Assembly: GCA_026392115.1 (NCBI GenBank)
Contig: JAPLCQ010000143.1
Location: 1 to 64,000 of the forward strand
DNA length: 64,000 nt
From: Armatimonadota bacterium
GTDB taxonomy: Bacteria; Armatimonadota; Chthonomonadetes; Chthonomonadales; CAJBBX01
Reading direction: 5' to 3'
Position numbers and translations under genes: made by a program. Of this stretch, positions 1 through 64,000 are shown one piece after another. The notes below the pieces were generated by a model. That model saw only the letters and a program-made list of their open reading frames with translations. It did no database searches and was not told where the DNA came from. The first letter of the stretch is position 1. Every line of letters starts with the position of its first letter.

Positions 1-536
1 AATCGGTCGAGTTGGGCCTCCGGCAACGGGAAGGTGCCCTCATACTCGATCGGGTTTTGCGTGGCGAAGACCGCGAAGGGCCGGGGCAGCTCACGCGTGG
101 CGCCGTCCACGGTAATCTGCCCCTCGGCCATGCACTCCAAGAGCGCCGACTGGGTGCGCGGAGTGGCGCGGTTCAGCTCGTCGGCCAGCAGGATGTTGCC
201 GAAGGCCGGTCCGGGTATGAAGTCGAACCGGCCGCCGCCCTGGTTGTAGACCGAACTGCCCGTAATGTCCGACGGCAGCAGGTCGGGCGTGCACTGCACT
301 CGGTGAAATGTGCCGCCGATGCTTCGCGCCACGGACTTGGCCAGCACGGTCTTGGCAACGCCGGGCACGTCTTCCGTCAGCACGTGGCCCTCGCTGAGCA
401 GGGCGGTGACGACGCTCTGCACCGCCTGGCGCTTGCCGATGATGACCCTCTCGACATTGTCGATGATGCGGCCGGCCAGCCCGCTGACGAAGTCGGCCGC
501 GGCTTGCGGACCGGCGGCCTGTTGGCTCTCTGACAC
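1..536 (-). CDS. MoxR-family AAA+ ATPase (3' end cut by window)
   Basis: About 178 N-terminal residues of a MoxR AAA+ ATPase, a chaperone-like ATPase usually paired with DUF58/VWA proteins. Seen: a Walker A variant (EDVPGVAKT) near residue 48, the conserved [14 protein letters not shown] segment, a Walker B region reading [11 protein letters not shown], and the [18 protein letters not shown] signature just before the window edge. All of these are diagnostic of MoxR. The GTG start is chosen because a GAGAGGAG Shine-Dalgarno lies 6 nt upstream. The gene follows the fucosidase by 24 nt and probably ends the kinase-fucosidase-moxR transcript. Its usual partners would lie left of the window. The family is certain; the client is unknown. 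Confidence 0.9.
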
Positions 537-560
537 GCGCTGCTCCTCTCCCGGCCTTCG

Positions 561-2000
561 CTACGGCGCCAGTTCGATGGCGAAGCCCGGCGCCGACGGG
601 GCCACGCGCTCGACCGGCAGCCTGATGATGAGGGCCTGCGCCGCCTGCTCCCACGCCACGTCGCCACCGTAGCCCAGCATCCGCACCGAGCGGACGGCCC
701 GGCCCCCGCCGGAACCCAGCGACCGGATGGCCGCCGCGCCGCCCTCGGGGTACTTCATCTGGAACGCGTAGACCGTGTCGCCCTTGGCGGTGAAGCGGAA
801 GTCCTCCACCGACCAGCCCACCTTGTCCTCCTTGAAGGCGCCGTGGGCGGGCATGCTGGGTCCTTCGCCGACCACTTCCCAGGGGCGCGTGCCGTAGATG
901 CCCTCGGCGTTGGCGGCGAACCACCGGGCCAGCGTCCGCAGGATCCACCGGCACTCGTCGTCCAGCGTGCCGTCGGGCTTCTGGGTGAAGTTGAGTAGGA
1001 GGTTGCCATTCTTGCTGACGATATCGATCAGCATCTCGATGACGTGGTCGCCTGTCTTGTAGACGAGCCTGCTGTCGTTGTACCAGCCGCCCACGCAGGT
1101 GTCGGTCTGCCACGGCTCCGGCGCGATCTGCTGCCTCTGGCCGCGCTCGATGTCCAGCACGCCCACGCGGTAGACATCCGGGTTCGTGTCCTTCTGGTTG
1201 TAGACCGCCTCGTTGGAGCCGTGCTTCGCGGCGCTCGAGTTGTACAGGTGCGCGATCAGGCGGAGGCCCACATCGCCGAAGGGCACGCCGCCGTCGCTGT
1301 AGAAGAGGTCCGGCTGGTGCTGGTCGATCAGGTCCTTCATGCGGGCGAACCAGCGCGCGTGCCACCAGGGGTTGTCGGTGTACCAGTCGTGCGGGTCGCC
1401 CTGGTTGGGCAGGTAGAGGTCCTCGAGTGCCGGGTCGTTGCCGTCGTAGGGGACGCCCGCGTAGGGGCCGTCGGCATCGGCGCCCTTGTTGTGCTTGTTC
1501 CACGAGAAGGCCGCGCCCAGATGCTCCGAGACGCCGAAGCGCAGGCCGCGCCGCACGGCGGCCTCCTGCCAGAGCCCGGTGATGTTGCGCTTGGGGCCCA
1601 TGTTCACGGCGTTCCAACGATGGTGCGTGGAGTTCCAGTTGTCGAAGTTGTCGTGATGTACGGCCTGTGCGACGAAGTAGCGCGCGCCGGCCGCCACGTA
1701 CTCGTCCATCAGAGCTTCGGGATCGAAGCTCTCCGCGCGCCAGAGCGGAATGATGTCCTTGTAGCCGAACTTGCTGGGGTGCCCGTAGACGCGCCAGTGA
1801 TGGTGGTAGAGCCAGTCGGAGGGCTGGTACATGCGCCGGGCGTACCAGTCGCCGCACATGGCCACGCACTGCGGTCCCCAGTGCGCCCAGATGCCGAACT
1901 TCGCGTCGCGGAACCAGTCCGGCGTCTCGAACGTGCGCAGCGACTCCCAGGTGGGGTCGAAGGGGCCGGTCTGAATAGCGGTATCGCGCGGGTCTTGCAT
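561..2000 (-). CDS. GH29 alpha-L-fucosidase
   Basis: 479 residues, one GH29 (alpha/beta)8 barrel that removes terminal alpha-L-fucose from glycans. Seen: the N-terminal WFRDAKFGIWAHWG motif typical of the family, the catalytic-strand motif LFYSDGG with the presumed nucleophile Asp at residue 236, and NGNLLLNF further on. No signal peptide is visible, so it is predicted to be cytoplasmic and to act on imported fucosylated oligosaccharides. An AGGAGGAG Shine-Dalgarno precedes the ATG. The histidine kinase stops 36 nt upstream and MoxR starts 24 nt downstream, so the three genes probably share a transcript. Length is normal for a bacterial GH29 without an added carbohydrate-binding module. Confidence 0.92.
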   Translation of the reverse strand: MQDPRDTAIQTGPFDPTWESLRTFETPDWFRDAKFGIWAHWGPQCVAMCGDWYARRMYQPSDWLYHHHWRVYGHPSKFGYKDIIPLWRAESFDPEALMDEYVAAGARYFVAQAVHHDNFDNWNSTHHRWNAVNMGPKRNITGLWQEAAVRRGLRFGVSEHLGAAFSWNKHNKGADADGPYAGVPYDGNDPALEDLYLPNQGDPHDWYTDNPWWHARWFARMKDLIDQHQPDLFYSDGGVPFGDVGLRLIAHLYNSSAAKHGSNEAVYNQKDTNPDVYRVGVLDIERGQRQQIAPEPWQTDTCVGGWYNDSRLVYKTGDHVIEMLIDIVSKNGNLLLNFTQKPDGTLDDECRWILRTLARWFAANAEGIYGTRPWEVVGEGPSMPAHGAFKEDKVGWSVEDFRFTAKGDTVYAFQMKYPEGGAAAIRSLGSGGGRAVRSVRMLGYGGDVAWEQAAQALIIRLPVERVAPSAPGFAIELAP

Positions 2001-2036
2001 GGTGCAGCTCCTCCTGGTTGTGTTGGCGCCTCGCGC

Positions 2037-4625
2037 CTAGGGTTCGGCGGTGGGCGATGCGGTCTCGTCGTCCAGTGTGGCTCGAACGAGGGCGAGCAGG
2101 TCGTGCCTGTCGAACGGCTTGGCCAGGAACGGCGCCTTGCCCGGCGCGAGCCCGTAGCGCGACATGGTGTCCGCCGGGTAGCCGGACATATACGCGACGC
2201 GCATGGCCGGACGTCGTGACCGAACCCGCCCGGCCAGCTCCGGTCCGCTCATGCCGGGCATGACCACGTCGGTGAGCATGAGGTCGATCAGGCGCTGGTC
2301 GTCGGTAAGGATTCGGAGAGCCTCCTCCGGGGAAGCGGCGGCCGCGACCGTGTATCCGGCGTCCCTGAGAAACCTCTGGACCGTGAGACGGATCGACTTC
2401 TCGTCCTCGACCAGCAGGATTTGCTCACGGCCCACCGCGTCGGGCGTCGCCTCGACCGCGACGCGGCACTCGTCCTGATCTGCGCAAACCGGGAGGTAGA
2501 TGCGGAACTCGGCGCCGGCGCCCGCCCGGCTCTCGACGGTGACCGTTCCTCCTGCTCGCTTGACGACGCCGTGGACGGTGGCCAGGCCGAGGCCGGTCCC
2601 CTTGCCCTCCGGCTTGGTTGTGAAGAACGGCTCAAACAGGTGGCCCCGGACCTCCTCCGTAAGGCCGGGCCCCGTGTCCGCAACACTCATACGCACGTAC
2701 TCGCCCGGCTGCAGGCCCAGTCCCGATACCGCTTCGGCATCGAGCGTCTCCATAGAGGAGCGGAGGGTGACCTCGCCTCCCGCGGCCATGGCGTCGCGCG
2801 CGTTGACCACCAGGTTCAGAGCGATCTGATCCAGGTTGGCCGGATCGATCAGCACGACGGACGGTCCCTCGCAGGGCTGGAAGGTGACGCGGACGCCTTC
2901 GCCGGCGAGGCTGCGCAAGATGGCCATCATGCCCGCCATCCGCTGGTTCAGATCGGTCGGCCGCGGCTCCGCTTCCTCCCGGTTCGCCAGTAGAAGCAGT
3001 CGCTGCGTCAGCTGCGCCGAACGCTTGGCGTCGTCTGCGATGTCCGCCACGATCGACCGCGCGGGGTGGCCGGCCGGCAGGTCAGCCGACGCCAGTTCGA
3101 CATAGTTGAGGATGCCTGTGAGGACATTGTTGAACTCGTGCGCCACGCCGCCTGCCAGCCTGCCCACAGACTCCATCTTCTGCGCCTGGATGAGGCGGAG
3201 TTCCATCTGCTCCCGGTTCGCCTCGGCGCGGTGCTGGTCGGTGGTATCTCGAGCGACCACCAGGATCGCCACGGCGCTTGTCCGGAGCAGTACCGGCGTG
3301 GCGGCGACGATCGCGGGCGCGGTGCGGCCCGGCCCTGTTGCCATTACGGACTCGAATGGGTGCGTCTCGCGCTCATTCGCGCCGGCGCCTGAGGCCTTCT
3401 GAATGATGCCGGCTGCCGCCTGGGGCAGGAGGTCTGCGAGCGCATAGCCGTAGGCATCCTCCGCTTCGACGCCAAGTGCGGCTCGAGCGACCGGATTGGC
3501 CAGCAGGATGCCTCCCGCGATGTCGACCAAGAGGATCGCGTCCGGGTGCGTCTCGATGAGCAGGCGGTAGCTCTCTTCGGATCGGCGCAGCACCTGGTCC
3601 GAGCGCACATTGGCGCTGATGTCCAGGAAGCTGGACAGGATGTACGGCTGGCCGCCGATATCGACCGTCTCTGCGGAGAGGAGCGTGTCGATCACCTGTC
3701 CGGCGGGGTTGCGGAAGCGGACGTGGCGTCCGACCAGCCGCCCCTGGGTTCTGATCTCTCGCCGGACCGCCTCATTCTCGTCGGCATCGGCCCAGAGGCC
3801 CAACGAACGGAGTGACGCGCCGATCAGCGCGGATCGCGGAACACCGAGCAACCGGAGCGATTGCTCGTTGGCGTCGATGATGACGCTGTCGGATAGGCGG
3901 TGGATCATGCCGGCGTAGGGCGCCGCCTGGAAGACGCGGCTGAACCGCTCCTCTTGGTCGGCAACCTGGTGCAGCAGCCATGCGTTGACCGTAACGACCG
4001 CAGAGAAGGTCAGAGCCAGGTGCAGAGCCAGCGTGGCAAGGACGATCATGGCGTTGCTGGGCGCAGGCGCCGTGAACTCCTGCGTCTTGGGAGCCCAGAT
4101 CAGCAGCGCCACGATGCGGATCGCCATCGTGATGCACATGGCCGCCATCGTCGCGCCAAGCGGCCGCAGAGCCGGGCGCAGGCGGGGCTCCGTCCGCCAG
4201 AAGGCCAGGTAAGCTCCCTGCCCGAACAGCGAGAGGGACATGAGCGCATAGAGGTAGTGTCGTGCCGTTAGGCTTGGATGGACCGCCGAAAAATAGTAGA
4301 AGAGCGGGCCCGTCAGCCCGACTACCAGCGCATTCTGCCAGTGGGGACCGCGAAGGCCGACCAGTCGCTCAAGGCCGACGACGATGAGCCAGACCGTGAG
4401 GGCGGCCAGGACAATGGCGACGACGATGGACGCCCAATCCGGTATGATGCCTCGCAGGGCCATGAGGACGGCTCCGGCCCATGCGACTGTGAACGCCCAG
4501 CCGAAGTACACCGTTCCCTGCGCGCGGCCCCGGCACTGCAGGTGGAGCGACCAGATGATAACGCAGCAGAGCGGAGCCAGCGCCGCAAGGCTCCAGAGCA
4601 GCGTCCTCACGTCCAAGAAACCCAA
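2037..4625 (-). CDS. Membrane-bound hybrid histidine kinase (7TM-PAS-PAS-HK-receiver)
   Basis: About 862 residues. Order: seven predicted membrane helices in the first ~220 residues, two PAS-like segments (~235-460), a HisKA dimerisation helix with the H-box AGGVAHEFNN (phospho-His about residue 496), an HATPase domain with N box (NLVVNARDAM), G1 (DTGPGL) and FEPFFTTK/GTGLGL, then a C-terminal receiver with acidic LLVEDE, phospho-Asp about 786 in DVVMPGMSG, and the conserved AKPF lysine. It should autophosphorylate on a membrane signal and pass phosphate to its own receiver. The start is uncertain: TTG at 4625 lies 6 nt after GGAGG, while GTG at 4631 abuts it. No DNA-binding response regulator is nearby, so the output partner is elsewhere. 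Confidence 0.9.
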   Translation of the reverse strand: MGFLDVRTLLWSLAALAPLCCVIIWSLHLQCRGRAQGTVYFGWAFTVAWAGAVLMALRGIIPDWASIVVAIVLAALTVWLIVVGLERLVGLRGPHWQNALVVGLTGPLFYYFSAVHPSLTARHYLYALMSLSLFGQGAYLAFWRTEPRLRPALRPLGATMAAMCITMAIRIVALLIWAPKTQEFTAPAPSNAMIVLATLALHLALTFSAVVTVNAWLLHQVADQEERFSRVFQAAPYAGMIHRLSDSVIIDANEQSLRLLGVPRSALIGASLRSLGLWADADENEAVRREIRTQGRLVGRHVRFRNPAGQVIDTLLSAETVDIGGQPYILSSFLDISANVRSDQVLRRSEESYRLLIETHPDAILLVDIAGGILLANPVARAALGVEAEDAYGYALADLLPQAAAGIIQKASGAGANERETHPFESVMATGPGRTAPAIVAATPVLLRTSAVAILVVARDTTDQHRAEANREQMELRLIQAQKMESVGRLAGGVAHEFNNVLTGILNYVELASADLPAGHPARSIVADIADDAKRSAQLTQRLLLLANREEAEPRPTDLNQRMAGMMAILRSLAGEGVRVTFQPCEGPSVVLIDPANLDQIALNLVVNARDAMAAGGEVTLRSSMETLDAEAVSGLGLQPGEYVRMSVADTGPGLTEEVRGHLFEPFFTTKPEGKGTGLGLATVHGVVKRAGGTVTVESRAGAGAEFRIYLPVCADQDECRVAVEATPDAVGREQILLVEDEKSIRLTVQRFLRDAGYTVAAAASPEEALRILTDDQRLIDLMLTDVVMPGMSGPELAGRVRSRRPAMRVAYMSGYPADTMSRYGLAPGKAPFLAKPFDRHDLLALVRATLDDETASPTAEP

Positions 4626-4825
4626 TGGCACCCTCCGCGTCCAGCAGGCGGACGAAGAACCCGACCTGTTACCATAGCAGATAGTGCGAGTGCGGCGCAC
4701 GTCCCTCGGCGCTGGAGGGCCGGCGCGCAGAACGCCATCGGCACGAGCCGCCGTGCACGCTCGACGATGGCATCCGCTCCCCGTGTGGGTGATGCCAAGG
4801 ATCGCGAACGACGGGCCGCGCCCTG

Positions 4826-4855
4826 TTGACAACGGGGTGCGCCGGGCAGTAGGCT
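4826..4855 (+). promoter_or_regulatory. Candidate sigma-70-like promoter for a leaderless GH127 mRNA
   Basis: A perfect TTGACA (4826-4831) is followed after 18 bp by TAGGCT (4850-4855), which matches TATAAT at 3 of 6 positions. The ATG lies 7 nt beyond the -10 box, exactly where transcription would begin, and no Shine-Dalgarno sequence is present. The arrangement predicts a leaderless transcript for the gene starting at 4863. Confidence 0.5.
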
Positions 4856-4862
4856 CTGCGGC

Positions 4863-7019
4863 ATGAAGCCCACTCTCGCCTATGCCGTATTGGCGGCCTG
4901 CGCGGCGGCCCTGCATGCGCCGGCCCCCGCGGCCCTCGCCGCCGCCTCCGGAGGACCTGTGAAACTGCAACCGTTCGACTACCGGGGCGTGACGCTGGAC
5001 GGCGGCCGCCTGCGCCAGCAAGTCGAGGAGGTGCGCGCGGCATACCTGCGCATCCCCAACGACGACCTGCTCAAGCCCTACCGCCTGCGAGCGGGCAAGC
5101 CCGCGCCCGGCGCCGACCTGAAGGGCGTCTACATCGGCCACGGCACGTTCGGGCAGCACCTCTCGGGTCTGGCCCGCCTCTATGCCGCCACCGGTGATGT
5201 CGCCTGCAAGGAGAAGGCCGAGGCCCTGCTTTCTGGTTGGGCGGACTGCATGGAGCCCGACGGCTACGCGCTGCAGGCCAAGCCCATCGACCTGGCGCCC
5301 TATCACGTCGAGAAGCTGGTCGGCGGGCTCGTGGACATGATCGCCTACTGCGGCGATAGGGGCGCGGCGGAGCCGTTGCTGCGCCTCGTTGCTTGGTCGG
5401 AGGCCAACCTCGCCGGCACCGAGAAGAGCATCAATGCCACCGACGGCAACTGGTACATGCTGAACGGCGAGTGGTACACGCTGGCCGAGAGCTTCTACCG
5501 CGCCTACGAGGTCACCCGCGACGCCCGATGTCTCAAGCTTGCCAAGCGCTTCGAGTACACCGACTTCTGGGAGATCATCCGCCGCCGGGCGAACCCCTTC
5601 GACCGCCCCGGCTGGAAGGGCTGGTACCACGCCTACAGCCACGTCAACTCGTTCTGCGGCGCGGGCCCGGCCTACCGCGTCACCGGCGAGGCGCGCTACC
5701 TCGAGACACTCAAGGCGGCCTACGACTTCATGCAGCGGGAGGAGACCTACGCCACGGGCGGCTTCGGCCCCGGCGAGAGCCTCATCGCCCGGGCCGACCT
5801 CGCGGCCTCGCTGGAGCGCGGCTCAAGCCACTTCGAGACGCAGTGCGGTTCCTGGGCGGGCTTCAAGCTCTGCAAGTACCTGCTGGCCTTCACGGGCGAT
5901 GCGCGCTACGGCGACTGGGCCGAGCGGCTCCTGCTGAACGGCGTCGGCGCCTCCATACCCATGGACCCAGAGGGGCGCGTCTTCTATTACTCCGACTACA
6001 ACCTCGGCGGCGGCGTGAAGAAGCTGATCTCGGACGGCTGGCCCTGCTGCTCGGGCACGCGCATCGAACTGACTGCCGACTACCACGACCTCGTCTTCAT
6101 GCACGATGACGAGACGCTCTACGCCGTGCAGTTTGCTCCGGCAACCGTCGCCTGGAAGCACAGGGGCGCCCGCGTACAGGTGCGGCAGCAGACCCGCTTC
6201 CCGGAGGAAGAGGCCACTGAACTCACGGTGCAAGTCGCTCGGCCACGCGAGTTCGGCCTGGCCGTGCGCCTACCCGAGTGGCTTGCCGGAGAGCCGAAAG
6301 CCTGGGTGAACGGCAAGCCGTTGAGGCTTGAGGCCGGCTCCGACCACTGGGGCAGGGCCCGCCGCCTCTGGCGAAACGGCGACACGCTGCGCGTGTCCCT
6401 GCCCATGAGCTTCCGTCTGAGCCGCATCGATCCGGCCAGGGAGTTCCCGGTCGCCATCATGCGCGGACCGGTGGCGCTGGCCGTGCGTCCCACAGAGGGT
6501 AACCCCTCACGCGAGGTCGATACCAAGCGGCTCGACGCCACGCTGAAGCCGGTGCCGGGCCAGCCGCTCAACTACCGGACGGGCAAGGATGCCGCGCTGT
6601 TGGTGCGGCCGTTCAGCCAGTTCGCGGCAGGGGAGCCCTACTTCCTCTACCTCGATCCCGTGCGCAACTTCGTACGGCGCTCGTGGGAGGGCTACGCGTT
6701 TTCGGGCGCATGGAGCGACTTCGGCGAGTGGCAGACCTCGGCGTCGCCCGGCTCGACCGTGCAGATCTCCTTCACCGGGGTCGGGGTTCGCGTACACGGC
6801 TTCTACTACGATGACGCCGGCATGTTCCAGGTGGAAATCGACGGGAAGGTCGCGGGCACGCTGGACGAGTACGGCGCGGTCCGTGGCGAGAAGGCGCACT
6901 GGGACTTCGCCGGCCTCGCCTCCGGCAGCCACATGTTGCGCTTGACGGTGATGGAGGAGAAGAACACAGCCTCCAAAGGCCGCTTCTGCAATCTGGCATA
7001 CGTCGAGGGGTTGCCGTAG
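4863..7019 (+). CDS. GH127-type (DUF1680) beta-L-arabinofuranosidase-like enzyme
   Basis: 718 residues with an N-terminal signal peptide (MKPTLAYAVLAACAAALHAPAPA), so probably exported. The central region is an (alpha/alpha)6 barrel of the DUF1680/GH127 type. The residues that bind zinc and form the cysteine nucleophile in GH127 enzymes appear in place: Glu325 and Cys328 in ETQC, and Cys395-Cys396 in WPCCSGT. A C-terminal beta-sandwich (about 590-718) resembles a carbohydrate-binding module. Known GH127 enzymes release beta-L-arabinofuranose; related families 142 and 146 share the fold, so the exact sugar is inference. The gene diverges from the kinase and converges with the GH9 gene across a strong hairpin at 7023-7054. 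The start follows a TTGACA promoter with no leader. Confidence 0.85.
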   Translation: MKPTLAYAVLAACAAALHAPAPAALAAASGGPVKLQPFDYRGVTLDGGRLRQQVEEVRAAYLRIPNDDLLKPYRLRAGKPAPGADLKGVYIGHGTFGQHLSGLARLYAATGDVACKEKAEALLSGWADCMEPDGYALQAKPIDLAPYHVEKLVGGLVDMIAYCGDRGAAEPLLRLVAWSEANLAGTEKSINATDGNWYMLNGEWYTLAESFYRAYEVTRDARCLKLAKRFEYTDFWEIIRRRANPFDRPGWKGWYHAYSHVNSFCGAGPAYRVTGEARYLETLKAAYDFMQREETYATGGFGPGESLIARADLAASLERGSSHFETQCGSWAGFKLCKYLLAFTGDARYGDWAERLLLNGVGASIPMDPEGRVFYYSDYNLGGGVKKLISDGWPCCSGTRIELTADYHDLVFMHDDETLYAVQFAPATVAWKHRGARVQVRQQTRFPEEEATELTVQVARPREFGLAVRLPEWLAGEPKAWVNGKPLRLEAGSDHWGRARRLWRNGDTLRVSLPMSFRLSRIDPAREFPVAIMRGPVALAVRPTEGNPSREVDTKRLDATLKPVPGQPLNYRTGKDAALLVRPFSQFAAGEPYFLYLDPVRNFVRRSWEGYAFSGAWSDFGEWQTSASPGSTVQISFTGVGVRVHGFYYDDAGMFQVEIDGKVAGTLDEYGAVRGEKAHWDFAGLASGSHMLRLTVMEEKNTASKGRFCNLAYVEGLP

Positions 7020-7022
7020 GGA

Positions 7023-7054
7023 CCTGCTCCGATGCGTGACCGCACCGGAGCAGG
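7023..7054. terminator. Strong inverted repeat between convergent genes (bidirectional terminator)
   Basis: A 14-bp stem with a single mismatch (7023-7036 with 7041-7054) and the loop TGAC lies 3 nt after the GH127 stop and 16 nt before the GH9 stop. There is no clear T-tract on either side, so it may act as a stabilising or Rho-assisted terminator serving both converging transcripts. Confidence 0.7.
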
Positions 7055-7070
7055 GAGACGGCGACGGGCC

Positions 7071-9146
7071 CTACTTCTGGCCGGCCAGAAAGGCGTACAT
7101 GCAGATGTTCAGCGCCATGGTCTCGTGGACGGTGAACTCGTTGCTGTTGATCAGCGACCAGCCGTCGCAGTAGCGCCGCTGCTCGGGCAGCGAGTACCAG
7201 GCGGGGTAGACCTGCGACCAGACGGCCTTCTGGTAGACCGCGCCGCTGGCGTCGGCCGACGGGCCGTAGACGACGATTCCCGGCACCGGCGCCTTGCCCG
7301 CCAGCGTGGGAAGGTACGAATCCAACTGGCAGATGGACGACGGCGGGTGCGCGCCCAGACCGGTCACGTAGCACTGCCCCAGCGGGTTCAGGCCCAGCGT
7401 GTAGTCGGCCATCTGGCTCACGGCGTCGGTGTACTTCAGGTCGGGCGTCAGCCGGTACTGGAGGATCAGGGGTTCGGCGTAACGGCCCTGGTTGGTGCCC
7501 GCGCCATACCCGAGGCCGCCCACGGGGCCGATGGGGTACGGCATGGCGGCCACGTTGGCGAGGACCTCGTCCGCCCTCTGCTTCAGGATTTTCCGGAACC
7601 CGGCCTGTACGGCCGCGTCCGCGGGCTTGTCGGTGATCAAGTAGGCGAAGAAGTAGGGCGCGAAGACCTGGCCGCCGTTGAGCGAACTGAAGTTCCAGTA
7701 CCGCGGGTTGTAGACCTCGGGCCACGTCGTGTTGGTGATGAGGTACCGCGCGGCTGCGAGGAAGGCCTCGTGGTACTCGGCAAGTCCGGTCGCCAGGTAG
7801 AGGTGTAGGGCTGCGTACATGCGCTGCGCGGGCCTCAGTTCGGCTTGGGGGCCGGCTTCGAGCCAGGTCCATGCCAGCCGTGCCCGGGCCAGGAGTTGCT
7901 CGCTTCGCGTCTTGCTGAACGGCGCCAGCAGGCGAGCCGCATGGGCGAACAGGCCCGCCGACATGGCGGTCGCCGGTGCATCCTTCGCGTAGGTCCGGTA
8001 GACCAGGTTGTCGGTGGAGGAGTCGACCTGGCCGTAGGTCGGATGCCGCTGGGCTTCAACGCCGCCTCGGACCGCGCCGTCGGGATCCTGCAGGGACTCC
8101 CATAGGGCCACACCCCAGAGCGCCTCATCCAGCCAGTCCGGGATGCCGTTGCCCGACTCCGGCAGGTCGAACTGCCCGTCGGTAAAGCCTGCCGGGAACG
8201 CCTCATACTGGTTCAGCATCCACGCCGGGACCTGCAGGTTGGTGAGCTGTCGGTCGAAATCGCCGGCGTCGTGATAGCCGCCGCGCATGGGCCGGGGCTT
8301 GCCGGTGATGGGTCCCGAAAGGAACCCGTAGTGATTGGTCGAGTCGGTGTCGTAGGCGATCAGGTGCGCCTGTCCGACCGCCCTCGGGTGGTCGGAGTGG
8401 TACAGCCCTCGCGTGTGAACGAACGAGGTATGCTCCGATGCCGCGGCGCTGATGCTGAACGGATGCGAGCGGCCGATGCCGTCGACGATGACGACGTAGG
8501 GACCGCCGACGGGCGCCTGCGCGAGGTTGAGGCGGTAGATGTACTCACCCGTGCCCACCTTGCGCGACGGGGTGTCATCCCCCCAGTAGGTGGCGACGCC
8601 TCGCGCCACATCCTCGCCGGTGACCAGCGACCGCACCCTGTAGGTCGGAAGCTCCGGCAACTTCCTTGAGCCCAGGTCGCCGAGGAAGGCGCCGAATACC
8701 GCGTACCGTGCGCGGCCTCGGGGCCAGTAGCCCTCCTGGTTCACCTTCAGGCTCTCGCAGAGCGTTGCGGCGTCGTTGAACGCCAGCGTGGTCTGGCCGA
8801 ATGGCGTGCGGATGGAGTAGGTCCGTCCCACTGAGAGCCTGTTCGGGAGGACCAGGTAGTAGGAGTGAAACATGGTGACGGGGTAGAACGCGCCGAGGTT
8901 GATGGCCTGGTTCGAGGGCACCGACCCGCGGCCCACCGCCAGCGGCGTTGCGCCGTCCACCGCCCAGTCGGCAGGCGCCTGCGAAGGGGCGGCTGCGTCC
9001 GGCGCGGTCTCGGCCTGGATGACGATAACATCGGCGGCAGCCGTCTTGACGGCAACCAAGCGGGCAAGCTGTGCGGTCGCGGAACCGGTCAGCGAGGTCA
9101 TCAATAGGACCAGCGCCGCCGGTAGGGTGAAGGCATAGCGGTTCAT
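7071..9146 (-). CDS. Exported GH9 family glycoside hydrolase (endoglucanase-like)
   Basis: 691 residues starting with a signal peptide (MNRYAFTLPAALVLLMTSLTGSATA). This start is preferred over an in-frame one 30 nt upstream because GGGAG sits 9 nt before it. An N-terminal Ig-like domain (~100-215) precedes the (alpha/alpha)6 catalytic domain, the usual GH9 architecture. Seen: GGYHDAGDFDR with Asp293 and Asp296 (base side) and, near the C terminus, SNEFTVHET with Glu670 as candidate acid. GH9 enzymes invert beta-1,4-glucan links; some are exo-glucosaminidases, so the substrate is not fixed. It lies 98 nt downstream of the importer genes on the same strand and probably belongs to their regulon. 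An 8-bp repeat sits in that gap. Confidence 0.9.
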   Translation of the reverse strand: MNRYAFTLPAALVLLMTSLTGSATAQLARLVAVKTAAADVIVIQAETAPDAAAPSQAPADWAVDGATPLAVGRGSVPSNQAINLGAFYPVTMFHSYYLVLPNRLSVGRTYSIRTPFGQTTLAFNDAATLCESLKVNQEGYWPRGRARYAVFGAFLGDLGSRKLPELPTYRVRSLVTGEDVARGVATYWGDDTPSRKVGTGEYIYRLNLAQAPVGGPYVVIVDGIGRSHPFSISAAASEHTSFVHTRGLYHSDHPRAVGQAHLIAYDTDSTNHYGFLSGPITGKPRPMRGGYHDAGDFDRQLTNLQVPAWMLNQYEAFPAGFTDGQFDLPESGNGIPDWLDEALWGVALWESLQDPDGAVRGGVEAQRHPTYGQVDSSTDNLVYRTYAKDAPATAMSAGLFAHAARLLAPFSKTRSEQLLARARLAWTWLEAGPQAELRPAQRMYAALHLYLATGLAEYHEAFLAAARYLITNTTWPEVYNPRYWNFSSLNGGQVFAPYFFAYLITDKPADAAVQAGFRKILKQRADEVLANVAAMPYPIGPVGGLGYGAGTNQGRYAEPLILQYRLTPDLKYTDAVSQMADYTLGLNPLGQCYVTGLGAHPPSSICQLDSYLPTLAGKAPVPGIVVYGPSADASGAVYQKAVWSQVYPAWYSLPEQRRYCDGWSLINSNEFTVHETMALNICMYAFLAGQK

Positions 9147-9181
9147 GGACTCGAACTCCCTGTGTCCTGCGGCCATGTGGC

Positions 9182-9211
9182 ACTTAGGTTCTGTGTGGCC
9201 GGGACTTAGGT
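9182..9211 (-). repeat. 8-bp direct repeat upstream of the GH9 gene
   Basis: ACCTAAGT (minus strand) occurs at 9204-9211 and again at 9182-9189. The copies are 22 bp apart, two helical turns, with a partial third copy (GTAAGT) at 9215-9220. It lies in the 98-bp gap between the permease stop and the GH9 start. This could be an operator or an mRNA element; no binding protein can be named. Confidence 0.35.
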
Positions 9212-9244
9212 AGTACTTACGACCCGCTGTGCAGGCCGGTTCCG

Positions 9245-11029
9245 CTACTTCTCAATGGGCACCACAATCCCCTGCATGATGACCCGCTGGGCCAGCACGA
9301 AGATGAGAAGCGTGGGCAGCGCCGCCAGCACAAGGGCCGCGAAGATGACGCTCTGGTGCGCCGTCTGTTGGAGCTGGTAGAGCCAGACCATGATGGTCCA
9401 CATCCTCTCGTCCGGGCAGATGATCAGCGCGAACATGAAGGCGCTGTAGGCCGACGTGAAGGCGCCCAGCGCGATCAGGGCCAGGACGGGTGTGCTCAAG
9501 GCCATGGTGAAGCGCCAGAACATCACCCACTCGCCCGCGCCGTCCAGCATGGCGCTCTCGTACATCTCTTGCGGGATGCTGTCGAAGAAGCCCTTGAGGA
9601 TGAAGATGTTGAACCCGTTGGCAAGCCCAGGCAGGACCAGCGCCCAGTAGGTGTTCAGCAGGTGCAGCTCCTTCAGCAGCAGGAAGTTGGGGATCATGGT
9701 CACCGCGCCGGGGAAGGCCATGGTGGCCAGGAAGAACATGAGGATGCCGTAGGTGTTCTTCAGCCGGAACCGCGACAGGGCGTACGCCGCGGCCGGGTTC
9801 ACCAGCAATGCCGCCAGCACGCTGAGGCCGATGAGCGCCACCGTGTTCAGGACGGCTCGCCCGTAGACCGTTACGTAGCCCACCACGATGCGGTAGTTGC
9901 GGGTCATCGTCTCCGCGAGCCAGGCCCGGTGCGTCGCCTCGAAGACCGCGTGGTCGTACGCGGCGATGGGCGGCGCCGTCCGGGCGGCGTCCGGCCGGTG
10001 TGCGGCGGCGTAGGCGCGGTACCGCGTGTTCATGGCATCGACGCGCAGGCGCTCTGGCGGGCATCGATCGGTGATGTACTGGGTGTAGGCCGTGAAGAGG
10101 GCGCTGGAGCGCAGCTCCTCGAGGGTGCACCGGATGTCGGCAAAGGAGGAGTAGCGCGTCTCCAGCAGGGCGTTCATCTTGCCCACGTCTCCACCGAACC
10201 GGTGCGACAGGTCGCTGCGGAAGCCCGCCAGTCCCGCCTGGTCCAGCCGCACGAAGAGGCAGTTGAGCCCGTGCTGCACGAACTCGGCCCACGGTTTGCC
10301 CGAGGCGCCCTCCGGCATCCGCTCGGCAAGGATGGACTGCCGCGGCCACGCGCCGGACTTGACGCCTGCCATCTTCGCCTGCGCCAGAACGTAGAGGCCG
10401 TCCACGTTCACCCAGGCCCGGTCGGCGCCGGGTAGCGCGCGCTTGAAGCGCAAGTAACGGTCGTACAAGGCTGATCGCTCGTAGTTGAACTCCTTCGTGG
10501 CCGGATTGTCCAGCACGCCGGGGAAGTCGTTCCAGGTGGTGATCGGCAGGCCGTAGCGTCGGTTGAACTCACCCACCGAGCCGCACTCCGACCGCAGCGA
10601 GTCGCGCAGCGCCCGGAAGTTGCGCAGTTGCATGGACTGAACGTTGCCCGATTCCGCCACCCAATAGAAGTGGTCCGGGGCCGCTTCCTGCGAGCCGAGG
10701 AACCGGCGCAGAAGCGCGACCCGGTCGCCGCCCGGAGCGTCGGGAAGGTCGCGGAAACGCATCACCTCGCGGCCAAATGCGCTCGACAGGTTGGTGAGCG
10801 TCCCGTACCGGTCCTCCATGAACCGCGCGAACCGAAGCCGCGGCGAGAGAAGGAACTCGGGAAAGGCGTCCATCTGCTCCGTGTCGGCCTGGCCCTTCAC
10901 GCTGCCGGAGAGCATCACCATCAACGGGTAGACCATCGTGACGCCGCCCAGGACCAGTAGCGCATAGATCGCCGCGATGACGAGCCTGACCTTGGGCGTC
11001 CTGCGGCCGATGGCGGGAAGAATGGGCAT
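9245..11029 (-). CDS. MalG-type ABC sugar permease with ~330-residue extracytoplasmic insertion
   Basis: 594 residues, about twice the usual ~280. TM1 is at ~15-38; the next membrane helices begin only near residue 390 and follow normal MalG order, with the cytoplasmic EAA loop readable as EMYESAMLDGAGEWVMF. The extra region (about 45-380) lies between TM1 and TM2 on the outer face, where normal relatives have a short loop. It contains two motifs of the form F-x3-L-x4-G-x(2,3)-V-x3-(N/M)N followed by an aromatic or Tyr-rich turn (RDSLRSECGSVGEFN; FRSDLSHRFGGDVGKMN). These resemble a helical motif seen in GH42-like beta-galactosidases, including two in this window. The start is 4 nt after the partner gene's stop, with GGGGA upstream. 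No ATPase is adjacent, so a shared MsmK-type ATPase is presumed. Confidence 0.85.
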   Translation of the reverse strand: MPILPAIGRRTPKVRLVIAAIYALLVLGGVTMVYPLMVMLSGSVKGQADTEQMDAFPEFLLSPRLRFARFMEDRYGTLTNLSSAFGREVMRFRDLPDAPGGDRVALLRRFLGSQEAAPDHFYWVAESGNVQSMQLRNFRALRDSLRSECGSVGEFNRRYGLPITTWNDFPGVLDNPATKEFNYERSALYDRYLRFKRALPGADRAWVNVDGLYVLAQAKMAGVKSGAWPRQSILAERMPEGASGKPWAEFVQHGLNCLFVRLDQAGLAGFRSDLSHRFGGDVGKMNALLETRYSSFADIRCTLEELRSSALFTAYTQYITDRCPPERLRVDAMNTRYRAYAAAHRPDAARTAPPIAAYDHAVFEATHRAWLAETMTRNYRIVVGYVTVYGRAVLNTVALIGLSVLAALLVNPAAAYALSRFRLKNTYGILMFFLATMAFPGAVTMIPNFLLLKELHLLNTYWALVLPGLANGFNIFILKGFFDSIPQEMYESAMLDGAGEWVMFWRFTMALSTPVLALIALGAFTSAYSAFMFALIICPDERMWTIMVWLYQLQQTAHQSVIFAALVLAALPTLLIFVLAQRVIMQGIVVPIEK

Positions 11030-11033
11030 GGCG

Positions 11034-13442
11034 CTACTTCCCCGCCCTGAACTGCACGCGGCTCAGGTTCTTGAGCTGGAGCAGCGTGAAGCCCAGCAGC
11101 ATGAAGCCCAGCACCCAGGCCATGGCGTTGGCCAGCCCGAACTTGAGGTAGAGGAACGCCGTGTAGAAGAGCTGCAGGCCCACGACTTCCGTGGCGCCAT
11201 ACGGTGTGTAGGGTCCGCCGCCGGTCATGGCGAAAATCATGTCGCTGGACATGAAGGCCCCGATGAAGGCGCCGATGGCGTTGATACGGATCAGCATCCG
11301 GATGCTGGGCAGCGTGACGTGCCATATCTTGGCCCGCATCCCCGCGCCCTCCAGTTCGGCCGCTTCGTAGAGCTCCTCGGGGATGATCTTGAATGCCGCC
11401 AGATAGATCAGGGAGCCGGGTCCCATGCCCGCCCAGATGATCGGCAGCAGCACCGAGGCCATGGCCAGGGCAGGGGAGTCGAGCCAGTTCGCCGTGACGT
11501 GGATGCCCAGCCCGCCCAACAGCGCGTTGAGGAGCCCGGCGGGACGGTAGAAGCTCTTCCAAAGGAAGATGACCACGAGCCCGCTGAGGATGGCCGGCAG
11601 GTAGAAGACGGTGCGGAAGAAGACCTTGCCGCGCGGCGCCTCGGACAGCAGCAGGGCCAACCCGATGGGGCTCAGGAAGCCAAACACCATATAGAGGGAG
11701 GTATAGAGCAGCGTGACTGAGGTCGCGTGCCAGAAGCCGGGGTCGAAGAGCACGCTGGAGAAGTTGGCGACGCCGGCGAACCGGGCGTTGCCCATGATGC
11801 TGTAGTCCTGAAAGGCGATAAGCGTCCCTCGGAGCAGCGGAGTGTACTGCCACACCGCAACGGTGGCCACCGCCGGCAGCAACAGCAGGGCGGGCATGAG
11901 GCGGCGGGCGGCTCCGGGCATGGGCGCGGGCGCCTCGCGGCGGAACATGCGGAGGAGGTAGAGCGTCGCCGCCCCGAAGCCCGAGAACGCCAGCACGAGG
12001 AAGCCCCACGCCATCTGTGTCCGCGACCGTGCCATCTCCGGCGGCATAGTGCCGAACATACGGCGGGCGGTCTCCGCCTGGGCGCGGTCCAGTATCTGCT
12101 TTAGGCGGGCGTGCAGGGCGGCCTCGTCGCCTCGGTCCAACGCTGCCAGCGCCTGCGGATCGTTGATGGCCTCCTCCACCGGCTTGCTCAGCTCGCGGTA
12201 GACCACCGAGCAGTTCTTGCCGTGGGGCTCCGAGCGGCCGTTCACCAGCGCGTCCTTGTAGACCCGCAGCCAGTCCATATCGGCCTGCTTCAGGTAGTCG
12301 CGGTAGCCGAACCGCTCAAGCAGGTCGGGGTTCACGAACTTGCCGAAGCCGTTCTGGATGTAGACCTTCACCCGGATAGCGTTGGCCTCGTCGCTGTCCA
12401 GATAGGCCATGTAGTCGAAGGCGGCCCGGGCCTGCTCGCGGTCCTTCACCCCGGCGAAGAGGCCCACCATGGCGGCGTTGATCTCGGATCGGCTCCGTCC
12501 CTTGCCCTCGGGGTAGGGCGCCGGCGCGAAGCCGATCAGTTCGGGCTGGTAGATGTTCATCCTGTTGTCCAGGTAGCTGAACATCATGGCCTTGTCGTCG
12601 CGCGTGGTCAGGTCGGAGTAGGTGTCGCGTAGCGCGGAGCCCCTGTAGCGCTTGCCGTCCGGCGCGGTGAACCATCGGCAGGTCATGCGGACGTAGAACG
12701 CCAGTGCGTCCACGGCTTCGGGCGTGTTGAAGAGCGGCTTCCAGCGTCCCTTGCCGTCGGTGGCCACGATGTCACCGCCGCGCGACCAGACCAGGTTGGC
12801 GAAGTCCCACGAGCAGATGTCGCCCTTGATGAAGAACATGCCAAAGCGGTTCTGGGCCGGGTTGCAGAGCTTCCGCGAGTAGGCCTCCAGTTCGTCCCAG
12901 GTGCGCGGGGGCCGGTCGGGGTCGAGTCCGGCCCTGGCGAAGAGGTCGCGCCGCCAGGAGAGCACGCGCACCAGGCGGCTCGTGGGGAGCGTGTACCAGT
13001 GCATCTTGCCGTCGGGTCCGCGCCGGTAGCAGACGTCGCGGATCGAGGGAGGCGCCCGCCGGGCCATCTCCGCGGCCGGGATGCGCGCCACGTACTCGTC
13101 CAGCGGCTGCAGGAAGCCCGACGCCACGTAGGTGTCGCTCATGCGGAAGTTGACGTAGAGCACATCCGGCGCGATATCGCCGGCGATCTGCATGAGCGGG
13201 ATCATGTCCAGCGTGTTCGACCCGCCGCCGATCTGCAGCCCCGCCGCCCGCTTCAGCCGCACATGCGGGTACTCGCGCAGGAACGCCTGCACCACAGCCG
13301 TCTCCGCCTTGCTGGCGATGTCCAGCATGAACATACGCGGCAGGTCGTGCACCGTGACGGTGACGTCCCCCCGCCCCGACGCCGAGAGCAGCAACGGCGC
13401 GAGGAGAAGGAGCAGCAGGTTGCGGACCGAACGATGGGCCAT
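11034..13442 (-). CDS. Fused solute-binding protein + MalF-type sugar permease
   Basis: 802 residues. A signal peptide (~1-24) leads into a family-1 type extracellular solute-binding domain (~30-470; segments such as PDVLYVNFRMSDTYVASGFLQPLDEYV and the hinge-like PRTWDELEAYSRKLC). A membrane helix at ~478-498 brings the chain inside, a basic linker follows, then six helices of a MalF-type permease with the EAA loop EELYEAAELEGAGMRAKIWHVTLP (~685-708). The binding protein is thus tethered to its own channel, replacing the separate lipoprotein of standard CUT1 importers. It forms an operon with the second permease (4-nt gap). The ligand is probably an oligosaccharide released by neighbouring hydrolases (inference). 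No Shine-Dalgarno sequence is evident before the ATG. Confidence 0.9.
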   Translation of the reverse strand: MAHRSVRNLLLLLLAPLLLSASGRGDVTVTVHDLPRMFMLDIASKAETAVVQAFLREYPHVRLKRAAGLQIGGGSNTLDMIPLMQIAGDIAPDVLYVNFRMSDTYVASGFLQPLDEYVARIPAAEMARRAPPSIRDVCYRRGPDGKMHWYTLPTSRLVRVLSWRRDLFARAGLDPDRPPRTWDELEAYSRKLCNPAQNRFGMFFIKGDICSWDFANLVWSRGGDIVATDGKGRWKPLFNTPEAVDALAFYVRMTCRWFTAPDGKRYRGSALRDTYSDLTTRDDKAMMFSYLDNRMNIYQPELIGFAPAPYPEGKGRSRSEINAAMVGLFAGVKDREQARAAFDYMAYLDSDEANAIRVKVYIQNGFGKFVNPDLLERFGYRDYLKQADMDWLRVYKDALVNGRSEPHGKNCSVVYRELSKPVEEAINDPQALAALDRGDEAALHARLKQILDRAQAETARRMFGTMPPEMARSRTQMAWGFLVLAFSGFGAATLYLLRMFRREAPAPMPGAARRLMPALLLLPAVATVAVWQYTPLLRGTLIAFQDYSIMGNARFAGVANFSSVLFDPGFWHATSVTLLYTSLYMVFGFLSPIGLALLLSEAPRGKVFFRTVFYLPAILSGLVVIFLWKSFYRPAGLLNALLGGLGIHVTANWLDSPALAMASVLLPIIWAGMGPGSLIYLAAFKIIPEELYEAAELEGAGMRAKIWHVTLPSIRMLIRINAIGAFIGAFMSSDMIFAMTGGGPYTPYGATEVVGLQLFYTAFLYLKFGLANAMAWVLGFMLLGFTLLQLKNLSRVQFRAGK

Positions 13443-13517
13443 GGATACGTATTCGGCGTCGGGGGGCGCGATTCCTCAGCGCATTACGCGCAGTTTACGA
13501 GCGCCGGGGCGGTATCG

Positions 13518-13838
13518 TCAGGTGGGGTGATGGCGACGGAGTACGCCGTAGAAGGAGCCGGTGGACGCGATGGGCTCGTTTTGGCGAGGACAGAGGCGCG
13601 CAGGCTGGGGCGCACCACGGAGGCGGTTCGGAGGCCAATCGCCCCCAAGATGGTCGGGTGTGTCCTCGATCAGCAGGGCGCCGTCGGCCACCCGCCGCGT
13701 GCGATACGTCGTAATGAAGGCCGGCATCACCTCAGGTCCGCGCCCGTCTGATCTGGAGACCTCAAGTACGGGGCGGACCATGCTGCCCACCAGGTCGGTG
13801 AACGGAAAGGGCCTCAGCATGATCAAGCCCAGCGTCAC
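13518..13838 (-). CDS. Hypothetical protein, GTG start coupled to upstream ORF
   Basis: 106 residues, not recognised. The first ~75 residues look protein-like (VTLGLIMLRPFPFTDLVG, PAFITTYRTRRVADGALL, EDTPDHLGGDWPPNR); the last ~30 do not and may be out of frame. The GTG overlaps the stop of the 39-residue ORF at 13835-13954 as GTGA. Because both halves read like one polypeptide, a single frameshifted gene is as likely as two coupled ones. It lies just upstream of the fused importer gene on the same strand. There is no Shine-Dalgarno sequence and no family assignment. Confidence 0.3.
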   Translation of the reverse strand: MTLGLIMLRPFPFTDLVGSMVRPVLEVSRSDGRGPEVMPAFITTYRTRRVADGALLIEDTPDHLGGDWPPNRLRGAPQPARLCPRQNEPIASTGSFYGVLRRHHPT

Positions 13839-13954
13839 CGGTACCTGACCCTCAGGTCCGCTACCGTGTACAGATCGGGCCCGTCTTGCAGAAAACCGAA
13901 TGCGTGACCGTCAACGGCCAGTTGGGAACGGCCAGACGCCGGTCCGTGGTCCAT
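13835..13954 (-). CDS. Short hypothetical ORF, possible N-terminal part of a frameshifted gene
   Basis: 39 residues beginning MDHGPASGRSQLAVDGHAFG and ending in DLYTVADLRVRYR. The composition is protein-like. It ends exactly where the 106-residue GTG ORF begins (GTGA overlap). No ribosome-binding site is visible. The 13443-14028 region holds this pair and nothing else recognisable. Confidence 0.25.
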   Translation of the reverse strand: MDHGPASGRSQLAVDGHAFGFLQDGPDLYTVADLRVRYR

Positions 13955-14028
13955 CGCCGGGCTTAAGGAGTACCATATCCTGCGCAAGGTGGATGCACAC
14001 ACCGTTGCGCATCTACCTGGAGGGGGCC

Positions 14029-14520
14029 ATGGCCGAGGACGGAGGCGGGCAACCGGGGCGGCGTCGGCTCATCTTTGGGCCGGGCACGATCATGGGGATC
14101 GTGGGGGCTGTGATCGTCCTGGTGGTGGGCTACTTCACCGACCAGACGCGCAAGCCTGCCACTGAGGGCTCCGCGGGGACCGGAGGGGCGCCCGCCGGCC
14201 TGACGTTGACGGCAGGCGCACCGGAGTGGCGACCCGAGCCGGCGCTCATTCTGCACCGGGCCGGCGAGCTGCGCCTGAAGCCCGATCAGCGTCGCCGGGT
14301 TGAGGGGCTCAACGCCACGTGGCTCGAGCGGAAGGCGGCCCTCAGGGCGCGGCCGAACGGCCCGGACCCGGATGCCGACCAACTGGCCGAAGATGAGAGG
14401 GAGCGCTCCTGGAAGGCCGCGCTGGAGCTACTCGAGCCGAACCAGCGCGAACTGCTGCTGCGCCTCGTGACCCCACGATCCCTCCCCGCGAATCCGGCGC
14501 CCTCCGTGCAGGACCGCTGA
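14029..14520 (+). CDS. Single-pass membrane protein with Spy/CpxP-like helical C-terminal region
   Basis: 163 residues. The start follows TGGAGGGGGCC immediately before the ATG. After ~15 polar residues and an RRR basic patch, one membrane helix (about 21-40, GTIMGIVGAVIVLVVGYF) anchors the protein. The exported part has a low-complexity Gly/Ala linker, then amphipathic helices with LKPDQRRRVEGLNATWLERK and LLEPNQRELLLRLV. This layout resembles periplasmic Spy/CpxP-type proteins, where an L-x-P-x-Q helix pair recurs. Family membership is inference and no metal-binding motif is obvious. The gene converges with the GxGYxYP gene, whose reading frame runs 179 nt into it on the other strand. Confidence 0.6.
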   Translation: MAEDGGGQPGRRRLIFGPGTIMGIVGAVIVLVVGYFTDQTRKPATEGSAGTGGAPAGLTLTAGAPEWRPEPALILHRAGELRLKPDQRRRVEGLNATWLERKAALRARPNGPDPDADQLAEDERERSWKAALELLEPNQRELLLRLVTPRSLPANPAPSVQDR

Positions 14521-16417
14521 GCAGGGCCGCGGCCCGCTTGCCCGCCTCGAAGCACTCCCGATAGACCCCTGCCGCCAGCCGCGCCCGGGCCTCGGCCAGC
14601 GATGCCGAGGAGGCGCGCGTGGCCGTCGTCGCGGGGCGGGCGCTGATCTTCTTTTCCAGCGCGGCGAGCGCAGGCGCCAGCGTCTCGGCGGGCCGCAGCC
14701 GTAGCCGCATCATCAGCAGCAGGTCCGTCGGGCCCAGAAGGCGGACATGGGGCTGCAGCCGCTGGGCGCACCAGACCACCGGCGCCATGCCCCGCGCGGA
14801 GCCGGGCTCGGTTCCCAGTGCGGGCTCGGGCGCCCCGCCTGCCGCGCCGGGCCTGAAGTAGGACCAGGCGTGGACGATGACCCAGCTGAAGCTCTCCTCG
14901 GTTGCCGCGGGGCCTCTGGCGGGCATGGCGTTGAGCCAGTCCGCGACCTGCGCGGGACCGCCGTCGTTGGGGAAGGGCGAGTTGGCCCAGATCGCATAGC
15001 GCGCCGAGACCACCGGCACCTCGCGCTTTGCGCCGCGGACCCAGTAGACCTGGCCCTTGCCAGCCGTGTAGGGTGAGTACTGGAACGCCAGGATGCCCTC
15101 CAGCCCCGGCATCTCCGCGGCCATGGTGGCGCAGGAGCGGCGTGCGTCGAGCGAGTCCCACTCCGTGAAGTTGGCCGAGAGCGCCTGGATGCCGCTCATG
15201 TCCATGTAGGGAGCCATGCGGGATGCATGGGTCCGCATGGCGCCGGCGGACGGGCGCGAGGCGCCGTACAGGTCCGGATAGAGGTAGCCGCCGGTCATCA
15301 ACACGAAGTCGTCGGCGGGCTTGGCGGTCGTTCGCAGGTAGTCCAGCGTGTAGGGGCAGACCTGGGCCAGGTCCGTGCTGCAGATGGTCCAGCCGATGGG
15401 CGCCTTGCCGCGTTCGGGGCTGCCCCACCAGGAGTTCTCGCCCATCAGGAAGTTGCCCATGAGCCACTGCACGTTGTCGCCGTCGGACATGACAAACGCG
15501 GCGTAGTGTACGTCGTCCTCCCACTTCAGGCCCCAGATGCCGCGGGCCGGTCGGGGCTGCAGGCTGCGGGCCGTGAAGCCCTTGCCGGGCGCCTCGGTGG
15601 AGAGGGGCGGCAGGTTGAGGCACCAGTTGGTGGCGGTCTGGAAGGCGCCCCAGCGGGTGCTCGGCTCGGTGAGGCGGCGCTCATCGCCGATGCCCCAGCC
15701 GAGGATGGGCGAGTCTGGCTCTAGCCGCGCCAGGGCCTTGTCGTAGAGCGGTCCCTCGCGCGACATGACGAATGCTCCGGCGGCGACTGCCTCGGCGCGG
15801 CACTCCTGTACCTTGGGGTCGATCATGGCCAGCACCTTGCGCGAGAAGCGCGCTTTGTAGGCGTCGAAGCACTCCTCCTCGGTCATGCCCCGTACGTCCA
15901 GTAGTCGCTGCAGGCCTTTGGCGCGGGCCGTCTCTTCCAGCCCCTCCGGCACGGCAACCGCCCCGAGCGAGGCGCAGAGCGACGTGGCGACGTTGGCCGA
16001 GGCATCTACCTCGCCGGGCTGGTGGAAGGGCCGGTCGGAGGAGTCATAGCGAAACAGGATGTACCCGCGTACGACCCCGCGCGCATGGGCACGTCCCACG
16101 GCCTCCCAGAGCGGCAGCGTCACCGCCTTCGCACCGGTTCGTTTCAGCATCTCGCGGCGCCAGAGCAGGTAGGCCGGATGGTCGAGGTCGCACCAGACCA
16201 TCTCGGAGCCGCCGCGCGACGCTTCCCGGGCCACGAGGCCGGCCAGCGTGTGCAGCACCATGCCGGCCTGGCGGTCGGGCACGTCGCGGACGACCACGAG
16301 CGTCTTCGGTCGAGGGTAGAGGGGCCAGTACCGGTGCAGGATCGCGGCCTTCGCGGCTCCAGGCGCCGCCGGCGCCATGGCGCAGATTGCGGCGAGTAGA
16401 CCGAGCACGGATCCCAT
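14342..16417 (-). CDS. Exported GxGYxYP-domain protein (putative glycosidase-related)
   Basis: 691 residues with a signal peptide (MGSVLGLLAAICAMAPAAPG). It belongs to the GxGYxYP group, whose members lie in polysaccharide-degradation loci and whose activity is not established. Seen: VLMTGGYLYPDLYG, a variant of the signature, MSDGDNVQW, and an N-terminal region built like that of the other GxGYxYP protein at 21240. AGGAGGG lies 5 nt before the ATG. The stop codon of the isomerase-like gene is 1 nt upstream, so the two are coupled. The last ~57 residues (Arg/Ala/Pro/Ser-rich) are the antisense of the gene at 14029-14520 and look like read-through beyond a lost stop; the natural end was probably near 14520. 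Confidence 0.7.
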   Translation of the reverse strand: MGSVLGLLAAICAMAPAAPGAAKAAILHRYWPLYPRPKTLVVVRDVPDRQAGMVLHTLAGLVAREASRGGSEMVWCDLDHPAYLLWRREMLKRTGAKAVTLPLWEAVGRAHARGVVRGYILFRYDSSDRPFHQPGEVDASANVATSLCASLGAVAVPEGLEETARAKGLQRLLDVRGMTEEECFDAYKARFSRKVLAMIDPKVQECRAEAVAAGAFVMSREGPLYDKALARLEPDSPILGWGIGDERRLTEPSTRWGAFQTATNWCLNLPPLSTEAPGKGFTARSLQPRPARGIWGLKWEDDVHYAAFVMSDGDNVQWLMGNFLMGENSWWGSPERGKAPIGWTICSTDLAQVCPYTLDYLRTTAKPADDFVLMTGGYLYPDLYGASRPSAGAMRTHASRMAPYMDMSGIQALSANFTEWDSLDARRSCATMAAEMPGLEGILAFQYSPYTAGKGQVYWVRGAKREVPVVSARYAIWANSPFPNDGGPAQVADWLNAMPARGPAATEESFSWVIVHAWSYFRPGAAGGAPEPALGTEPGSARGMAPVVWCAQRLQPHVRLLGPTDLLLMMRLRLRPAETLAPALAALEKKISARPATTATRASSASLAEARARLAAGVYRECFEAGKRAAALLSGPARRAPDSRGGIVGSRGAAAVRAGSARVAPARPSRSAPSHLRPVGRHPGPGRSAAP

Positions 16418-16418
16418 G

Positions 16419-17222
16419 TCAGCCCTCCTGTTCCGTGGCTTCGCGAAGCCATGCGAGCGAGGCCAGTGCCCGCTCGCGCGGGCGGACCTCGATGCAATAC
16501 TCGCGAACGTCGTGTTGCTCCAGCCGCCGGAGGTGGGGGAGCAGGCCTTCGCAGTCCGGTCCCAACGCGGCATGGGAGCGGCCGTCCTCGGTCCGCCCGT
16601 GCAGATGCACCTGCCGCACCGCCCAGGCGTGCTGGGCGTAGAACCCGCCGGGGTCGGGCTTGGCGAGGTCATGGGCGAGCCAGAGCCAGTGTTTCCGTAC
16701 GAGGGGCCGAAGCAGGGACGTCATGGCGTCGTCCATGCCATGGTTCTCGATGCAGGCCAGGCAGCGGCCGGCGGCCATGCCCGCCACTCTCCGGAGGTTG
16801 GCCTCCAGGGTGGCGAGCATAGCGGTGCGCGCCGTCTCGGGCAGTACGCTCGGTTCGGACTCATCAGTGCGGAACTGCGGCGTGGGCCCGACGTGGAGCG
16901 TAACGCAGTGGGCGCCCAACTCCTCGGCGGCATTGAAGAGCCGCGTCAGATAGGTCAGCGCCGCAGCGCCCAGGTCTGGGTCCAGGCCGCAGAGTCCTGC
17001 CGCGTCGTCCGGCGCATGCAGCGAGAGGAGCAGTCCGTGCCGTCGGCGGTACTCGGCCGTCTCCTGCTTCGCCGCGGGCGACATGACTAACGGCGACAGG
17101 TGCGGCAACTCGGCGGCCGCCTGCACCCCGGCGAAGCCGTTCTCCAAGGCGAAGCGGAGCGCGTCGAGCACGCTCTCATCGTTCACGGCATGGTAGGTGG
17201 TTCGTTGGACGATGCTTGGCAT
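16419..17222 (-). CDS. Sugar phosphate isomerase/epimerase-like TIM barrel (AP endonuclease 2 family)
   Basis: 267 residues, normal length for the xylose isomerase-like TIM-barrel family that isomerises or epimerises sugars and inositols in the cytoplasm. Seen: the barrel strand pattern ending in GAHCVTLHVG, CLACIENHG (Glu as candidate metal ligand), LWLAHDLAK, VRQVHLHGR (His ligand) and YCIEVRP (Glu ligand), in the expected order. There is no signal peptide. It starts at MPSIVQ because a CATAAT box lies 6 nt upstream and no Shine-Dalgarno sequence is present. It is coupled to the GxGYxYP gene, so it may process the sugar that system releases. The substrate is unknown. Confidence 0.8.
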   Translation of the reverse strand: MPSIVQRTTYHAVNDESVLDALRFALENGFAGVQAAAELPHLSPLVMSPAAKQETAEYRRRHGLLLSLHAPDDAAGLCGLDPDLGAAALTYLTRLFNAAEELGAHCVTLHVGPTPQFRTDESEPSVLPETARTAMLATLEANLRRVAGMAAGRCLACIENHGMDDAMTSLLRPLVRKHWLWLAHDLAKPDPGGFYAQHAWAVRQVHLHGRTEDGRSHAALGPDCEGLLPHLRRLEQHDVREYCIEVRPRERALASLAWLREATEQEG

Positions 17223-17228
17223 GCCCTC

Positions 17229-17234
17229 ATTATG
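17229..17234 (-). promoter_or_regulatory. -10-like box giving a likely leaderless transcript
   Basis: CATAAT on the minus strand (5 of 6 matches to TATAAT) ends 6 nt before the ATG at 17222. This is the spacing expected if transcription starts at or next to the start codon. No good -35 hexamer is present and no ribosome-binding site separates it from the ATG. Confidence 0.4.
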
Positions 17235-17247
17235 GCGGAGAGGGGCC

Positions 17248-19470
17248 TCAGCCTCCACCGGCCGCCTCGCCGATGAGCCCCATGTAGCGGCCCATCCAGT
17301 AGGGCAGGAGCCAGAAGACGCCGTCGCTTTCCGTGGCGCCGCCGTCGCCCTGCACCACTTCGAACGGGTGGTTGTCCCAGCGCATGACGCAGGTCTCCGC
17401 GGGAGAAAGGAGGCGGCTGGTCTGCAGCACCTCCGGCTCGGGCGAGCGGACGAGCGAGATGTCCTCGCGCCGGCTGTTGTCCATCCTCCACCGCACCAGG
17501 TCCATGGGTGTCTCGCGTAGGAACCGCATGGAGGCGCGGGTGTCCGGCGCCGATCCCGTGGCTATCGCCAGCGTGTAGTCGAAGAGCGGGCAGCCGTCCC
17601 GGCTTACGGCCCGGTACCAGACCTCTGTGGTGCGCCGGTAACGCTGCAGAATCGTCGGTTCGGTCTCGTAGCGCAGGAGGGCCGGCAGGGCCAGCGCCAG
17701 CAACTCGTCGTCGATGTGGGTGCGCCATGCCGGGTCCACGGTCTTGGCCCGATCCACCAGCTTGGCGTAGCCGCGCTGGTGGTACAGCTCGTGGTAGAGG
17801 CGGTCGTAGCGTGCATCACCTGTCATGTGGTGGGCGGTCTTCAGGTAGGAGAGAATCTCCACGGCGTTGATACCGCTCTCGGGCGCCCAGTCGCCGTCCC
17901 CGGTGAGCCGCTCGGGCGCCCAGACAGCCCAGCGCGTATGGGCGCCATCGATATCGACGAGCGTGAGCCCGCCGTCGATGATGCCATCCGTGACCCGGCG
18001 CACATGCTCGCGGACCTCGGCCTTGTCCTCATCGTTGGCCGCCAGGTCGTAGTAGAGCGCATAGCCGTAGTAGTGGCCCGTGATCTCGTCACTGCTGGTG
18101 TCGCCCTTCCAGAGCCACTTGCCGTCCGCCGAGGGGCGCCACCGCGTGGGCACGTACTTGGAGCGCGGGTCGCGGGCGCGCTCGTCCGCCAACTGCCTGG
18201 CGTCCCTGGTCTCGTTGGCATCGGCCATGGAGGTCCAGTCGGAGGGTATGACGGTCCTGGCGACGAATCCCGGCGTGCCGGTCACGGTCTGAAGGTACTT
18301 CAGCGCCCGGAAGGCCCTGCGCGCCGCTGCCTGGGCTGCCGGGTCGTGCGTGACGGCGTAGCGGTACGACTCCATGGCCAGGTACATGGCGGTGTACTGG
18401 CCGTCGTTGTCGTCGTCGCGCGGCTTCCATGATGCCAAGTCTCCGGGCGGGTCCAGCGCGACCTTCTCTACGAGCCCCGGCTCCCGGATGTGGCGGGCGT
18501 GGCAGACTTCCAGGAAGCGCCGGGCCTTCTCGGCCAGCGTCAGGGGAGCCCGGCTGATGACCGACACGCCGTCGGCCGTGGCGATCCATGCGGCGCCATC
18601 GGGCGCCACGACGATGCCGCGCACTTCGTCCGAGGGAAGCCACCGTAGCCCGTGCCGAAAGGCCCAAGTGGCGCCGTCGTACCGCGCCGCGCCGATGGGC
18701 GTGCCTACCCACATCTCGCCCCGTGGTCCGAAGGCCAGCGCCGTCACCGAGGAGGAGGGCAGGCCCTGCTTCGGCGTGATGGTTCCGGCGCGCTTGCCAT
18801 CTCGCAGCACGCTGATACCGCCCAGGCATCCGGCCCACACGGCGCCGTCGGGAGCCGTGGCTACGGCGCGCACTGACGAGCTGACCACCTCGCGGCCGCC
18901 CCGGAGGAGGTGCGCTCCGCGCTCCGTAAGCTGGTACAGGCCCGCTTCGGTTGCCACCCAGAGCGAGCCGTCGCGGTCCACCGTGGCCGACCGGAAGCTC
19001 GTCGCTGTGCTCAGGCTGAGCCGCTCCACGCGGTCGCCCGTCACGCTCCAGATGCCGTCGGGGCCCATGGCCCGGATGCCTCCCGGCACAATGGCTACCA
19101 GCGCGATCGGCGCGTCGATGCCGGTCACGCGGGCCAACGTGCCGTCTGGATTGCCCCGGTATAGCCCGTTCCAGGCCCCGGCCCAGACGCCGCCGTTGGC
19201 GTCGCATACCACAGAGAGCGCGGGACCCGCCTCGGACTCGGGCATGGCGGCTCGCCACGCCGCCTCGCCGGGCTTGAGCGCGAACAGACCGGCCCGCGTG
19301 GCGACCCAGACCTCGCCTGTCGGCGCCAGGGCGATCGCGCGGACGTCGTTAGCGGCGGGCGATGGGGCCACGCGGAGCTTCCGTGCGGTCTCCTGGGCGA
19401 ACGGCACATCCTGCGTGGTGGCGGCCGGCGTGGGAGCGGCGGCCCAGCTCCAGAGGCAGACGGGGATCAT
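17248..19470 (-). CDS. Beta-propeller protein fused to a C-terminal helical domain
   Basis: 740 residues. The N-terminal half (~35-310) has at least six repeats of the two-component-regulator-propeller type, each with a W(V/A/I)(A/G)T-x2-G core (EVWVATRAGLF, SLWVATEAGLY, EMWVGTPIGAA, AAWIATADGVS). The C-terminal half (~320-740) is helical and aromatic-rich (YYGYALYYDL, YHELYHQRGYAKLVDRA, LPYWMGRYMGL), like (alpha/alpha)-barrel carbohydrate proteins. No kinase domain follows the propeller, unlike hybrid sensors with these repeats. The signal peptide is weak (MIPVCLWSWAAAPTPA). The start overlaps the upstream stop as ATGA, so it is coupled to the six-hairpin gene. Probably an exported glycan-binding or cleaving protein. 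Confidence 0.65.
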   Translation of the reverse strand: MIPVCLWSWAAAPTPAATTQDVPFAQETARKLRVAPSPAANDVRAIALAPTGEVWVATRAGLFALKPGEAAWRAAMPESEAGPALSVVCDANGGVWAGAWNGLYRGNPDGTLARVTGIDAPIALVAIVPGGIRAMGPDGIWSVTGDRVERLSLSTATSFRSATVDRDGSLWVATEAGLYQLTERGAHLLRGGREVVSSSVRAVATAPDGAVWAGCLGGISVLRDGKRAGTITPKQGLPSSSVTALAFGPRGEMWVGTPIGAARYDGATWAFRHGLRWLPSDEVRGIVVAPDGAAWIATADGVSVISRAPLTLAEKARRFLEVCHARHIREPGLVEKVALDPPGDLASWKPRDDDNDGQYTAMYLAMESYRYAVTHDPAAQAAARRAFRALKYLQTVTGTPGFVARTVIPSDWTSMADANETRDARQLADERARDPRSKYVPTRWRPSADGKWLWKGDTSSDEITGHYYGYALYYDLAANDEDKAEVREHVRRVTDGIIDGGLTLVDIDGAHTRWAVWAPERLTGDGDWAPESGINAVEILSYLKTAHHMTGDARYDRLYHELYHQRGYAKLVDRAKTVDPAWRTHIDDELLALALPALLRYETEPTILQRYRRTTEVWYRAVSRDGCPLFDYTLAIATGSAPDTRASMRFLRETPMDLVRWRMDNSRREDISLVRSPEPEVLQTSRLLSPAETCVMRWDNHPFEVVQGDGGATESDGVFWLLPYWMGRYMGLIGEAAGGG

Positions 19471-21041
19471 CGCGTTGCTCCTTGGCGGTTGGAGGCCAAC
19501 AGCACCTCAACGTCAGGCGCGGCGTGGCGCACCAGCAGCACGCGGCTGCGCGGGTTGTACATGCATCCGTCGCCGGTGGCGGGCAGAGTGGTCAGGATCG
19601 GAAGCGCCTTCGCCCCGCATCGTATGGCTCGGGGCGGCGATGCCAGCTTCAGGAGTTCGAGGCTGCCGGTGAGGGACGTGTACCGGACGGCCCCGGGCCG
19701 GTAGCCTATGCTCCTGATCTGCGTGGCGCTGCGCAGCAGGTGGGTCTCGCCGTCGGGCGCCAGTTCCGGCAGGCAACCCATATCTTGGGTGATATAGCGG
19801 ACCACCGGGCTGGTCAGGCTGTACCAGCTTCCGCCGTCGCCGTACATCCATCCTCCGAGCACCGTATTGTGGGTCCTGCCGTCGGGTTTCAGTCCGTAGC
19901 GCGTCACCATGCGGAGGGCTTCGAGTGTCGTGGCGCGGAAGCGCTCCTCACCGGTGGTCAGGTAGAACTCGGCGGCCATCATCGACCAGTTCATCGTGGA
20001 GCTTGGCGTGGCGGCCAGGTAGCCGGTCTGCTCGCGCAGGATCAATCCCATCTCCCTGTCGTGGAACGCCAGCCCGTCCAGGGCCTCATCGAACAGCCGT
20101 CGCGCCTTTGCGATGTAGGAGGCGCCGTTGATGGGTGTTCGGTAACGGAGCAGGAGCCGGATCGTCTGCAGCGGGGAGTAGTGCACTTGCGAGTCGCTGC
20201 CTTTGGGGATGTCCTCGTAGAGGCCGGACCAGTTGCCGGTGCGGACCGGGTTGCGGAGCATCCACATCCACGCCGCGATCTGACCGTTCTTGTAGTCACG
20301 GTCGCCGGTCAGGGCGTGAATCTTCTCAAGGAACGCTACGTTCATGAACAGGGCGGCCGTGTACTGCTGGAAGACGTCGCCCGTCCGCGGGTTCACTCGG
20401 AAGGGCCAACTGCCGTCCCACGCCTGGTGCGCCACAAGCGTCGTGGCGGCGGCCTTGGCGGCCTCCAGGTAGCGGCGCTCACCGGTCACCTCGTACAGCC
20501 GGGTATAGGCGAGACCCATATAGCCGACCTTGTCGGGCTGCAGGTTGTCCTTGTCCTCGAGGCCGCCGGGCTTGCCATCCTCGAAGGTGCTCCAGGGCAG
20601 GTGCGGCCACTTCCAGCCGGCCGGCGTGCTGTGTGCGATGGTCCAGTCCGCCAGTTCGCGAGCCCGCCGGAGCGCCTCGGCGTTACCGGAGTAGGTGTAG
20701 TAGTTGAGGAACGCCTCCACCAGGTACGCGTGGTGGAACGCGGGGTAGGCGACCCGGTAGGAGAAGCGGTTGTCGTCGTCGATCACCGCATGGTAGGTGT
20801 AGGGCGGCGCCTTCCGCCCGGCCTCGTCGCGGATAGCGTTGTTCTCGATCCCGGTATCGGCCATGAGGAAGTGCGCCGCCCGCACCAGCGTCTTGCCGGA
20901 GGCGGCGGCCAGGCCGTGCGGGGCCTTGCGGTACTGCGCCGCCCTGACGAAGAAGGCCTCGGGGGAGGCGTCGGCTGCGGGCGGATCGATGGTGCGTGGC
21001 GCCCCGGAGAGGCAGAGCAGGGCGAGCAGGGCAACGGGCAT
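19467..21041 (-). CDS. Exported six-hairpin (alpha/alpha-barrel) protein, putative glycosidase
   Basis: 524 residues with a signal peptide (MPVALLALLCLSGA); AGGAG is 8 nt before this ATG. The chain is a run of helical hairpins typical of (alpha/alpha)6 glycosidases and lyases: YLVEAFLNYYTYSGNAEALRR, LAYTRLYEVTGERRYLEAA, FLEKIHALTGDRDYKNG, AAEFYLTTGEERFRA. The recurring L-x-(T/S)G-(D/E)-x-(R/K)(Y/F) turn marks each hairpin. A small beta domain ends the protein (GDGCMYNPRSRVLLVRH). No GH family can be assigned by eye. It is translationally coupled to the propeller protein and divergent from the GxGYxYP-GH42 pair, so both may act on one substrate. Confidence 0.65.
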   Translation of the reverse strand: MPVALLALLCLSGAPRTIDPPAADASPEAFFVRAAQYRKAPHGLAAASGKTLVRAAHFLMADTGIENNAIRDEAGRKAPPYTYHAVIDDDNRFSYRVAYPAFHHAYLVEAFLNYYTYSGNAEALRRARELADWTIAHSTPAGWKWPHLPWSTFEDGKPGGLEDKDNLQPDKVGYMGLAYTRLYEVTGERRYLEAAKAAATTLVAHQAWDGSWPFRVNPRTGDVFQQYTAALFMNVAFLEKIHALTGDRDYKNGQIAAWMWMLRNPVRTGNWSGLYEDIPKGSDSQVHYSPLQTIRLLLRYRTPINGASYIAKARRLFDEALDGLAFHDREMGLILREQTGYLAATPSSTMNWSMMAAEFYLTTGEERFRATTLEALRMVTRYGLKPDGRTHNTVLGGWMYGDGGSWYSLTSPVVRYITQDMGCLPELAPDGETHLLRSATQIRSIGYRPGAVRYTSLTGSLELLKLASPPRAIRCGAKALPILTTLPATGDGCMYNPRSRVLLVRHAAPDVEVLLASNRQGATR

Positions 21042-21171
21042 GGCAATGGCTCCTATGCCGCGGGCCGCCTGGCCGGTACGCGGCTTCCCATCGTAGGTGA
21101 CCCGGCCCGCCCAGAGGGTAGCTCGAGCCAGCTTGTACTTCAGTATATCGGAGCGGAGGCGCTCGGCGCGG

Positions 21172-21177
21172 TATAGT
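21172..21177 (+). promoter_or_regulatory. -10-like box TATAGT in the divergent region
   Basis: GGTATAGT lies 62 nt before the ATG at 21240, in the 198-bp gap between divergent genes. No convincing -35 hexamer is visible. The same GGTATA core precedes other genes in this window. Confidence 0.4.
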
Positions 21178-21239
21178 CCCGGTGTGCAGCGTGTCGCCCC
21201 ACGTCTGCCATGGTAGCCCGATCCAACTGGAGACCCCGA

Positions 21240-22994
21240 ATGACCCTCTGCCAGATTTCGCTGCTTGCGGCGCTCGTCTTTGTGCCGGCCACGCACGCCG
21301 CCGCGCTTCCGGATGCCGTCCGTCCGCCGATCTACGTCTACACCCTCGATCCCAATGCCAAGGGCCCCGAGGCGTACGACGAGGTCACGACGCTGGTCTC
21401 GCTGCAGGGCCTGATCAACCGGGGCCAGCCGCTTCTCTATGTCGACAATCCCGGCTACGGGCGTCCGAAGTACTGGCTGGACCGGTTGGCCGTCGATGGG
21501 CAGTGGCTGCACGGGCGCGAGCAGGTCAAGGTCGATACCCTCGACGCCGTCTTCGCCCTCGCCAAGCCCAAGGTCAAGGGCGCCGTGATCTGGGACCCCG
21601 AGGTCCCCGCCACGGTGAACGTCGCCACGACGGCGGCGGGCGTCGGGAATGCCGTGGTCCTCAGCCCGGCCATGGCCGACAAGCTCCTCCGGCGGTGGGG
21701 CCTTCGGGTCTTGCGCGATTTCAGGGGCATGTTCAACGGCGCGGAGACGGGAAGCAAGAAGAACGACGCGTACCGGTGGGCCATCCGGCAGTACATCGAG
21801 ACCGGCAAGTGCGACGCGCACTGGCTCAGCCTGTACACCGACGCCCACGCAGACCGGCCTGGCGGGCAGAATGCCTACAACATCGTGCGCGACTGGGCCG
21901 TGACGAACCGCTCGTTCGTGTTTGACCTGTCGCCCTGGGGCGACGAGAAGCCCGGCGACGATCCTGATCAGGTCCTCGGGACCGACCTCGCCACCTACAA
22001 GATGATCCTTGCCGCCACGCAGAAACAGGCACGCGGTCGCCGAATGACCGAACTCACCGGCTTCTTCAGCTTCTGGAAGTACGCCAATATGCCCGAGCAC
22101 TCGAGTTCGCACGATCCGGTGCCCACGGAGTGGCAGACGGTCTGGCTCATCTCACCCTACAACTGCTACCAGAACACCGCCACCGAGTTCTGCTACAACC
22201 AGTCGTTCCACCGCCACGCGCCGCGGACGCCCCTCAAGCAGCCCAAGCCTTCGGCGACGCCGGCGCCCAAGCTCAGGAACACCAACTACGTCGCGATCCT
22301 CATGGCCGACTACGACTCGGCCTATCCGCTCTACCACTTTCTTCCCAAGAACTGGGAGGACCCGAAGCGCGGAGCCGTGCCGCTGAGCTGGGGCATCAAC
22401 CCGAACCTGCTGGAGACCTACCCCGACATCATCTCGAACTTCTACCAGACCGCCACGCCCAACGACCACTTCGTGGCGGACGCCAGTTGTGCGGGCTACA
22501 TCAACCCCAACCGCGTGCTGCCGGAGAACCTGCCGCTGCTGGTGAGCCACAACCTCCGCTTCTACCGCGAGGCCGACATGAGCATCTCCGGCATGGTGCT
22601 GGACTGGGACCAGCCCTCGCCGGCGGTGAAGGACGCCTTCCTCAAGTTTTCGCCCGGCGGCTTCGCCACCATCGTGGACGATATGCACGAGCGCAAAGGC
22701 CGCCACCCGGACCCGCACGTCTGGAAGGGCATGCCCGTGGTTCGGCTCATCAACCACATGGACCCGAACAACACGGACTACAGCGTCAGGGTGCTCCACG
22801 ATATGGTCCAGGCGCGCAAGCCGGACGAGCCGGGCTTCACTTACTGGCGTTGCGTCTGGGTAACACCCAGCCAGATCCAGGCCGTCGTGGACGGCTTCAG
22901 GGCCAAGTACCCGGGCGAGGAGATCGAGTTGGTCAGCCTTCAGACCTTCTTCACCCTCTTCAAGCAGCGCTATGGCGGCGGGGCCAAGCCATGA
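21240..22994 (+). CDS. Exported GxGYxYP-domain protein
   Basis: 584 residues with a signal peptide (MTLCQISLLAALVFVPATHAAA). TGGAG lies 7 nt before this ATG, so it is preferred over one 30 nt upstream. N-terminal segment (VTTLVSLQGLINRGQPLLYVD) and a second half with AILMADYDSAYPLYHF and ADASCAGYINPNRVLPENL, a GxGY-x-(Y/N)P signature variant. It is a diverged relative of the protein at 14342-16417. No catalytic residues are established for the family. The stop overlaps the next start (ATGA), so it is made together with a GH42-like beta-galactosidase. Confidence 0.75.
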   Translation: MTLCQISLLAALVFVPATHAAALPDAVRPPIYVYTLDPNAKGPEAYDEVTTLVSLQGLINRGQPLLYVDNPGYGRPKYWLDRLAVDGQWLHGREQVKVDTLDAVFALAKPKVKGAVIWDPEVPATVNVATTAAGVGNAVVLSPAMADKLLRRWGLRVLRDFRGMFNGAETGSKKNDAYRWAIRQYIETGKCDAHWLSLYTDAHADRPGGQNAYNIVRDWAVTNRSFVFDLSPWGDEKPGDDPDQVLGTDLATYKMILAATQKQARGRRMTELTGFFSFWKYANMPEHSSSHDPVPTEWQTVWLISPYNCYQNTATEFCYNQSFHRHAPRTPLKQPKPSATPAPKLRNTNYVAILMADYDSAYPLYHFLPKNWEDPKRGAVPLSWGINPNLLETYPDIISNFYQTATPNDHFVADASCAGYINPNRVLPENLPLLVSHNLRFYREADMSISGMVLDWDQPSPAVKDAFLKFSPGGFATIVDDMHERKGRHPDPHVWKGMPVVRLINHMDPNNTDYSVRVLHDMVQARKPDEPGFTYWRCVWVTPSQIQAVVDGFRAKYPGEEIELVSLQTFFTLFKQRYGGGAKP

Positions 22995-25888
22995 TCATGG
23001 GGCCGGCGCTTGGGGCACTCGCCGCGGTAGCCTGGCTGGGGCCCGCTCCGGTCGACGTGGGCCGATCCGCGCCGCCCCCGCCCGGCTCTGTTGTGGTCGA
23101 GGCTGAGAGCTTCAGTCGGTGCGAGTGGTACCGCCTCGATGAGGCGTTGGCGAGCGGCACACAGTGGTTGCGCTGCAACCAGCCGGACAAGGTTGCCGAG
23201 ACCGCCGTCGAGTTGCCGCCGGGAAAGTACACGCTCTGGGTCCGCGGCACGGACAACGGCCACTACCCGGGCCACTACCAGTATCGGGTGACCGTGAACG
23301 GCGCCGAGTACTGGGCAGGAACCACGGAGCCCCTGGCCGCCACATGGTGCTGGCAGAAGCTCGGAGCCGTCGACGGCGGACGCGTTGTCCTGCGCCTCGA
23401 TCAGGCGGACTCGTGGAACACGGGCTGCGACAGTTTGCTGTTCGTGCCCGATCCCGCGTACCGCCCGAGCGGCGAGCCGCGGCTGCGGTTGGTCTCGTCG
23501 ACCCTCCGCATCGGTCGAGGCGGCGGCCCGGCCACGGTCGTGTTCGAGGCGCCTGCCGCATCTGCGGGCGACTGCTGGGTGGCTTTGCGGCGTGAGCGGA
23601 AGGTCGTCTGGTCCCAGAGGGTGACGCCGGTACCTGAACGCGCCGCCGCCGCCGGTACACAGCGCCTGCACGTGGAGTGTACGGTCCCGCCGTTGCGTTT
23701 CACTCCCGCCGGCCGGTATGACCTGTCGGTCGAACTGGGCGACCTCCAGTGGATCGGCCGGGAGGAGGGGGACTACAGCGTCGCCAGTGTGAAGCTCGGC
23801 GCCGTGCCGCGCCCTGAACCGGTTGTCGCCAAGGTCGTATACCGCCGCGGCACGCCGACGCTCACAGTCGGCGGCAAGCCCCTCTTCCCATTCGCCTTCC
23901 TCGGGGTCCACACCGGTCACTACGGCGAGTTCGCCGCCCAGGGCGCCCACCTCTACACGGTGGGCTGCGGCATGGGGAACCAGAAGCTCGGCAAGTTCGA
24001 CGCCGACGAGCCCGCGCAGCTCCTGCAGGAGCTGCTTTCGCGCGACCCCGAAGCGCTGGTGCTCCTGAGGCTCCAGCTCGAGCCGCCGGCCGCGTGGCTC
24101 GCCGCGAACCCCGACGAGCGCGTGGTCTTCGATGACGGCTCCGTGGGCCCCCAGTCGTTTGCGTCGCAGAAGTGGCTGGACCTGATCTGCGGCGACCTGC
24201 GCCGGTTCGTGAGCACCCTTCGCCATAGTCCCTTTGCCGACCGGGTTATCGGCCTCCACCTCTGCACCGGCTACTCGGCCGAGTGGCAGAGCTGGGGCCT
24301 CTGGGACAACCGGCGCGGCGACTTCTCGCCTGCCTTCGCTGGCTTCTTCCGACGGTGGCTGCGCGCACGCTACAAGACCGATGTCGCCCTGGCAGGGGCA
24401 TGGGGCTTGCCGGACGTGACGCTCGACACGGCTTCGGTGCCGTCCAGAGCCCGTCGGGAGGCGGTGTCGCGCCTCTTGCTGGATCCTGTGGCCGACCGGC
24501 AGGCGCTGGACTTCTACGAGGCGTACGCCGCAGCCGCGTCGCAAGCCATCGCCCGCGTGGCCCGCGCCGTCAAGACCGCCTCGCAGGGGCAGATGCTCGC
24601 CGGCGTCTTCTACGGTTACGCGCCGCAGTATGGCGGCCTGGCGCCGGAGACCCAGCACCTGGCGCTCAAGGCCGTGCTCGGCTGCCCCGATGTGGACTTC
24701 CTCTGCGCCCCGGCCATGTATACCGACCGCGGGCCCGGCGGCACGTCCACCTTCATGTCGCTGACCGACTCGGTCCGGCTGCACGGCAAGCTGTGGCTGA
24801 ACGAGTCGGACATCCGCACGCACCTGCAGCAGGACGCCACGGGCCGGTGCGCCGACCTGGACCAGACGCTGGGCGTGCTGAAGCGCGAGTATTCCGCCGT
24901 CCGCGCGCGCGGCGCCGGGCAGTGGTGGTTCGACATGGGCGACGGCTGGTTCTCGGATCCCGCCATCATGTCGATGTTCGGCGAGATGAGCCGGCTCGGG
25001 CAGCAGGCCCTCATTGATGCTTCCGGCCCCGAACTCAAGCCCGAGATCGCCGTCCTGCTCAGCGAGCGAAGCGCCTTGAGGCAGTCCGGCGGGACGCTGG
25101 GCGATTTCTGGTTCCCCGCGCTCACGGCGCAGGTCGCCGCGCTCAACCGCATCGGCGCCCCTGCGGCGCTCTATCTGCTGGAGGACATCGAGCGCATGCC
25201 CGACGCGCGCATGGTGATCCTGCTGAACGCGTTCGACCTCACGGCATCGCAGCGCCGGGCCATTGAGCGCCTCAAGGCAGCGGGCCGGGTCATCGTGTTC
25301 GTCTACACCGCGGGCATAGGCGGCACGGCGGGGCAAGGGTCGGTTGCAGAAGACCTTGAGGCTGCCTGCGGGCTCATCGGCCAGCGGCTGCGGCCGGCGG
25401 CCCCGGGCTCGTTCCGCGTGCGCTTGAACGCCGATCCGCTCTGCCTTGGACTGCGCACGACGGAACCCGTCTTCGGCATGTCGCCGACCGAGTTCGGCCC
25501 GGACCTATCGGCTGGGCCGCGCTTCACCGTCGCCGACGCCTCCCGCGTCCTGGGCACGTTTCCGGACGGAGGGGCGGCGCTCAGCGTTCGGGCATTCCCG
25601 CACTGGACCTCGGTCTGCAGCCTCTCGCCGGGCCTGCCTCCCGGCCTGCTTCGCAACCTGGCCCGGTTGGCCGGTGTGCATATCTACTCCGAGACCGAGG
25701 ACGCCCTCTACGCCGGCCGCGGGCTCGTCGCCCTCCACGCCCGCGACGCAGGCGACAAGTCCATCGGCCTGCCGTCGGAGATGGTGGTTCGTGAGCCCTT
25801 CGCTCCCGGCGCACCGGAGACCCGGACGCGGCTGATTCGCTTCCGAGCCAAGGCCGCCGAGACGCGGGTGTTCCAGATCGTGCGGTAG
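22991..25888 (+). CDS. GH42-like beta-galactosidase-type enzyme with N-terminal carbohydrate-binding module
   Basis: 965 residues. A hydrophobic N-terminus is followed by a CBM-like beta-sandwich (~35-150, opening VVVEAESF), a second beta domain (~155-280), then a clan-A TIM barrel. Candidate catalytic acids: Glu431 in GYSAEWQSWG and Glu605 in LWLNESDIRTH. The helix FFRRWLRARYKTDVALAGAWG matches the F-x3-L-x3-Y motif of GH42-type enzymes. After the barrel comes a GATase-like domain (RMVILLNAFDLTASQRRAIERLKAAGRVIVFVY), usual in GH42. The start overlaps the GxGYxYP stop by 4 nt. An exo-acting beta-galactosidase outside the cytoplasm is most likely; the exact subfamily is uncertain. Confidence 0.75.
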   Translation: MIMGPALGALAAVAWLGPAPVDVGRSAPPPPGSVVVEAESFSRCEWYRLDEALASGTQWLRCNQPDKVAETAVELPPGKYTLWVRGTDNGHYPGHYQYRVTVNGAEYWAGTTEPLAATWCWQKLGAVDGGRVVLRLDQADSWNTGCDSLLFVPDPAYRPSGEPRLRLVSSTLRIGRGGGPATVVFEAPAASAGDCWVALRRERKVVWSQRVTPVPERAAAAGTQRLHVECTVPPLRFTPAGRYDLSVELGDLQWIGREEGDYSVASVKLGAVPRPEPVVAKVVYRRGTPTLTVGGKPLFPFAFLGVHTGHYGEFAAQGAHLYTVGCGMGNQKLGKFDADEPAQLLQELLSRDPEALVLLRLQLEPPAAWLAANPDERVVFDDGSVGPQSFASQKWLDLICGDLRRFVSTLRHSPFADRVIGLHLCTGYSAEWQSWGLWDNRRGDFSPAFAGFFRRWLRARYKTDVALAGAWGLPDVTLDTASVPSRARREAVSRLLLDPVADRQALDFYEAYAAAASQAIARVARAVKTASQGQMLAGVFYGYAPQYGGLAPETQHLALKAVLGCPDVDFLCAPAMYTDRGPGGTSTFMSLTDSVRLHGKLWLNESDIRTHLQQDATGRCADLDQTLGVLKREYSAVRARGAGQWWFDMGDGWFSDPAIMSMFGEMSRLGQQALIDASGPELKPEIAVLLSERSALRQSGGTLGDFWFPALTAQVAALNRIGAPAALYLLEDIERMPDARMVILLNAFDLTASQRRAIERLKAAGRVIVFVYTAGIGGTAGQGSVAEDLEAACGLIGQRLRPAAPGSFRVRLNADPLCLGLRTTEPVFGMSPTEFGPDLSAGPRFTVADASRVLGTFPDGGAALSVRAFPHWTSVCSLSPGLPPGLLRNLARLAGVHIYSETEDALYAGRGLVALHARDAGDKSIGLPSEMVVREPFAPGAPETRTRLIRFRAKAAETRVFQIVR

Positions 25889-25944
25889 GGCATTGGGCGG
25901 TGAGCTGGGACGCGCCTGCCACGCGCACGGCCTATCCCAACGCC
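25889..25944. terminator. Inverted repeat between convergent genes
   Basis: GGCATTGGG (25889-25897) can pair with CCCAACGCC (25936-25944), 9 bp with one mismatch, starting at the first base after the upstream stop. The loop is long (38 nt) and there is no T-tract, so terminator function is tentative. Confidence 0.3.
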
Positions 25945-25950
25945 TTTCGG

Positions 25951-28734
25951 TTACTTCACCACTGTGATCGATCTGGCCGCGACCGTGATGCGGCGATCGC
26001 CTGTGACCGTCCTCGTGATTGCCTTGTCCGTGTTGTTGTAGTAGTGGATTGCCGACCCGACGCGCGATGCCAGGATGCCGTCGTATGCCGCGTCGATGGG
26101 CGCGGCGATGGGCTTCCATGGACCCGTGGAGGCGTGTAGGGCCGCATTCACGAGATGTGCGAAGGAGCCCCAGGGCCCCGGCCAGACGACGGTCCAGCCC
26201 TTGCCAAGCGGGCGCGCCGCGAGGGCGATGGCCTTCTTGGGCGGCATGGCCAGGCCGTCGGCCAGCTTGCCCAGCGAGACGACGGCGTTGTCTGGAGCGC
26301 CGGCGACCTTGAGCTGGACCTCGAACACCTGGAGGCCCAGCGCGCGGGGATCGCTCTGCGGGTTCGGCACCCAGGTAGCGCTCTGGAAGCCGACCCGAGC
26401 GGCTGCAGCGCCGGCCAGGGCGTTCGCCGGTAACAGCGTCTCCACCCACCGCACGGCGCCGGGCCGCACACGGGCGACCGTCACACCGTTCACACTCAGT
26501 ACTCCCCCGACGCCGGTCTGCTCGGGCACGGCCAGGCGCACGCGGAGCGCCACGGGTCCGCCCCGAGGCAGCGGTAGCGTCACGCTACAGTCGCCGCCGG
26601 TCCACCGGTAGCTGGGATCGGGCTCCTGTGTGGTCTTCGGCGCCTGCCCGCCCTCCGGCGCCTGCCACGCGCCGCTCAGTACTTCCTCGGAACCGGAGCC
26701 GATATCCAGCGCAACACCCCGAACGCTCGGCAGGGCCGCAGTAGCCCGTGCGGTCTCGGCCCATGGGGCGCGGAGCCATGGGGCCGCCGTGCCCTCAACC
26801 GACCGGAGTGGCAGGCAGCCGGTCGACGCCATGAGCACCCCGCCGCCTGCCACCCACTTCCGGAGCGCCGTGATCGACGCCTGCTCCAGCGTGTCTCCGG
26901 CGAGGATGACGACCGCCCGGAAGCACTTCAGCATGCCGTCGGCGATCATGTTCTCGTCTATGAACTCGAAGTCCACCGCGTCCCGCAGCTTCTCGGCGCG
27001 CGAGAGGAACGTGCCCAGCACGCCCCCGTCCAGCGCGATGGACGAGTTGGGCATGATCGCCGCCACGGTGAGCCGTGGCCGGTTCGGCGCCAGGCGAGCG
27101 GCGTTTTCCATGAACCGGATGCCCTTCATGGTGGGCTGGTCCGGCGCGTCCATCAGGTACTTGAAGTAGGCGCCGCGGCTCCCGCCCGCAGTGGCGTCGA
27201 ACACGCGGCCTGCGATACCCCAAGCCGAGTTGTCGCCGCCGGGCTCGGTGGTGTAGTACTGGCCGTAGAGCCGCGTGGACGACCCCACCATACGGGTGAT
27301 GGCGAAGTTCGCCGCCGCGTCGTCGCCCTGGTTCGTGATCCGGATGCCCGCGCCGTACCGGGCGCACATCCTCGCCTGCGCGCCGAAGTCCGCGCCCAGC
27401 ATCGGCTGTCCGTCGCCGCCTGTGCAGAGGTAGATGGGCAGCGTCGGGTAGAGCTCGCGCGCGGTCTTCACCCAGTGCTCGGCGTAGTCCGTCATCGACC
27501 GGGTGTACCACGCGACGATATCCACCGTGGCTCGGCGCGATGGCGCGGAGCCGGGCGCCATCGGCTCGACCGCTTCGAATTCGCCATACGACGTGCGCCA
27601 CGCCGCGTTCAGAGCCGCCGTCGTTCCATACTTGGCTCGGAGCCACCGCTGCAGGTCCGCTCGGGCGTACCGGTCGCCGCACCACCACCCGGCATGGGTG
27701 TGTTGCCCGGCCATGTCAAACCCGCCGCCCGCCGGCATGAGCGACTCGCCCCAGTTGCCCGAGATGCCCAGGTTCAGCGCCTCGATAACGCCGGGCTCGT
27801 AGTGGGCGCGGAAGAGCTCCAAGAACCGCCGCACCCCGCCGCGCAGAGCGGGGTTCCAGATGCTCTGGATCGGGGTCGACTGCTTGTGTTCCATGCAGAC
27901 CGCGTCCACGCCGCCCTCGGACCGGAACCACTTCGGCGTGGCGACGTAGGGCGCGGTGATCAGGAAGGGAAGCCACTTCAGCTTGTGCTTGCGGATCTGG
28001 GCGACCACGGGATCATACGTTGCGTAGGTGACCCGGCCCTTCTCGGGCTCGAGTTGCGCCCAGCCGACGTAGCTCTGCAGGCTGGTGATGCCGATCTTCT
28101 TGGCCACGCGGTAGGCGTTGTCGGCCAGCTGGCCCGCCGGGACCGGCTCATGGACCTGCCACTGCTGGATCACGGTCATGCCGGGCGGGACCACGGCCGC
28201 ACGGCGCGCCGCCAGCAGTTGCACCGGGTCGGCCGGCGGCACATAGCCCTCGGGTTGACGGCGGGCGAGCGTGATGCGCGCCACGGCCAGCGCGCCGGTG
28301 GTCCCCACGCGGAAGTCGGCGTCGCCGTTCTGCCGACCGCCGAACGACGGCCTGCGCAGCATGAATGTGGCCGAGCGCCACTGCCGCGTCTCGCGCTGCT
28401 TGGTCACATCCGGCGATGAGAGATAGGCGCCGCCCTCGCCGGCGTCGTACTCCACGGTGATATCGCCGGCCTGGTCGAAGTACTCGATGATCGCGTACAG
28501 CGCCTGCGGCATGGCTGGGCGCGGAGAGACCTGAACATAGAGGAAGTTGCCGCCGGCGTTGCGGTCGATCATGCGGCACGCCCTGCCGCCGAGGGTCACG
28601 GCGCGGTTCACCCCGTCGCCGTAGCTGCGGACCACGAGCCCCTTCGCCACGTTGGTCGGCCCTAGCTCGACTGAAGGCGCTCCACTCGCCGCGCCTCCTA
28701 GCCACATCAGCAACCCCAGGTACCACATATCCAT
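25951..28734 (-). CDS. Clan-A beta-galactosidase-like protein (GH14/GH42-like) with GATase-like domain
   Basis: 927 residues. Start MDMWYLGLLMWLGGAASG with GGAGGGG directly upstream gives a short signal peptide. Order: N-terminal beta-sandwich (~25-165), TIM barrel (~190-560) with SYVGWAQLEPEKGRVTY on an early strand and Glu330 in GISGNWGES as candidate acid/base, the helix LQRWLRAKYGTTAALNAAW typical of GH42-like enzymes, a GATase-like domain (~600-690, CFRAVVILAGDTLEQ, WVAGGGVLMAST), and C-terminal beta domains. It faces the gene at 28907 across a 172-bp divergent gap. Probably an exported beta-galactoside-acting enzyme; the GH family cannot be fixed by eye. Confidence 0.65.
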   Translation of the reverse strand: MDMWYLGLLMWLGGAASGAPSVELGPTNVAKGLVVRSYGDGVNRAVTLGGRACRMIDRNAGGNFLYVQVSPRPAMPQALYAIIEYFDQAGDITVEYDAGEGGAYLSSPDVTKQRETRQWRSATFMLRRPSFGGRQNGDADFRVGTTGALAVARITLARRQPEGYVPPADPVQLLAARRAAVVPPGMTVIQQWQVHEPVPAGQLADNAYRVAKKIGITSLQSYVGWAQLEPEKGRVTYATYDPVVAQIRKHKLKWLPFLITAPYVATPKWFRSEGGVDAVCMEHKQSTPIQSIWNPALRGGVRRFLELFRAHYEPGVIEALNLGISGNWGESLMPAGGGFDMAGQHTHAGWWCGDRYARADLQRWLRAKYGTTAALNAAWRTSYGEFEAVEPMAPGSAPSRRATVDIVAWYTRSMTDYAEHWVKTARELYPTLPIYLCTGGDGQPMLGADFGAQARMCARYGAGIRITNQGDDAAANFAITRMVGSSTRLYGQYYTTEPGGDNSAWGIAGRVFDATAGGSRGAYFKYLMDAPDQPTMKGIRFMENAARLAPNRPRLTVAAIMPNSSIALDGGVLGTFLSRAEKLRDAVDFEFIDENMIADGMLKCFRAVVILAGDTLEQASITALRKWVAGGGVLMASTGCLPLRSVEGTAAPWLRAPWAETARATAALPSVRGVALDIGSGSEEVLSGAWQAPEGGQAPKTTQEPDPSYRWTGGDCSVTLPLPRGGPVALRVRLAVPEQTGVGGVLSVNGVTVARVRPGAVRWVETLLPANALAGAAAARVGFQSATWVPNPQSDPRALGLQVFEVQLKVAGAPDNAVVSLGKLADGLAMPPKKAIALAARPLGKGWTVVWPGPWGSFAHLVNAALHASTGPWKPIAAPIDAAYDGILASRVGSAIHYYNNTDKAITRTVTGDRRITVAARSITVVK

Positions 28735-28848
28735 GCCCCTCCCGCCGAACCGTCTCTGCCGTCGTAGTTCGGCGTGGAAAGGCTCAGGTCCTGTATGGGC
28801 GGCGTCCGGATGTGATAGCGACCGACGAACGTGCGTCGCCGCGAAGGG

Positions 28849-28854
28849 TATAGT
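28849..28854 (+). promoter_or_regulatory. -10-like box TATAGT in the divergent region
   Basis: GGGTATAGT, 52 nt before the ATG at 28907, is the best promoter-like element in the 172-bp gap. No -35 hexamer is evident at 16-18 bp upstream. Confidence 0.4.
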
Positions 28855-28906
28855 CTGACGCCGCCGCCGTTCGCCCGTCCCATCGCGCCTCCCGGAGGTC
28901 TGCCCC

Positions 28907-31756
28907 ATGGCCCGTCTCGCCTTCGTCACGCTCCTGGCCTCACTGGCCGAGTTGTCGATCTACGCGCACGCAGCGCCGAAGCCCGCCGTACTGGACAACG
29001 GCCTGGTCCGCGCCGAGTTCGGACCTCGTGGCCTTGCGGTCCTGCGCGACAGGTCCACTGGCCGCGTGCTGAAAGTCAGGGAGGACGGCTTCTCGCTGCT
29101 GCTCGGCGATGCCACCATCGACACGGCCTATGCCCCCGCCGTCGGCCCCGCCATGGGGAGCGACGCCGCCGCGTACACCTGCCGAAGCGGTCCTTGGACC
29201 GCGCGCGCGATCTATGAACTGAAGCCCGGCCGGCGGTTCCTCACCAAAAGGCTCACGGTGTCCGGCAAAGGCGACCGCCCGGTGCGCGTGCGGCGGGTAG
29301 AGGTGCTGCGGCCGGTGCTGGGCTCGGCCATCGCCGAAGTGCAGCGTGTCCGCGATGTCGCCTTCCTGCGCATGGGCGCCCGTTCGGGCGGTGCAGCCGA
29401 GTGGGGGGTTTTCGTCGCCCTTCAGAACCCGTTCCTGCAGCTCATGCGCTCCAAGGGCGCCGTTTCCTGCGCCTACGTGCCGGACCTGACATGGACGCCT
29501 GACCATGGCGAGTTCAGCTCGGATCGCATCTGTGTTGGCCCCTATGAGATGAGCGGGATCACGTACCCGGCGGCGCTCCTGCCCGAGTGGAAGGCGCCCA
29601 CTCCGGAAGGCGAGGCGGCCGGGCCACGCATCGACGCCGCCGAGGTGGACGCCGTGCTGGCCTGCGTGCGTGAGTTCCTCCTGCACAAGCCGCGCCGGTC
29701 GGCAAGGCTGCACGTGGGCTGGTGCGAGAACGACTACCAGATCGATATCTCCACAGCGGAAGGACGCGAGGAGTACAAGCGGATCATCGACCAGGCCGCC
29801 GCCGTGGGCTGCACCGCCCTCCTTTTCGACCCCGCCAACAGCGTGGACGCCCCGCTCGAGGAGAACCGCGACGCATGGGGTTGGGAGAACCTGCTCTGGT
29901 TCAGCATCGGCCAGAAGCTCCGCAAGGGCGAGTGGGATCCCGCCAAGCAGCCGCTCCCTGAGAGCATCGCGTCGCTGGTGGAGTATGCCCGGACCCGCGG
30001 AGTGAAGATGGTCGCCTACGTCTATCCGTCGCTCCCCTTCATGCAGGACCCGGCATGGACCTCCTGGGTGCCCGGCGGCAGGCCCGGCGGCTATCTGGGA
30101 GCCGACACCGGCCAGCGCGCCTTCCAGGATTGGCTCCTCGACAAGATGGACGCCTTCACGAAGGGCACGGGAGCCGGCGGCTACTCCTTCGACCACTGGT
30201 GGATCGCCTACGATGAGACGCGCAGTAGCCGCTACGAGCAGTGGGCGGGCGCCCGGCGGATTATGGAGGAGCTGCGCCGGCGGCAGCCGGACGCCGTCAT
30301 CGACACGCGGCAGCAGATTCACCACTTCGGGGTCTGGACCTGGCTGGCGGGCTCCTACCCCCATCCGCTCAACTCCGACGAGCAGCCGGAGAGCTTCCGG
30401 GCCTTCCCGGACCTCCACTGGAGCCGGGCTTCGGCGGACCGGCAGCGGCGAACGGCCTGGTACTTCCGCACCAACTGCTTCGTGCCCGCCGAGATCATGC
30501 CCGGCTACATGCTGCACCAGACGCCGCGCCTCACCGCCGAGGGGCAGACCATGCGGACCCGGTTCCGCCCCGCTGACTGGGATCTACTGGGTTGGAAGTA
30601 CTCCGTGCTGTCTTCCATCGCGACAGCTCCGTTGAATCATGTGGTGAACATGCTGCCCGCCAGGGATTCGCGCGAGTTCGCCGCGTTCGGGGAGGCCGAC
30701 CGTAAGTGGCTGCGAGGCTGGCTGGACTGGACCGATCGCCACACGGAGCTGCTGCGCGCGGGCAAGCCCATCGCATCGCTGGGCCAGCCACGCGTCGGCG
30801 GCGTGGATGGCTGGGCGGCCTGCTCCGGATCCCGTGGCTTCATCTTCCTGTTCAACCCGAACTACCGCGCGTTGCCGGCCGACCTGCGCCTGGGTGCCGA
30901 ACTGGGCCTCTCCGGACGCGCTGGCATGACCATCCGGCAGCTCTACCCGGACGACGGGGCTGGCATGCTCTTGGCGCTGCCTTCCGGACCGACGTGGAAG
31001 CTGGGCGACCGGCTGAGCCTCCAGATGCCCGGTTGCTCGGTGCGCGTGTTGGAGATCGAGCCGAGCGCGCCGGTTACGGGTCCCGTGGTGATGGGCTGCA
31101 CGGGCACGGCCGCGTTGCGAGACGGCATCCTCACGGTAGCAGGCGCTTCGGGCGAGCCCGGGACGGAGCGGCCCATCGCGGTGGCGCTGCCGTCGACGGG
31201 TCGTGTCCGTGAGCTGAAGGTGAACGGCGTGGCCGTCCCCTTCGAGCAGTCCGGTGCGCGGGTCCATGCGACGGTGCGCTTCGCCGGGACGCAATGCGGC
31301 GCACGCCGGCAGATCGGAGCCTTTGATCCGTCGTTCACAGGTGGCGCCTACCGGGCAGAGGCATCGGTCCCTGCGCGCGTCTGGCGGCAACTGGCAGAAC
31401 GCAAGCGCGCATGGCCCGTGGAGTACACCGCCGACGAGCGCGCCACGCCCTGGCTTAACTCCGATCGGCTGATCCTGTACATCCAGGTCGCAGAACCCAA
31501 CGACGGCATGCGCGTTGCGCTGAGCATCGACGCAAAGGCCGTCCCGCTGCGGCCCGCCTATTCCAGCATCGTGGGGAGCAACCCGGCCAACACCTTCGTG
31601 GGATGGATGGCCGACATTACAGACCTATCGCCCGACTCCAAGCACGTGTTTGAGCTCCAGTTGCCCATGCTGGCGGCGGGCCAGTTCCAGGGCATGTTCC
31701 TCGACACGGTCGAGGCGGAGACGACCCCGGAGGTGGTACCGGCGGCGGTGCGCTGA
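28907..31756 (+). CDS. Exported large TIM-barrel protein, putative alpha-galactosidase-like glycosidase
   Basis: 949 residues, signal peptide MARLAFVTLLASLAELSIYAHA, GGAGG 7 nt before the ATG. The N-terminal beta-supersandwich (~25-220, opening VLDNGLVRAEFGPRG) resembles that preceding GH31/GH36 barrels. The barrel (~250-600) has VGCTALLFDPAN, VKMVAYVYPSLPFM and GGYSFDHWWIAYDE, where the Asp of FDHWW is the best nucleophile candidate. C-terminal beta domains (~640-949) include a CBM-like segment. Family assignment is by architecture only. The stop codon lies inside the stem of a perfect hairpin at 31751-31780. Confidence 0.6.
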   Translation: MARLAFVTLLASLAELSIYAHAAPKPAVLDNGLVRAEFGPRGLAVLRDRSTGRVLKVREDGFSLLLGDATIDTAYAPAVGPAMGSDAAAYTCRSGPWTARAIYELKPGRRFLTKRLTVSGKGDRPVRVRRVEVLRPVLGSAIAEVQRVRDVAFLRMGARSGGAAEWGVFVALQNPFLQLMRSKGAVSCAYVPDLTWTPDHGEFSSDRICVGPYEMSGITYPAALLPEWKAPTPEGEAAGPRIDAAEVDAVLACVREFLLHKPRRSARLHVGWCENDYQIDISTAEGREEYKRIIDQAAAVGCTALLFDPANSVDAPLEENRDAWGWENLLWFSIGQKLRKGEWDPAKQPLPESIASLVEYARTRGVKMVAYVYPSLPFMQDPAWTSWVPGGRPGGYLGADTGQRAFQDWLLDKMDAFTKGTGAGGYSFDHWWIAYDETRSSRYEQWAGARRIMEELRRRQPDAVIDTRQQIHHFGVWTWLAGSYPHPLNSDEQPESFRAFPDLHWSRASADRQRRTAWYFRTNCFVPAEIMPGYMLHQTPRLTAEGQTMRTRFRPADWDLLGWKYSVLSSIATAPLNHVVNMLPARDSREFAAFGEADRKWLRGWLDWTDRHTELLRAGKPIASLGQPRVGGVDGWAACSGSRGFIFLFNPNYRALPADLRLGAELGLSGRAGMTIRQLYPDDGAGMLLALPSGPTWKLGDRLSLQMPGCSVRVLEIEPSAPVTGPVVMGCTGTAALRDGILTVAGASGEPGTERPIAVALPSTGRVRELKVNGVAVPFEQSGARVHATVRFAGTQCGARRQIGAFDPSFTGGAYRAEASVPARVWRQLAERKRAWPVEYTADERATPWLNSDRLILYIQVAEPNDGMRVALSIDAKAVPLRPAYSSIVGSNPANTFVGWMADITDLSPDSKHVFELQLPMLAAGQFQGMFLDTVEAETTPEVVPAAVR

Positions 31757-31780
31757 CGAGCTCGGCCGGCCTCGTCAGCG
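31751..31780. terminator. Perfect 10-bp hairpin containing the stop codon
   Basis: CGCTGACGAG (31751-31760) pairs perfectly with CTCGTCAGCG (31771-31780) around a 10-nt loop. The TGA stop of the upstream gene is in the left arm. It separates convergent genes (next stop at 31895). No T-run follows. Confidence 0.6.
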
Positions 31781-31894
31781 TGGCCGTCTTGCGGCGACCC
31801 AGTCCTGCACCGCCGCCAGACTGGAGTGCGGAACCGACGGTGGTGCGGCTTGGACGTCTATGTTACGACCTTCCTCGGCCATTCGCATCTACTC

Positions 31895-34800
31895 CTACCA
31901 CCGAATCACGGCGTGGCGGACCCTTGGGTTCTTGGGGAGGGGCGAGGGGGCCGGCGGGGTTGTGTAGAGATGCTCCAGCACCTTGCTGACCAGAGGCAGG
32001 ACCGCGCCGGGCTCCGGCCAGAAGCCGCCGATGCGCCAGTACCAGCCCCATCCGCCCAGCCGGTAGCCGCCGATGTAGTCCTTGCCGCCGCCGATGACGA
32101 GCGTGGTGTGTGCCGCCGATCCGGAACCGGCCAAGCCGCGGTTGGCGGGCGCCGCCATCTCCTCAAGCGCTGTGGTCAGGTCGAAGCCCAGCATGGCGCG
32201 TCCGGCGTCGGTAACTCGTAGGGGAGCGGGTTGGGCGTCGACCGGGCCATCGCCCACTTCCACCCCGATGCGGGCCACGCCGGCCGGGCCGATGGCCCCG
32301 GCGCTCCAGCCCTCGCCCGAGCGGACCAGCGCCGCGTAGTGCGTGTAGCCCGCGGTCTCCCACCAGCAGCCGCCCTGGCTGACGTAGCGCCGCACGGCGT
32401 CCAGCGTCTCGGTCCATCGGTCGGCGGCGGTTGCCGGGAAGCCCTCGCCGTAGGGGTTCACGATGGCGAACCAGCTCTTCCGGCCGGCCCGTAGCGCGGC
32501 GAGCAGCTCCTCAGCCGTTGCGATCACCTTCACCTCGAGGCCATGCTTGGCCGCCACAGGCGAGGAGGCCAAGGCCTTCACCCAGTCGGTGGGCCGGATG
32601 CGCGTCCAGGTGGGCTCAGGGCCGGGGCCGAGGTCGATGACCCCGACGGCGGGCTTCGCGCCGGGCCATGCGCTCGGGGCGACCCTCGCGGCGTCGGCCG
32701 GAGGCGCCAGCGGCTTCTCGGCGGCTACTACGGGCATGGTGACGGAGAGCTTGCCTGCGTTTGCCGCGGTGCCGGCGGGCTTCGCGCCGTCGAAGGTCAC
32801 CGTCGCGGCGCCGGAGACGGGCTTCGGCAACTCGACCGTGACGCCTGCCGCCGCCGGCGCGTAGAGCCAGGCATCGGCGGACCTGCCATCGGGCCGCAGC
32901 TTGGTGACGAAGCGGCTGCCGGCCCGCACGCCGGGCGCCTCGGCTCTGAACCCGAAGCCGGGCAGGTTGTCCGGGCCGGCTGTGGCCTCGCGGCCGAGGT
33001 TGGCGGTAATCTTCACGTCGCCATAGGTGGCTCGGATCACCCCATCGTCACTCGCCTCGGACATGCCCTGAGGCCGCTCGTGGTGGAACGCTCCTACGGG
33101 CGCCCCGACATACCGCGAGACGACGGCCTTCTGGAGGGCGTCGAGCCAGAGCAGCCACTGCCTCGCGGGACCATCGGACGCGATGGCCTGTGCCGAGGCG
33201 GCGTAGCTGAGCCCGAAGCCGAGGCCCAGCGTCCACGTGAGCGTCTCGTCGTTGGTGACGAACTGGCCCAGGTCGTGGTGGATCATAGAGGCCTTGTCGT
33301 GCGCCAGCCTCTGGGCCAGTGGATAGATGCTCCAGGTCTCCGGCGCGATAGTCTCTCGAAGCAGGCGTCGCCACTCGGGCGCGCGCTCGGTGGGAACCAG
33401 GTTCCACGTCATGCCGCAGAGCTGCGCCTCGTACTGGGCCACGCGGTCCCAGCCGCTCTCGGTGGAGAGGGGCGCCTTTGCCGCGTCCTCGGCCACCATG
33501 GAGAGGAGGCCCTGCACGTAGGCGTCCGGCGCGGGAGAGCCCTCGCTGGTGTCGAAAGACCATGTACGGGCCCCGCACTGGTCCTGGAACAGCAGGTCCA
33601 CCGGCACGGTTTCGGTGAACTGCGCCACGGTCTTGCGGTTGGCTTCGCGGACGGCGGGATGCCAGTAGCAGATGGTCCATCCATCGTTCAGTCCGTACTT
33701 CTCGTAGACAGGCCTGCCCGCCAGGTCCTTCACCAGCGGCGCCTCGCCGGCGGCCACGAAGGTGGGGCCCCGTGGGTTGTCGCACCACCACGTTGGGTTC
33801 GTGTAGGGCATCACGAGGTGGCCGAGCTTCTGCGCCCGGGCGGTCATCTGCTGGAGGTCGGCCAGCGTCCCGAAGGCGGCGTTGGGCGGCAGGTGGTCGG
33901 GGTACTGCTTGTCGAACCCGCCGTGCAGGTAGTCGGCGAAGTGCACGAGCGTTGGGCGCGGGAGGGCCGTCAGGGCGGCTGCTTTGTCGCGCGCGCCGCC
34001 CGACAGGTAGAGCAGCACTGCGTTGCGGAAGCGGGCCAGCGTCCCCGGCCGCATCTTGGCCGCGAGCTTCCGCGTGATGCCGTTGGCGACGGCGTAGCGC
34101 GCGAGACCGGACTCGGCGCTGGAGCCCAGGGCGATGCGGGTGATGGGCGATCGCCACGTGGTTCCGGCCTTCACGAAGGGTGCGTAGCCGCGGTCGAAGT
34201 ACCCGCCTTCGGCGTCGGAACCGCAGGCCAGCTCCCCCGACGTGAGGAGCTCGGTCGTGGTCCAGGGCTTGGTCGGCAGGGGCTGCACACGGTAGATCGA
34301 AGCCGAACCGGCCTGTGCGTCCAGGTGCGCGAAGTCGGCGAAGAGGGCCGGGTAGCGCCCGGCGAAGCGGTAGTGCCGCACCGGGGCCATGGCGTAGAAG
34401 AAGGGGTGGCCGCCGGTCTCGATCCACGTCCCACCGGCCCTGGCGAAGCCCACGATGGCCGCCACCGTCGCCTTCATGTCGGCCTGAGGCAGCGTGGGAC
34501 ACCACTCGCCGTAGGGGTTGATGACCACGGCGCAGTCGCCGCTTCGGAGCGTCTCGGCCAGTTGCGCGGGGTCCTGGATCACCACGGTGTCGGCCGAACC
34601 CCGAAGGGCTTCGAGCCATTCCACGGCCGGTACCGCCGACCAGCCTCCGTTGGCGGGGGCGCGGCGGAGCGCAACGACGCCCACCTTGCGGCGTTTGGCT
34701 GGCGCCTCGGCCGCCAGACGCGCGGCGATACGGGAAACGGCGTCGCGGGCCAGCCCGGCCTCGGCGGCGCCGACCGCCCCGCCGATGCGCCATGCCCAAC

Positions 34801-35590
34801 CGATACCCACGCGCCGTCCGCTGAGCCACGGTCCGTTGTCCGACTCCGCCAGCGTTACGTCCGACGTGCCGGGCGCGCACGGCCGGTTCACGACGGCTCG
34901 GCCGGCCGCGATGCGTTGGGCCAGACCGTCGCCCAGCCACTGGCGCGTCAGTGCGGTGGGTCGGAGGGCCGCGGCTACGTCCTGGTCCGCGCGCTGCACG
35001 GGCGGGCCGCCGAAGAGCGTCGCGCAATGCTCGGCGCCGGCGATGGTCGGCTCCCAGGCGCTCGATCGCTCCGGCGGCTGGGGAAGGAAGAACCGGCTGT
35101 TGAACTCCATGCCCACGGACTGGTTGCCGTCGCAAGGGAAGATGAACCGCCGCACGCCCTGCGCCTCGAACCGGAGCCGCGCGGGCAGCTCAAAGGCGAG
35201 CAGCACGTCTGTACGCGGCGTCACGGCGGCCCGCAGGTCCAGTTCTGAACCTGCCACACCGGCGGTCACCGTCACGTCCAGGTCCGGACCCGTGAACCGC
35301 AGCGTGGCTCCCTTGCCCGATGCCGCACGCACTACTGTGAAGCGTCGCTCGCCGGAGCTCGGTGCGTACTGCGCCGCATCGATCACCGTGCCGTTCCGCA
35401 ACCGAGCCCGCCAGAGGCCGGACTCACCCGTGCGAACGATCACCTTGCCGGAGGGACCGCGCAGCGTCAACGGGGCCCCCGGTCCGGCGGCCAGTTCGGC
35501 AGAGCCGCCCGCCATCGGTAGGCGCGTCTGGGCGGATCCGGTCGAGGCGAGGCAGGCGGTGATCAACGCCGCCAGGGCGGTGCGGTGCAT
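31895..35590 (-). CDS. 1231-residue exported TIM-barrel protein flanked by two copies of a GATase-like module
   Basis: Signal peptide MHRTALAALITACLASTGSAQ; GGAGG 9 nt before the ATG. After an N-terminal beta region, a module near residues 355-420 reads CAVVINPYGEWCPTL...AGGTWIETGGHPFFYA. A barrel follows (LVHFADYLHGGFDKQYPDHL, GHLVMPYTNPTWWCDN, VDLLFQDQCGARTWSFD, APLSTESGWDRVAQYE), where Asp of FQDQCG and Glu of STESG are candidate catalytic acids. Near the C terminus the module recurs (FAIVNPYGEGFPAT...QGGCWWETAGYTHYAAL). A W-x-WRIGG motif precedes copy one and follows copy two. The barrel resembles the DUF6259 type (tentative). Function unknown, presumably glycan cleavage. Confidence 0.6.
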   Translation of the reverse strand: MHRTALAALITACLASTGSAQTRLPMAGGSAELAAGPGAPLTLRGPSGKVIVRTGESGLWRARLRNGTVIDAAQYAPSSGERRFTVVRAASGKGATLRFTGPDLDVTVTAGVAGSELDLRAAVTPRTDVLLAFELPARLRFEAQGVRRFIFPCDGNQSVGMEFNSRFFLPQPPERSSAWEPTIAGAEHCATLFGGPPVQRADQDVAAALRPTALTRQWLGDGLAQRIAAGRAVVNRPCAPGTSDVTLAESDNGPWLSGRRVGIGWAWRIGGAVGAAEAGLARDAVSRIAARLAAEAPAKRRKVGVVALRRAPANGGWSAVPAVEWLEALRGSADTVVIQDPAQLAETLRSGDCAVVINPYGEWCPTLPQADMKATVAAIVGFARAGGTWIETGGHPFFYAMAPVRHYRFAGRYPALFADFAHLDAQAGSASIYRVQPLPTKPWTTTELLTSGELACGSDAEGGYFDRGYAPFVKAGTTWRSPITRIALGSSAESGLARYAVANGITRKLAAKMRPGTLARFRNAVLLYLSGGARDKAAALTALPRPTLVHFADYLHGGFDKQYPDHLPPNAAFGTLADLQQMTARAQKLGHLVMPYTNPTWWCDNPRGPTFVAAGEAPLVKDLAGRPVYEKYGLNDGWTICYWHPAVREANRKTVAQFTETVPVDLLFQDQCGARTWSFDTSEGSPAPDAYVQGLLSMVAEDAAKAPLSTESGWDRVAQYEAQLCGMTWNLVPTERAPEWRRLLRETIAPETWSIYPLAQRLAHDKASMIHHDLGQFVTNDETLTWTLGLGFGLSYAASAQAIASDGPARQWLLWLDALQKAVVSRYVGAPVGAFHHERPQGMSEASDDGVIRATYGDVKITANLGREATAGPDNLPGFGFRAEAPGVRAGSRFVTKLRPDGRSADAWLYAPAAAGVTVELPKPVSGAATVTFDGAKPAGTAANAGKLSVTMPVVAAEKPLAPPADAARVAPSAWPGAKPAVGVIDLGPGPEPTWTRIRPTDWVKALASSPVAAKHGLEVKVIATAEELLAALRAGRKSWFAIVNPYGEGFPATAADRWTETLDAVRRYVSQGGCWWETAGYTHYAALVRSGEGWSAGAIGPAGVARIGVEVGDGPVDAQPAPLRVTDAGRAMLGFDLTTALEEMAAPANRGLAGSGSAAHTTLVIGGGKDYIGGYRLGGWGWYWRIGGFWPEPGAVLPLVSKVLEHLYTTPPAPSPLPKNPRVRHAVIRW

Positions 35591-35635
35591 GAGCGGGACC
35601 TCCGAGTCGCGCGGGCCGATGCGCCCGCCTGTGGC

Positions 35636-35641
35636 GTTATA
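35636..35641 (-). promoter_or_regulatory. -10-like box TATAAC in the divergent region
   Basis: Minus-strand GGTATAAC lies 45 nt before the ATG at 35590, in the 109-bp gap between divergent genes. No clear -35 sequence accompanies it. Confidence 0.4.
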
Positions 35642-35688
35642 CCTGCTGGTCTGGCGCACACACAGAGCCGAAGCGCGGCCGCATGGGC

Positions 35689-35694
35689 TAACAT
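35689..35694 (+). promoter_or_regulatory. -10-like box giving a likely leaderless transcript
   Basis: TAACAT ends 5 nt before the ATG at 35700, and no Shine-Dalgarno sequence is present. The geometry resembles that upstream of 4863 and 17222. Confidence 0.3.
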
Positions 35695-35699
35695 CATCC

Positions 35700-37805
35700 A
35701 TGCAACCACTCACATTCGGCTCTGGCGCGTTCGCCGCGGCTCTGGATCCTGCCTCCTGGTCGGTCACCGTTACCCATGGCGGCGCGGAATGGGCCCTCGC
35801 CGGGCCCGTCGCCGGCTTCGGGTACCTCGGCATCGGCGGCAAGGCTCTGGCCCTCGGTGTCGCCGACGGCGTGCCGCTGACCTGGGCGGCAGCGGGGAAG
35901 CGCGGCCTTCGCGCTGATGGCGCAGTGCCCGGAGCCGACCTGCGCGTGGTGATCATGTTCGCGCTGGCCGGATCGGATCGCCTCGCCTGCCGCCTGGACC
36001 TGACGGGTCCCGACTGCGGCAAGGTGGACTACGTTGTCTTCCCCTACTCGCCGCAGGTGCGCGGGTCCGCGTCGCGCATCGTCGTGCCCCAGTGGCTGGG
36101 CCTCCTGGTGCCCGCCGAAGGGCCTGACCTGGCCATTCGACGCACGGTCTGGCAGCGCCCGCTCTCCATGCGGTTCATGGGCCTGACGCAGACGCTGGAC
36201 CCGGAGAGCCCTGCCTGCGTGGCCATCCTGCAGGACTCGTTGGAGCGCTTGGTGGAGATCCGGCGCGACAAGGGCGTCGCCGGCTTCTCCTACATCGGCG
36301 AGCCCTCCTACTTCGAGCGAGCGGCGCAGACGCGGTCCCAGTCGCTGGAGTTTCGTTTCCTGCGTGGCGGCTACGTGAAGATCGCGGCTGCCTACCGCGA
36401 CTGGATGCGCCGCCGCCCCGAGTGGCGCACACTGACTACGCGCACTCGCCCCTGCTCGCCCCGCCAGATTGGCGGCGCCCAGATGTTCGGCCACATCCCG
36501 TGCGACTACGGCGGCCCGACGGTGACCACGTTCGACGAGTTCCTCCCGCGCATCCGGGCTCTGAAGGAGGCAGGCATCGAGCGCGCCATCTTCCACCTGG
36601 GCGGATGGAACCGTGACGGCTACGACAGCCACTACCCGGACATCCTGCCGGCCAACCCGCGTTGCGGCGGCGACGAGGGCATGCGTCGGCTGACCGACGC
36701 CATCGACGAGCTTGGATACGTCTGCACGCCCCACGACGACCTGGCCATTATCTCCACGGACTCGCCCAGCTTCGACACCAAGCTGGCCGCCCGGGCGCCG
36801 AATGGGGAACTTCACAACGGCGGTGTCTACCGCGAGCAGCAGTACCGCATCGCCACCGCCGAGGCTCAGACACGCTTCGCCGAGCGCAACATGCCGCAGG
36901 TCGCCAAGCGCTACCCAAGGCTGCACGGGTACCTGTTTGACGTGGTGACCTCCTACCCGCCGTTGGAGGACCACGCGTTCACGCCACCGCTGTCCAAGGC
37001 GGCCGACATCGCCGCGCGGACGGGTTCGCTACGGGTCGCCCGACGAGAGTTCTCGCGGTTCATGGTCTGTGAGTCGATCACCGATTGGGCCATCGAGTAC
37101 CTGGACTCCGCCTTCATGGCAGAGGAGGGGTACCAGCACAAGGGCGACGGCGGCTGGTCCGTCGATGCGCTCTACGGCGAGATCGTGCCGCTCTGGGAGA
37201 TGGTCTACCACGATTCGATCATCGGCATTCGTGAGTCGACGATTCATGTCAACACGCCCATGGAGACCGAGGACCCGTTCCTGCGGTACCTGCGCATCTT
37301 CCTGAAGACGCTTCGGGCGGGCACGCTTCCCCCTTGCTTCTACTCAGACGACCTGCGCCTGAATGTGCTGGCGAGCTACAGGGCCAGTGCCAAGCAGGAG
37401 TGCGGCGGCTGGTCGCGTCTGGACGTGAGACAGCTCCTGGCCGCCGTCAGCAAGCTCAGCACGTGGCTGGCAGATGCCGTGTTCACGGCTCCCATGGTGG
37501 ATCACCGATTTGTGGGCGGCAGCCTCTACCGCGAGCGGACGGTGTTCCGGACGCCGAAGGGCCCGGTTACGGTCACGGTCAACACCGGCATCGACGCATG
37601 GAGCCCGGAGCCGGGCTGGACGCTCCCGCCGTTGGGCCTGATGATCGTTGGGCCGGGCCTGCTGGCGTACCATGCCGAGGAGGCCGCGGGCCATCGCTTC
37701 GCCACGCCCACGCTGGCGGCAGCGCGGCGGGGGCAGGTATTCCGCGCGTTCGGCGATCGGGAGATAGTCACGGGCTTGGATCCGGTCACCATCGCCACAC
37801 AGTAG
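35700..37805 (+). CDS. Large TIM-barrel protein of unassigned glycosidase-like family
   Basis: 701 residues without a signal peptide, unlike most neighbours. An N-terminal beta-supersandwich (~1-230; SVTVTHGGAEWALAGPVAGFGYLGIGG) leads into a barrel (~240-590) with FDEFLPRIRALKEAGIERA, FHLGGWNRDGYDSHYPD, YVCTPHDDLAI, HGYLFDVVTSYPP (Asp a candidate nucleophile) and MVCESITDWAIEYLDSAFMAEEG. A C-terminal beta domain (~610-701) completes it. The fold order resembles GH36/GH101-like enzymes and DUF5696-type proteins; this is inference only. It probably works in the cytoplasm on imported sugars. Start chosen for its -10 box 5 nt upstream; no ribosome-binding site. Confidence 0.55.
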   Translation: MQPLTFGSGAFAAALDPASWSVTVTHGGAEWALAGPVAGFGYLGIGGKALALGVADGVPLTWAAAGKRGLRADGAVPGADLRVVIMFALAGSDRLACRLDLTGPDCGKVDYVVFPYSPQVRGSASRIVVPQWLGLLVPAEGPDLAIRRTVWQRPLSMRFMGLTQTLDPESPACVAILQDSLERLVEIRRDKGVAGFSYIGEPSYFERAAQTRSQSLEFRFLRGGYVKIAAAYRDWMRRRPEWRTLTTRTRPCSPRQIGGAQMFGHIPCDYGGPTVTTFDEFLPRIRALKEAGIERAIFHLGGWNRDGYDSHYPDILPANPRCGGDEGMRRLTDAIDELGYVCTPHDDLAIISTDSPSFDTKLAARAPNGELHNGGVYREQQYRIATAEAQTRFAERNMPQVAKRYPRLHGYLFDVVTSYPPLEDHAFTPPLSKAADIAARTGSLRVARREFSRFMVCESITDWAIEYLDSAFMAEEGYQHKGDGGWSVDALYGEIVPLWEMVYHDSIIGIRESTIHVNTPMETEDPFLRYLRIFLKTLRAGTLPPCFYSDDLRLNVLASYRASAKQECGGWSRLDVRQLLAAVSKLSTWLADAVFTAPMVDHRFVGGSLYRERTVFRTPKGPVTVTVNTGIDAWSPEPGWTLPPLGLMIVGPGLLAYHAEEAAGHRFATPTLAAARRGQVFRAFGDREIVTGLDPVTIATQ

Positions 37806-37849
37806 TCCGGCTCGGGTCGGTGATGCGGCGCCGGGCCGCCCCGGCTACT
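37801..37849. terminator. Possible hairpin between convergent genes
   Basis: AGTAGTCCGG (37801-37810) can pair with CCGGCTACT (37841-37849) with one bulged base, and GCGGC/GCCGC can pair inside the loop. It spans both stop codons of the convergent genes. No T-tract is present. Confidence 0.3.
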
Positions 37850-38747
37850 GGCTGCCCGCGCCCTTCACACGCATCTGGACGCTGTAGAGGCACTTGCCCG
37901 CGGTGATGAAGAGCGTCTTGCGATCGCGGCCGCCGAAGCAGGCGTTGGAGGTCCATCCCTCCGGCACGTCGATCTGCTCGACCCGGCGTCCTTCCCGGTC
38001 GAAGACGGTGACACCCCGGCCCGTTACGTAGACGTTGCCCTCGGCGTCGAGCGTCATGCCGTCGGAGCCCATGGAGCAGAAGATCCGCTTGTCGGTGAGA
38101 GAGCCGTCGGCTGCGATGCGGTAGGCGTAGGTCTTGCCCGCTCCGATGTCGGCCACGTAGAGCGCCTTGCCGTCCGGCGTGCCGATGATGCCGTTGGGCT
38201 GCACGAGGTCATCGGCCACGCAGGCGACCTCCTTGCCGTCCGGCGCGACGCGGTAGACGGCCTGCTTGGCGCGCGGCTGGGCCGAGTGGCTCCAGTAGGG
38301 CCTCTTGTAGAACGGATCCGTGATGTAGATGCTTCCATCACGGTGCGCCCAGAGGTCATTGGGGCCATTCAGGCGCGGGCCGTCGCCAAACCGCTTGATG
38401 GTCGCCTTCACGCTCTTCTTGCGCAGATCAATGGCCCGGAGCTCCCCGGCCTCGTCGGCGCACGCCCAGAGCGTCCCCCGTGCATCAAAGCAGAGCCCGT
38501 TGGCTCGTCCGCATGGCTGAAGCAACGTAGAGAGCTTGCCGTCGACGCTCCAGAGCAGGATGCGGTCATTGGGCTGGTCGGTGAAGTAGACCGACCCATC
38601 CGCCGCGCAGGTAGGCCCCTCCGTGAAGGAGAATCCGTCGGCGAGTCGCGTCAGGCTGGCGCCTTCCGCGGTCACGGGGTCGGCCGTACAGTGGCCGCCC
38701 AGCGCAAGCGCTATAGCCACGAGCCAAATCCACAGCGCTGATCGCAT
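37845..38747 (-). CDS. SMP-30/gluconolactonase-family exported lactonase
   Basis: 300 residues, six-bladed beta-propeller of the SMP-30/gluconolactonase/LRE family that hydrolyses sugar lactones with one divalent metal. Signal peptide MRSALWIWLVAIALALGGHCTA. Expected metal ligands are present: Glu in FTEGPT, Asn in LNGPNDLW, Asn in VQPNGII and Asp in GSDGMTLD. Blade sequences (GSVYFTDQPNDRIL, GTLWACADEAGEL, ALYVADIGAGKTYAY, GNVYVTGRGV) are clear. The start is only 4 nt after the stop of the damaged mazF gene, so it may be co-transcribed with the toxin-antitoxin pair, an unusual neighbour. Confidence 0.9.
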   Translation of the reverse strand: MRSALWIWLVAIALALGGHCTADPVTAEGASLTRLADGFSFTEGPTCAADGSVYFTDQPNDRILLWSVDGKLSTLLQPCGRANGLCFDARGTLWACADEAGELRAIDLRKKSVKATIKRFGDGPRLNGPNDLWAHRDGSIYITDPFYKRPYWSHSAQPRAKQAVYRVAPDGKEVACVADDLVQPNGIIGTPDGKALYVADIGAGKTYAYRIAADGSLTDKRIFCSMGSDGMTLDAEGNVYVTGRGVTVFDREGRRVEQIDVPEGWTSNACFGGRDRKTLFITAGKCLYSVQMRVKGAGSQ

Positions 38748-38751
38748 GGGA

Positions 38752-39095
38752 TCAGAGGCCCAGGACGGCGCGCAGCGCTGCAGCCACGAGCGCCATCTGC
38801 TCGTCCGATAGCTGGCCGGTGACTGCGAGCAGCCGTTGCCGGTCCACGGCGCGAATCTGCTCGCAGAGCACCACGGAGTCTTCGCGCAGTCCGCCACTGC
38901 CGGCAGGCACCAGCACATGCGAGGGCAGAAGGGCTCGCCGAATGCGCGTTGTGAAGGCGACGACAATGGTGTGGGGGCTGACCGCGTTGCCCGGTCCACC
39001 TGCACCACGAGGACCGGCCGTACCCCTGCCTGTTCGGTCCCGATGACGGGATTGAGGTCGCACCGCGCCACGTCGCCGCGAATCGCCGTTACCAA
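38752..39095 (-). pseudogene. mazF: MazF-like toxin, single-base frameshift
   Basis: Two reading frames together encode a normal-length (~114 aa) MazF/PemK endoribonuclease toxin. Frame one gives MVTAIRGDVARCDLNPVIGT and on to EQAGVRPVLVVQVD (conserved RGDV, EQAG-x-RPVLVVQ). Frame two continues GNAVSPHTIVVAFTTR, VLVPAGSGGLREDSVVLCEQI and ends in LRAVLGL. Restoring one G to the plus strand next to 38993-38994 (one C in the coding strand) joins them as VQVDPGNAVS. The TTG start overlaps the antitoxin stop (TTGGTAA). Either the toxin is inactivated, or the base is a sequencing error; otherwise every motif is intact. Confidence 0.8.
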
Positions 39096-39319
39096 CGGAC
39101 ATCCCCGCGCGCCAGGCGATCCTCATAGCTCACGAGGTCGGCAAGGTAATGGTCCAGTCCGCGCTCGGCAAGCTGCACGGACTCCTCAAAGCCCTGCCAT
39201 GCCTCCCATCGGTTGGCGCTGTGCCTCGTGACAAGGAAGTCGACATAGTCGCCAACCTCCTGGACGAGTGGGTCCGGTAGGGTTCGAATTCGCGCGATCG
39301 TCGCCTCAAGGGTGGTCAT
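39089..39319 (-). CDS. DUF2281-like antitoxin partner of MazF
   Basis: 76 residues. The N-terminal helix RIRTLPDPLVQEVGDYVDFLV matches the DUF2281/VapB-like pattern of short antitoxins (I-x-x-LP-x-x-L-x-x-E-x-x-D-(Y/F)-V-x-F-L). The C-terminal part is acidic and would wrap the toxin (HYLADLVSYEDRLARGDVRW). AGGAG is 9 nt before the ATG. Its stop overlaps the toxin start, the classical antitoxin-toxin order. It stands at the left border of the lower-GC island. Confidence 0.75.
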   Translation of the reverse strand: MTTLEATIARIRTLPDPLVQEVGDYVDFLVTRHSANRWEAWQGFEESVQLAERGLDHYLADLVSYEDRLARGDVRW

Positions 39320-39360
39320 GCGTCTCGCTCCTGGTCCGAGGGTGTGCCATCCGCTACAGC

Positions 39361-39528
39361 CTACCCCGCGCCGGCCCGCGCGTAGTCATACCCCTTCAGC
39401 CGGACCGACCGCCGATGATGCCGTTCGGGATCATACACCGCACGTCGCCTCCCACCCAGGTAGGGGCGGCCCCCCCCCCGTGGCCGCCCTGCGCCACGAT
39501 GGTGACGAAGTACGCGCCGGCCCCCGCA
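39361..39528 (-). pseudogene. Rearranged remnants of an IS200/RAYT-type transposase
   Basis: Minus strand 39438-39361 reads VYDPERHHRRSVRLKGYDYA then RAGAG and stop. This is the recognisable N-terminus of REP-associated (Y1) transposases, which normally continues as G-A-Y-F-V-T-I. That continuation (AGAYFVTIVAQGGHG) is present but separately, at about 39528-39479, on the 5' side of the first fragment. The two pieces are thus in inverted order and no full gene exists. The rest of 39320-39756 holds only a 10-C run and no other recognisable feature. The scrap marks a mobile junction between the toxin-antitoxin pair and the restriction genes. Confidence 0.6.
39470..39479 (+). repeat. Homopolymer run of ten C
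   Basis: C10 within the transposase remnant region, the longest homopolymer noticed in the window. It is unlikely to control expression because no intact gene covers it, and it is a possible sequencing-error site. Confidence 0.8.
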
Positions 39529-39756
39529 GCGGGCAACCCTTCCTCTGAGATTCTCTGCGCCTGCAGCAGCAGGAACCGACCCCTTGCTTGTCGAACTGCT
39601 CGTATGCAGAGCTGCCGTGGCCGCCGGACTGCAGTGACACCCGTTGCGTTTGCGTGGTGGTTACGTCATGATGGGGCCAACGCCCATCGGCGTGGCCCAC
39701 GGCTCGCCGGCTAGATTGGTTCGCGTTGCCGTTGATTGGCGCAGGAGGCACCGTCC

Positions 39757-42060
39757 ATGCCACGACTAACCGAGCAGGAACAGCAGGAGATCATCCGCTT
39801 TATCGAGGCCGACAGACCGCTGCCGGATAAGTACCGCTTCCTCCTGTTCGAGGACAAACGGGAGGTCGAGCTGGTCTGGAACGGCAAAACTAACGAGGTC
39901 TGCAACATCGTTCTGCCCTTCCAGGTCATCGAACAGGTCGACGAACCGCGTGCGGAGAAGCCCGAGGACGCGGCTGCGCAGTTATCCCTCTTCGATGATC
40001 GGGGTCGGCAACTCAAGGGATGGACGAATAAGCTGATCTGGGGCGATAACAAGCTCATCCTCTCATCGCTGAAGAACGGCCCGCTGCGCGAGCAGATCGA
40101 GAAGCAGGGCGGCCTCAAGCTAATCTACATCGATCCGCCCTTCGATGTGGGCGCCGACTTCAGCATGGACATCGAGATCGGCGGCGACACCTTCACCAAG
40201 AAGCCCAACATCCTGGAAGAGATCGCCTACCGCGACACGTGGGGGAAGGGTGCCGATTCGTTCATCGCCATGATCTACGAGCGCCTAATCCTCATGCGCG
40301 ATCTGCTGGCAGAGGACGGCAGCATATACGTTCATTGTGACTGGCGGGTCACGCATACTATGCGCTGCTGCATGGACGAGGTGTTCGGGCTGGCGTCCTT
40401 TGCCAACGAGATCATTTGGAAGCGCACTACGAGCCATTCGGACTCTGGCGCGTTCGGGTCGGTGCACGACACGATCTGGTACTACAGTAAGCCGAGGGCC
40501 ACTCGGCGCGTAGTGCTCCAACCCTACGACGACGACTATGTAGAGGCGTACTACCGATATAAGGACCCCGACGGGCGGAGGTTCATGTCCGGCGATCTGA
40601 CCGGCGCCGGCGCGGGCCCGCCACGCCATTTCGGGGAACGTGGCGACCTGGCACCGCCGGCCTCTCGGCACTGGATGTTCGACCAGGCGGGTGTTGACAG
40701 GGCGATGGCCCAGAACCGTATTTTCTGGACCCGCAACGGTATTCCCCGGCTCAAAAGGTACCTGGATGACGCAGACGGCATGCCTGCTGCAGACCTTTGG
40801 TTGGACGTCCAACCACTCAGGTCGTGGCACCGCGAGGAGTCGACAAGCTATGCCACCCAGAAGCCTGAGGCGCTCATCGACCGAGTACTCAGGGCCTCGT
40901 CTGATAGCGGCGACCTCGTGGCCGACTTCTTTTGCGGCTCTGGCACGATGGCGGCAGTGGCCGAAAAGCTCGGGCGCAAGTGGATTGCCTGCGACCTAGG
41001 CAAGTTCGCCATACACACTACGCGCAAGCGCATGATCGGGGTCCAGCGGCAACTCAAGGCCGACGGCAAGGACTACCGCGCCTTCGAGATCTTGAACTTG
41101 GGCAAGTACGAGCGTCAGCACTATGTCGGTATCAACCCCAACCTGCGCGAGGCGGAGCAGCAGAAGCAGCAGCAGGGCAAGGAGGCGGCGTTCCTCGACC
41201 TGATCCTGCGCGCCTATCGCGCGGAGAAGACAATTGGCTTCGCGAGCTTCCATGGCAAGCGGGCCGGACGGCTGGTGGCCGTTGGACCGGTCAATATGCC
41301 GGTCACGCGTCTCTTCGTCGAAGAGATCATCCTCGAATGCCGCAAGAACCACATCACGAAGGTGGACATCCTGGGGTTCGAGTTCGAGATGGGGCTCTTC
41401 CCCAATGTGCTGGACGACGCGCGGGCGAAGGGGATCGACATCGCGCCGAAGTACATCCCCGCCGAGGTGTTCGACAAGCGGGCGGTGGAGAAGAACCAGG
41501 TCGTGTTCCACGACGTGGCGTTCATCGAGGTTAAGCCGCACGTTAAGGGCAAGACCATAGCGGTAGAGCTGACGGACTTTTCGGTGTTCTACTCACAGGA
41601 CTCGATTGCTAACGCTGAGGCCGCCATCAAGAGCAAGGGCAGCCGGATAGTGGTGGAGAAGGGCCAGATCGTCAAGGTGAGTAAGGATGCCGAGGGGATC
41701 GTCACTCGCGAGGTGCTCACCAGGCACTGGACAGACTGGGTTGACTACTGGGCTGTGGACTTCAACTTCGAGAGCAAGCGCGAGATCGTACGGGTTAAGA
41801 TGATGCCGCCCGTACAAGACACGGTGGAGGGACTCGAGCCGCCGCAGATGGTGCTGGAGGAATACGAGGAGGTTTGGACCGGGGACTACATCTTCGAGAA
41901 CGAGTGGCAGAGCTTCCGGACCAAGAAGGACCGATCCCTGGAGCTGACGAGCGTCTACCACGAGTGTGCGCCCGGCAGGCGCAAGGTCGCTGTTAAAGTG
42001 GTGGACATCTTCGGGAACGACACCATGACCATCGTGGACGTCAGTGTGGGGAAGGGCTGA
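39757..42060 (+). CDS. mod: Type III restriction-modification methyltransferase (Mod)
   Basis: 767 residues, beta-class adenine-N6 DNA methyltransferase. Motif order is as expected: DPPF (Asp126) in LIYIDPPFD, a long target-recognition region (~200-360), then the AdoMet motif FCGSG (~391-395). The N-terminal WTNKLIWGDNKLILSSL is typical of Mod subunits. A C-terminal ~300 residues (~470-767) carries extra alpha/beta segments including a Gln/Lys-rich stretch (REAEQQKQQQGKEAAF). Start chosen at MPRLTEQEQ with AGGAGG 9 nt upstream. The stop overlaps the res start (TGATG), so the two subunits are coupled. It methylates one strand of a short asymmetric site; the sequence cannot be read from the protein. 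Confidence 0.93.
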   Translation: MPRLTEQEQQEIIRFIEADRPLPDKYRFLLFEDKREVELVWNGKTNEVCNIVLPFQVIEQVDEPRAEKPEDAAAQLSLFDDRGRQLKGWTNKLIWGDNKLILSSLKNGPLREQIEKQGGLKLIYIDPPFDVGADFSMDIEIGGDTFTKKPNILEEIAYRDTWGKGADSFIAMIYERLILMRDLLAEDGSIYVHCDWRVTHTMRCCMDEVFGLASFANEIIWKRTTSHSDSGAFGSVHDTIWYYSKPRATRRVVLQPYDDDYVEAYYRYKDPDGRRFMSGDLTGAGAGPPRHFGERGDLAPPASRHWMFDQAGVDRAMAQNRIFWTRNGIPRLKRYLDDADGMPAADLWLDVQPLRSWHREESTSYATQKPEALIDRVLRASSDSGDLVADFFCGSGTMAAVAEKLGRKWIACDLGKFAIHTTRKRMIGVQRQLKADGKDYRAFEILNLGKYERQHYVGINPNLREAEQQKQQQGKEAAFLDLILRAYRAEKTIGFASFHGKRAGRLVAVGPVNMPVTRLFVEEIILECRKNHITKVDILGFEFEMGLFPNVLDDARAKGIDIAPKYIPAEVFDKRAVEKNQVVFHDVAFIEVKPHVKGKTIAVELTDFSVFYSQDSIANAEAAIKSKGSRIVVEKGQIVKVSKDAEGIVTREVLTRHWTDWVDYWAVDFNFESKREIVRVKMMPPVQDTVEGLEPPQMVLEEYEEVWTGDYIFENEWQSFRTKKDRSLELTSVYHECAPGRRKVAVKVVDIFGNDTMTIVDVSVGKG

Positions 42061-44753
42061 TGGCACTGCATAAGGACTTTCCCCAGTCGCCTCACGCGAT
42101 CCTGGACCCCTCCGTCAGGTGGTTTCCAGCCGATGAGGCTCTGCGCGAGACGAGCATGGAGAAGCTCATGCCGCCGCTCGTGGCAGCCTTGCGCCGCAAG
42201 GTGAAGGAGTTCCGCGACGGCGGGTATGTGGGCGCGACGGACACGAGCCGCAGCCTCCTGACTTGGTGGTTTTCGACGCCGCACCTTCTCCCTGGTTCTG
42301 ACGGGACCATGGTGGAGTTCGAGTACTACTTCGCGCAGCGGGAGGCCCTGGAGACTATCGTCTACCTCTGCGATGTGGTCGGCGTTCAGGACAAGCACGA
42401 CCTGATGCGCTTCGACAGCAGCGGACTCGTCTCCGGCGGCATGTTCGACGAGACGTGGCGGCGCTTCGTGGTGAAGATGGCGACCGGCAGCGGCAAGACA
42501 AAGGTGCTCAGCCTCGCCCTTGCGTGGAGCTTCTACCATAAGCTGTACGAGGCAGACTCCGACCTGGCGCGCAACTTCCTGGTCATCACGCCCAACATCA
42601 TCGTGCTTGACCGCGTGTACCGAGACTTCCAGGGCCTCCGCATCTTCTTCGAGGACCCGGTCGTGCCCGACAACGGCTTCTGCGGCCGCAACTGGCGCGA
42701 CGACTTCCAGCTTACGGTGCACCTTCAGGACGAGGCCCGCATCACGCGTCCTACCGGCAACATCTTCCTGACCAATATCCACCGCGTCTATTCGGGCGAC
42801 GACATCCCACCGGCGCCGGATGACGAGGACATGCGGGACTACTTCCTCGGCAAGCGGCCCACGGGCGCAACCACCGACTCGAAGGTCGACCTGGGCATGA
42901 TCGTGCGGGATATTGACGAACTGATGGTGCTCAACGACGAGGCGCACCACATCCACGACCCCCGCATGGCGTGGTTTAAGTCCATCGAGGACATCCACAA
43001 TAGGCTGAAACAGAAGGGCTCCGCCCTCTCGATGCAGGTGGACACGACAGCAACCCCCAAGCACAACAACGGCGCGATCTTCGTGCAGACTGTGGTCGAC
43101 TACCCCCTGGTGGAGGCCATCTCCCAGAACGTGGTCAAGCACCCGGTGCTGCCCGATGCGCCCAGCCGCGCTAAGCTGCAGGAGCGGCAGAGCGCCAAGT
43201 ACACAGAAAAGTACGCCGACTACATCGACCTCGGCGTGATCGAATGGCGCAAGGCATACGCCGAGCACGAGAAGATGGGCAAGAAGGCGATCCTCTTCGT
43301 GATGACCGACGACACCCGGAACTGCGATGACGTGGCGGAGTACCTGGAGGGGCACTACCAGGACCTGAAGGGTGCCGTCCTCGTGATACACACCAAGAAC
43401 AACGGTGAAGTATCCGAAGCGGTATCGGGCAAAGACAAGGACGAACTGGACAGGCTGCGAAAGCAGGCAAACGAGATCGACGCAAACGCGAGCCCCCACA
43501 AGGCAATCATCTCAGTGATGATGTTGAAGGAGGGGTGGGACGTACGCAACGTCACCACCATAGTGGGCCTGCGCGCCTACGGGTCCGCAAGCAAGATCCT
43601 GCCTGAGCAGACGTTAGGTCGCGGGCTGCGCAGAATGTACCGCGGGGACGTGGAGGAGTACGTCAGCGTAGTCGGCACCGATGCCTTCATGGACTTCGTT
43701 GAGTCGATTCAGGCCGAGGGAGTGGTGCTGGAGCGCAAGGCCATGGGCGAGGGTACGGGCCCGAAAACGCCGCTGGTGGTCGAGGTCGAGCGCGAAAATC
43801 AGAAGAAGGACATAGCGGCTCTCGACATTGAGATACCAGTGCTCACGCCCCGGGTCTATCGGGAGTACAAGAGCCTGCAGGAACTGGACGTATCCGCGCT
43901 GGGACAGCAGCGCGTCGTGTACCTGCAGTTCAGTGCGGAAGAGCAGCGGGAGATCGTGTTCAAGGACATTACAACCGGCGCGATCACCCACACGACTCTC
44001 CTCGATTCTGCCTCCGCCGCCGACTCAAGCAGCGTGATCGGCTATTTTGCGCAGACCATCATGAAGGACCTGCGCTTGGTGAGCGGCTATGACGTGCTAT
44101 ATGGCAAGGTGAAGTCGTTCGTGCAAGACGAGCTGTTCGGGGTGCGGGTGGACCTGGACGACCCGAACACGCTGCGGAACCTGTCGGAACTCACCGCAAC
44201 CAAGACGCTGATTGAGAGCTTCAAGAAGGCCATCAACGCTCTCACCGTTCGTGAGAGAGGCGACGCTGAGATTCGTGACACGATCAAGCTGCGCCAGACG
44301 CGGCCCTTCGTCGCCAAAGAGCAAGGCTACGTCGTCCCGAAGAAGAGCATCTTCAACCGTATCATCGGCGACAGCCCGCTGGAGTTACGGTTTGCCGGCT
44401 TCTTGGAAGGATGCGGCGACGGCGAGGTGGTCTCCTACGCCAAGAACTACTTGGCTGTGGGCTTCAAGCTGGACTATGTGAAGGCCGACGGCGACATCTC
44501 CAACTACTACCCGGACTTCATCGTGAAGCTCACCACCAAGCGAGTCGTGATCGTCGAGACCAAGGGGCAAGCCGACCTCGACGTCCCGCTGAAGATGGCG
44601 CGCCTGCGCCAGTGGTGCGAGGACATCAACCAAGCGCAGCAGGACGTGAAGTTCGACTTCGTCTACGTGGACGAGGAGAGCTTCGACAAGTACAAGCCGA
44701 CGACGTTCAAGCAGTTGCTGGATGGGTTCAGGGAGTACAAGGGGGCGGGGTGA
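42060..44753 (+). CDS. res: Type III restriction enzyme, helicase-nuclease subunit (Res)
   Basis: 897 residues, full length. Superfamily 2 helicase motifs: Walker A ATGSGKT (Lys146), DEAH (293-296) in LNDEAHHIHD, TTATPK, LKEGWDVRN and QTLGRGLRR. The C-terminal PD-(D/E)xK nuclease is intact: Asp819 in NYYPDFIV, Glu833 and Lys835 in VIVETKGQ. Both activities needed for type III restriction therefore appear functional. Translation is coupled to mod through TGATG. A short ORF and the OLD-family gene follow. Confidence 0.93.
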   Translation: MALHKDFPQSPHAILDPSVRWFPADEALRETSMEKLMPPLVAALRRKVKEFRDGGYVGATDTSRSLLTWWFSTPHLLPGSDGTMVEFEYYFAQREALETIVYLCDVVGVQDKHDLMRFDSSGLVSGGMFDETWRRFVVKMATGSGKTKVLSLALAWSFYHKLYEADSDLARNFLVITPNIIVLDRVYRDFQGLRIFFEDPVVPDNGFCGRNWRDDFQLTVHLQDEARITRPTGNIFLTNIHRVYSGDDIPPAPDDEDMRDYFLGKRPTGATTDSKVDLGMIVRDIDELMVLNDEAHHIHDPRMAWFKSIEDIHNRLKQKGSALSMQVDTTATPKHNNGAIFVQTVVDYPLVEAISQNVVKHPVLPDAPSRAKLQERQSAKYTEKYADYIDLGVIEWRKAYAEHEKMGKKAILFVMTDDTRNCDDVAEYLEGHYQDLKGAVLVIHTKNNGEVSEAVSGKDKDELDRLRKQANEIDANASPHKAIISVMMLKEGWDVRNVTTIVGLRAYGSASKILPEQTLGRGLRRMYRGDVEEYVSVVGTDAFMDFVESIQAEGVVLERKAMGEGTGPKTPLVVEVERENQKKDIAALDIEIPVLTPRVYREYKSLQELDVSALGQQRVVYLQFSAEEQREIVFKDITTGAITHTTLLDSASAADSSSVIGYFAQTIMKDLRLVSGYDVLYGKVKSFVQDELFGVRVDLDDPNTLRNLSELTATKTLIESFKKAINALTVRERGDAEIRDTIKLRQTRPFVAKEQGYVVPKKSIFNRIIGDSPLELRFAGFLEGCGDGEVVSYAKNYLAVGFKLDYVKADGDISNYYPDFIVKLTTKRVVIVETKGQADLDVPLKMARLRQWCEDINQAQQDVKFDFVYVDEESFDKYKPTTFKQLLDGFREYKGAG

Positions 44754-44899
44754 TGCACTACCATGCGCGGCGTTGGGTGGTTGCCGGTGGACGTGCAATT
44801 CCGGCCGGCCGTCGTCACGTCGCCGACGGGTGGACCGGCCAGTCGTACAGCATTGTGCCTGAGTGTGGGCTCGGGGCGATAGACCATGCGCGTTACTGA
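44753..44899 (+). CDS. Possible short ORF coupled to res
   Basis: 48 residues (MHYHARRWVVAGGRAIPAG... ending in GLGAIDHARY). The ATG overlaps the res stop as TGATG, the same coupling that joins mod to res, and its end overlaps the OLD-family start by 14 nt. No domain is recognised and the composition is not clearly protein-like, so it may be chance or a translational bridge. Confidence 0.2.
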   Translation: MHYHARRWVVAGGRAIPAGRRHVADGWTGQSYSIVPECGLGAIDHARY

Positions 44900-46646
44900 C
44901 GTCGAGGTGGCAGGGTTCCGCAGCCTTGGAAGCGTGACGGCCAAGCTAGAGGACTACACGACCCTACTCGGGCGCAATGATTCCGGGAAGTCCTCGTTCC
45001 TTCGAGCGCTTCAGCTTCTGTTCGATCCGGCTGAGAGCCCGGTCGACTCGGACTACTGCCGCGTCGATAACTACGACGGCGATTGCTATGTGGGTGCGAC
45101 TCTTACTGGGTACCCGCCTGACGCGGATCTCGCCCCCGATGGGTCGGTCCGCATCCGGCGGCACCTCCACCCCACGTCGCGGTGGGAGTATTGGGGCCGT
45201 GTGCCCGCCCACAACACCCTGAAGGTAATGAAGGCAGGGACACTCCTACGGATGGCGTATACCAACGACCACACCTTGGACAAGCCTGTCCGCAACCTGG
45301 TAGAGACTGTGATTGCCGGCACGCCGGGCAAGGTAGCGCCCGAGACATGGAAGCAAGTATACGCGTCGCTCGTAGCGGCAGAGCTGGTTGACATGGAGGA
45401 TGGGTGGTGCGCACTCGACGGCGCCGTCATTGGGGGTCTGGTGGAGGTAGTCATGCTCCAAGCAGACGCCCGCGCCGGTGAGGAGCTCAAGGGCCCGCGG
45501 TCAGTTCTAGAGAGAGTCGGCGGCATGCTGGTCCGGGCAGCGATTGCGGGTGAAGCGAGTTGGGTTAAGGCGCAGGAGACGCTTCGTCAGGAGATCGCTC
45601 GCATCGCAGGCCGCAACGCAAAGGGCGAGTACTGCATTGCGCAGCTGAACGAGCTTGAGGCTGCATTCCGAGATGAGATTAAGTCGTTCGATAGTGCGGT
45701 ATCTGTAGACTCCCATCTGGTGCCGCCGGACGTACCCAATCTGGCCTTCCGCTACCAGGTTGGGGTTAGTGACGAGTGGGTAAATGGGGTTGAGAAGATG
45801 GGCCACGGCATGCAGCGCTCGGTAGTCTTCGCCATGCTGCGGACCCACAGGCGGATCCGGCGTGTGCCCGTGACAGAGGCGGTCGAAGCGGCGATCCCGC
45901 CGCTATACCTGTTCCTGATGGAGGAGCCGGAACTCTACTTACACCCGCAGGCCGAACGGTCCGTGAGGGGGCAGTTGCAGGGCCTCTCTTTGCACCCTGA
46001 TGCACAGGTTGTGCTATGCACGCACTCGGCGGCATTCGTCGACCTGAACTGCTACAAGGGGATAGTCCGGTTCGAGAGGCCGGACCGTCGACTCACGTTA
46101 CTCCATTCATGGACAGGAGATGATCTTCCAGCGGACGAGAAGAACACGCTGAACACCACGTACTGGTTCGACCCCAACCGTGCGGCCATGCTCTTCGCAG
46201 ACAGAGTGATCTTGGTTGAGGGAGCGACTGAGAAGGTCACCGTGCCACACCTCGCAGAGCGGCTTGGTCTTCCCACAGACGGCGTGGAGATGGTCGACTG
46301 TGGTGGGAACGGCAACATCCCCCTGTTCCAGCGCGTGCTGGAGGAGTTCAAGGTTCCCTATGTCGCTTGGCTGGACTCAAAGGAGAAGCACGAAGTCGAA
46401 CGCGCCCGTGCGGCGCGCTCGCAGGAGCTCGGGCGTATCGTGCTAACCAACCGCAACTGGGAACACATGACGGGACTCCGAGCCGGTGGTGACAAGACGT
46501 TCCGAAGCTGGCAGCACTTTGTTCAACAAGGGAACGATCCAAACACACCGACCGAGCAGTGCATCTGCGTCGCTTACGCGAGGAAGGACTTTGAGCCCCC
46601 GAAGGATGACGACAAACACCAGCAGAGAGGTCGGCGGCGTGCGTAA
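44886..46646 (+). CDS. OLD-family ATPase-TOPRIM nuclease
   Basis: 586 residues. The N-terminal ABC/SMC-type ATPase has Walker A GRNDSGKSS (29-37) and, near residue 346, the signature EEPELYLHPQ followed by VVLCTHSAAFVD. The C-terminal TOPRIM domain begins VILVEGATEK (Glu445), followed by VDCGGNGN and an Asp in VAWLDSKE. This is the architecture of OLD and GajA-type nucleases that cut phage or altered DNA. No UvrD-like GajB helicase follows, so it is not a standard Gabija pair. Its neighbours are a type III system and a STAND-like ATPase. Base composition is lower in G+C than the flanking hydrolases. Confidence 0.88.
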   Translation: MRVTDVEVAGFRSLGSVTAKLEDYTTLLGRNDSGKSSFLRALQLLFDPAESPVDSDYCRVDNYDGDCYVGATLTGYPPDADLAPDGSVRIRRHLHPTSRWEYWGRVPAHNTLKVMKAGTLLRMAYTNDHTLDKPVRNLVETVIAGTPGKVAPETWKQVYASLVAAELVDMEDGWCALDGAVIGGLVEVVMLQADARAGEELKGPRSVLERVGGMLVRAAIAGEASWVKAQETLRQEIARIAGRNAKGEYCIAQLNELEAAFRDEIKSFDSAVSVDSHLVPPDVPNLAFRYQVGVSDEWVNGVEKMGHGMQRSVVFAMLRTHRRIRRVPVTEAVEAAIPPLYLFLMEEPELYLHPQAERSVRGQLQGLSLHPDAQVVLCTHSAAFVDLNCYKGIVRFERPDRRLTLLHSWTGDDLPADEKNTLNTTYWFDPNRAAMLFADRVILVEGATEKVTVPHLAERLGLPTDGVEMVDCGGNGNIPLFQRVLEEFKVPYVAWLDSKEKHEVERARAARSQELGRIVLTNRNWEHMTGLRAGGDKTFRSWQHFVQQGNDPNTPTEQCICVAYARKDFEPPKDDDKHQQRGRRRA

Positions 46647-46693
46647 GGCTGCTGCCGCCGGTTCGCGCACGCCGCCGCCAGCATCGGGAAAGG

Positions 46694-46716
46694 TATAAGG
46701 CGTGCCGCGCGGCACG
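46694..46716 (+). promoter_or_regulatory. -10-like box followed by a perfect palindrome
   Basis: GGTATAAG (TATAAG at 46694-46699) is followed at once by CGTGCC-GCGC-GGCACG (46701-46716), a perfect inverted repeat. This sits 143 nt upstream of the STAND gene in a 212-bp gap. A promoter overlapped by an operator, or a terminator hairpin for the OLD gene, are both possible. Confidence 0.35.
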
Positions 46717-46858
46717 GCGCGGCTCATCGCGAGGTCAGGTGTGCGGAGGATTCCGACTCGCCCGCATGGAACACTATTTGGGCACCCGGATGCAGGCTAC
46801 TACATGACTATCGGCGAGCGATGGGGCGCGCAGGATTCGACGAGGGGAGAGTAACACC

Positions 46859-48940
46859 ATGGGCAGTATCCACGATGATGTATATGGCGGCCACCTGGCC
46901 CAATGGCCCAGAGAGGAAGCCTTGCTGCGGCCCTTCCTGTATGACTTCAGCGTGACATGGGCATCCAAGCGGCAAGCTTACAACACCGTCCTATCGGAGT
47001 TCTTTCTCAAGCCCGACCAACAGACGACCGAGGCATTCGCGTTCTCTCAGGAAGTCATGCTGGTCTATTCACCCTTCAAAAGCATGGAGGCGCGGGTGCT
47101 GCAGGCTGCCGACGCTCTGCTTTCGGACTCACCAGCCCGTGGGCGCGTGGAGCGTCTCAGCTTCTTGCTGATCTCGGAGGCTGCGGACGTGAAGGCGTGG
47201 CTCGACACGTACGTAGCGACAAACCAGGAGTCCAGCATAGTGGTGGCGTTCCACGCAGACGACCTGCGGGCGCACGCAAGCGATCAGTGGTACGTGAAGA
47301 ACGAGCTCAACGCCCAGTTCCTGAGCCGTGACCTATTTGACTACCGCCTCCCGCTATCAAAGGACACGTACTTCTACGGCCGCCGCGACATAATCGGCAA
47401 ATACGTGGACTCGGTGAAGCGGTCAGAGAACCGAGGTTTGTTCGGCCTGCGCAAGACCGGAAAGACTTCGGTTCTGTACAAACTCGAACGGATGGCCCGG
47501 ACGGACAAGCTGGCGGACTTCTTCTTCTACGACTGTAAGTCGCCCGCTATCAGGAAGCTCAGGTGGTACGATTTGATGGGTCGGATGTGCGCTGAGATCG
47601 GCGCGCGTTTCGGTTTCCAAACTGATCATCGCAGCTACAACGAGGCAGAGGTGGCGGACGAATTCGTCAGGTGCACAGCCCATACAAAGGCACGAAAGCG
47701 GCTTGTCTTCGTATTCGATGAGATTGAGTACATCTCGTTCGTGGCCACCCAGGACGTGCACTGGAACCACGACTTCCTCGACTTTTGGCAGACGTTCTGG
47801 GCGTGCCAGAGTCGGAACAGGCGTATCAGTGCCATCGTCGCGGGCGTAAACCCGCACGTCGTGGAGGCCGATATGGTGGGCTCAGTCCAGAACCCACTCT
47901 TCGGCATCTTCACACCCGACTTCCTCAGGGGCTTTTCCTTGGACGAGATGTCGGAGATGGTGCGCTCACTCGGGAGGAAGATGGGGCTGCAGTTCAACCG
48001 GGACGCTCTCGAGTACCTGCATGAGCGGTACGGCGGACACCCGATGCTGACCCGCCTTGCGTGCAGTGTCTTCAGCAACCGTGTCACCACAGCGGGCGCG
48101 GTCCGCCCATTCGCGGCGTCTCGTTCCTATCTGTGCGCAGACGAGGATGAGCGCGAAGCCGAACTAACGTTCTATTGCCAGCACCTCGTGTCGCAACTGC
48201 GCCAATTCTACCCTGACGAGTATGCCATGCTTGAGCTCTTGGCATCGGGGCAGGTCGTCGACTATATGGAACTCGTAGGCTACGCCGAGTTCACTCGCCA
48301 TCTGCACGCCTATGGGCTGCTCTGCTATGACGCTCGGCGCATACCCAGCATCGCTATCCCGGCTGTATCGCGATACGTCGGCATCGACCTGGCAAGGCGG
48401 GAAGGCCGGAAGACGATCCTACGCGTCGTGCCAACCGACCGCCGGCGCGACTGGCTTACCCGGCGCGTCGCCAGCATCTCGAAGGATCTGCGGGTGTTGG
48501 AGGCAGCGATCCACCGCGCGAACGCACCTAGCCTCTTTGGCGTTAACTCGTTCCCAGAGGCGGACGCGTTTGCTGACCTGTCGGTTTGCGACGATGACGA
48601 AGCCTTCGACAGATTCGTCAACGTGTGCAACCGGTGTTTTGTCGAGGCCATCGAGGTCTACGGTCGGTCGGTCGGCGACAAGAACTACTTCTGGGTCGCA
48701 GTGAAGCAGGCATTCCCCGCCTTGTTCCCGGCTCTCGAACGCATTAAGCTCTACCGCCACCAGCGGCTTCACCTCGTCCTAACATCGGCCGTCGATGCAG
48801 GTCTCCAGCGCTACCTCGCCCAGGACCTAGAAGGCAGGACGCCTAGCGAGGTGCCAAGCCTGTACTTCCAGCTCCAGCAGTGCGTCTTGGATGGGCTCCT
48901 CGTCGGCATTCAGGCTGAGCTCACTTCGCTGAGCTCTTAA
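46859..48940 (+). CDS. STAND-like P-loop ATPase with unrecognised N-terminal domain
   Basis: 693 residues. Residues ~1-170 match no domain I recognise (alpha/beta, with MLVYSPFKSMEARVLQ, RLSFLLISEAADVKAWL, ESSIVVAFHADDLRAHAS). A P-loop NTPase follows: FYGRRDII lead-in, Walker A GLRKTGKTS (196-204), Walker B LVFVFDEIEY (Asp287, Glu288) and a sensor region ISAIVAGVNPHVV. A winged-helix-like stretch (~390-480) and a ~200-residue helical C-terminus complete it. The plan (effector-like N-terminus, switch ATPase, helical sensor) resembles STAND/NLR-like defence ATPases. GGGGAG lies about 9 nt before the ATG. A TIR-domain remnant follows at once. A defence role is inferred from context. Confidence 0.7.
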   Translation: MGSIHDDVYGGHLAQWPREEALLRPFLYDFSVTWASKRQAYNTVLSEFFLKPDQQTTEAFAFSQEVMLVYSPFKSMEARVLQAADALLSDSPARGRVERLSFLLISEAADVKAWLDTYVATNQESSIVVAFHADDLRAHASDQWYVKNELNAQFLSRDLFDYRLPLSKDTYFYGRRDIIGKYVDSVKRSENRGLFGLRKTGKTSVLYKLERMARTDKLADFFFYDCKSPAIRKLRWYDLMGRMCAEIGARFGFQTDHRSYNEAEVADEFVRCTAHTKARKRLVFVFDEIEYISFVATQDVHWNHDFLDFWQTFWACQSRNRRISAIVAGVNPHVVEADMVGSVQNPLFGIFTPDFLRGFSLDEMSEMVRSLGRKMGLQFNRDALEYLHERYGGHPMLTRLACSVFSNRVTTAGAVRPFAASRSYLCADEDEREAELTFYCQHLVSQLRQFYPDEYAMLELLASGQVVDYMELVGYAEFTRHLHAYGLLCYDARRIPSIAIPAVSRYVGIDLARREGRKTILRVVPTDRRRDWLTRRVASISKDLRVLEAAIHRANAPSLFGVNSFPEADAFADLSVCDDDEAFDRFVNVCNRCFVEAIEVYGRSVGDKNYFWVAVKQAFPALFPALERIKLYRHQRLHLVLTSAVDAGLQRYLAQDLEGRTPSEVPSLYFQLQQCVLDGLLVGIQAELTSLSS
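48917..48936 (+). terminator. Hairpin at the 3' end of the STAND gene
   Basis: GAGCTCA (48917-48923) pairs perfectly with TGAGCTC (48930-48936) around a 6-nt CTTCGC loop. It is inside the last codons, just before the TAA, and is followed by TTAA, not a long T-run. Possible terminator or 3' end stabiliser. Confidence 0.35.
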
Positions 48941-49342
48941 CCGTGGCGCCGCGGCGGCGGCAGGTGGGAAGACCAGGGTAACCGGGCGGTGGAGGGGCAC
49001 GACAAGCTGGTGCTCATATGCTCGCGGCAGTCGTTCTACCGGCCCAACGTGGTGAAGGAGATCCTCCGGGCTGTTGACCAGGAGCGGAAGACCGGCCGCA
49101 AGAAGCTCTTCCCGATCCGGCTGGATGACCACAATCTAAGTGACGAGTTCATGGAGGAGGCCCGGGAGAAGGTGAAGTCGGGCGAGTGGCGGGAGAACTG
49201 GGTCTACTTCGTGCGCAAGTTCCATGTCCCCGACTTCAGCGGATGGAAGGACCATGACGCCTACGTGGGGGCTGTAGCGGAGTTGCTGCGCAACTTCAAG
49301 GACGGCAGGGGCACTCGGGACGGCGGGGTGGCTGGGCCGTAG
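48941..49342 (+). pseudogene. TIR-domain protein remnant, 5' part missing
   Basis: Open in one frame straight from the preceding gene's stop. It reads RWEDQGNRAVEGHDKLVLIC, SRQSFYRPNVVKEIL, GRKKLFPIRLDD and DFSGWKDHDAYVGAVAELL, the second half of a TIR_2 domain. The Glu in VVKEIL sits where the catalytic Glu of NAD-cleaving TIRs lies. The first half of the domain (the F-(I/V)-S-Y strand and BB loop) is absent and there is no ATG; a GTG at 48989 is the only plausible start. It is therefore probably a broken gene. The following 218 bp to 49560 hold nothing recognisable. Confidence 0.65.
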
Positions 49343-49560
49343 CGGTGCCGGGGGCAGAGCAGCGGGCCGGCGGACGCGTGCCAACCAAGGCAAGCCACAA
49401 GCAGCATGAGACCGGGTATGCACCGCATGGCCATCGCCTCCCGCCCGGTTGGGCGAACGCGAACGCTGATCGTCAGTTCGACGGCCCGGCCAGTCTCTCC
49501 TGCGGGGTACCGGAATGTGGAATAGGGTATCCCATACCGTCACTCTGTGCGGAGGTTACC

Positions 49561-51660
49561 ATGCGCTACTTGCTCGCCTGCGCGGCTCTTGCTGCCTTGC
49601 TCCTTCGGCCTGCCGCGGCCGACCATCGTTTCTACCTGGCCGGCCAGCACGACTTCGAGGCCAAGCGCGGCTTCTACCTGAACTTCGAGAATGCCGCCGA
49701 GGGGCCGGGGCCTTGTCGTCTGACGTCGCTACGGATGATCCTCGGTGGCGGCGACGGCAAGCAGTGGCGTTTCGCTGAGCGACGCGGCGACTGGCAGGTT
49801 GAGCATACCTACCGCGCTCGCGCCGAATTGACCGCGACCACGGGCCGGCTGCTGCTGGACGGTATCGAGGTGGGCCGCATCGACGGCGGCTACGTGCCTG
49901 CGCGCGGGCCGCTGACCTACTCGGACGTGCCGGGCTGGGCCTCCGACCCCGCCGACTATGCCATTCAGCAGACGTCTGTTTGGGTCAGCGGCCCCGCCGG
50001 CAACCTGGTTCGTGCCACCGTGCCTGCCTCCGATGGCCCACCGGCCCTGGCGCTCTTCGCACCCCAGCAGCCTCAGTCCGCCAAACTGGCGTTGGCTCCC
50101 GGCCAAGCGATCATCATCGAGGCCGAGTTCCGTATCTCGCGCTACCCGGAAGTGAGGAGCCTGGCGCCCTTCATTGACGCCTATGGCCAGTCGATCCACT
50201 CCCGATGGCCCGGCAAGGTCAAGTCGGACGCCGACCTGAAGCGCGCCACTGCCGACGAGGCGCGCATGGCCCGGCGCTGGACGCCGCCCACCGGTATTGA
50301 CCGCTTCGGCGGGTGGAAGCAGGCCGGTTGGAAGGAGAAGCCCACTGGCTACTTCCGCGTGACCCAGCGCAACGGTGTCTGGTGGCTTGTTTCGCCCGAG
50401 GGCAACCCCTGCTTCTACACGGGCATGAACTCGCTCTGCGGCCTGGTATGGGAGCGCACGCCTGTCGACGGCCGCGAGTGGCTCTATCAGTGGCTCCCGC
50501 CGCGCACGGGAGCCACGGCCGCCGCATGGTTCATGAACGATTGGGGCTCCACCGACGGCGGCAACACGGTGGCCATCCAGGCTTCCAACATGCTCCGGAA
50601 GTACGGGGCCGATTGGCAGAAGGTCGCCACGGCCGCGACGTCGCGCCGCTTGCGCCAGTGGGCCTTTGCCGGCGGAGGGAAGTGGGGCGCAGTGCCCGAT
50701 CTGCCCTGCACTCCTGTCCTGGCGCACTACGACATCCCCAACGTGGCTCGACACCCGGACATCTTTGACGCCGACATCCGCGTCCGCTTCCGCGAGACGC
50801 TCCGCAACCAGATCGCTCCGCAGCGCCGCGACCCCATGGTCCTCGGCTGGTCCCTCGGCAACGAGTACGACGAGATCGTGACCAAGGCAGAGATCCAGGA
50901 CATCCTCCGCAAGCCTTCAGCCACTCCCGCCAAACGCGAGATGATCCGCTTCGGGCTTGCGACGCTCTACGCCGGTGACGCCGCCCGAGCAGCGGCCGCC
51001 TGGCGCGTAACTGCCGATACGTCCGACTCCCTGATGGAGACCGATCCCACGCCGCCCGCCGCGGACCTCGAGCGTATGCGCCTCCACTACGCCGAGGCCT
51101 ACTACAAGTTCATCTACACCACAGTGAAGGAGATCGACCCGGACCACCTCTATCTGGGCTTCTGGATCGTTCCGGGCTGGTGGGAGAACGCCGATGACTG
51201 GCGGGTGAGCGCTCCCTACTGTGATGTGATCGGCTACGACCGCTACGCGCTGGACTACATGGACGCCCAGACAGCCGCGCTGGTGAAGGAGACCCGCAAG
51301 CCCATCCTCTGCGGCGAGTTCTCCTTCCCGCCCACCTATCGGGGCACGAGGGGCTTCGGCGTCTACCCCACGCACGTGGCTGACGAGGTCGAGTCTGGCG
51401 ACGCCTATGCGCGCTGGATCCGTGCCGCCGCGGCCGATCCCTACTGCGTGGGCGGCATCTGGTTCCAGTACCGCGACCAGCCGCTCACCGGTCGAGGCCC
51501 CGGCAAGGGCACGGCGTTGGTCTACGGCGAACACTACGCTTTCGGCGTGGTGGACCTCTGCGACCGGCCCAAGGTGACGCTGGTCGAGCGCATGCGCCAG
51601 GCCAACCTGGCGGCACAGAAGCTGCGGCTACGGGCAGCCGCGCGTGTGAAGGCGAAGTAG
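49561..51660 (+). CDS. Exported clan-A glycoside hydrolase, agarase-like
   Basis: 699 residues, signal peptide MRYLLACAALAALLLRPAAA, GGAGG 5 nt before the ATG. An N-terminal beta-sandwich (~25-230) precedes a TIM barrel with GYFRVTQRNGVWWLVSPEGN, an opening typical of GH50/GH86-like and related agarases. Glu435 in LGWSLGNEYDE is the likely acid/base; Glu586 in PILCGEFSF the likely nucleophile. The family cannot be fixed: beta-agarase-like or beta-galactanase-like are both reasonable. It resumes the high-GC carbohydrate block after the island and is followed after 34 nt by the GH32-like gene. Confidence 0.75.
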   Translation: MRYLLACAALAALLLRPAAADHRFYLAGQHDFEAKRGFYLNFENAAEGPGPCRLTSLRMILGGGDGKQWRFAERRGDWQVEHTYRARAELTATTGRLLLDGIEVGRIDGGYVPARGPLTYSDVPGWASDPADYAIQQTSVWVSGPAGNLVRATVPASDGPPALALFAPQQPQSAKLALAPGQAIIIEAEFRISRYPEVRSLAPFIDAYGQSIHSRWPGKVKSDADLKRATADEARMARRWTPPTGIDRFGGWKQAGWKEKPTGYFRVTQRNGVWWLVSPEGNPCFYTGMNSLCGLVWERTPVDGREWLYQWLPPRTGATAAAWFMNDWGSTDGGNTVAIQASNMLRKYGADWQKVATAATSRRLRQWAFAGGGKWGAVPDLPCTPVLAHYDIPNVARHPDIFDADIRVRFRETLRNQIAPQRRDPMVLGWSLGNEYDEIVTKAEIQDILRKPSATPAKREMIRFGLATLYAGDAARAAAAWRVTADTSDSLMETDPTPPAADLERMRLHYAEAYYKFIYTTVKEIDPDHLYLGFWIVPGWWENADDWRVSAPYCDVIGYDRYALDYMDAQTAALVKETRKPILCGEFSFPPTYRGTRGFGVYPTHVADEVESGDAYARWIRAAAADPYCVGGIWFQYRDQPLTGRGPGKGTALVYGEHYAFGVVDLCDRPKVTLVERMRQANLAAQKLRLRAAARVKAK

Positions 51661-51694
51661 GGGAGCGGCCCAAGGCTGCGTCTGGAGGTGAACG

Positions 51695-54046
51695 ATGACC
51701 TGCGCTCTCTCAACCGCCTGCGTGCTCGTTGCTCTGACGCTCTGCGGGGCCGCAGCACGCGCTTCCGATTTGCCGAAGGCCCAGCCGGTCCTCCACCTGG
51801 ACGCATCGGCCACGGGCTCGGCGCCGGGGCCGCTGGCCCGGTGGAGTGATCTATCGGGTCGGGGCGCCCACGTCGCCCAGGCTGATGCGGCGTGCCGACC
51901 CACGCTGGTGGCGGATGGGCTCAACGGCAAGCCTGTGGTTCGGTTCAACGGAGAGCAATATCTGGACGGCGTCGCCGTCCTGCCCGACGGCTGTTCCGAG
52001 TTCACGTTCGCAGTCGTCTGGCGCCGCATCGACACGCTGGGAGCCGCCGTGGTCTGCGAGCAGGCGGATGACGGGCCCGGACGCCGCGCAAGCGTCCTGA
52101 CCGTGAACGAGCGCTACGGCTTCAACGGCCAGAACAACGACCAGCACGACCTGCTGCCCTACGGCGGTGGCCTCTGGAACCTCTCCGTGGTCATGGTCGG
52201 GAAGGGCGGCTTGGTTCGTGTCTGGCACAACGACAGCCGCGGCGGAACGGGCGCGTCCGGGCGTATTGACGGCGCGCTCCAGAAGGTCGGCGTGCGCCGG
52301 TTCCGCTTGGGCGCCAAGGTGCAGGACCGTAGCGAGAGGCTCCGCGGCGACATCGCCGAAGTGCTCGTCTACAGCCGGGCGCTCGCATTCGCCGAGGTCA
52401 AGTCCGTCAACGAGTACCTCGCCGAACGGTGGGGCGTGGCAGGGAAGGGAGGCGTGGGGACGATGACTATGGAGCGCATGGACCAGGGGCCGGACTACAC
52501 CTCCAAGGTGCCCCACAACACCTTCGGCAAGACGTTGGCCGAGCAGGAGGCCCAACTCAAGGCCAACCCGCTGCTGGCCCGGTTCCGCGAGTCGCGCACC
52601 AAGCTGGCAGCCGACCCCGCCCGCCCGCTGTATCACTTCACAAGCCCCGAGAGTAGGCTCAACGATCCCAACGGCCTCTGCTTCTGGCGGGGCAACTGGC
52701 ACCTCTTCTATCAGGGGTATCCGCCGGAGGACCCGCGCCAGCACTGGGGCCACGCCGTGAGCACTGACCTGATCCACTGGCGCGACCTGCCCTACGCCAT
52801 CTACCCGAACCCGGAGGAGTGTGTCTTCTCCGGCGCAACGCTGGCGGAGCCTGATCGGGTCATCGCCATGTACCACGGCACCAAGGTCGGCAACATGGTG
52901 GCTACATCCAACGACCCGCTCCTCCTGAACTGGGAGAAGGTGACCGGCAAGGCAGTGATCCCGCAGCGCCGGCCGGACGGCTCGCCGCAGCCCTTTGGCG
53001 TCTTCGACCCCTGCATCTGGAAGCAGGGCGACCACTACTACTCGCTCTCCGGTGGCACGGTACCGGGGCCGGACACCAAGCGCACTCGGGCCGACTTCCT
53101 GCTCCGCAGCAAGGATCTCGCCAGCTGGGAGTACCTGCACCCGCTGGTCGAGAAGGACCCCTATGGTCTGGTGGGCGATGACGGCGCCTGCCCCTACTTC
53201 TGGCCCATTGGCGACCGCCACATCCTGCTCCATTTCAGCCACATGAGCGGCGGCAAGTACCTGTTGGGCCGCTACGACACCGGGCGCCAGCGGCTGGACG
53301 TGACCGGCGGCGGCTCCTTCAACTTCGGCCCCGCTTGGCCGCTCGGCGTCCACGCCCCATCAGCCGCACCGGACGGCAAGGGCGGCATCATCGCCATCTT
53401 CAATATGAACCCCGGCAAGCCCACGCCCGGTTGGGACCAGATCATGTCGCTGCCCCGTCGCCTGACGCTGAGCGCCGAGGGTGACCTGCTGCAAGAGCCG
53501 ACCGGCGACTTCGCCTCGCTACGCGGCGCCCGAACCCAGATGGCCGAGACCCGCCTGCCCGCCAACCAGGACGTGATCCTTGAAGCGGTCAAGGGCAACT
53601 GCCTCGAGATCCAAGCCGTCATCGACCCCAAGGAGGCGGCGACGATCGAACTGGACCTGCTCCGTTCGCCCGGGTGCGAGGAGCTGACGCGGCTCTCCAT
53701 TTACTCCCGGCGCGGCTTCCACTACTGGAACCGGGGGGGCCGTCCCGGCAATGACACGGTCGTTTCGCTGGAGACATCACGCTCGTCGCTGGCGCCCGAT
53801 GTCACCTCGCGCCCGCCGGAGACGGCGCCGGTCTACATCCCCGAGGGCGAGCCCGTACGGCTTCATGTCTTCATCGACAAGAGCGTGGTGGAGGTGTTCG
53901 TCAACGGCCGTCAGTGTGTCGCCGCCCGCGTATACCCCTCCCGTCCCGACAGCGTGGGCGTCGTGTTGCGGGCTATCGGCAAGGAGGCCCTGCTCAAGTC
54001 GCTGGAGGCCTGGCAGATGGGTTCCGCCGAGACCGCAAAGCCCTAG
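51695..54046 (+). CDS. GH32-like protein with N-terminal LamG-like domain, acid/base Glu replaced
   Basis: 783 residues; signal peptide (~1-23), a concanavalin/LamG-like module (~30-250), a five-bladed GH32 propeller (~310-600) and a C-terminal beta-sandwich. The nucleophile motif RLNDPNG keeps Asp324. The RDP motif reads FDP (Asp438, Arg lost). The EC motif reads GACPYF, so Ala498 replaces the catalytic Glu. Asp495 and Asp496 lie just upstream and might substitute. It may be inactive, binding-only, or act by a changed mechanism. GGAGG precedes the ATG. Same strand as the agarase-like gene, probably one transcript. Confidence 0.8.
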   Translation: MTCALSTACVLVALTLCGAAARASDLPKAQPVLHLDASATGSAPGPLARWSDLSGRGAHVAQADAACRPTLVADGLNGKPVVRFNGEQYLDGVAVLPDGCSEFTFAVVWRRIDTLGAAVVCEQADDGPGRRASVLTVNERYGFNGQNNDQHDLLPYGGGLWNLSVVMVGKGGLVRVWHNDSRGGTGASGRIDGALQKVGVRRFRLGAKVQDRSERLRGDIAEVLVYSRALAFAEVKSVNEYLAERWGVAGKGGVGTMTMERMDQGPDYTSKVPHNTFGKTLAEQEAQLKANPLLARFRESRTKLAADPARPLYHFTSPESRLNDPNGLCFWRGNWHLFYQGYPPEDPRQHWGHAVSTDLIHWRDLPYAIYPNPEECVFSGATLAEPDRVIAMYHGTKVGNMVATSNDPLLLNWEKVTGKAVIPQRRPDGSPQPFGVFDPCIWKQGDHYYSLSGGTVPGPDTKRTRADFLLRSKDLASWEYLHPLVEKDPYGLVGDDGACPYFWPIGDRHILLHFSHMSGGKYLLGRYDTGRQRLDVTGGGSFNFGPAWPLGVHAPSAAPDGKGGIIAIFNMNPGKPTPGWDQIMSLPRRLTLSAEGDLLQEPTGDFASLRGARTQMAETRLPANQDVILEAVKGNCLEIQAVIDPKEAATIELDLLRSPGCEELTRLSIYSRRGFHYWNRGGRPGNDTVVSLETSRSSLAPDVTSRPPETAPVYIPEGEPVRLHVFIDKSVVEVFVNGRQCVAARVYPSRPDSVGVVLRAIGKEALLKSLEAWQMGSAETAKP

Positions 54047-54065
54047 CGGGGGCGCGTCGCGCGAG

Positions 54066-56936
54066 CTACTGCTCCTCCTGCCAGAGATCGACGTCATCGA
54101 ACCAGATCGTGCCGGAGCCGCCGCCCGACACGTCGATGAAGAGTGCCGCCTTACGCAGATCCTGAGTGATCGCGTCGGCGGGCAGTGTCGACGTCAGGAG
54201 CGTCCACTCGTTCGTGCCCATCGGAACGTGGGCGCAACCACGCGCCACGCGCCAGTTCGGGGCCACGTCGCGGTCGGGTGTGGTCGAGGCCAGGCAATGG
54301 GAGCCGATCCATTCCTTCTCGCTGAAAAGCGCCACGCTCAGCGTGACGGCGGCGCCGGCGAGGTTGCGGGTCTTGACCCAGCAACTCAGGTGAGCCTCCC
54401 GCCCGGGCTTCAGGCCCAGGTTCCAGTGGACCAGCCGGCGGTCGAAAGGACCGTCCAACCGCAAGGAGCCTGCATCCTGTTTGCCCTCGGCTCGGTCGTG
54501 AGCGGAGGCGCTGGTCCGCTCGGGCGTCCACTCCGCTACCGAACCCCGGTCGAAGCCACCGTCGCGCACCAGGTTCGGCGCGCCGACGGTTACCGCGATC
54601 CAGCGCGTCACGGCGAGCGGCTGCAGCAGACCGTAAGCGCCCCGTGGGAACCGTGTTTCCACACGGACACGGGCGCTGGCCCTCGGCGTGCCGGGTGCGG
54701 CCCGAAGCTCCACGGTCCAGCCGCCGGCGATTGCCCGAGCCCGTGCCGTGATGCCCGAGCCTGCAGGAGTTGCCGCTGCTACCGTGGCGCCCCGACCTGC
54801 CGTCAGCCGGACCGTACGCGCCTGACCGGGCGCCAGCGTGACCGTCGGCTCCAGCGGAGTGGCGGCCGTCCCGGCGCGTACCGCTGCGCCCAGCTGCCTG
54901 CTGCCCGTGATGTAGAGCGGTCCCTGCGCGAAGTCGAGCGCCACGCCGTCGGCGGGCCCGGCGGCGATGCGGTTCGCCAGCAGGTCGCGAACCACGATGC
55001 GCTCTCCCGGTGTGCAGCCCAGTCGCACGGCCGGGAGGCGCGTGAGGCCGGATCGCGCCTCCGCCCAGACCACGCACACGGGCCCGTCGAACGCCACCAT
55101 GCGGACGCCCGGCAGGGGCTCTGCGGCGCCGACGCATGGGCGCGCGTCCAACTGCTGCGCCATGCCGGCCAGCGCGGCGTAGGCCAGCTTGGGCAGGAGG
55201 CCGAGGTAGAGGACGCCGATGCCCGCGTCGACGGTCCACTGGTCCTTGTGCGCCGGGTCGCGCGGGTCCAGCGAGCAGAACCAGAAGGCCTTGGCGCCTT
55301 TGCCCACCGAGAGCGCCTGGGCGTAGTTGGCTACCAACACCTCGGCTTGGCGTCGCTCCGAGCATCGGTACTCCTTCGAGTAATCCGGCGAGAAGTCGTT
55401 CGCTGTGGTACCGAACTCGTTGAACCAGATCGGCTTGGCGCCCATCCCCCTGCGCCGCAGGATCGCCTTGCGCCGCTCCGCCTGCTCGAGGAAGGCGTCG
55501 GGCTCCGCATAGGTATGCAGCGTGGCGATGTCGAAGTAGGGCGCCGCGCCCAGCTTGCCCACGCGCTCCAGCCACTCCTCGTACCCGGCGTGGGAGAGGC
55601 CCAGCACGAGGCACTTCGGATCGGCCTTCTTGGCGGCTCGGTAGCCGGTCCGGAGGAGGCTCAGGTAGTGCTCGCCCGAGTGGCGCGTGGCCTCCTGCCA
55701 CATCAGGTCGGGCTCGTTCCACATCTCGTAGGCGGGGATGCGGCCCCTGAACCGCGTGACGAGGCGCGTCACGTAGGCCTCCCACTGCGCCAACTTCTCC
55801 GGCGGCGGGGCCGTCCAGTCCCTGGAGCCGGTGAGCCAACTGGGCGCACCGAAGAGGATGCTCTGGTAGCGCATGCCGAACCGATCCATGCGGCGCAACG
55901 AGGCGTCCAGTGGGCGCATCTCCCAGACGTCCGCCGTGGGCTGCTGGAACGACCAGGTGTTCTCCCACGCCAGCCACGGGCGAATCCAGTGGACGCCTGC
56001 CTTGGCCAGCAGGGGCGCCTGATGCGCGTACCACCAGACCTGCTGCTGGAACAGGTTGATGCCGATGGTCGACGCCTCCGGCTTCACTGCGCGAGGCGTG
56101 GCAACGCGGCAGACGCGACCCCGGCCCATCTTGAGGCCTGTGGGATCGCTGACAAGCACCTCGAACACGCCGCAGCGGGTGGCCGGGATCACCAGCGTGG
56201 CCATGGCGGGCGAGCCCGGTCTCAGCCGCACCGCGCCCTTCCATGCGATGCGGTTGAGCGCCATGTCGCGCACTTCCACGTAGAGACGCTGCGCCTCGGC
56301 CAGGGGAGCGGGGGAGACCAGGCGCACACGCATCCCCTCGGCCTCGCCGAAGACGCCGCCCACGCGGTCGGTCATCACGCGGATGGTCGCGCCTCCGGGA
56401 GCGGCCAGCCAGAGCGGCGCATCCCGCCCATCCCGCCGCACGCCGAGTCGCGAAACGTACCGGTCCCCCGCGGTGGCGGGACCGAGGCGCACGTCGCTCA
56501 GCGTGCATCGCACGGCCCCGCCCGGTTGCGGCTCCAGGCGGATCGAAGCCTTGAACCACGGTTCATCGATCCGGTGGACCGTGACGCCTCCGGTCGAGGG
56601 CGCCTGCCGGGCTCGACGCCACTCGCCGCTACCGGCATCCTCGGGCTTCTCGGGGTCGCAGTAGAGGGCGCTCACCGTCAGGGGGCCGCTACCCGCCGGG
56701 TATGCCCAGGCCGTCAGCGCACCGGGCATCTCCAGGTTCTGCCCGAAGGCGTCGATGAAGCGCCACCGCCCGCGCCCGACATCGAGCAGGTCCAGAGTGA
56801 ATGGCTGCAGGGCTGCGGGCGTGTCGGCCGGCGGTTCGGAGGGCTTTGGCCAGGCCGTCTCGGCGGCCAGAATCGCTATGACCAGCCAGGCGGCGCACCT
56901 GCATGTGCGGAATGTGGTGCGGGGTAGGGAAGTCAT
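54066..56936 (-). CDS. Exported clan-A glycoside hydrolase with C-terminal CBM
   Basis: 956 residues, a Lys/Arg-led signal peptide (~1-30), N-terminal beta domains (~40-280), a TIM barrel of GH5/GH39 type (~290-600), and C-terminal beta domains ending in a CBM4/9-like module (~790-956; NLVRDGGFDRGSVAEW opening, IWFDDVDLWQEE closing). Glu408 in AYEMWNEPD is the acid/base and Glu507 in IWFNEFGTT the nucleophile, correctly spaced. GGAGG lies 6 nt before the ATG. It converges with the GH32-like gene (19 nt between stops). The exact family (GH5, GH39, GH30-like) needs profile comparison. Confidence 0.75.
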   Translation of the reverse strand: MTSLPRTTFRTCRCAAWLVIAILAAETAWPKPSEPPADTPAALQPFTLDLLDVGRGRWRFIDAFGQNLEMPGALTAWAYPAGSGPLTVSALYCDPEKPEDAGSGEWRRARQAPSTGGVTVHRIDEPWFKASIRLEPQPGGAVRCTLSDVRLGPATAGDRYVSRLGVRRDGRDAPLWLAAPGGATIRVMTDRVGGVFGEAEGMRVRLVSPAPLAEAQRLYVEVRDMALNRIAWKGAVRLRPGSPAMATLVIPATRCGVFEVLVSDPTGLKMGRGRVCRVATPRAVKPEASTIGINLFQQQVWWYAHQAPLLAKAGVHWIRPWLAWENTWSFQQPTADVWEMRPLDASLRRMDRFGMRYQSILFGAPSWLTGSRDWTAPPPEKLAQWEAYVTRLVTRFRGRIPAYEMWNEPDLMWQEATRHSGEHYLSLLRTGYRAAKKADPKCLVLGLSHAGYEEWLERVGKLGAAPYFDIATLHTYAEPDAFLEQAERRKAILRRRGMGAKPIWFNEFGTTANDFSPDYSKEYRCSERRQAEVLVANYAQALSVGKGAKAFWFCSLDPRDPAHKDQWTVDAGIGVLYLGLLPKLAYAALAGMAQQLDARPCVGAAEPLPGVRMVAFDGPVCVVWAEARSGLTRLPAVRLGCTPGERIVVRDLLANRIAAGPADGVALDFAQGPLYITGSRQLGAAVRAGTAATPLEPTVTLAPGQARTVRLTAGRGATVAAATPAGSGITARARAIAGGWTVELRAAPGTPRASARVRVETRFPRGAYGLLQPLAVTRWIAVTVGAPNLVRDGGFDRGSVAEWTPERTSASAHDRAEGKQDAGSLRLDGPFDRRLVHWNLGLKPGREAHLSCWVKTRNLAGAAVTLSVALFSEKEWIGSHCLASTTPDRDVAPNWRVARGCAHVPMGTNEWTLLTSTLPADAITQDLRKAALFIDVSGGGSGTIWFDDVDLWQEEQ

Positions 56937-56994
56937 GTCGGTCCTCCGGCGGCGTGCTGATCCACCTGCACTCTACCCCGGGCTGCGCGCGTCG

Positions 56995-58428
56995 CTACGG
57001 AGAGGCGAGCCGGACGCGAAACGCGCGGTTCCGGAACTGCGGTCCCGAGACGCTGCCGGTGAAGCCGGTGAGCAGGCCGGCGGTCTCGACCGCATGGACC
57101 CCATAGAGGTAGTGGCCCTGGAATGCCAGGTCGGAGGTGCGCGGCGGCAGGGCGGCCACCTCCACCCATCGCCCGGGGGCGCCGGTCTGAAGGCGGCAGA
57201 GGCGCAGTGTGGGCTCCTCTGGCGGCGGATCTACGGCGGGCCTGTCGCGCAGGAGGCAGAACACCGCTCCGCCGTCGGCATACAGGTACCGGTCGGTGGT
57301 CGGCCCCCACGGCACGGGCCTGCCGGGGCGCCGTGCGCTGATGCGCTCCACACGCTCATCGGAACCGTCCAGCCCTGCGCTGTGCAGTTCGTCTGGGCTC
57401 CACTGACGGCCCATGAGGTCGTCGAACGGCGGTTGCGTCCGCGAAACGAACCAGCAGAGCCTGTCACCCGCCGCCGTGGGCGGACGCGAGCCGCCCCCGT
57501 AACCGCGCAGGACGCCGCCGTCGCCATTGGGCCGCCACAGCCGCAGGTCGATGTGGCTGTCCGGGTAGGGCCGCCTCTCGGTCCAGCAGATGCCGTCGGC
57601 CAGCGGCATGAGCTGTGTGTCGGACGGCACATCGGCATGCACGGTGCGCGTGGCTCTGTCGATCAGCGACGTGCGGACGATGCGGCTGTTGCCTGCGACT
57701 TCAGTCCAGGTCTGCTTCGTACGGACGGCGCGCGCCTTGCGATCCGGCCTCGGGTCGATCCAGTAGAGTCCATCGCCGACCATAACCCGAGCCCCATAGA
57801 CGCCCGACTCTAGCCTGCGCGGATGGGCACCTGGCCGGTCCACGGTGTAGAGGTCGAGCGTAGAGCCGCCCGACTGGAAGCCGTCGAGGCTGGGTGTTCT
57901 ACGGACGCCCTTCAGGCCGGCACTTGCTGCAGGCGCTGCAAACACGCCCAGGTACTTCGTGGCCGGTGGCGCGGCGACGCCCGCAGTTCCCGCGGGGAAC
58001 GTCACCCGGGCCGTCGCGCCTGTGGCGACCTGGCGCGGCAGCAGCGGCGCGGGGCCGCCTTGGCTGGGATCGACCTCGGGACCGGACAGCATGCCTCCGG
58101 CGTCTCGCCGAGCCGTCGACTGAGGTATTCGAAGGAGCAGGTAGCTCACTCGCCCTGCATGCGCGTGCCAGTCGACCAGCATGGCGCCCTTCTGGTGGGC
58201 GATCTCGGTCTCGGGTCCGCCGGCTATCGGGCGGGCGATCAGTCGCGCCGTCATGCCGTCCATGCGAGCCGAGATGGCCTGGTCGCCGTCGATCTGCTCG
58301 GGTCTGGCGGTACCGTCGAGCCACTCAATGGAGGTGCGCGGCCAGAGCCAGAGCGCCGCACCCGCCATCAGCAGGGCCGCCCCCGCGCGCCCGACCGTGC
58401 CCACCCGCAAGGGCGTCGTCAGTCCCAT
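56995..58428 (-). CDS. Hypothetical membrane-anchored beta-propeller-like protein
   Basis: 477 residues, not recognised. One N-terminal membrane helix (~14-31, AGAALLMAGAALWLW) with a basic lead suggests an anchored extracytoplasmic domain. The rest is beta-rich with repeated blade-like phrases (DGLYWIDPRP, DGICWTERRPYP, GDRLCWFVSRTQ, TDRYLYADGGAVF, GHYLYGVHAV), about 50 residues apart, as in WD40/TolB-like propellers. A Gly/Ser/Pro-rich segment interrupts it near 110-150. CGGAGGAG precedes the ATG. It lies divergent from the canonical GH32 gene. Function unknown. Confidence 0.6.
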   Translation of the reverse strand: MGLTTPLRVGTVGRAGAALLMAGAALWLWPRTSIEWLDGTARPEQIDGDQAISARMDGMTARLIARPIAGGPETEIAHQKGAMLVDWHAHAGRVSYLLLRIPQSTARRDAGGMLSGPEVDPSQGGPAPLLPRQVATGATARVTFPAGTAGVAAPPATKYLGVFAAPAASAGLKGVRRTPSLDGFQSGGSTLDLYTVDRPGAHPRRLESGVYGARVMVGDGLYWIDPRPDRKARAVRTKQTWTEVAGNSRIVRTSLIDRATRTVHADVPSDTQLMPLADGICWTERRPYPDSHIDLRLWRPNGDGGVLRGYGGGSRPPTAAGDRLCWFVSRTQPPFDDLMGRQWSPDELHSAGLDGSDERVERISARRPGRPVPWGPTTDRYLYADGGAVFCLLRDRPAVDPPPEEPTLRLCRLQTGAPGRWVEVAALPPRTSDLAFQGHYLYGVHAVETAGLLTGFTGSVSGPQFRNRAFRVRLASP

Positions 58429-58525
58429 GCCACTCCTCCGCGAGCCGGCGTACGGAGCGGCCCGTACATGGGACGATGCAACGGCCCGGGTGGTGTCACT
58501 ATCGGCCTCCAGCCGTGCCCGCCGG

Positions 58526-58531
58526 TATACT
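58526..58531 (+). promoter_or_regulatory. -10-like box TATACT upstream of GH32
   Basis: GGTATACT lies 68 nt before the ATG at 58600, in the 171-bp divergent gap. No clear -35 box is seen. It shares the GGTATA core with other gene starts in the window. Confidence 0.4.
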
Positions 58532-58599
58532 CAATCAAACCCAGCGGGGTAGCCTCCGGGGCCGTCATGTGCCCGGAGACCCGTGCAAGGAGCCCGCCC

Positions 58600-60549
58600 A
58601 TGAGCCTCGCGCTGATCGCCCTTTCACTGGTCCTCGCCTCCGCCGCACCGAACGGCCCGCAAAGGCCCGACATCCTGTTCGAGGGCTTCGAGGGCAAGGA
58701 CTACGGCAAGTGGACCGTCGCCGGCGAGGCGTTCGGTTCCGGTCCCTCCCAGGGCACGTTTCCCGGCCAGATGCCCGTCTCCGGCTTCCGCGGCCATGGG
58801 CTCGTGAACGGCTACATCAAGCAGGATGGAGCCAAGGGCACGCTCACTTCGCCGCCGCTCAAGGTGGAACGGAAGTACATCAATTTTCTTCTGGGCGGCG
58901 GCATGGACCCCGAGCGGCTGCGTGTGGACCTGGTCGTCGGCGGCAAGGTCGTCCGCACCGCCACCGGGCCCAACGACCGGCCCGGCGGCACAGAGGCCCT
59001 GGCGTGGCACTGCTGGGACGTGCGCAGACTGGCGGGAAAGACGGCGGTCATCCAGATCGTGGACGACGCCACCGGAGGATGGGGGCACATCAACGTGGAC
59101 GAGATCACGCTCAGCGACGAACCGTCGGCAACGCCGTCGGCAGCGGGCCCGACACCCCACAAGCGCGAGCCGCTCTACAAGGAGAGCCTGCGCCCGCACT
59201 TCCACTTCACGCCTGCGACGGGCTGGACCAACGACCCGAACGGCATGGTGTTCTACAAGGGCGAGTACCACCTCTTCTTCCAGCACAACCCCTACGCCAC
59301 CGAGTGGGGCAACATGACGTGGGGCCACGCCGTCAGCAAGGACATGGTCCACTGGCAGCAGATCGCCAACGCCATAGAGCCCGATGAGAAGGGCACCATC
59401 TTCTCCGGTTCCGCAGTGGTGGACTGGCCCAACTCCAGCGGCTTCGCCAGCGGCGAGGAGAAGCCCCTGGTGGCGATCTATACCGCCGCCGGCGACACCT
59501 CGCCCGAGTCCAAGGGGCAGCCCTTCACCCAGTGCATCGCCTATAGCTGCGACAAGGGGCGCACCTGGACCAAGTACGCCGGCAATCCGGTCCTGAAGCA
59601 CATTATCGGCGGCAACCGCGATCCCAAGGTGGTGCGGCACGAGCCCACGCGGCAGTGGATCATGGCGCTCTATCTGGACGGGATTGACTACGCCCTCTTC
59701 GCCTCGCCCGACCTGAAGGAGTGGAAGCAGATCCAGAAGCTGCCCATGGAGGGCTGCGGCGAGTGCCCGGACTTCTTCCGCATGCCCGTGCAGGGCGAGC
59801 CCGGCGCCGCCAAGTGGGTCTTCACCGCCGCCAATGGGCGCTACTACGTCGGTGGCTTCGATGGCGCCAAGTTTACCCCTGAGACAGGGCCGCACATCGC
59901 CGACCACGGCACGAACTACTACGCGGTCCAGACGTTCAGCGACATCCCCTCCGACGATGGCCGTCGCATCCAGATCGCCTGGATGAACGGCGGCTCCTAT
60001 CCGGGCATGCCCTTCAACCAGCAGATGAGCTTCCCCTGCGAGATGACCCTCCACCGCACCGCCGAGGGCCTGCGGCTTCGGCGCAACCCGGTCAAGGAGA
60101 TCGCATCGCTCTACGGCAAGGGGCAGGACCTCCGCCTGCAGCCCGTGAAGCCTGGCCAGGAGGTCATCGTCGCCAGCCGATCGGCGCTTCTGGACATCGA
60201 CGCAGAGCTTGAGGTCGGTGACGCCGCCGAGGTCACGCTCCGCTTCCCCGGCGAGAGCGTCGTCTGGAAGGCCGCCGACAGGACGCTGACCGTGCTGCAG
60301 AAGCCCTGCCCGTTGGAGGCCATCGACGGCCGCATCAAGGTGCGCATCCTCCTCGACCGAACGTCGCTGGAGGTCTTCGGCAACGACGGCCGCCTCTCGG
60401 TCACCAACTGCTTTCTGCCCAAGCCTACGACGCCTGGCGTCTTCGTCTCGGCCGCGGGCGGCACGGCCCGCATCGTGAGCCTGAAGGTGCGCGAGATGAA
60501 GTCGGGCTGGCAGGGCGCTGTGGCGCCGCCTGCGCCAACGCCCCAGTAG
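58600..60549 (+). CDS. GH32 fructan beta-fructosidase (levanase/inulinase type)
   Basis: 649 residues. Signal peptide MSLALIALSLVLASAAP, then an extra beta-sandwich (~25-185, FEGFEGKDYGKWTV to INVDEITLSDE), then the GH32 propeller and C-terminal sandwich. All catalytic motifs are canonical: Asp212 in WTNDPNG (nucleophile), Asp341 in NRDPK (transition-state stabiliser), Glu388 in GECPDF (acid/base). It should release fructose from levan, inulin or sucrose outside the cytoplasm. AAGGAG is 7 nt before the ATG. It contrasts with the GH32-like protein at 51695, which lacks the Glu. Confidence 0.93.
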   Translation: MSLALIALSLVLASAAPNGPQRPDILFEGFEGKDYGKWTVAGEAFGSGPSQGTFPGQMPVSGFRGHGLVNGYIKQDGAKGTLTSPPLKVERKYINFLLGGGMDPERLRVDLVVGGKVVRTATGPNDRPGGTEALAWHCWDVRRLAGKTAVIQIVDDATGGWGHINVDEITLSDEPSATPSAAGPTPHKREPLYKESLRPHFHFTPATGWTNDPNGMVFYKGEYHLFFQHNPYATEWGNMTWGHAVSKDMVHWQQIANAIEPDEKGTIFSGSAVVDWPNSSGFASGEEKPLVAIYTAAGDTSPESKGQPFTQCIAYSCDKGRTWTKYAGNPVLKHIIGGNRDPKVVRHEPTRQWIMALYLDGIDYALFASPDLKEWKQIQKLPMEGCGECPDFFRMPVQGEPGAAKWVFTAANGRYYVGGFDGAKFTPETGPHIADHGTNYYAVQTFSDIPSDDGRRIQIAWMNGGSYPGMPFNQQMSFPCEMTLHRTAEGLRLRRNPVKEIASLYGKGQDLRLQPVKPGQEVIVASRSALLDIDAELEVGDAAEVTLRFPGESVVWKAADRTLTVLQKPCPLEAIDGRIKVRILLDRTSLEVFGNDGRLSVTNCFLPKPTTPGVFVSAAGGTARIVSLKVREMKSGWQGAVAPPAPTPQ

Positions 60550-60572
60550 CAGACGGTCCGGTCCCGCATCGA

Positions 60573-60603
60573 CGCCCGATCCCGCATCTGCCGGGGTCGG
60601 GCG
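60573..60603. terminator. Hairpin between convergent GH32 and sialidase genes
   Basis: An 11-bp stem with one G-T pair (CGCCCGATCCC at 60573-60583 with 60593-60603) and a 9-nt loop lies in the 62-bp gap between the two stop codons. No T-tract is present, but the position suits a bidirectional terminator. Confidence 0.6.
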
Positions 60604-60611
60604 TTGCGCTT

Positions 60612-61766
60612 CTACGGCTTCGAGCGCAGCCACTCCAACGTGAAGGCGGCGAGGACGATCCGCTCGTAGGGGCCCTTCTCGCCTGTCTCATAGAGCAGGC
60701 CGATCCGGCCGTCGGGCAGGGCGGCAAGGCAGGAGTAGGCGGCGGGCAGCGGGCTGATCAGCCGCGCCACCGGCCAGGTCGCTCCATCATCAAGGCTGGC
60801 GCGCACGGTCATCCGCTCGCGCCGGGTGGAGGCGGCGTTGGAGAAGAGCAGCACACCGGGCTTCCCGTGCGCGGGCCATGTGAGCCGCCTCAGGCTCGCC
60901 TGGCAGATCGGGTCCACCAACTCCGGTACGATCCGTTGCTCCGTCCATGTGGCGCCGCCGTCGCGGCTGATAGCCGTCTGGCGGGCCTTCCGGGTAGGGT
61001 CGTAGCTCCGCATGTTGAGCATCAGCGCCCCGTCGGCCAGCTCCGCCGCCTCGCACTCATTGACCTGGTCGGCAGGCGTCGTGCCGCCCAACCGCCAGGT
61101 GCGGCCCTGGTCGTCCGAGAAGATGACATGCGAGTAGTACCGCTTCGTCTTCGCCTCTATGTGGTCGCAGGGGATGACGAGGCGCCCCCGGTGCGGCCCC
61201 CGCTCGATCTGGACGCCCGCGCCGGGCCCTGTGGCATACCAGGTCCAGTCGGGCGGCTTCACGGAGGGGGTGATCTCGCGCGGCTCACTCCAGCTCAGCC
61301 CGTCGTCGCGGCTCACGAGGGCGAAGACGCGCCGAGTATCCCTGGCGGCCTGCTCGACGATCTGTGCCTCGTGGTCGTCGCCCAGGTTCCATGTGGTGAG
61401 TAGCCAGATGTCGCCGGTGCCGCGGTCCACCACGGGGCAGGGGTTGCCGCAGGTGTTGCCGCCGTCGGACCAGACCACCTGCATCTCCGACCATGTCCGT
61501 CCGCCGTCCGTGGAGCGGCGCATGACCAGGTCGATGTCGCCTGCATCGGATGATGACCCGCGCCGCCCCTCGCAGAAGGCCAGCAGCGTCCCGCGCGTCG
61601 TTACGGCGAGCGCCGGGATGCGATACGTATGGCGGCCCGCGTCGCCCGCGGCGAAGAGCGTCTGCGAGGTGAACGGACCTTCGTCAGCCACGGCCGCCGA
61701 GGCAGGCGGCACGGCAAGCGCCAGGGTCACCACTATGAGAGAGCCCACCTGCCGGAGCGCCTCCAC
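60612..61766 (-). CDS. GH33 exo-alpha-sialidase
   Basis: 384 residues, six-bladed sialidase propeller. Seen: YRIP with the first arginine of the triad, five Asp boxes (STDGGRTWS, SRDDGLSWS, SDDQGRTWR, SRDGGATWT, SLDDGATWP), SSSDAGDIDL with the acid/base Asp, NECEAAEL with the Glu that activates the Tyr, and LLYETG with the Tyr nucleophile. It releases terminal sialic acid from glycans. The signal peptide is clear (VGSLIVVTLALAVPPASA). The start could also be GTG at 61748, which lies 11 nt after GGAGG. It follows the hypothetical gene by 3 nt and so may be co-transcribed with the caspase-like gene. Confidence 0.9.
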   Translation of the reverse strand: MEALRQVGSLIVVTLALAVPPASAAVADEGPFTSQTLFAAGDAGRHTYRIPALAVTTRGTLLAFCEGRRGSSSDAGDIDLVMRRSTDGGRTWSEMQVVWSDGGNTCGNPCPVVDRGTGDIWLLTTWNLGDDHEAQIVEQAARDTRRVFALVSRDDGLSWSEPREITPSVKPPDWTWYATGPGAGVQIERGPHRGRLVIPCDHIEAKTKRYYSHVIFSDDQGRTWRLGGTTPADQVNECEAAELADGALMLNMRSYDPTRKARQTAISRDGGATWTEQRIVPELVDPICQASLRRLTWPAHGKPGVLLFSNAASTRRERMTVRASLDDGATWPVARLISPLPAAYSCLAALPDGRIGLLYETGEKGPYERIVLAAFTLEWLRSKP

Positions 61767-61769
61767 TAC

Positions 61770-63050
61770 CTATCGAGCGGACTGGGCCGACCGCATGCGC
61801 ACGGCAGCGGTCCGCCGCCAGACGAGCCACGGCGCGCCCGGGAGCAGGCTCTCCTGGATTCGTTGGACGAGGCTACCCGGCGCCGGGTCCATGGCCTGCA
61901 GCAGCGCCGACAGCGCAGCGGCCAGCATCGGCGGTTGGAGAAGCCACGGCCTGCCGGACGGGCCGCTCGGGTTCGGCGCCACCCATCCGGAGGCGTAGGG
62001 GATCGCCGAAACGCCCTTGCGCTTGGGCGCGATGCCGCCGCCGGCCAGCACTTGCAGGGCCAGCACGTCGGGATGGCCGGGCAACTCGGCCGCAAGCTCC
62101 TTCGCCAGCGACCGCAGGAGCCGGGCGTCCGGTTTGGGCTTCGCCGCTTCCACGTACGCCGTCAACAGGGCCAGCATGGGGTTGTCCGTGGTGATCCACC
62201 GGCCGCTCTTGACCTCGGCCAGCGGCGCCGTGGGTCGGCCTTGCGCCAGGCCCTGGCGTACGAGCTCGGTGAGGCGCAACAACTCCTGCGACTGCGCCGG
62301 GTCCCGCGCGCCGCCAGGCCTGCCGTAGTAGATCGCGGCTTCGGTCAGGGCGGCTCGGCGAACCGAGCGCTGCTTCGGCGCCGCGTCGGCGTCGCCCTCA
62401 CCGGCAGGCGCACTGCGCCGGACCGAGGCGGTGGAGAGGATCACCTGCGTCTGCCAGCCGGGGCAAAGGTGTACGGCCATGCACTGCACGCCGCTCAGGC
62501 CTGTGTCCACGCAGATCAGGTGCATGCCGGGATCGGCCTCCGCGTGGAGCCAGCCGACGCCGACCTCCTGCATCCGCTCGCCCTCCTTGTCCATGGCGCC
62601 CAGCGTTCGGCCCTCGGCGTCCTGCACCGTGATGCCGGCCCAGGGCTCGGTTCGGCTCTCCTTTCCGCGGACGATGGAGGGGTCGCGCACCATCACGAAG
62701 AGGCTCGCGCCGCTACCCCAGTGGAGTGACGGCGGGTCGGCTGCCCGGGCCCAGGCTGCCTGATGCGGCTCGTGCGTGGTCAGTGTGCCCGGCAACGGCG
62801 CGGCGCTCTGGAACGCGATCGGTCGGGCCGCCACGGTCGCCCCGTCGCCCTCCTGCACCTCGACGAGTGTGTCCTCCATCGAGGCGCCTGAGCGAAGTCG
62901 CACCTTGTAGATGCCCGGCCGCACCTGCACGTCCAGCGAGCCCATCCCCGAGGCCACCCGGCTCAGAGACGAGTCGATGACGAAGATCTCCGTTGCCTCT
63001 TCGGCGGCGGTCACGCGGAGCGGGGCCTTCCTGTTACGGGATATCGACAC
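61770..63050 (-). CDS. Hypothetical partner of the caspase-like protease
   Basis: 426 residues, not recognised as a whole and without a signal peptide. An N-terminal beta domain (~15-75, EIFVIDSSLSRVASG, LDVQVRPGIYKVRLRSG) looks PEGA/invasin-like. A second beta region (~100-205) and a helical C-terminal half (~225-426; ELLRLTELVRQGLAQG, LLRSLAKELAAELPGHPDVL) follow. The start overlaps the caspase-like gene by 17 nt, so the two are made together. The C-terminal part of the protease carries a similar short beta domain (DVSLPAGLYKAVVQG), suggesting a shared module. Role unknown; substrate, adaptor or regulator of the protease are possibilities. Confidence 0.55.
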   Translation of the reverse strand: MSISRNRKAPLRVTAAEEATEIFVIDSSLSRVASGMGSLDVQVRPGIYKVRLRSGASMEDTLVEVQEGDGATVAARPIAFQSAAPLPGTLTTHEPHQAAWARAADPPSLHWGSGASLFVMVRDPSIVRGKESRTEPWAGITVQDAEGRTLGAMDKEGERMQEVGVGWLHAEADPGMHLICVDTGLSGVQCMAVHLCPGWQTQVILSTASVRRSAPAGEGDADAAPKQRSVRRAALTEAAIYYGRPGGARDPAQSQELLRLTELVRQGLAQGRPTAPLAEVKSGRWITTDNPMLALLTAYVEAAKPKPDARLLRSLAKELAAELPGHPDVLALQVLAGGGIAPKRKGVSAIPYASGWVAPNPSGPSGRPWLLQPPMLAAALSALLQAMDPAPGSLVQRIQESLLPGAPWLVWRRTAAVRMRSAQSAR

Positions 63051-64000
63051 GGGTCACCTCCCCGATGGCCTGGAAGAGCGTTGATCGCCCTGTGCCCTGC
63101 ACGACGGCCTTGTAGAGCCCTGCCGGCAGCGAAACGTCGGCCTGTCCGCCAGCCATCGTCGTGGTCAGGCACTCTTTGCCGTTGCCGCCAAGGACCACGA
63201 CCTCCGCCGCCCCTGCCCCGACGGCCATGAGGGTCACGGCGGTGGCGGGCTGCTTGACGGTCGGCGGCCTGCGGGCCATGAGCAGGTCACGGGCCGGCTC
63301 CACGGCGATGGTCGGCGGCAGGACGTCCGGCCCGGCGATATCTGGCCACGCATTGTGGATGTAGTCGCGGACGTGCGTGGCCATGACGCAGCCGTCGTCG
63401 GCTCCGGGAGCCTGGCGCAGCGCCTCCAGGAGCAGGTAGCTGAAGATGCCGCGCACCTGCTTGTCGGCGCCCAGCGGCTTCTCGCGGGCCTTGGCGCCGG
63501 CAGGCGATGCGTAGGCGTAGAACGTGCGCACACGTGCCGCGCGCGCCGCGTTGACGAGCGGCATCAGGATCGGCTCAGCGATGCTGGTCGTCAGCGACAG
63601 GTCGGCGCAGGCGTCGCAGATCAGCACCAGTTCGTCGAACAGACCCGCGCGGACGGCCCAGTTGGCGTACCGGGTGGCGGCGATGTGGTCAGGGGCGAGA
63701 GTGGTGGCATTGGCCGAGTAGACGGCGCGCTCGATGGCCGTCGTGTTGCCCATGAAGCCGTGTCCGCTGAAGTAGAGGGTGAGGCGTCGACCAGCCGGTG
63801 TCCGTACGCGTCCGGTGTCGTCGGTGACGATGTCGGTGAACCGGTCGCGGAACTGGTCCGCGGTGGGTTGCGCCTGTGAGGCCCGCGCGGGCATCGGGGG
63901 ATGGAAGCAGCCGGTGGTGAGGCGCGCCACGTTGGCCGGGTCCACCCCTCCGCCCTCCGGCAGGGCCAGCCATGCGGCGAACTCGTCGGCATCGCGCTGA
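63034..64000 (-). CDS. Caspase-like (peptidase C14) protein, 5' end outside window
   Basis: 322 residues seen; the frame is open to the window edge. The first visible segment (QRDADEFAAWLALPEGGGVD) is an internal part of a caspase domain. The catalytic dyad is intact: His in LYFSGHGFM (codon at 63760-63762) and Cys in LICDACADL (codon at 63607-63609), 51 residues apart as expected. The protease domain ends near FSYLLLEALRQAPGA; a linker and a small PEGA-like beta domain follow. Bacterial caspase homologues (metacaspase-like) take part in regulated proteolysis and some defence or cell-death systems. It overlaps the downstream gene by 17 nt. Confidence 0.85.
   Translation of the reverse strand, partial: QRDADEFAAWLALPEGGGVDPANVARLTTGCFHPPMPARASQAQPTADQFRDRFTDIVTDDTGRVRTPAGRRLTLYFSGHGFMGNTTAIERAVYSANATTLAPDHIAATRYANWAVRAGLFDELVLICDACADLSLTTSIAEPILMPLVNAARAARVRTFYAYASPAGAKAREKPLGADKQVRGIFSYLLLEALRQAPGADDGCVMATHVRDYIHNAWPDIAGPDVLPPTIAVEPARDLLMARRPPTVKQPATAVTLMAVGAGAAEVVVLGGNGKECLTTTMAGGQADVSLPAGLYKAVVQGTGRSTLFQAIGEVTRVDIP

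Follow-up and report, generated by a model that had tools for sequence, protein, structure and literature searches.

The type I importer MalFGK2-MalE of Escherichia coli (PDB 2r6g) combines MalF and MalG cores bearing EAA loops with a MalK-type ATPase and a separate binding protein of the SBP_bac_1 type, MalE, with which the large periplasmic loop P2 of MalF communicates. A version in which MalE is fused to MalF is also known (Licht et al. 2019, Res Microbiol 170:1-12, cited in PMC9045158 and PMC7756565); as its title and the citing papers present it, this CUT1 importer carries a single solute-binding domain N-terminal on MalF and is transport-competent without releasing its binding protein. 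Here we analysed a 64,000-nucleotide stretch of DNA from an Armatimonadota bacterium (the window) that encodes an importer sharing the cores, EAA loops, binding-protein type and ATPase type of the E. coli system and the fused domain order of the Licht system. Unlike in E. coli, the binding protein is not separate, and the large periplasmic element is a repeat array that sits on MalG rather than on MalF. No repeat-array MalG is mentioned in the title or citations of the Licht fusion, by which alone the two importers were compared.

Anatomy of the gene pair

The two genes lie on the minus strand, separated by 4 nt (Table 1). The product of the first, P0002, is composed of a signal peptide (residues 1-27, without a lipobox cysteine), a binding protein, an extra transmembrane helix (TM0) and MalF. 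Its binding domain matched the trehalose/maltose-binding protein 1eu8 at 2e-14, and the linker between this domain and TM0 measures 41-61 aa in most family members. PF00528 scored just under its gathering score on the MalF core of the window copy and above it in relatives. The second product, P0001, has six transmembrane helices by hydropathy, with TM2 at residues 392-410 and a TM1-TM2 spacing of 357 residues. Alignments showed that the EAA loops are conserved in both MalG and SBP-MalF of the family; the closest named relatives of the MalG were from two metagenome-assembled genomes labelled uncultured Chthonomonas (90-93% identity). In two family loci (L125 and L128) the SBP-MalF linker to MalF was apparently about twice as long (103-106 aa), and the MalG repeats of these loci are near the detection limit.

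Table 1 Features of the importer locus and related elements in the window
Feature	Coordinates	Strand	Basis
SBP-MalF fusion gene (P0002, 802 aa)	11034..13442	-	ORF; Pfam/NCBIfam matches SBP_bac_1 (res 47-346, 8.1e-22) and UgpA/MalF-type permease (res 509-793)
P0002 periplasmic solute-binding domain (res about 28-466)	12045..13361	-	Pfam SBP_bac_1 47-346; PDB 1eu8; hydropathy
P0002 extra helix TM0 (res 479-497), joining binding domain to MalF	11952..12008	-	Hydropathy; basic residues C-terminal of helix
P0002 MalF-type transmembrane core (res 509-802), EAA loop YEAAELEGAG	11037..11918	-	NCBIfam UgpA/MalF; conserved alignment columns
MalG gene with periplasmic repeat insert (P0001, 594 aa)	9245..11029	-	ORF; BPD_transp_1 3.2e-9 at res 428-586; MalG/UgpE matches
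P0001 TM1 (res 16-34)	10928..10984	-	Hydropathy, basic N-terminus
P0001 insert between TM1 and TM2 (res 45-388, ~344 residues), degenerate repeat array	9866..10897	-	Repeat HMM, shuffles, family alignments
Repeat unit 1 (res 59-123)	10661..10855	-	Clade-free HMM, i-E 1.3e-6, Z=1
Repeat unit 2 (res 142-200), contains SLRSECGSVGEFN at res 144	10430..10606	-	Clade-free HMM, i-E 3.8e-6, Z=1
Repeat unit 4 (res 257-330), contains DLSHRFGGDVGKMN at res 273	10040..10261	-	Clade-free HMM, i-E 6.5e-12, Z=1
P0001 MalG transmembrane core (res 389-594), EAA-type loop YESAMLDGA	9248..9865	-	Invariant E491, D496, G497, A498 in family alignment
GH9 (cellulase-type) protein, 701 aa, downstream	7071..9176	-	Pfam GH9 5.3e-29
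Single repeat unit, WLRAKYGTTAALN..., res 422-458 of GH42-like 992-aa ORF 25951-28929	27556..27666	-	Repeat HMM 5e-9; Pfam GH42 3e-9

Judged from its sequence, the importer is a CUT1-type (MalFG-like) ABC sugar importer whose binding protein is tethered to MalF through the extra helix. Namely, it has two permeases with a BPD_transp_1 fold and an EAA loop, an SBP_bac_1-type protein and, elsewhere in each of five genomes tested, a MalK-type ATPase; it departs from two usual but non-essential CUT1 traits, a binding protein that is free or anchored by lipid and periplasmic MalG loops that are short. The basic N-terminus of MalG places the TM1-TM2 loop in the periplasm, and the extra helix after the P0002 binding protein puts both large parts on one face of the membrane. 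The domain matches, hydropathy and charge thus agree with a preliminary description of this DNA, which had assigned a binding protein to the N-terminus of the MalF-type subunit and a large insertion on the same outer face to the MalG-type subunit.

An oligosaccharide is the probable substrate, given that trehalose/maltose and other sugars are the ligands of the most similar binding proteins of solved structure. Orthologues of the downstream GH9 protein, 82-84% identical, occupy the same place in two relatives (L025 and L026), a synteny conserved within the genus only. The flanks of the importer, a GxGYxYP putative glycoside hydrolase (14342-16672, minus strand) and a GH127 beta-L-arabinofuranosidase (4863-7019, plus strand), are likewise maintained in these two loci of the genus. 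Among family loci, neighbouring genes were not conserved and we found no conserved operon partner hinting at the substrate.

Seven further CUT1 loci in the same genome encode a separate binding protein, and their permeases are plain wherever they fall within the examined stretch. This genome also contains a second SBP-MalF fusion (L155:4776-7361, minus strand; G000:C56), which is of the lipoprotein type with the lipobox LAGLAALGGC. Its paired MalG has some tens of extra TM1-TM2 residues and no array, so a tethered binding protein alone does not require one. An OB_MalK ATPase (PF17912) was present at one locus per genome in the five genomes tested, unlinked to the pair, and therefore presumably serves all importers.

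Repeats in the MalG insert and their GH42 relatives

Searching Armatimonadota with the insert alone returned relatives in 42 of 291 genomes, and alignment of 43 loci revealed a recurring block, from which a single-block HMM was built and then iterated over the MalG family. With the iterated HMM, canonical MalG proteins showed about five tandem degenerate copies of 65-80 residues each, with the consensus lfrkfLekrYggdiealNraygtdyasfdevelPaelplPengrlvadWleFvrtalPleflrv; fewer were detectable in some families. Across the family, inserts span 239-453 aa and contain from none to six detectable repeats. As the window's clade had contributed to training the first HMM, a second one was built with this clade omitted; it gave the window MalG, the most degenerate copy in the family, 63.8 bits, whereas none of 2,000 shuffled inserts exceeded 13.0 bits. 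Both copies of a helical motif picked out in the preliminary description were recovered above shuffles, but two was an undercount, with three units detectable in the window and about five in the family.

HMMs built for single repeat positions also picked up the remaining positions, in 18-29 of the 29 proteins. The nearest neighbour of each repeat was the same position in a different species (145/145), which indicates that the duplications are older than the radiation of the tested five-repeat proteins. AF2 run on P0001 with a three-row alignment (window, L025 and L026) returned a pLDDT of 33.7, too low for a usable model.

Against the PDB, the repeat profile matched GH42 enzyme 1kwg (residues 151-218) at 1.4e-9, and also GH14 beta-amylases, GH35-type enzymes and agarases. 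In a canonical family member (L097), Pfam GH42 matched at 1.7e-15 in four stretches, the best covering profile positions 148-211 of 376, and GH14 at 2.5e-7. Pfam and NCBIfam searches with the window MalG alone did not detect GH42, and the link appears only via relatives. The sharing of the motif with a GH42-like enzyme, also proposed from the letters alone, was confirmed by a repeat unit in the 992-aa ORF on the minus strand of the window (Table 1) and by the match of the repeat profile to GH42. A weak single-unit match (4e-5) was also seen at residues 732-797 of a 1252-aa ORF (22130-25888, plus strand) that has no significant Pfam match.

These profile matches indicate that the repeat is homologous to subdomain H, the helical segment downstream of strand 4 in GH42/GH14 barrels. 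GH42 beta-galactosidases (1kwg and 5e9a) and GH14 beta-amylases (1b90 and 3voc) have in common with the MalG repeats a helical excursion of the form YGt..LN..wgT....s...P....DW..F; the enzymes hold one copy within a catalytic (beta/alpha)8 barrel, whereas the MalG array strings about five together and has neither a barrel nor catalytic residues. In GH42/GH164 enzymes the acid/base lies on strand 4 and the nucleophile on strand 7 (Glu157 and Glu314 in 5e9a), and subdomain H, which lies after strand 4 and before the following helix, touches the adjacent chain, a contact suggested by the authors to stabilise the trimer (PMC7105311). On 5e9a the repeat match covers residues 192-252, a region with neither catalytic glutamate and no complete barrel, which argues against a hydrolase and for an insert made of repeated copies of a non-catalytic interaction module. 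Since subdomain H contacts a neighbouring chain, the ancestral module would itself have been an interaction element.

Partnership across Armatimonadota

At 35 of the 43 loci the SBP-MalF fusion gene adjoins the repeat-bearing MalG. When 291 Armatimonadota genomes were searched by profile, at a threshold (E < 1e-80) that excludes ordinary CUT1 genes, this MalG was found in 147 genomes and its SBP-MalF partner in 146; presence was scored per genome from no more than four MalG and three MalF candidates, and copy counts are possibly too low. Both genes occurred in 138 genomes, MalG only in 9, MalF only in 8 and neither in 136 (Fisher p 1.5e-60, ignoring shared ancestry), so the paired architecture noted at this locus is conserved in other genomes. 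Completeness was below 90% in 8 of the 9 MalG-only genomes, and among genomes at least 90% complete, none had the array without the fusion except one (G105, 92%).

Both genes are retained despite lying far apart in a number of families (f8, f9, f14, f15 and others); G112, for example, has MalG at C2:113341 and SBP-MalF at C2:205297. Where the pair is split (L135-L150), SBP-MalF adjoined recA in 6 and priA in 3 of the 57 neighbours scanned. The pattern resembles that of a core importer retained by vertical inheritance and not of a sugar system bound to one locus. No array was found among 300 sampled Bacillota genomes, where only single GH42-type units occurred, and scans of viral contigs gave only short permease-core matches or nothing. 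A plasmid search matched 2,127 records, none covering 80% of the protein, the best among the matches listed being to the permease end only.

With both permease cores controlled for, insert and binding-domain distances showed a modest partial correlation (0.32), similar to that between the insert and the MalG core (0.31). Some MalF cores carry about 70-180 extra residues of their own (L062, L063, L074, L076 (core about 374 aa) and L095 (478 aa)). We considered these insertions (L062 and L095) as further arrays and rejected the idea, as the repeat HMM gave no match.

Possible roles of the array

For the subdomain-H array on the MalG of this CUT1-type importer, with its MalF-tethered binding protein, we infer, with slightly more confidence than doubt, a role as a non-catalytic docking scaffold. 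This reading draws on the interaction role of subdomain H in the source enzymes, the near-obligate pairing and the modest correlation between insert and binding domain. The array would form a helical periplasmic structure, a cradle beside the tethered binding protein, that would dock the binding domain, keep it above the permease entrance and orient its lobes, a job likened to that of the MalF P2 loop in E. coli. Captured oligosaccharide would then be handed to the MalFG pore, with import powered by the shared ATPase. Counting against this reading, the MalG partner of the second fusion lacks an array and some family members have no detectable repeat. The preliminary description also suggested that no diffusible binding protein is needed; this holds for the fusion alone, where a published precedent exists in the Licht importer as described through PMC9045158 and PMC7756565.

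A bolder form of the scaffold reading, tentative and in our view somewhat less probable than its opposite, is that these proteins may constitute a phylum-wide importer class. There, a helical element excised from a glycosidase barrel, duplicated in tandem and incorporated into MalG would be a permanent cage around the tethered binding protein, uniting capture, holding and delivery in one closed assembly without binding-protein exchange.

The array might instead be a glycan-binding platform, its GH42-derived units holding periplasmic oligosaccharides and feeding them to the tethered binding protein, much like the capture chamber of the preliminary description but with no cutting. The source module does sit beside a glycosidase active site, and in the window's genus the operon runs on into the GH9 enzyme. 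However, the near-invariant residues of the insert look mostly structural (P, N, D and one W), the stretch from GT to the following conserved block is shorter in the aligned repeats than in GH42, and there is no conserved association with glycosidase loci, unlinked copies adjoining recA or priA. We regard this role as unlikely. With Armatimonadota taken to be diderm, both this envelope and the wide range of insert lengths would suit an array whose main job is to fix the importer's location, as a spacer or as an anchor to, for instance, peptidoglycan or a porin of the outer membrane, the tethered binding protein being incidental; that the array keeps strictly to one SBP-MalF clade, also where the genes are unlinked, points to the complex itself and renders such a role distinctly improbable. 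A GH42-like hydrolase forming a catalytic capture-and-trim chamber at the permease mouth, as first imagined for the outer domain, is scarcely credible: canonical members do have significant Pfam GH42 and GH14 matches, but these recur and are short (~60 positions; ~148-211 of the 376-position GH42 profile), represent in tandem just the helical, non-catalytic segment that comes after strand 4, exclude the acid/base (strand 4) and the nucleophile (strand 7), and leave an insert filled by repeats.

A search of open-access literature, which misses most subscription papers, yielded no account of a MalG carrying GH42-derived repeats. The SBP-MalF fusion itself is known; a MalG of this kind, its near-obligate pairing and its spread through the phylum appear to be undescribed. 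In this family, a subdomain of a TIM-barrel enzyme has become a free-standing tandem repeat recruited into a membrane transporter, and automatic GH42 matches on such permeases do not imply enzymes. The conserved, nearly one-to-one partnership of a tethered binding protein with an enlarged MalG across a whole phylum opens to test whether a type I importer gains from a permanently docked binding protein, and what role large periplasmic permease loops play.
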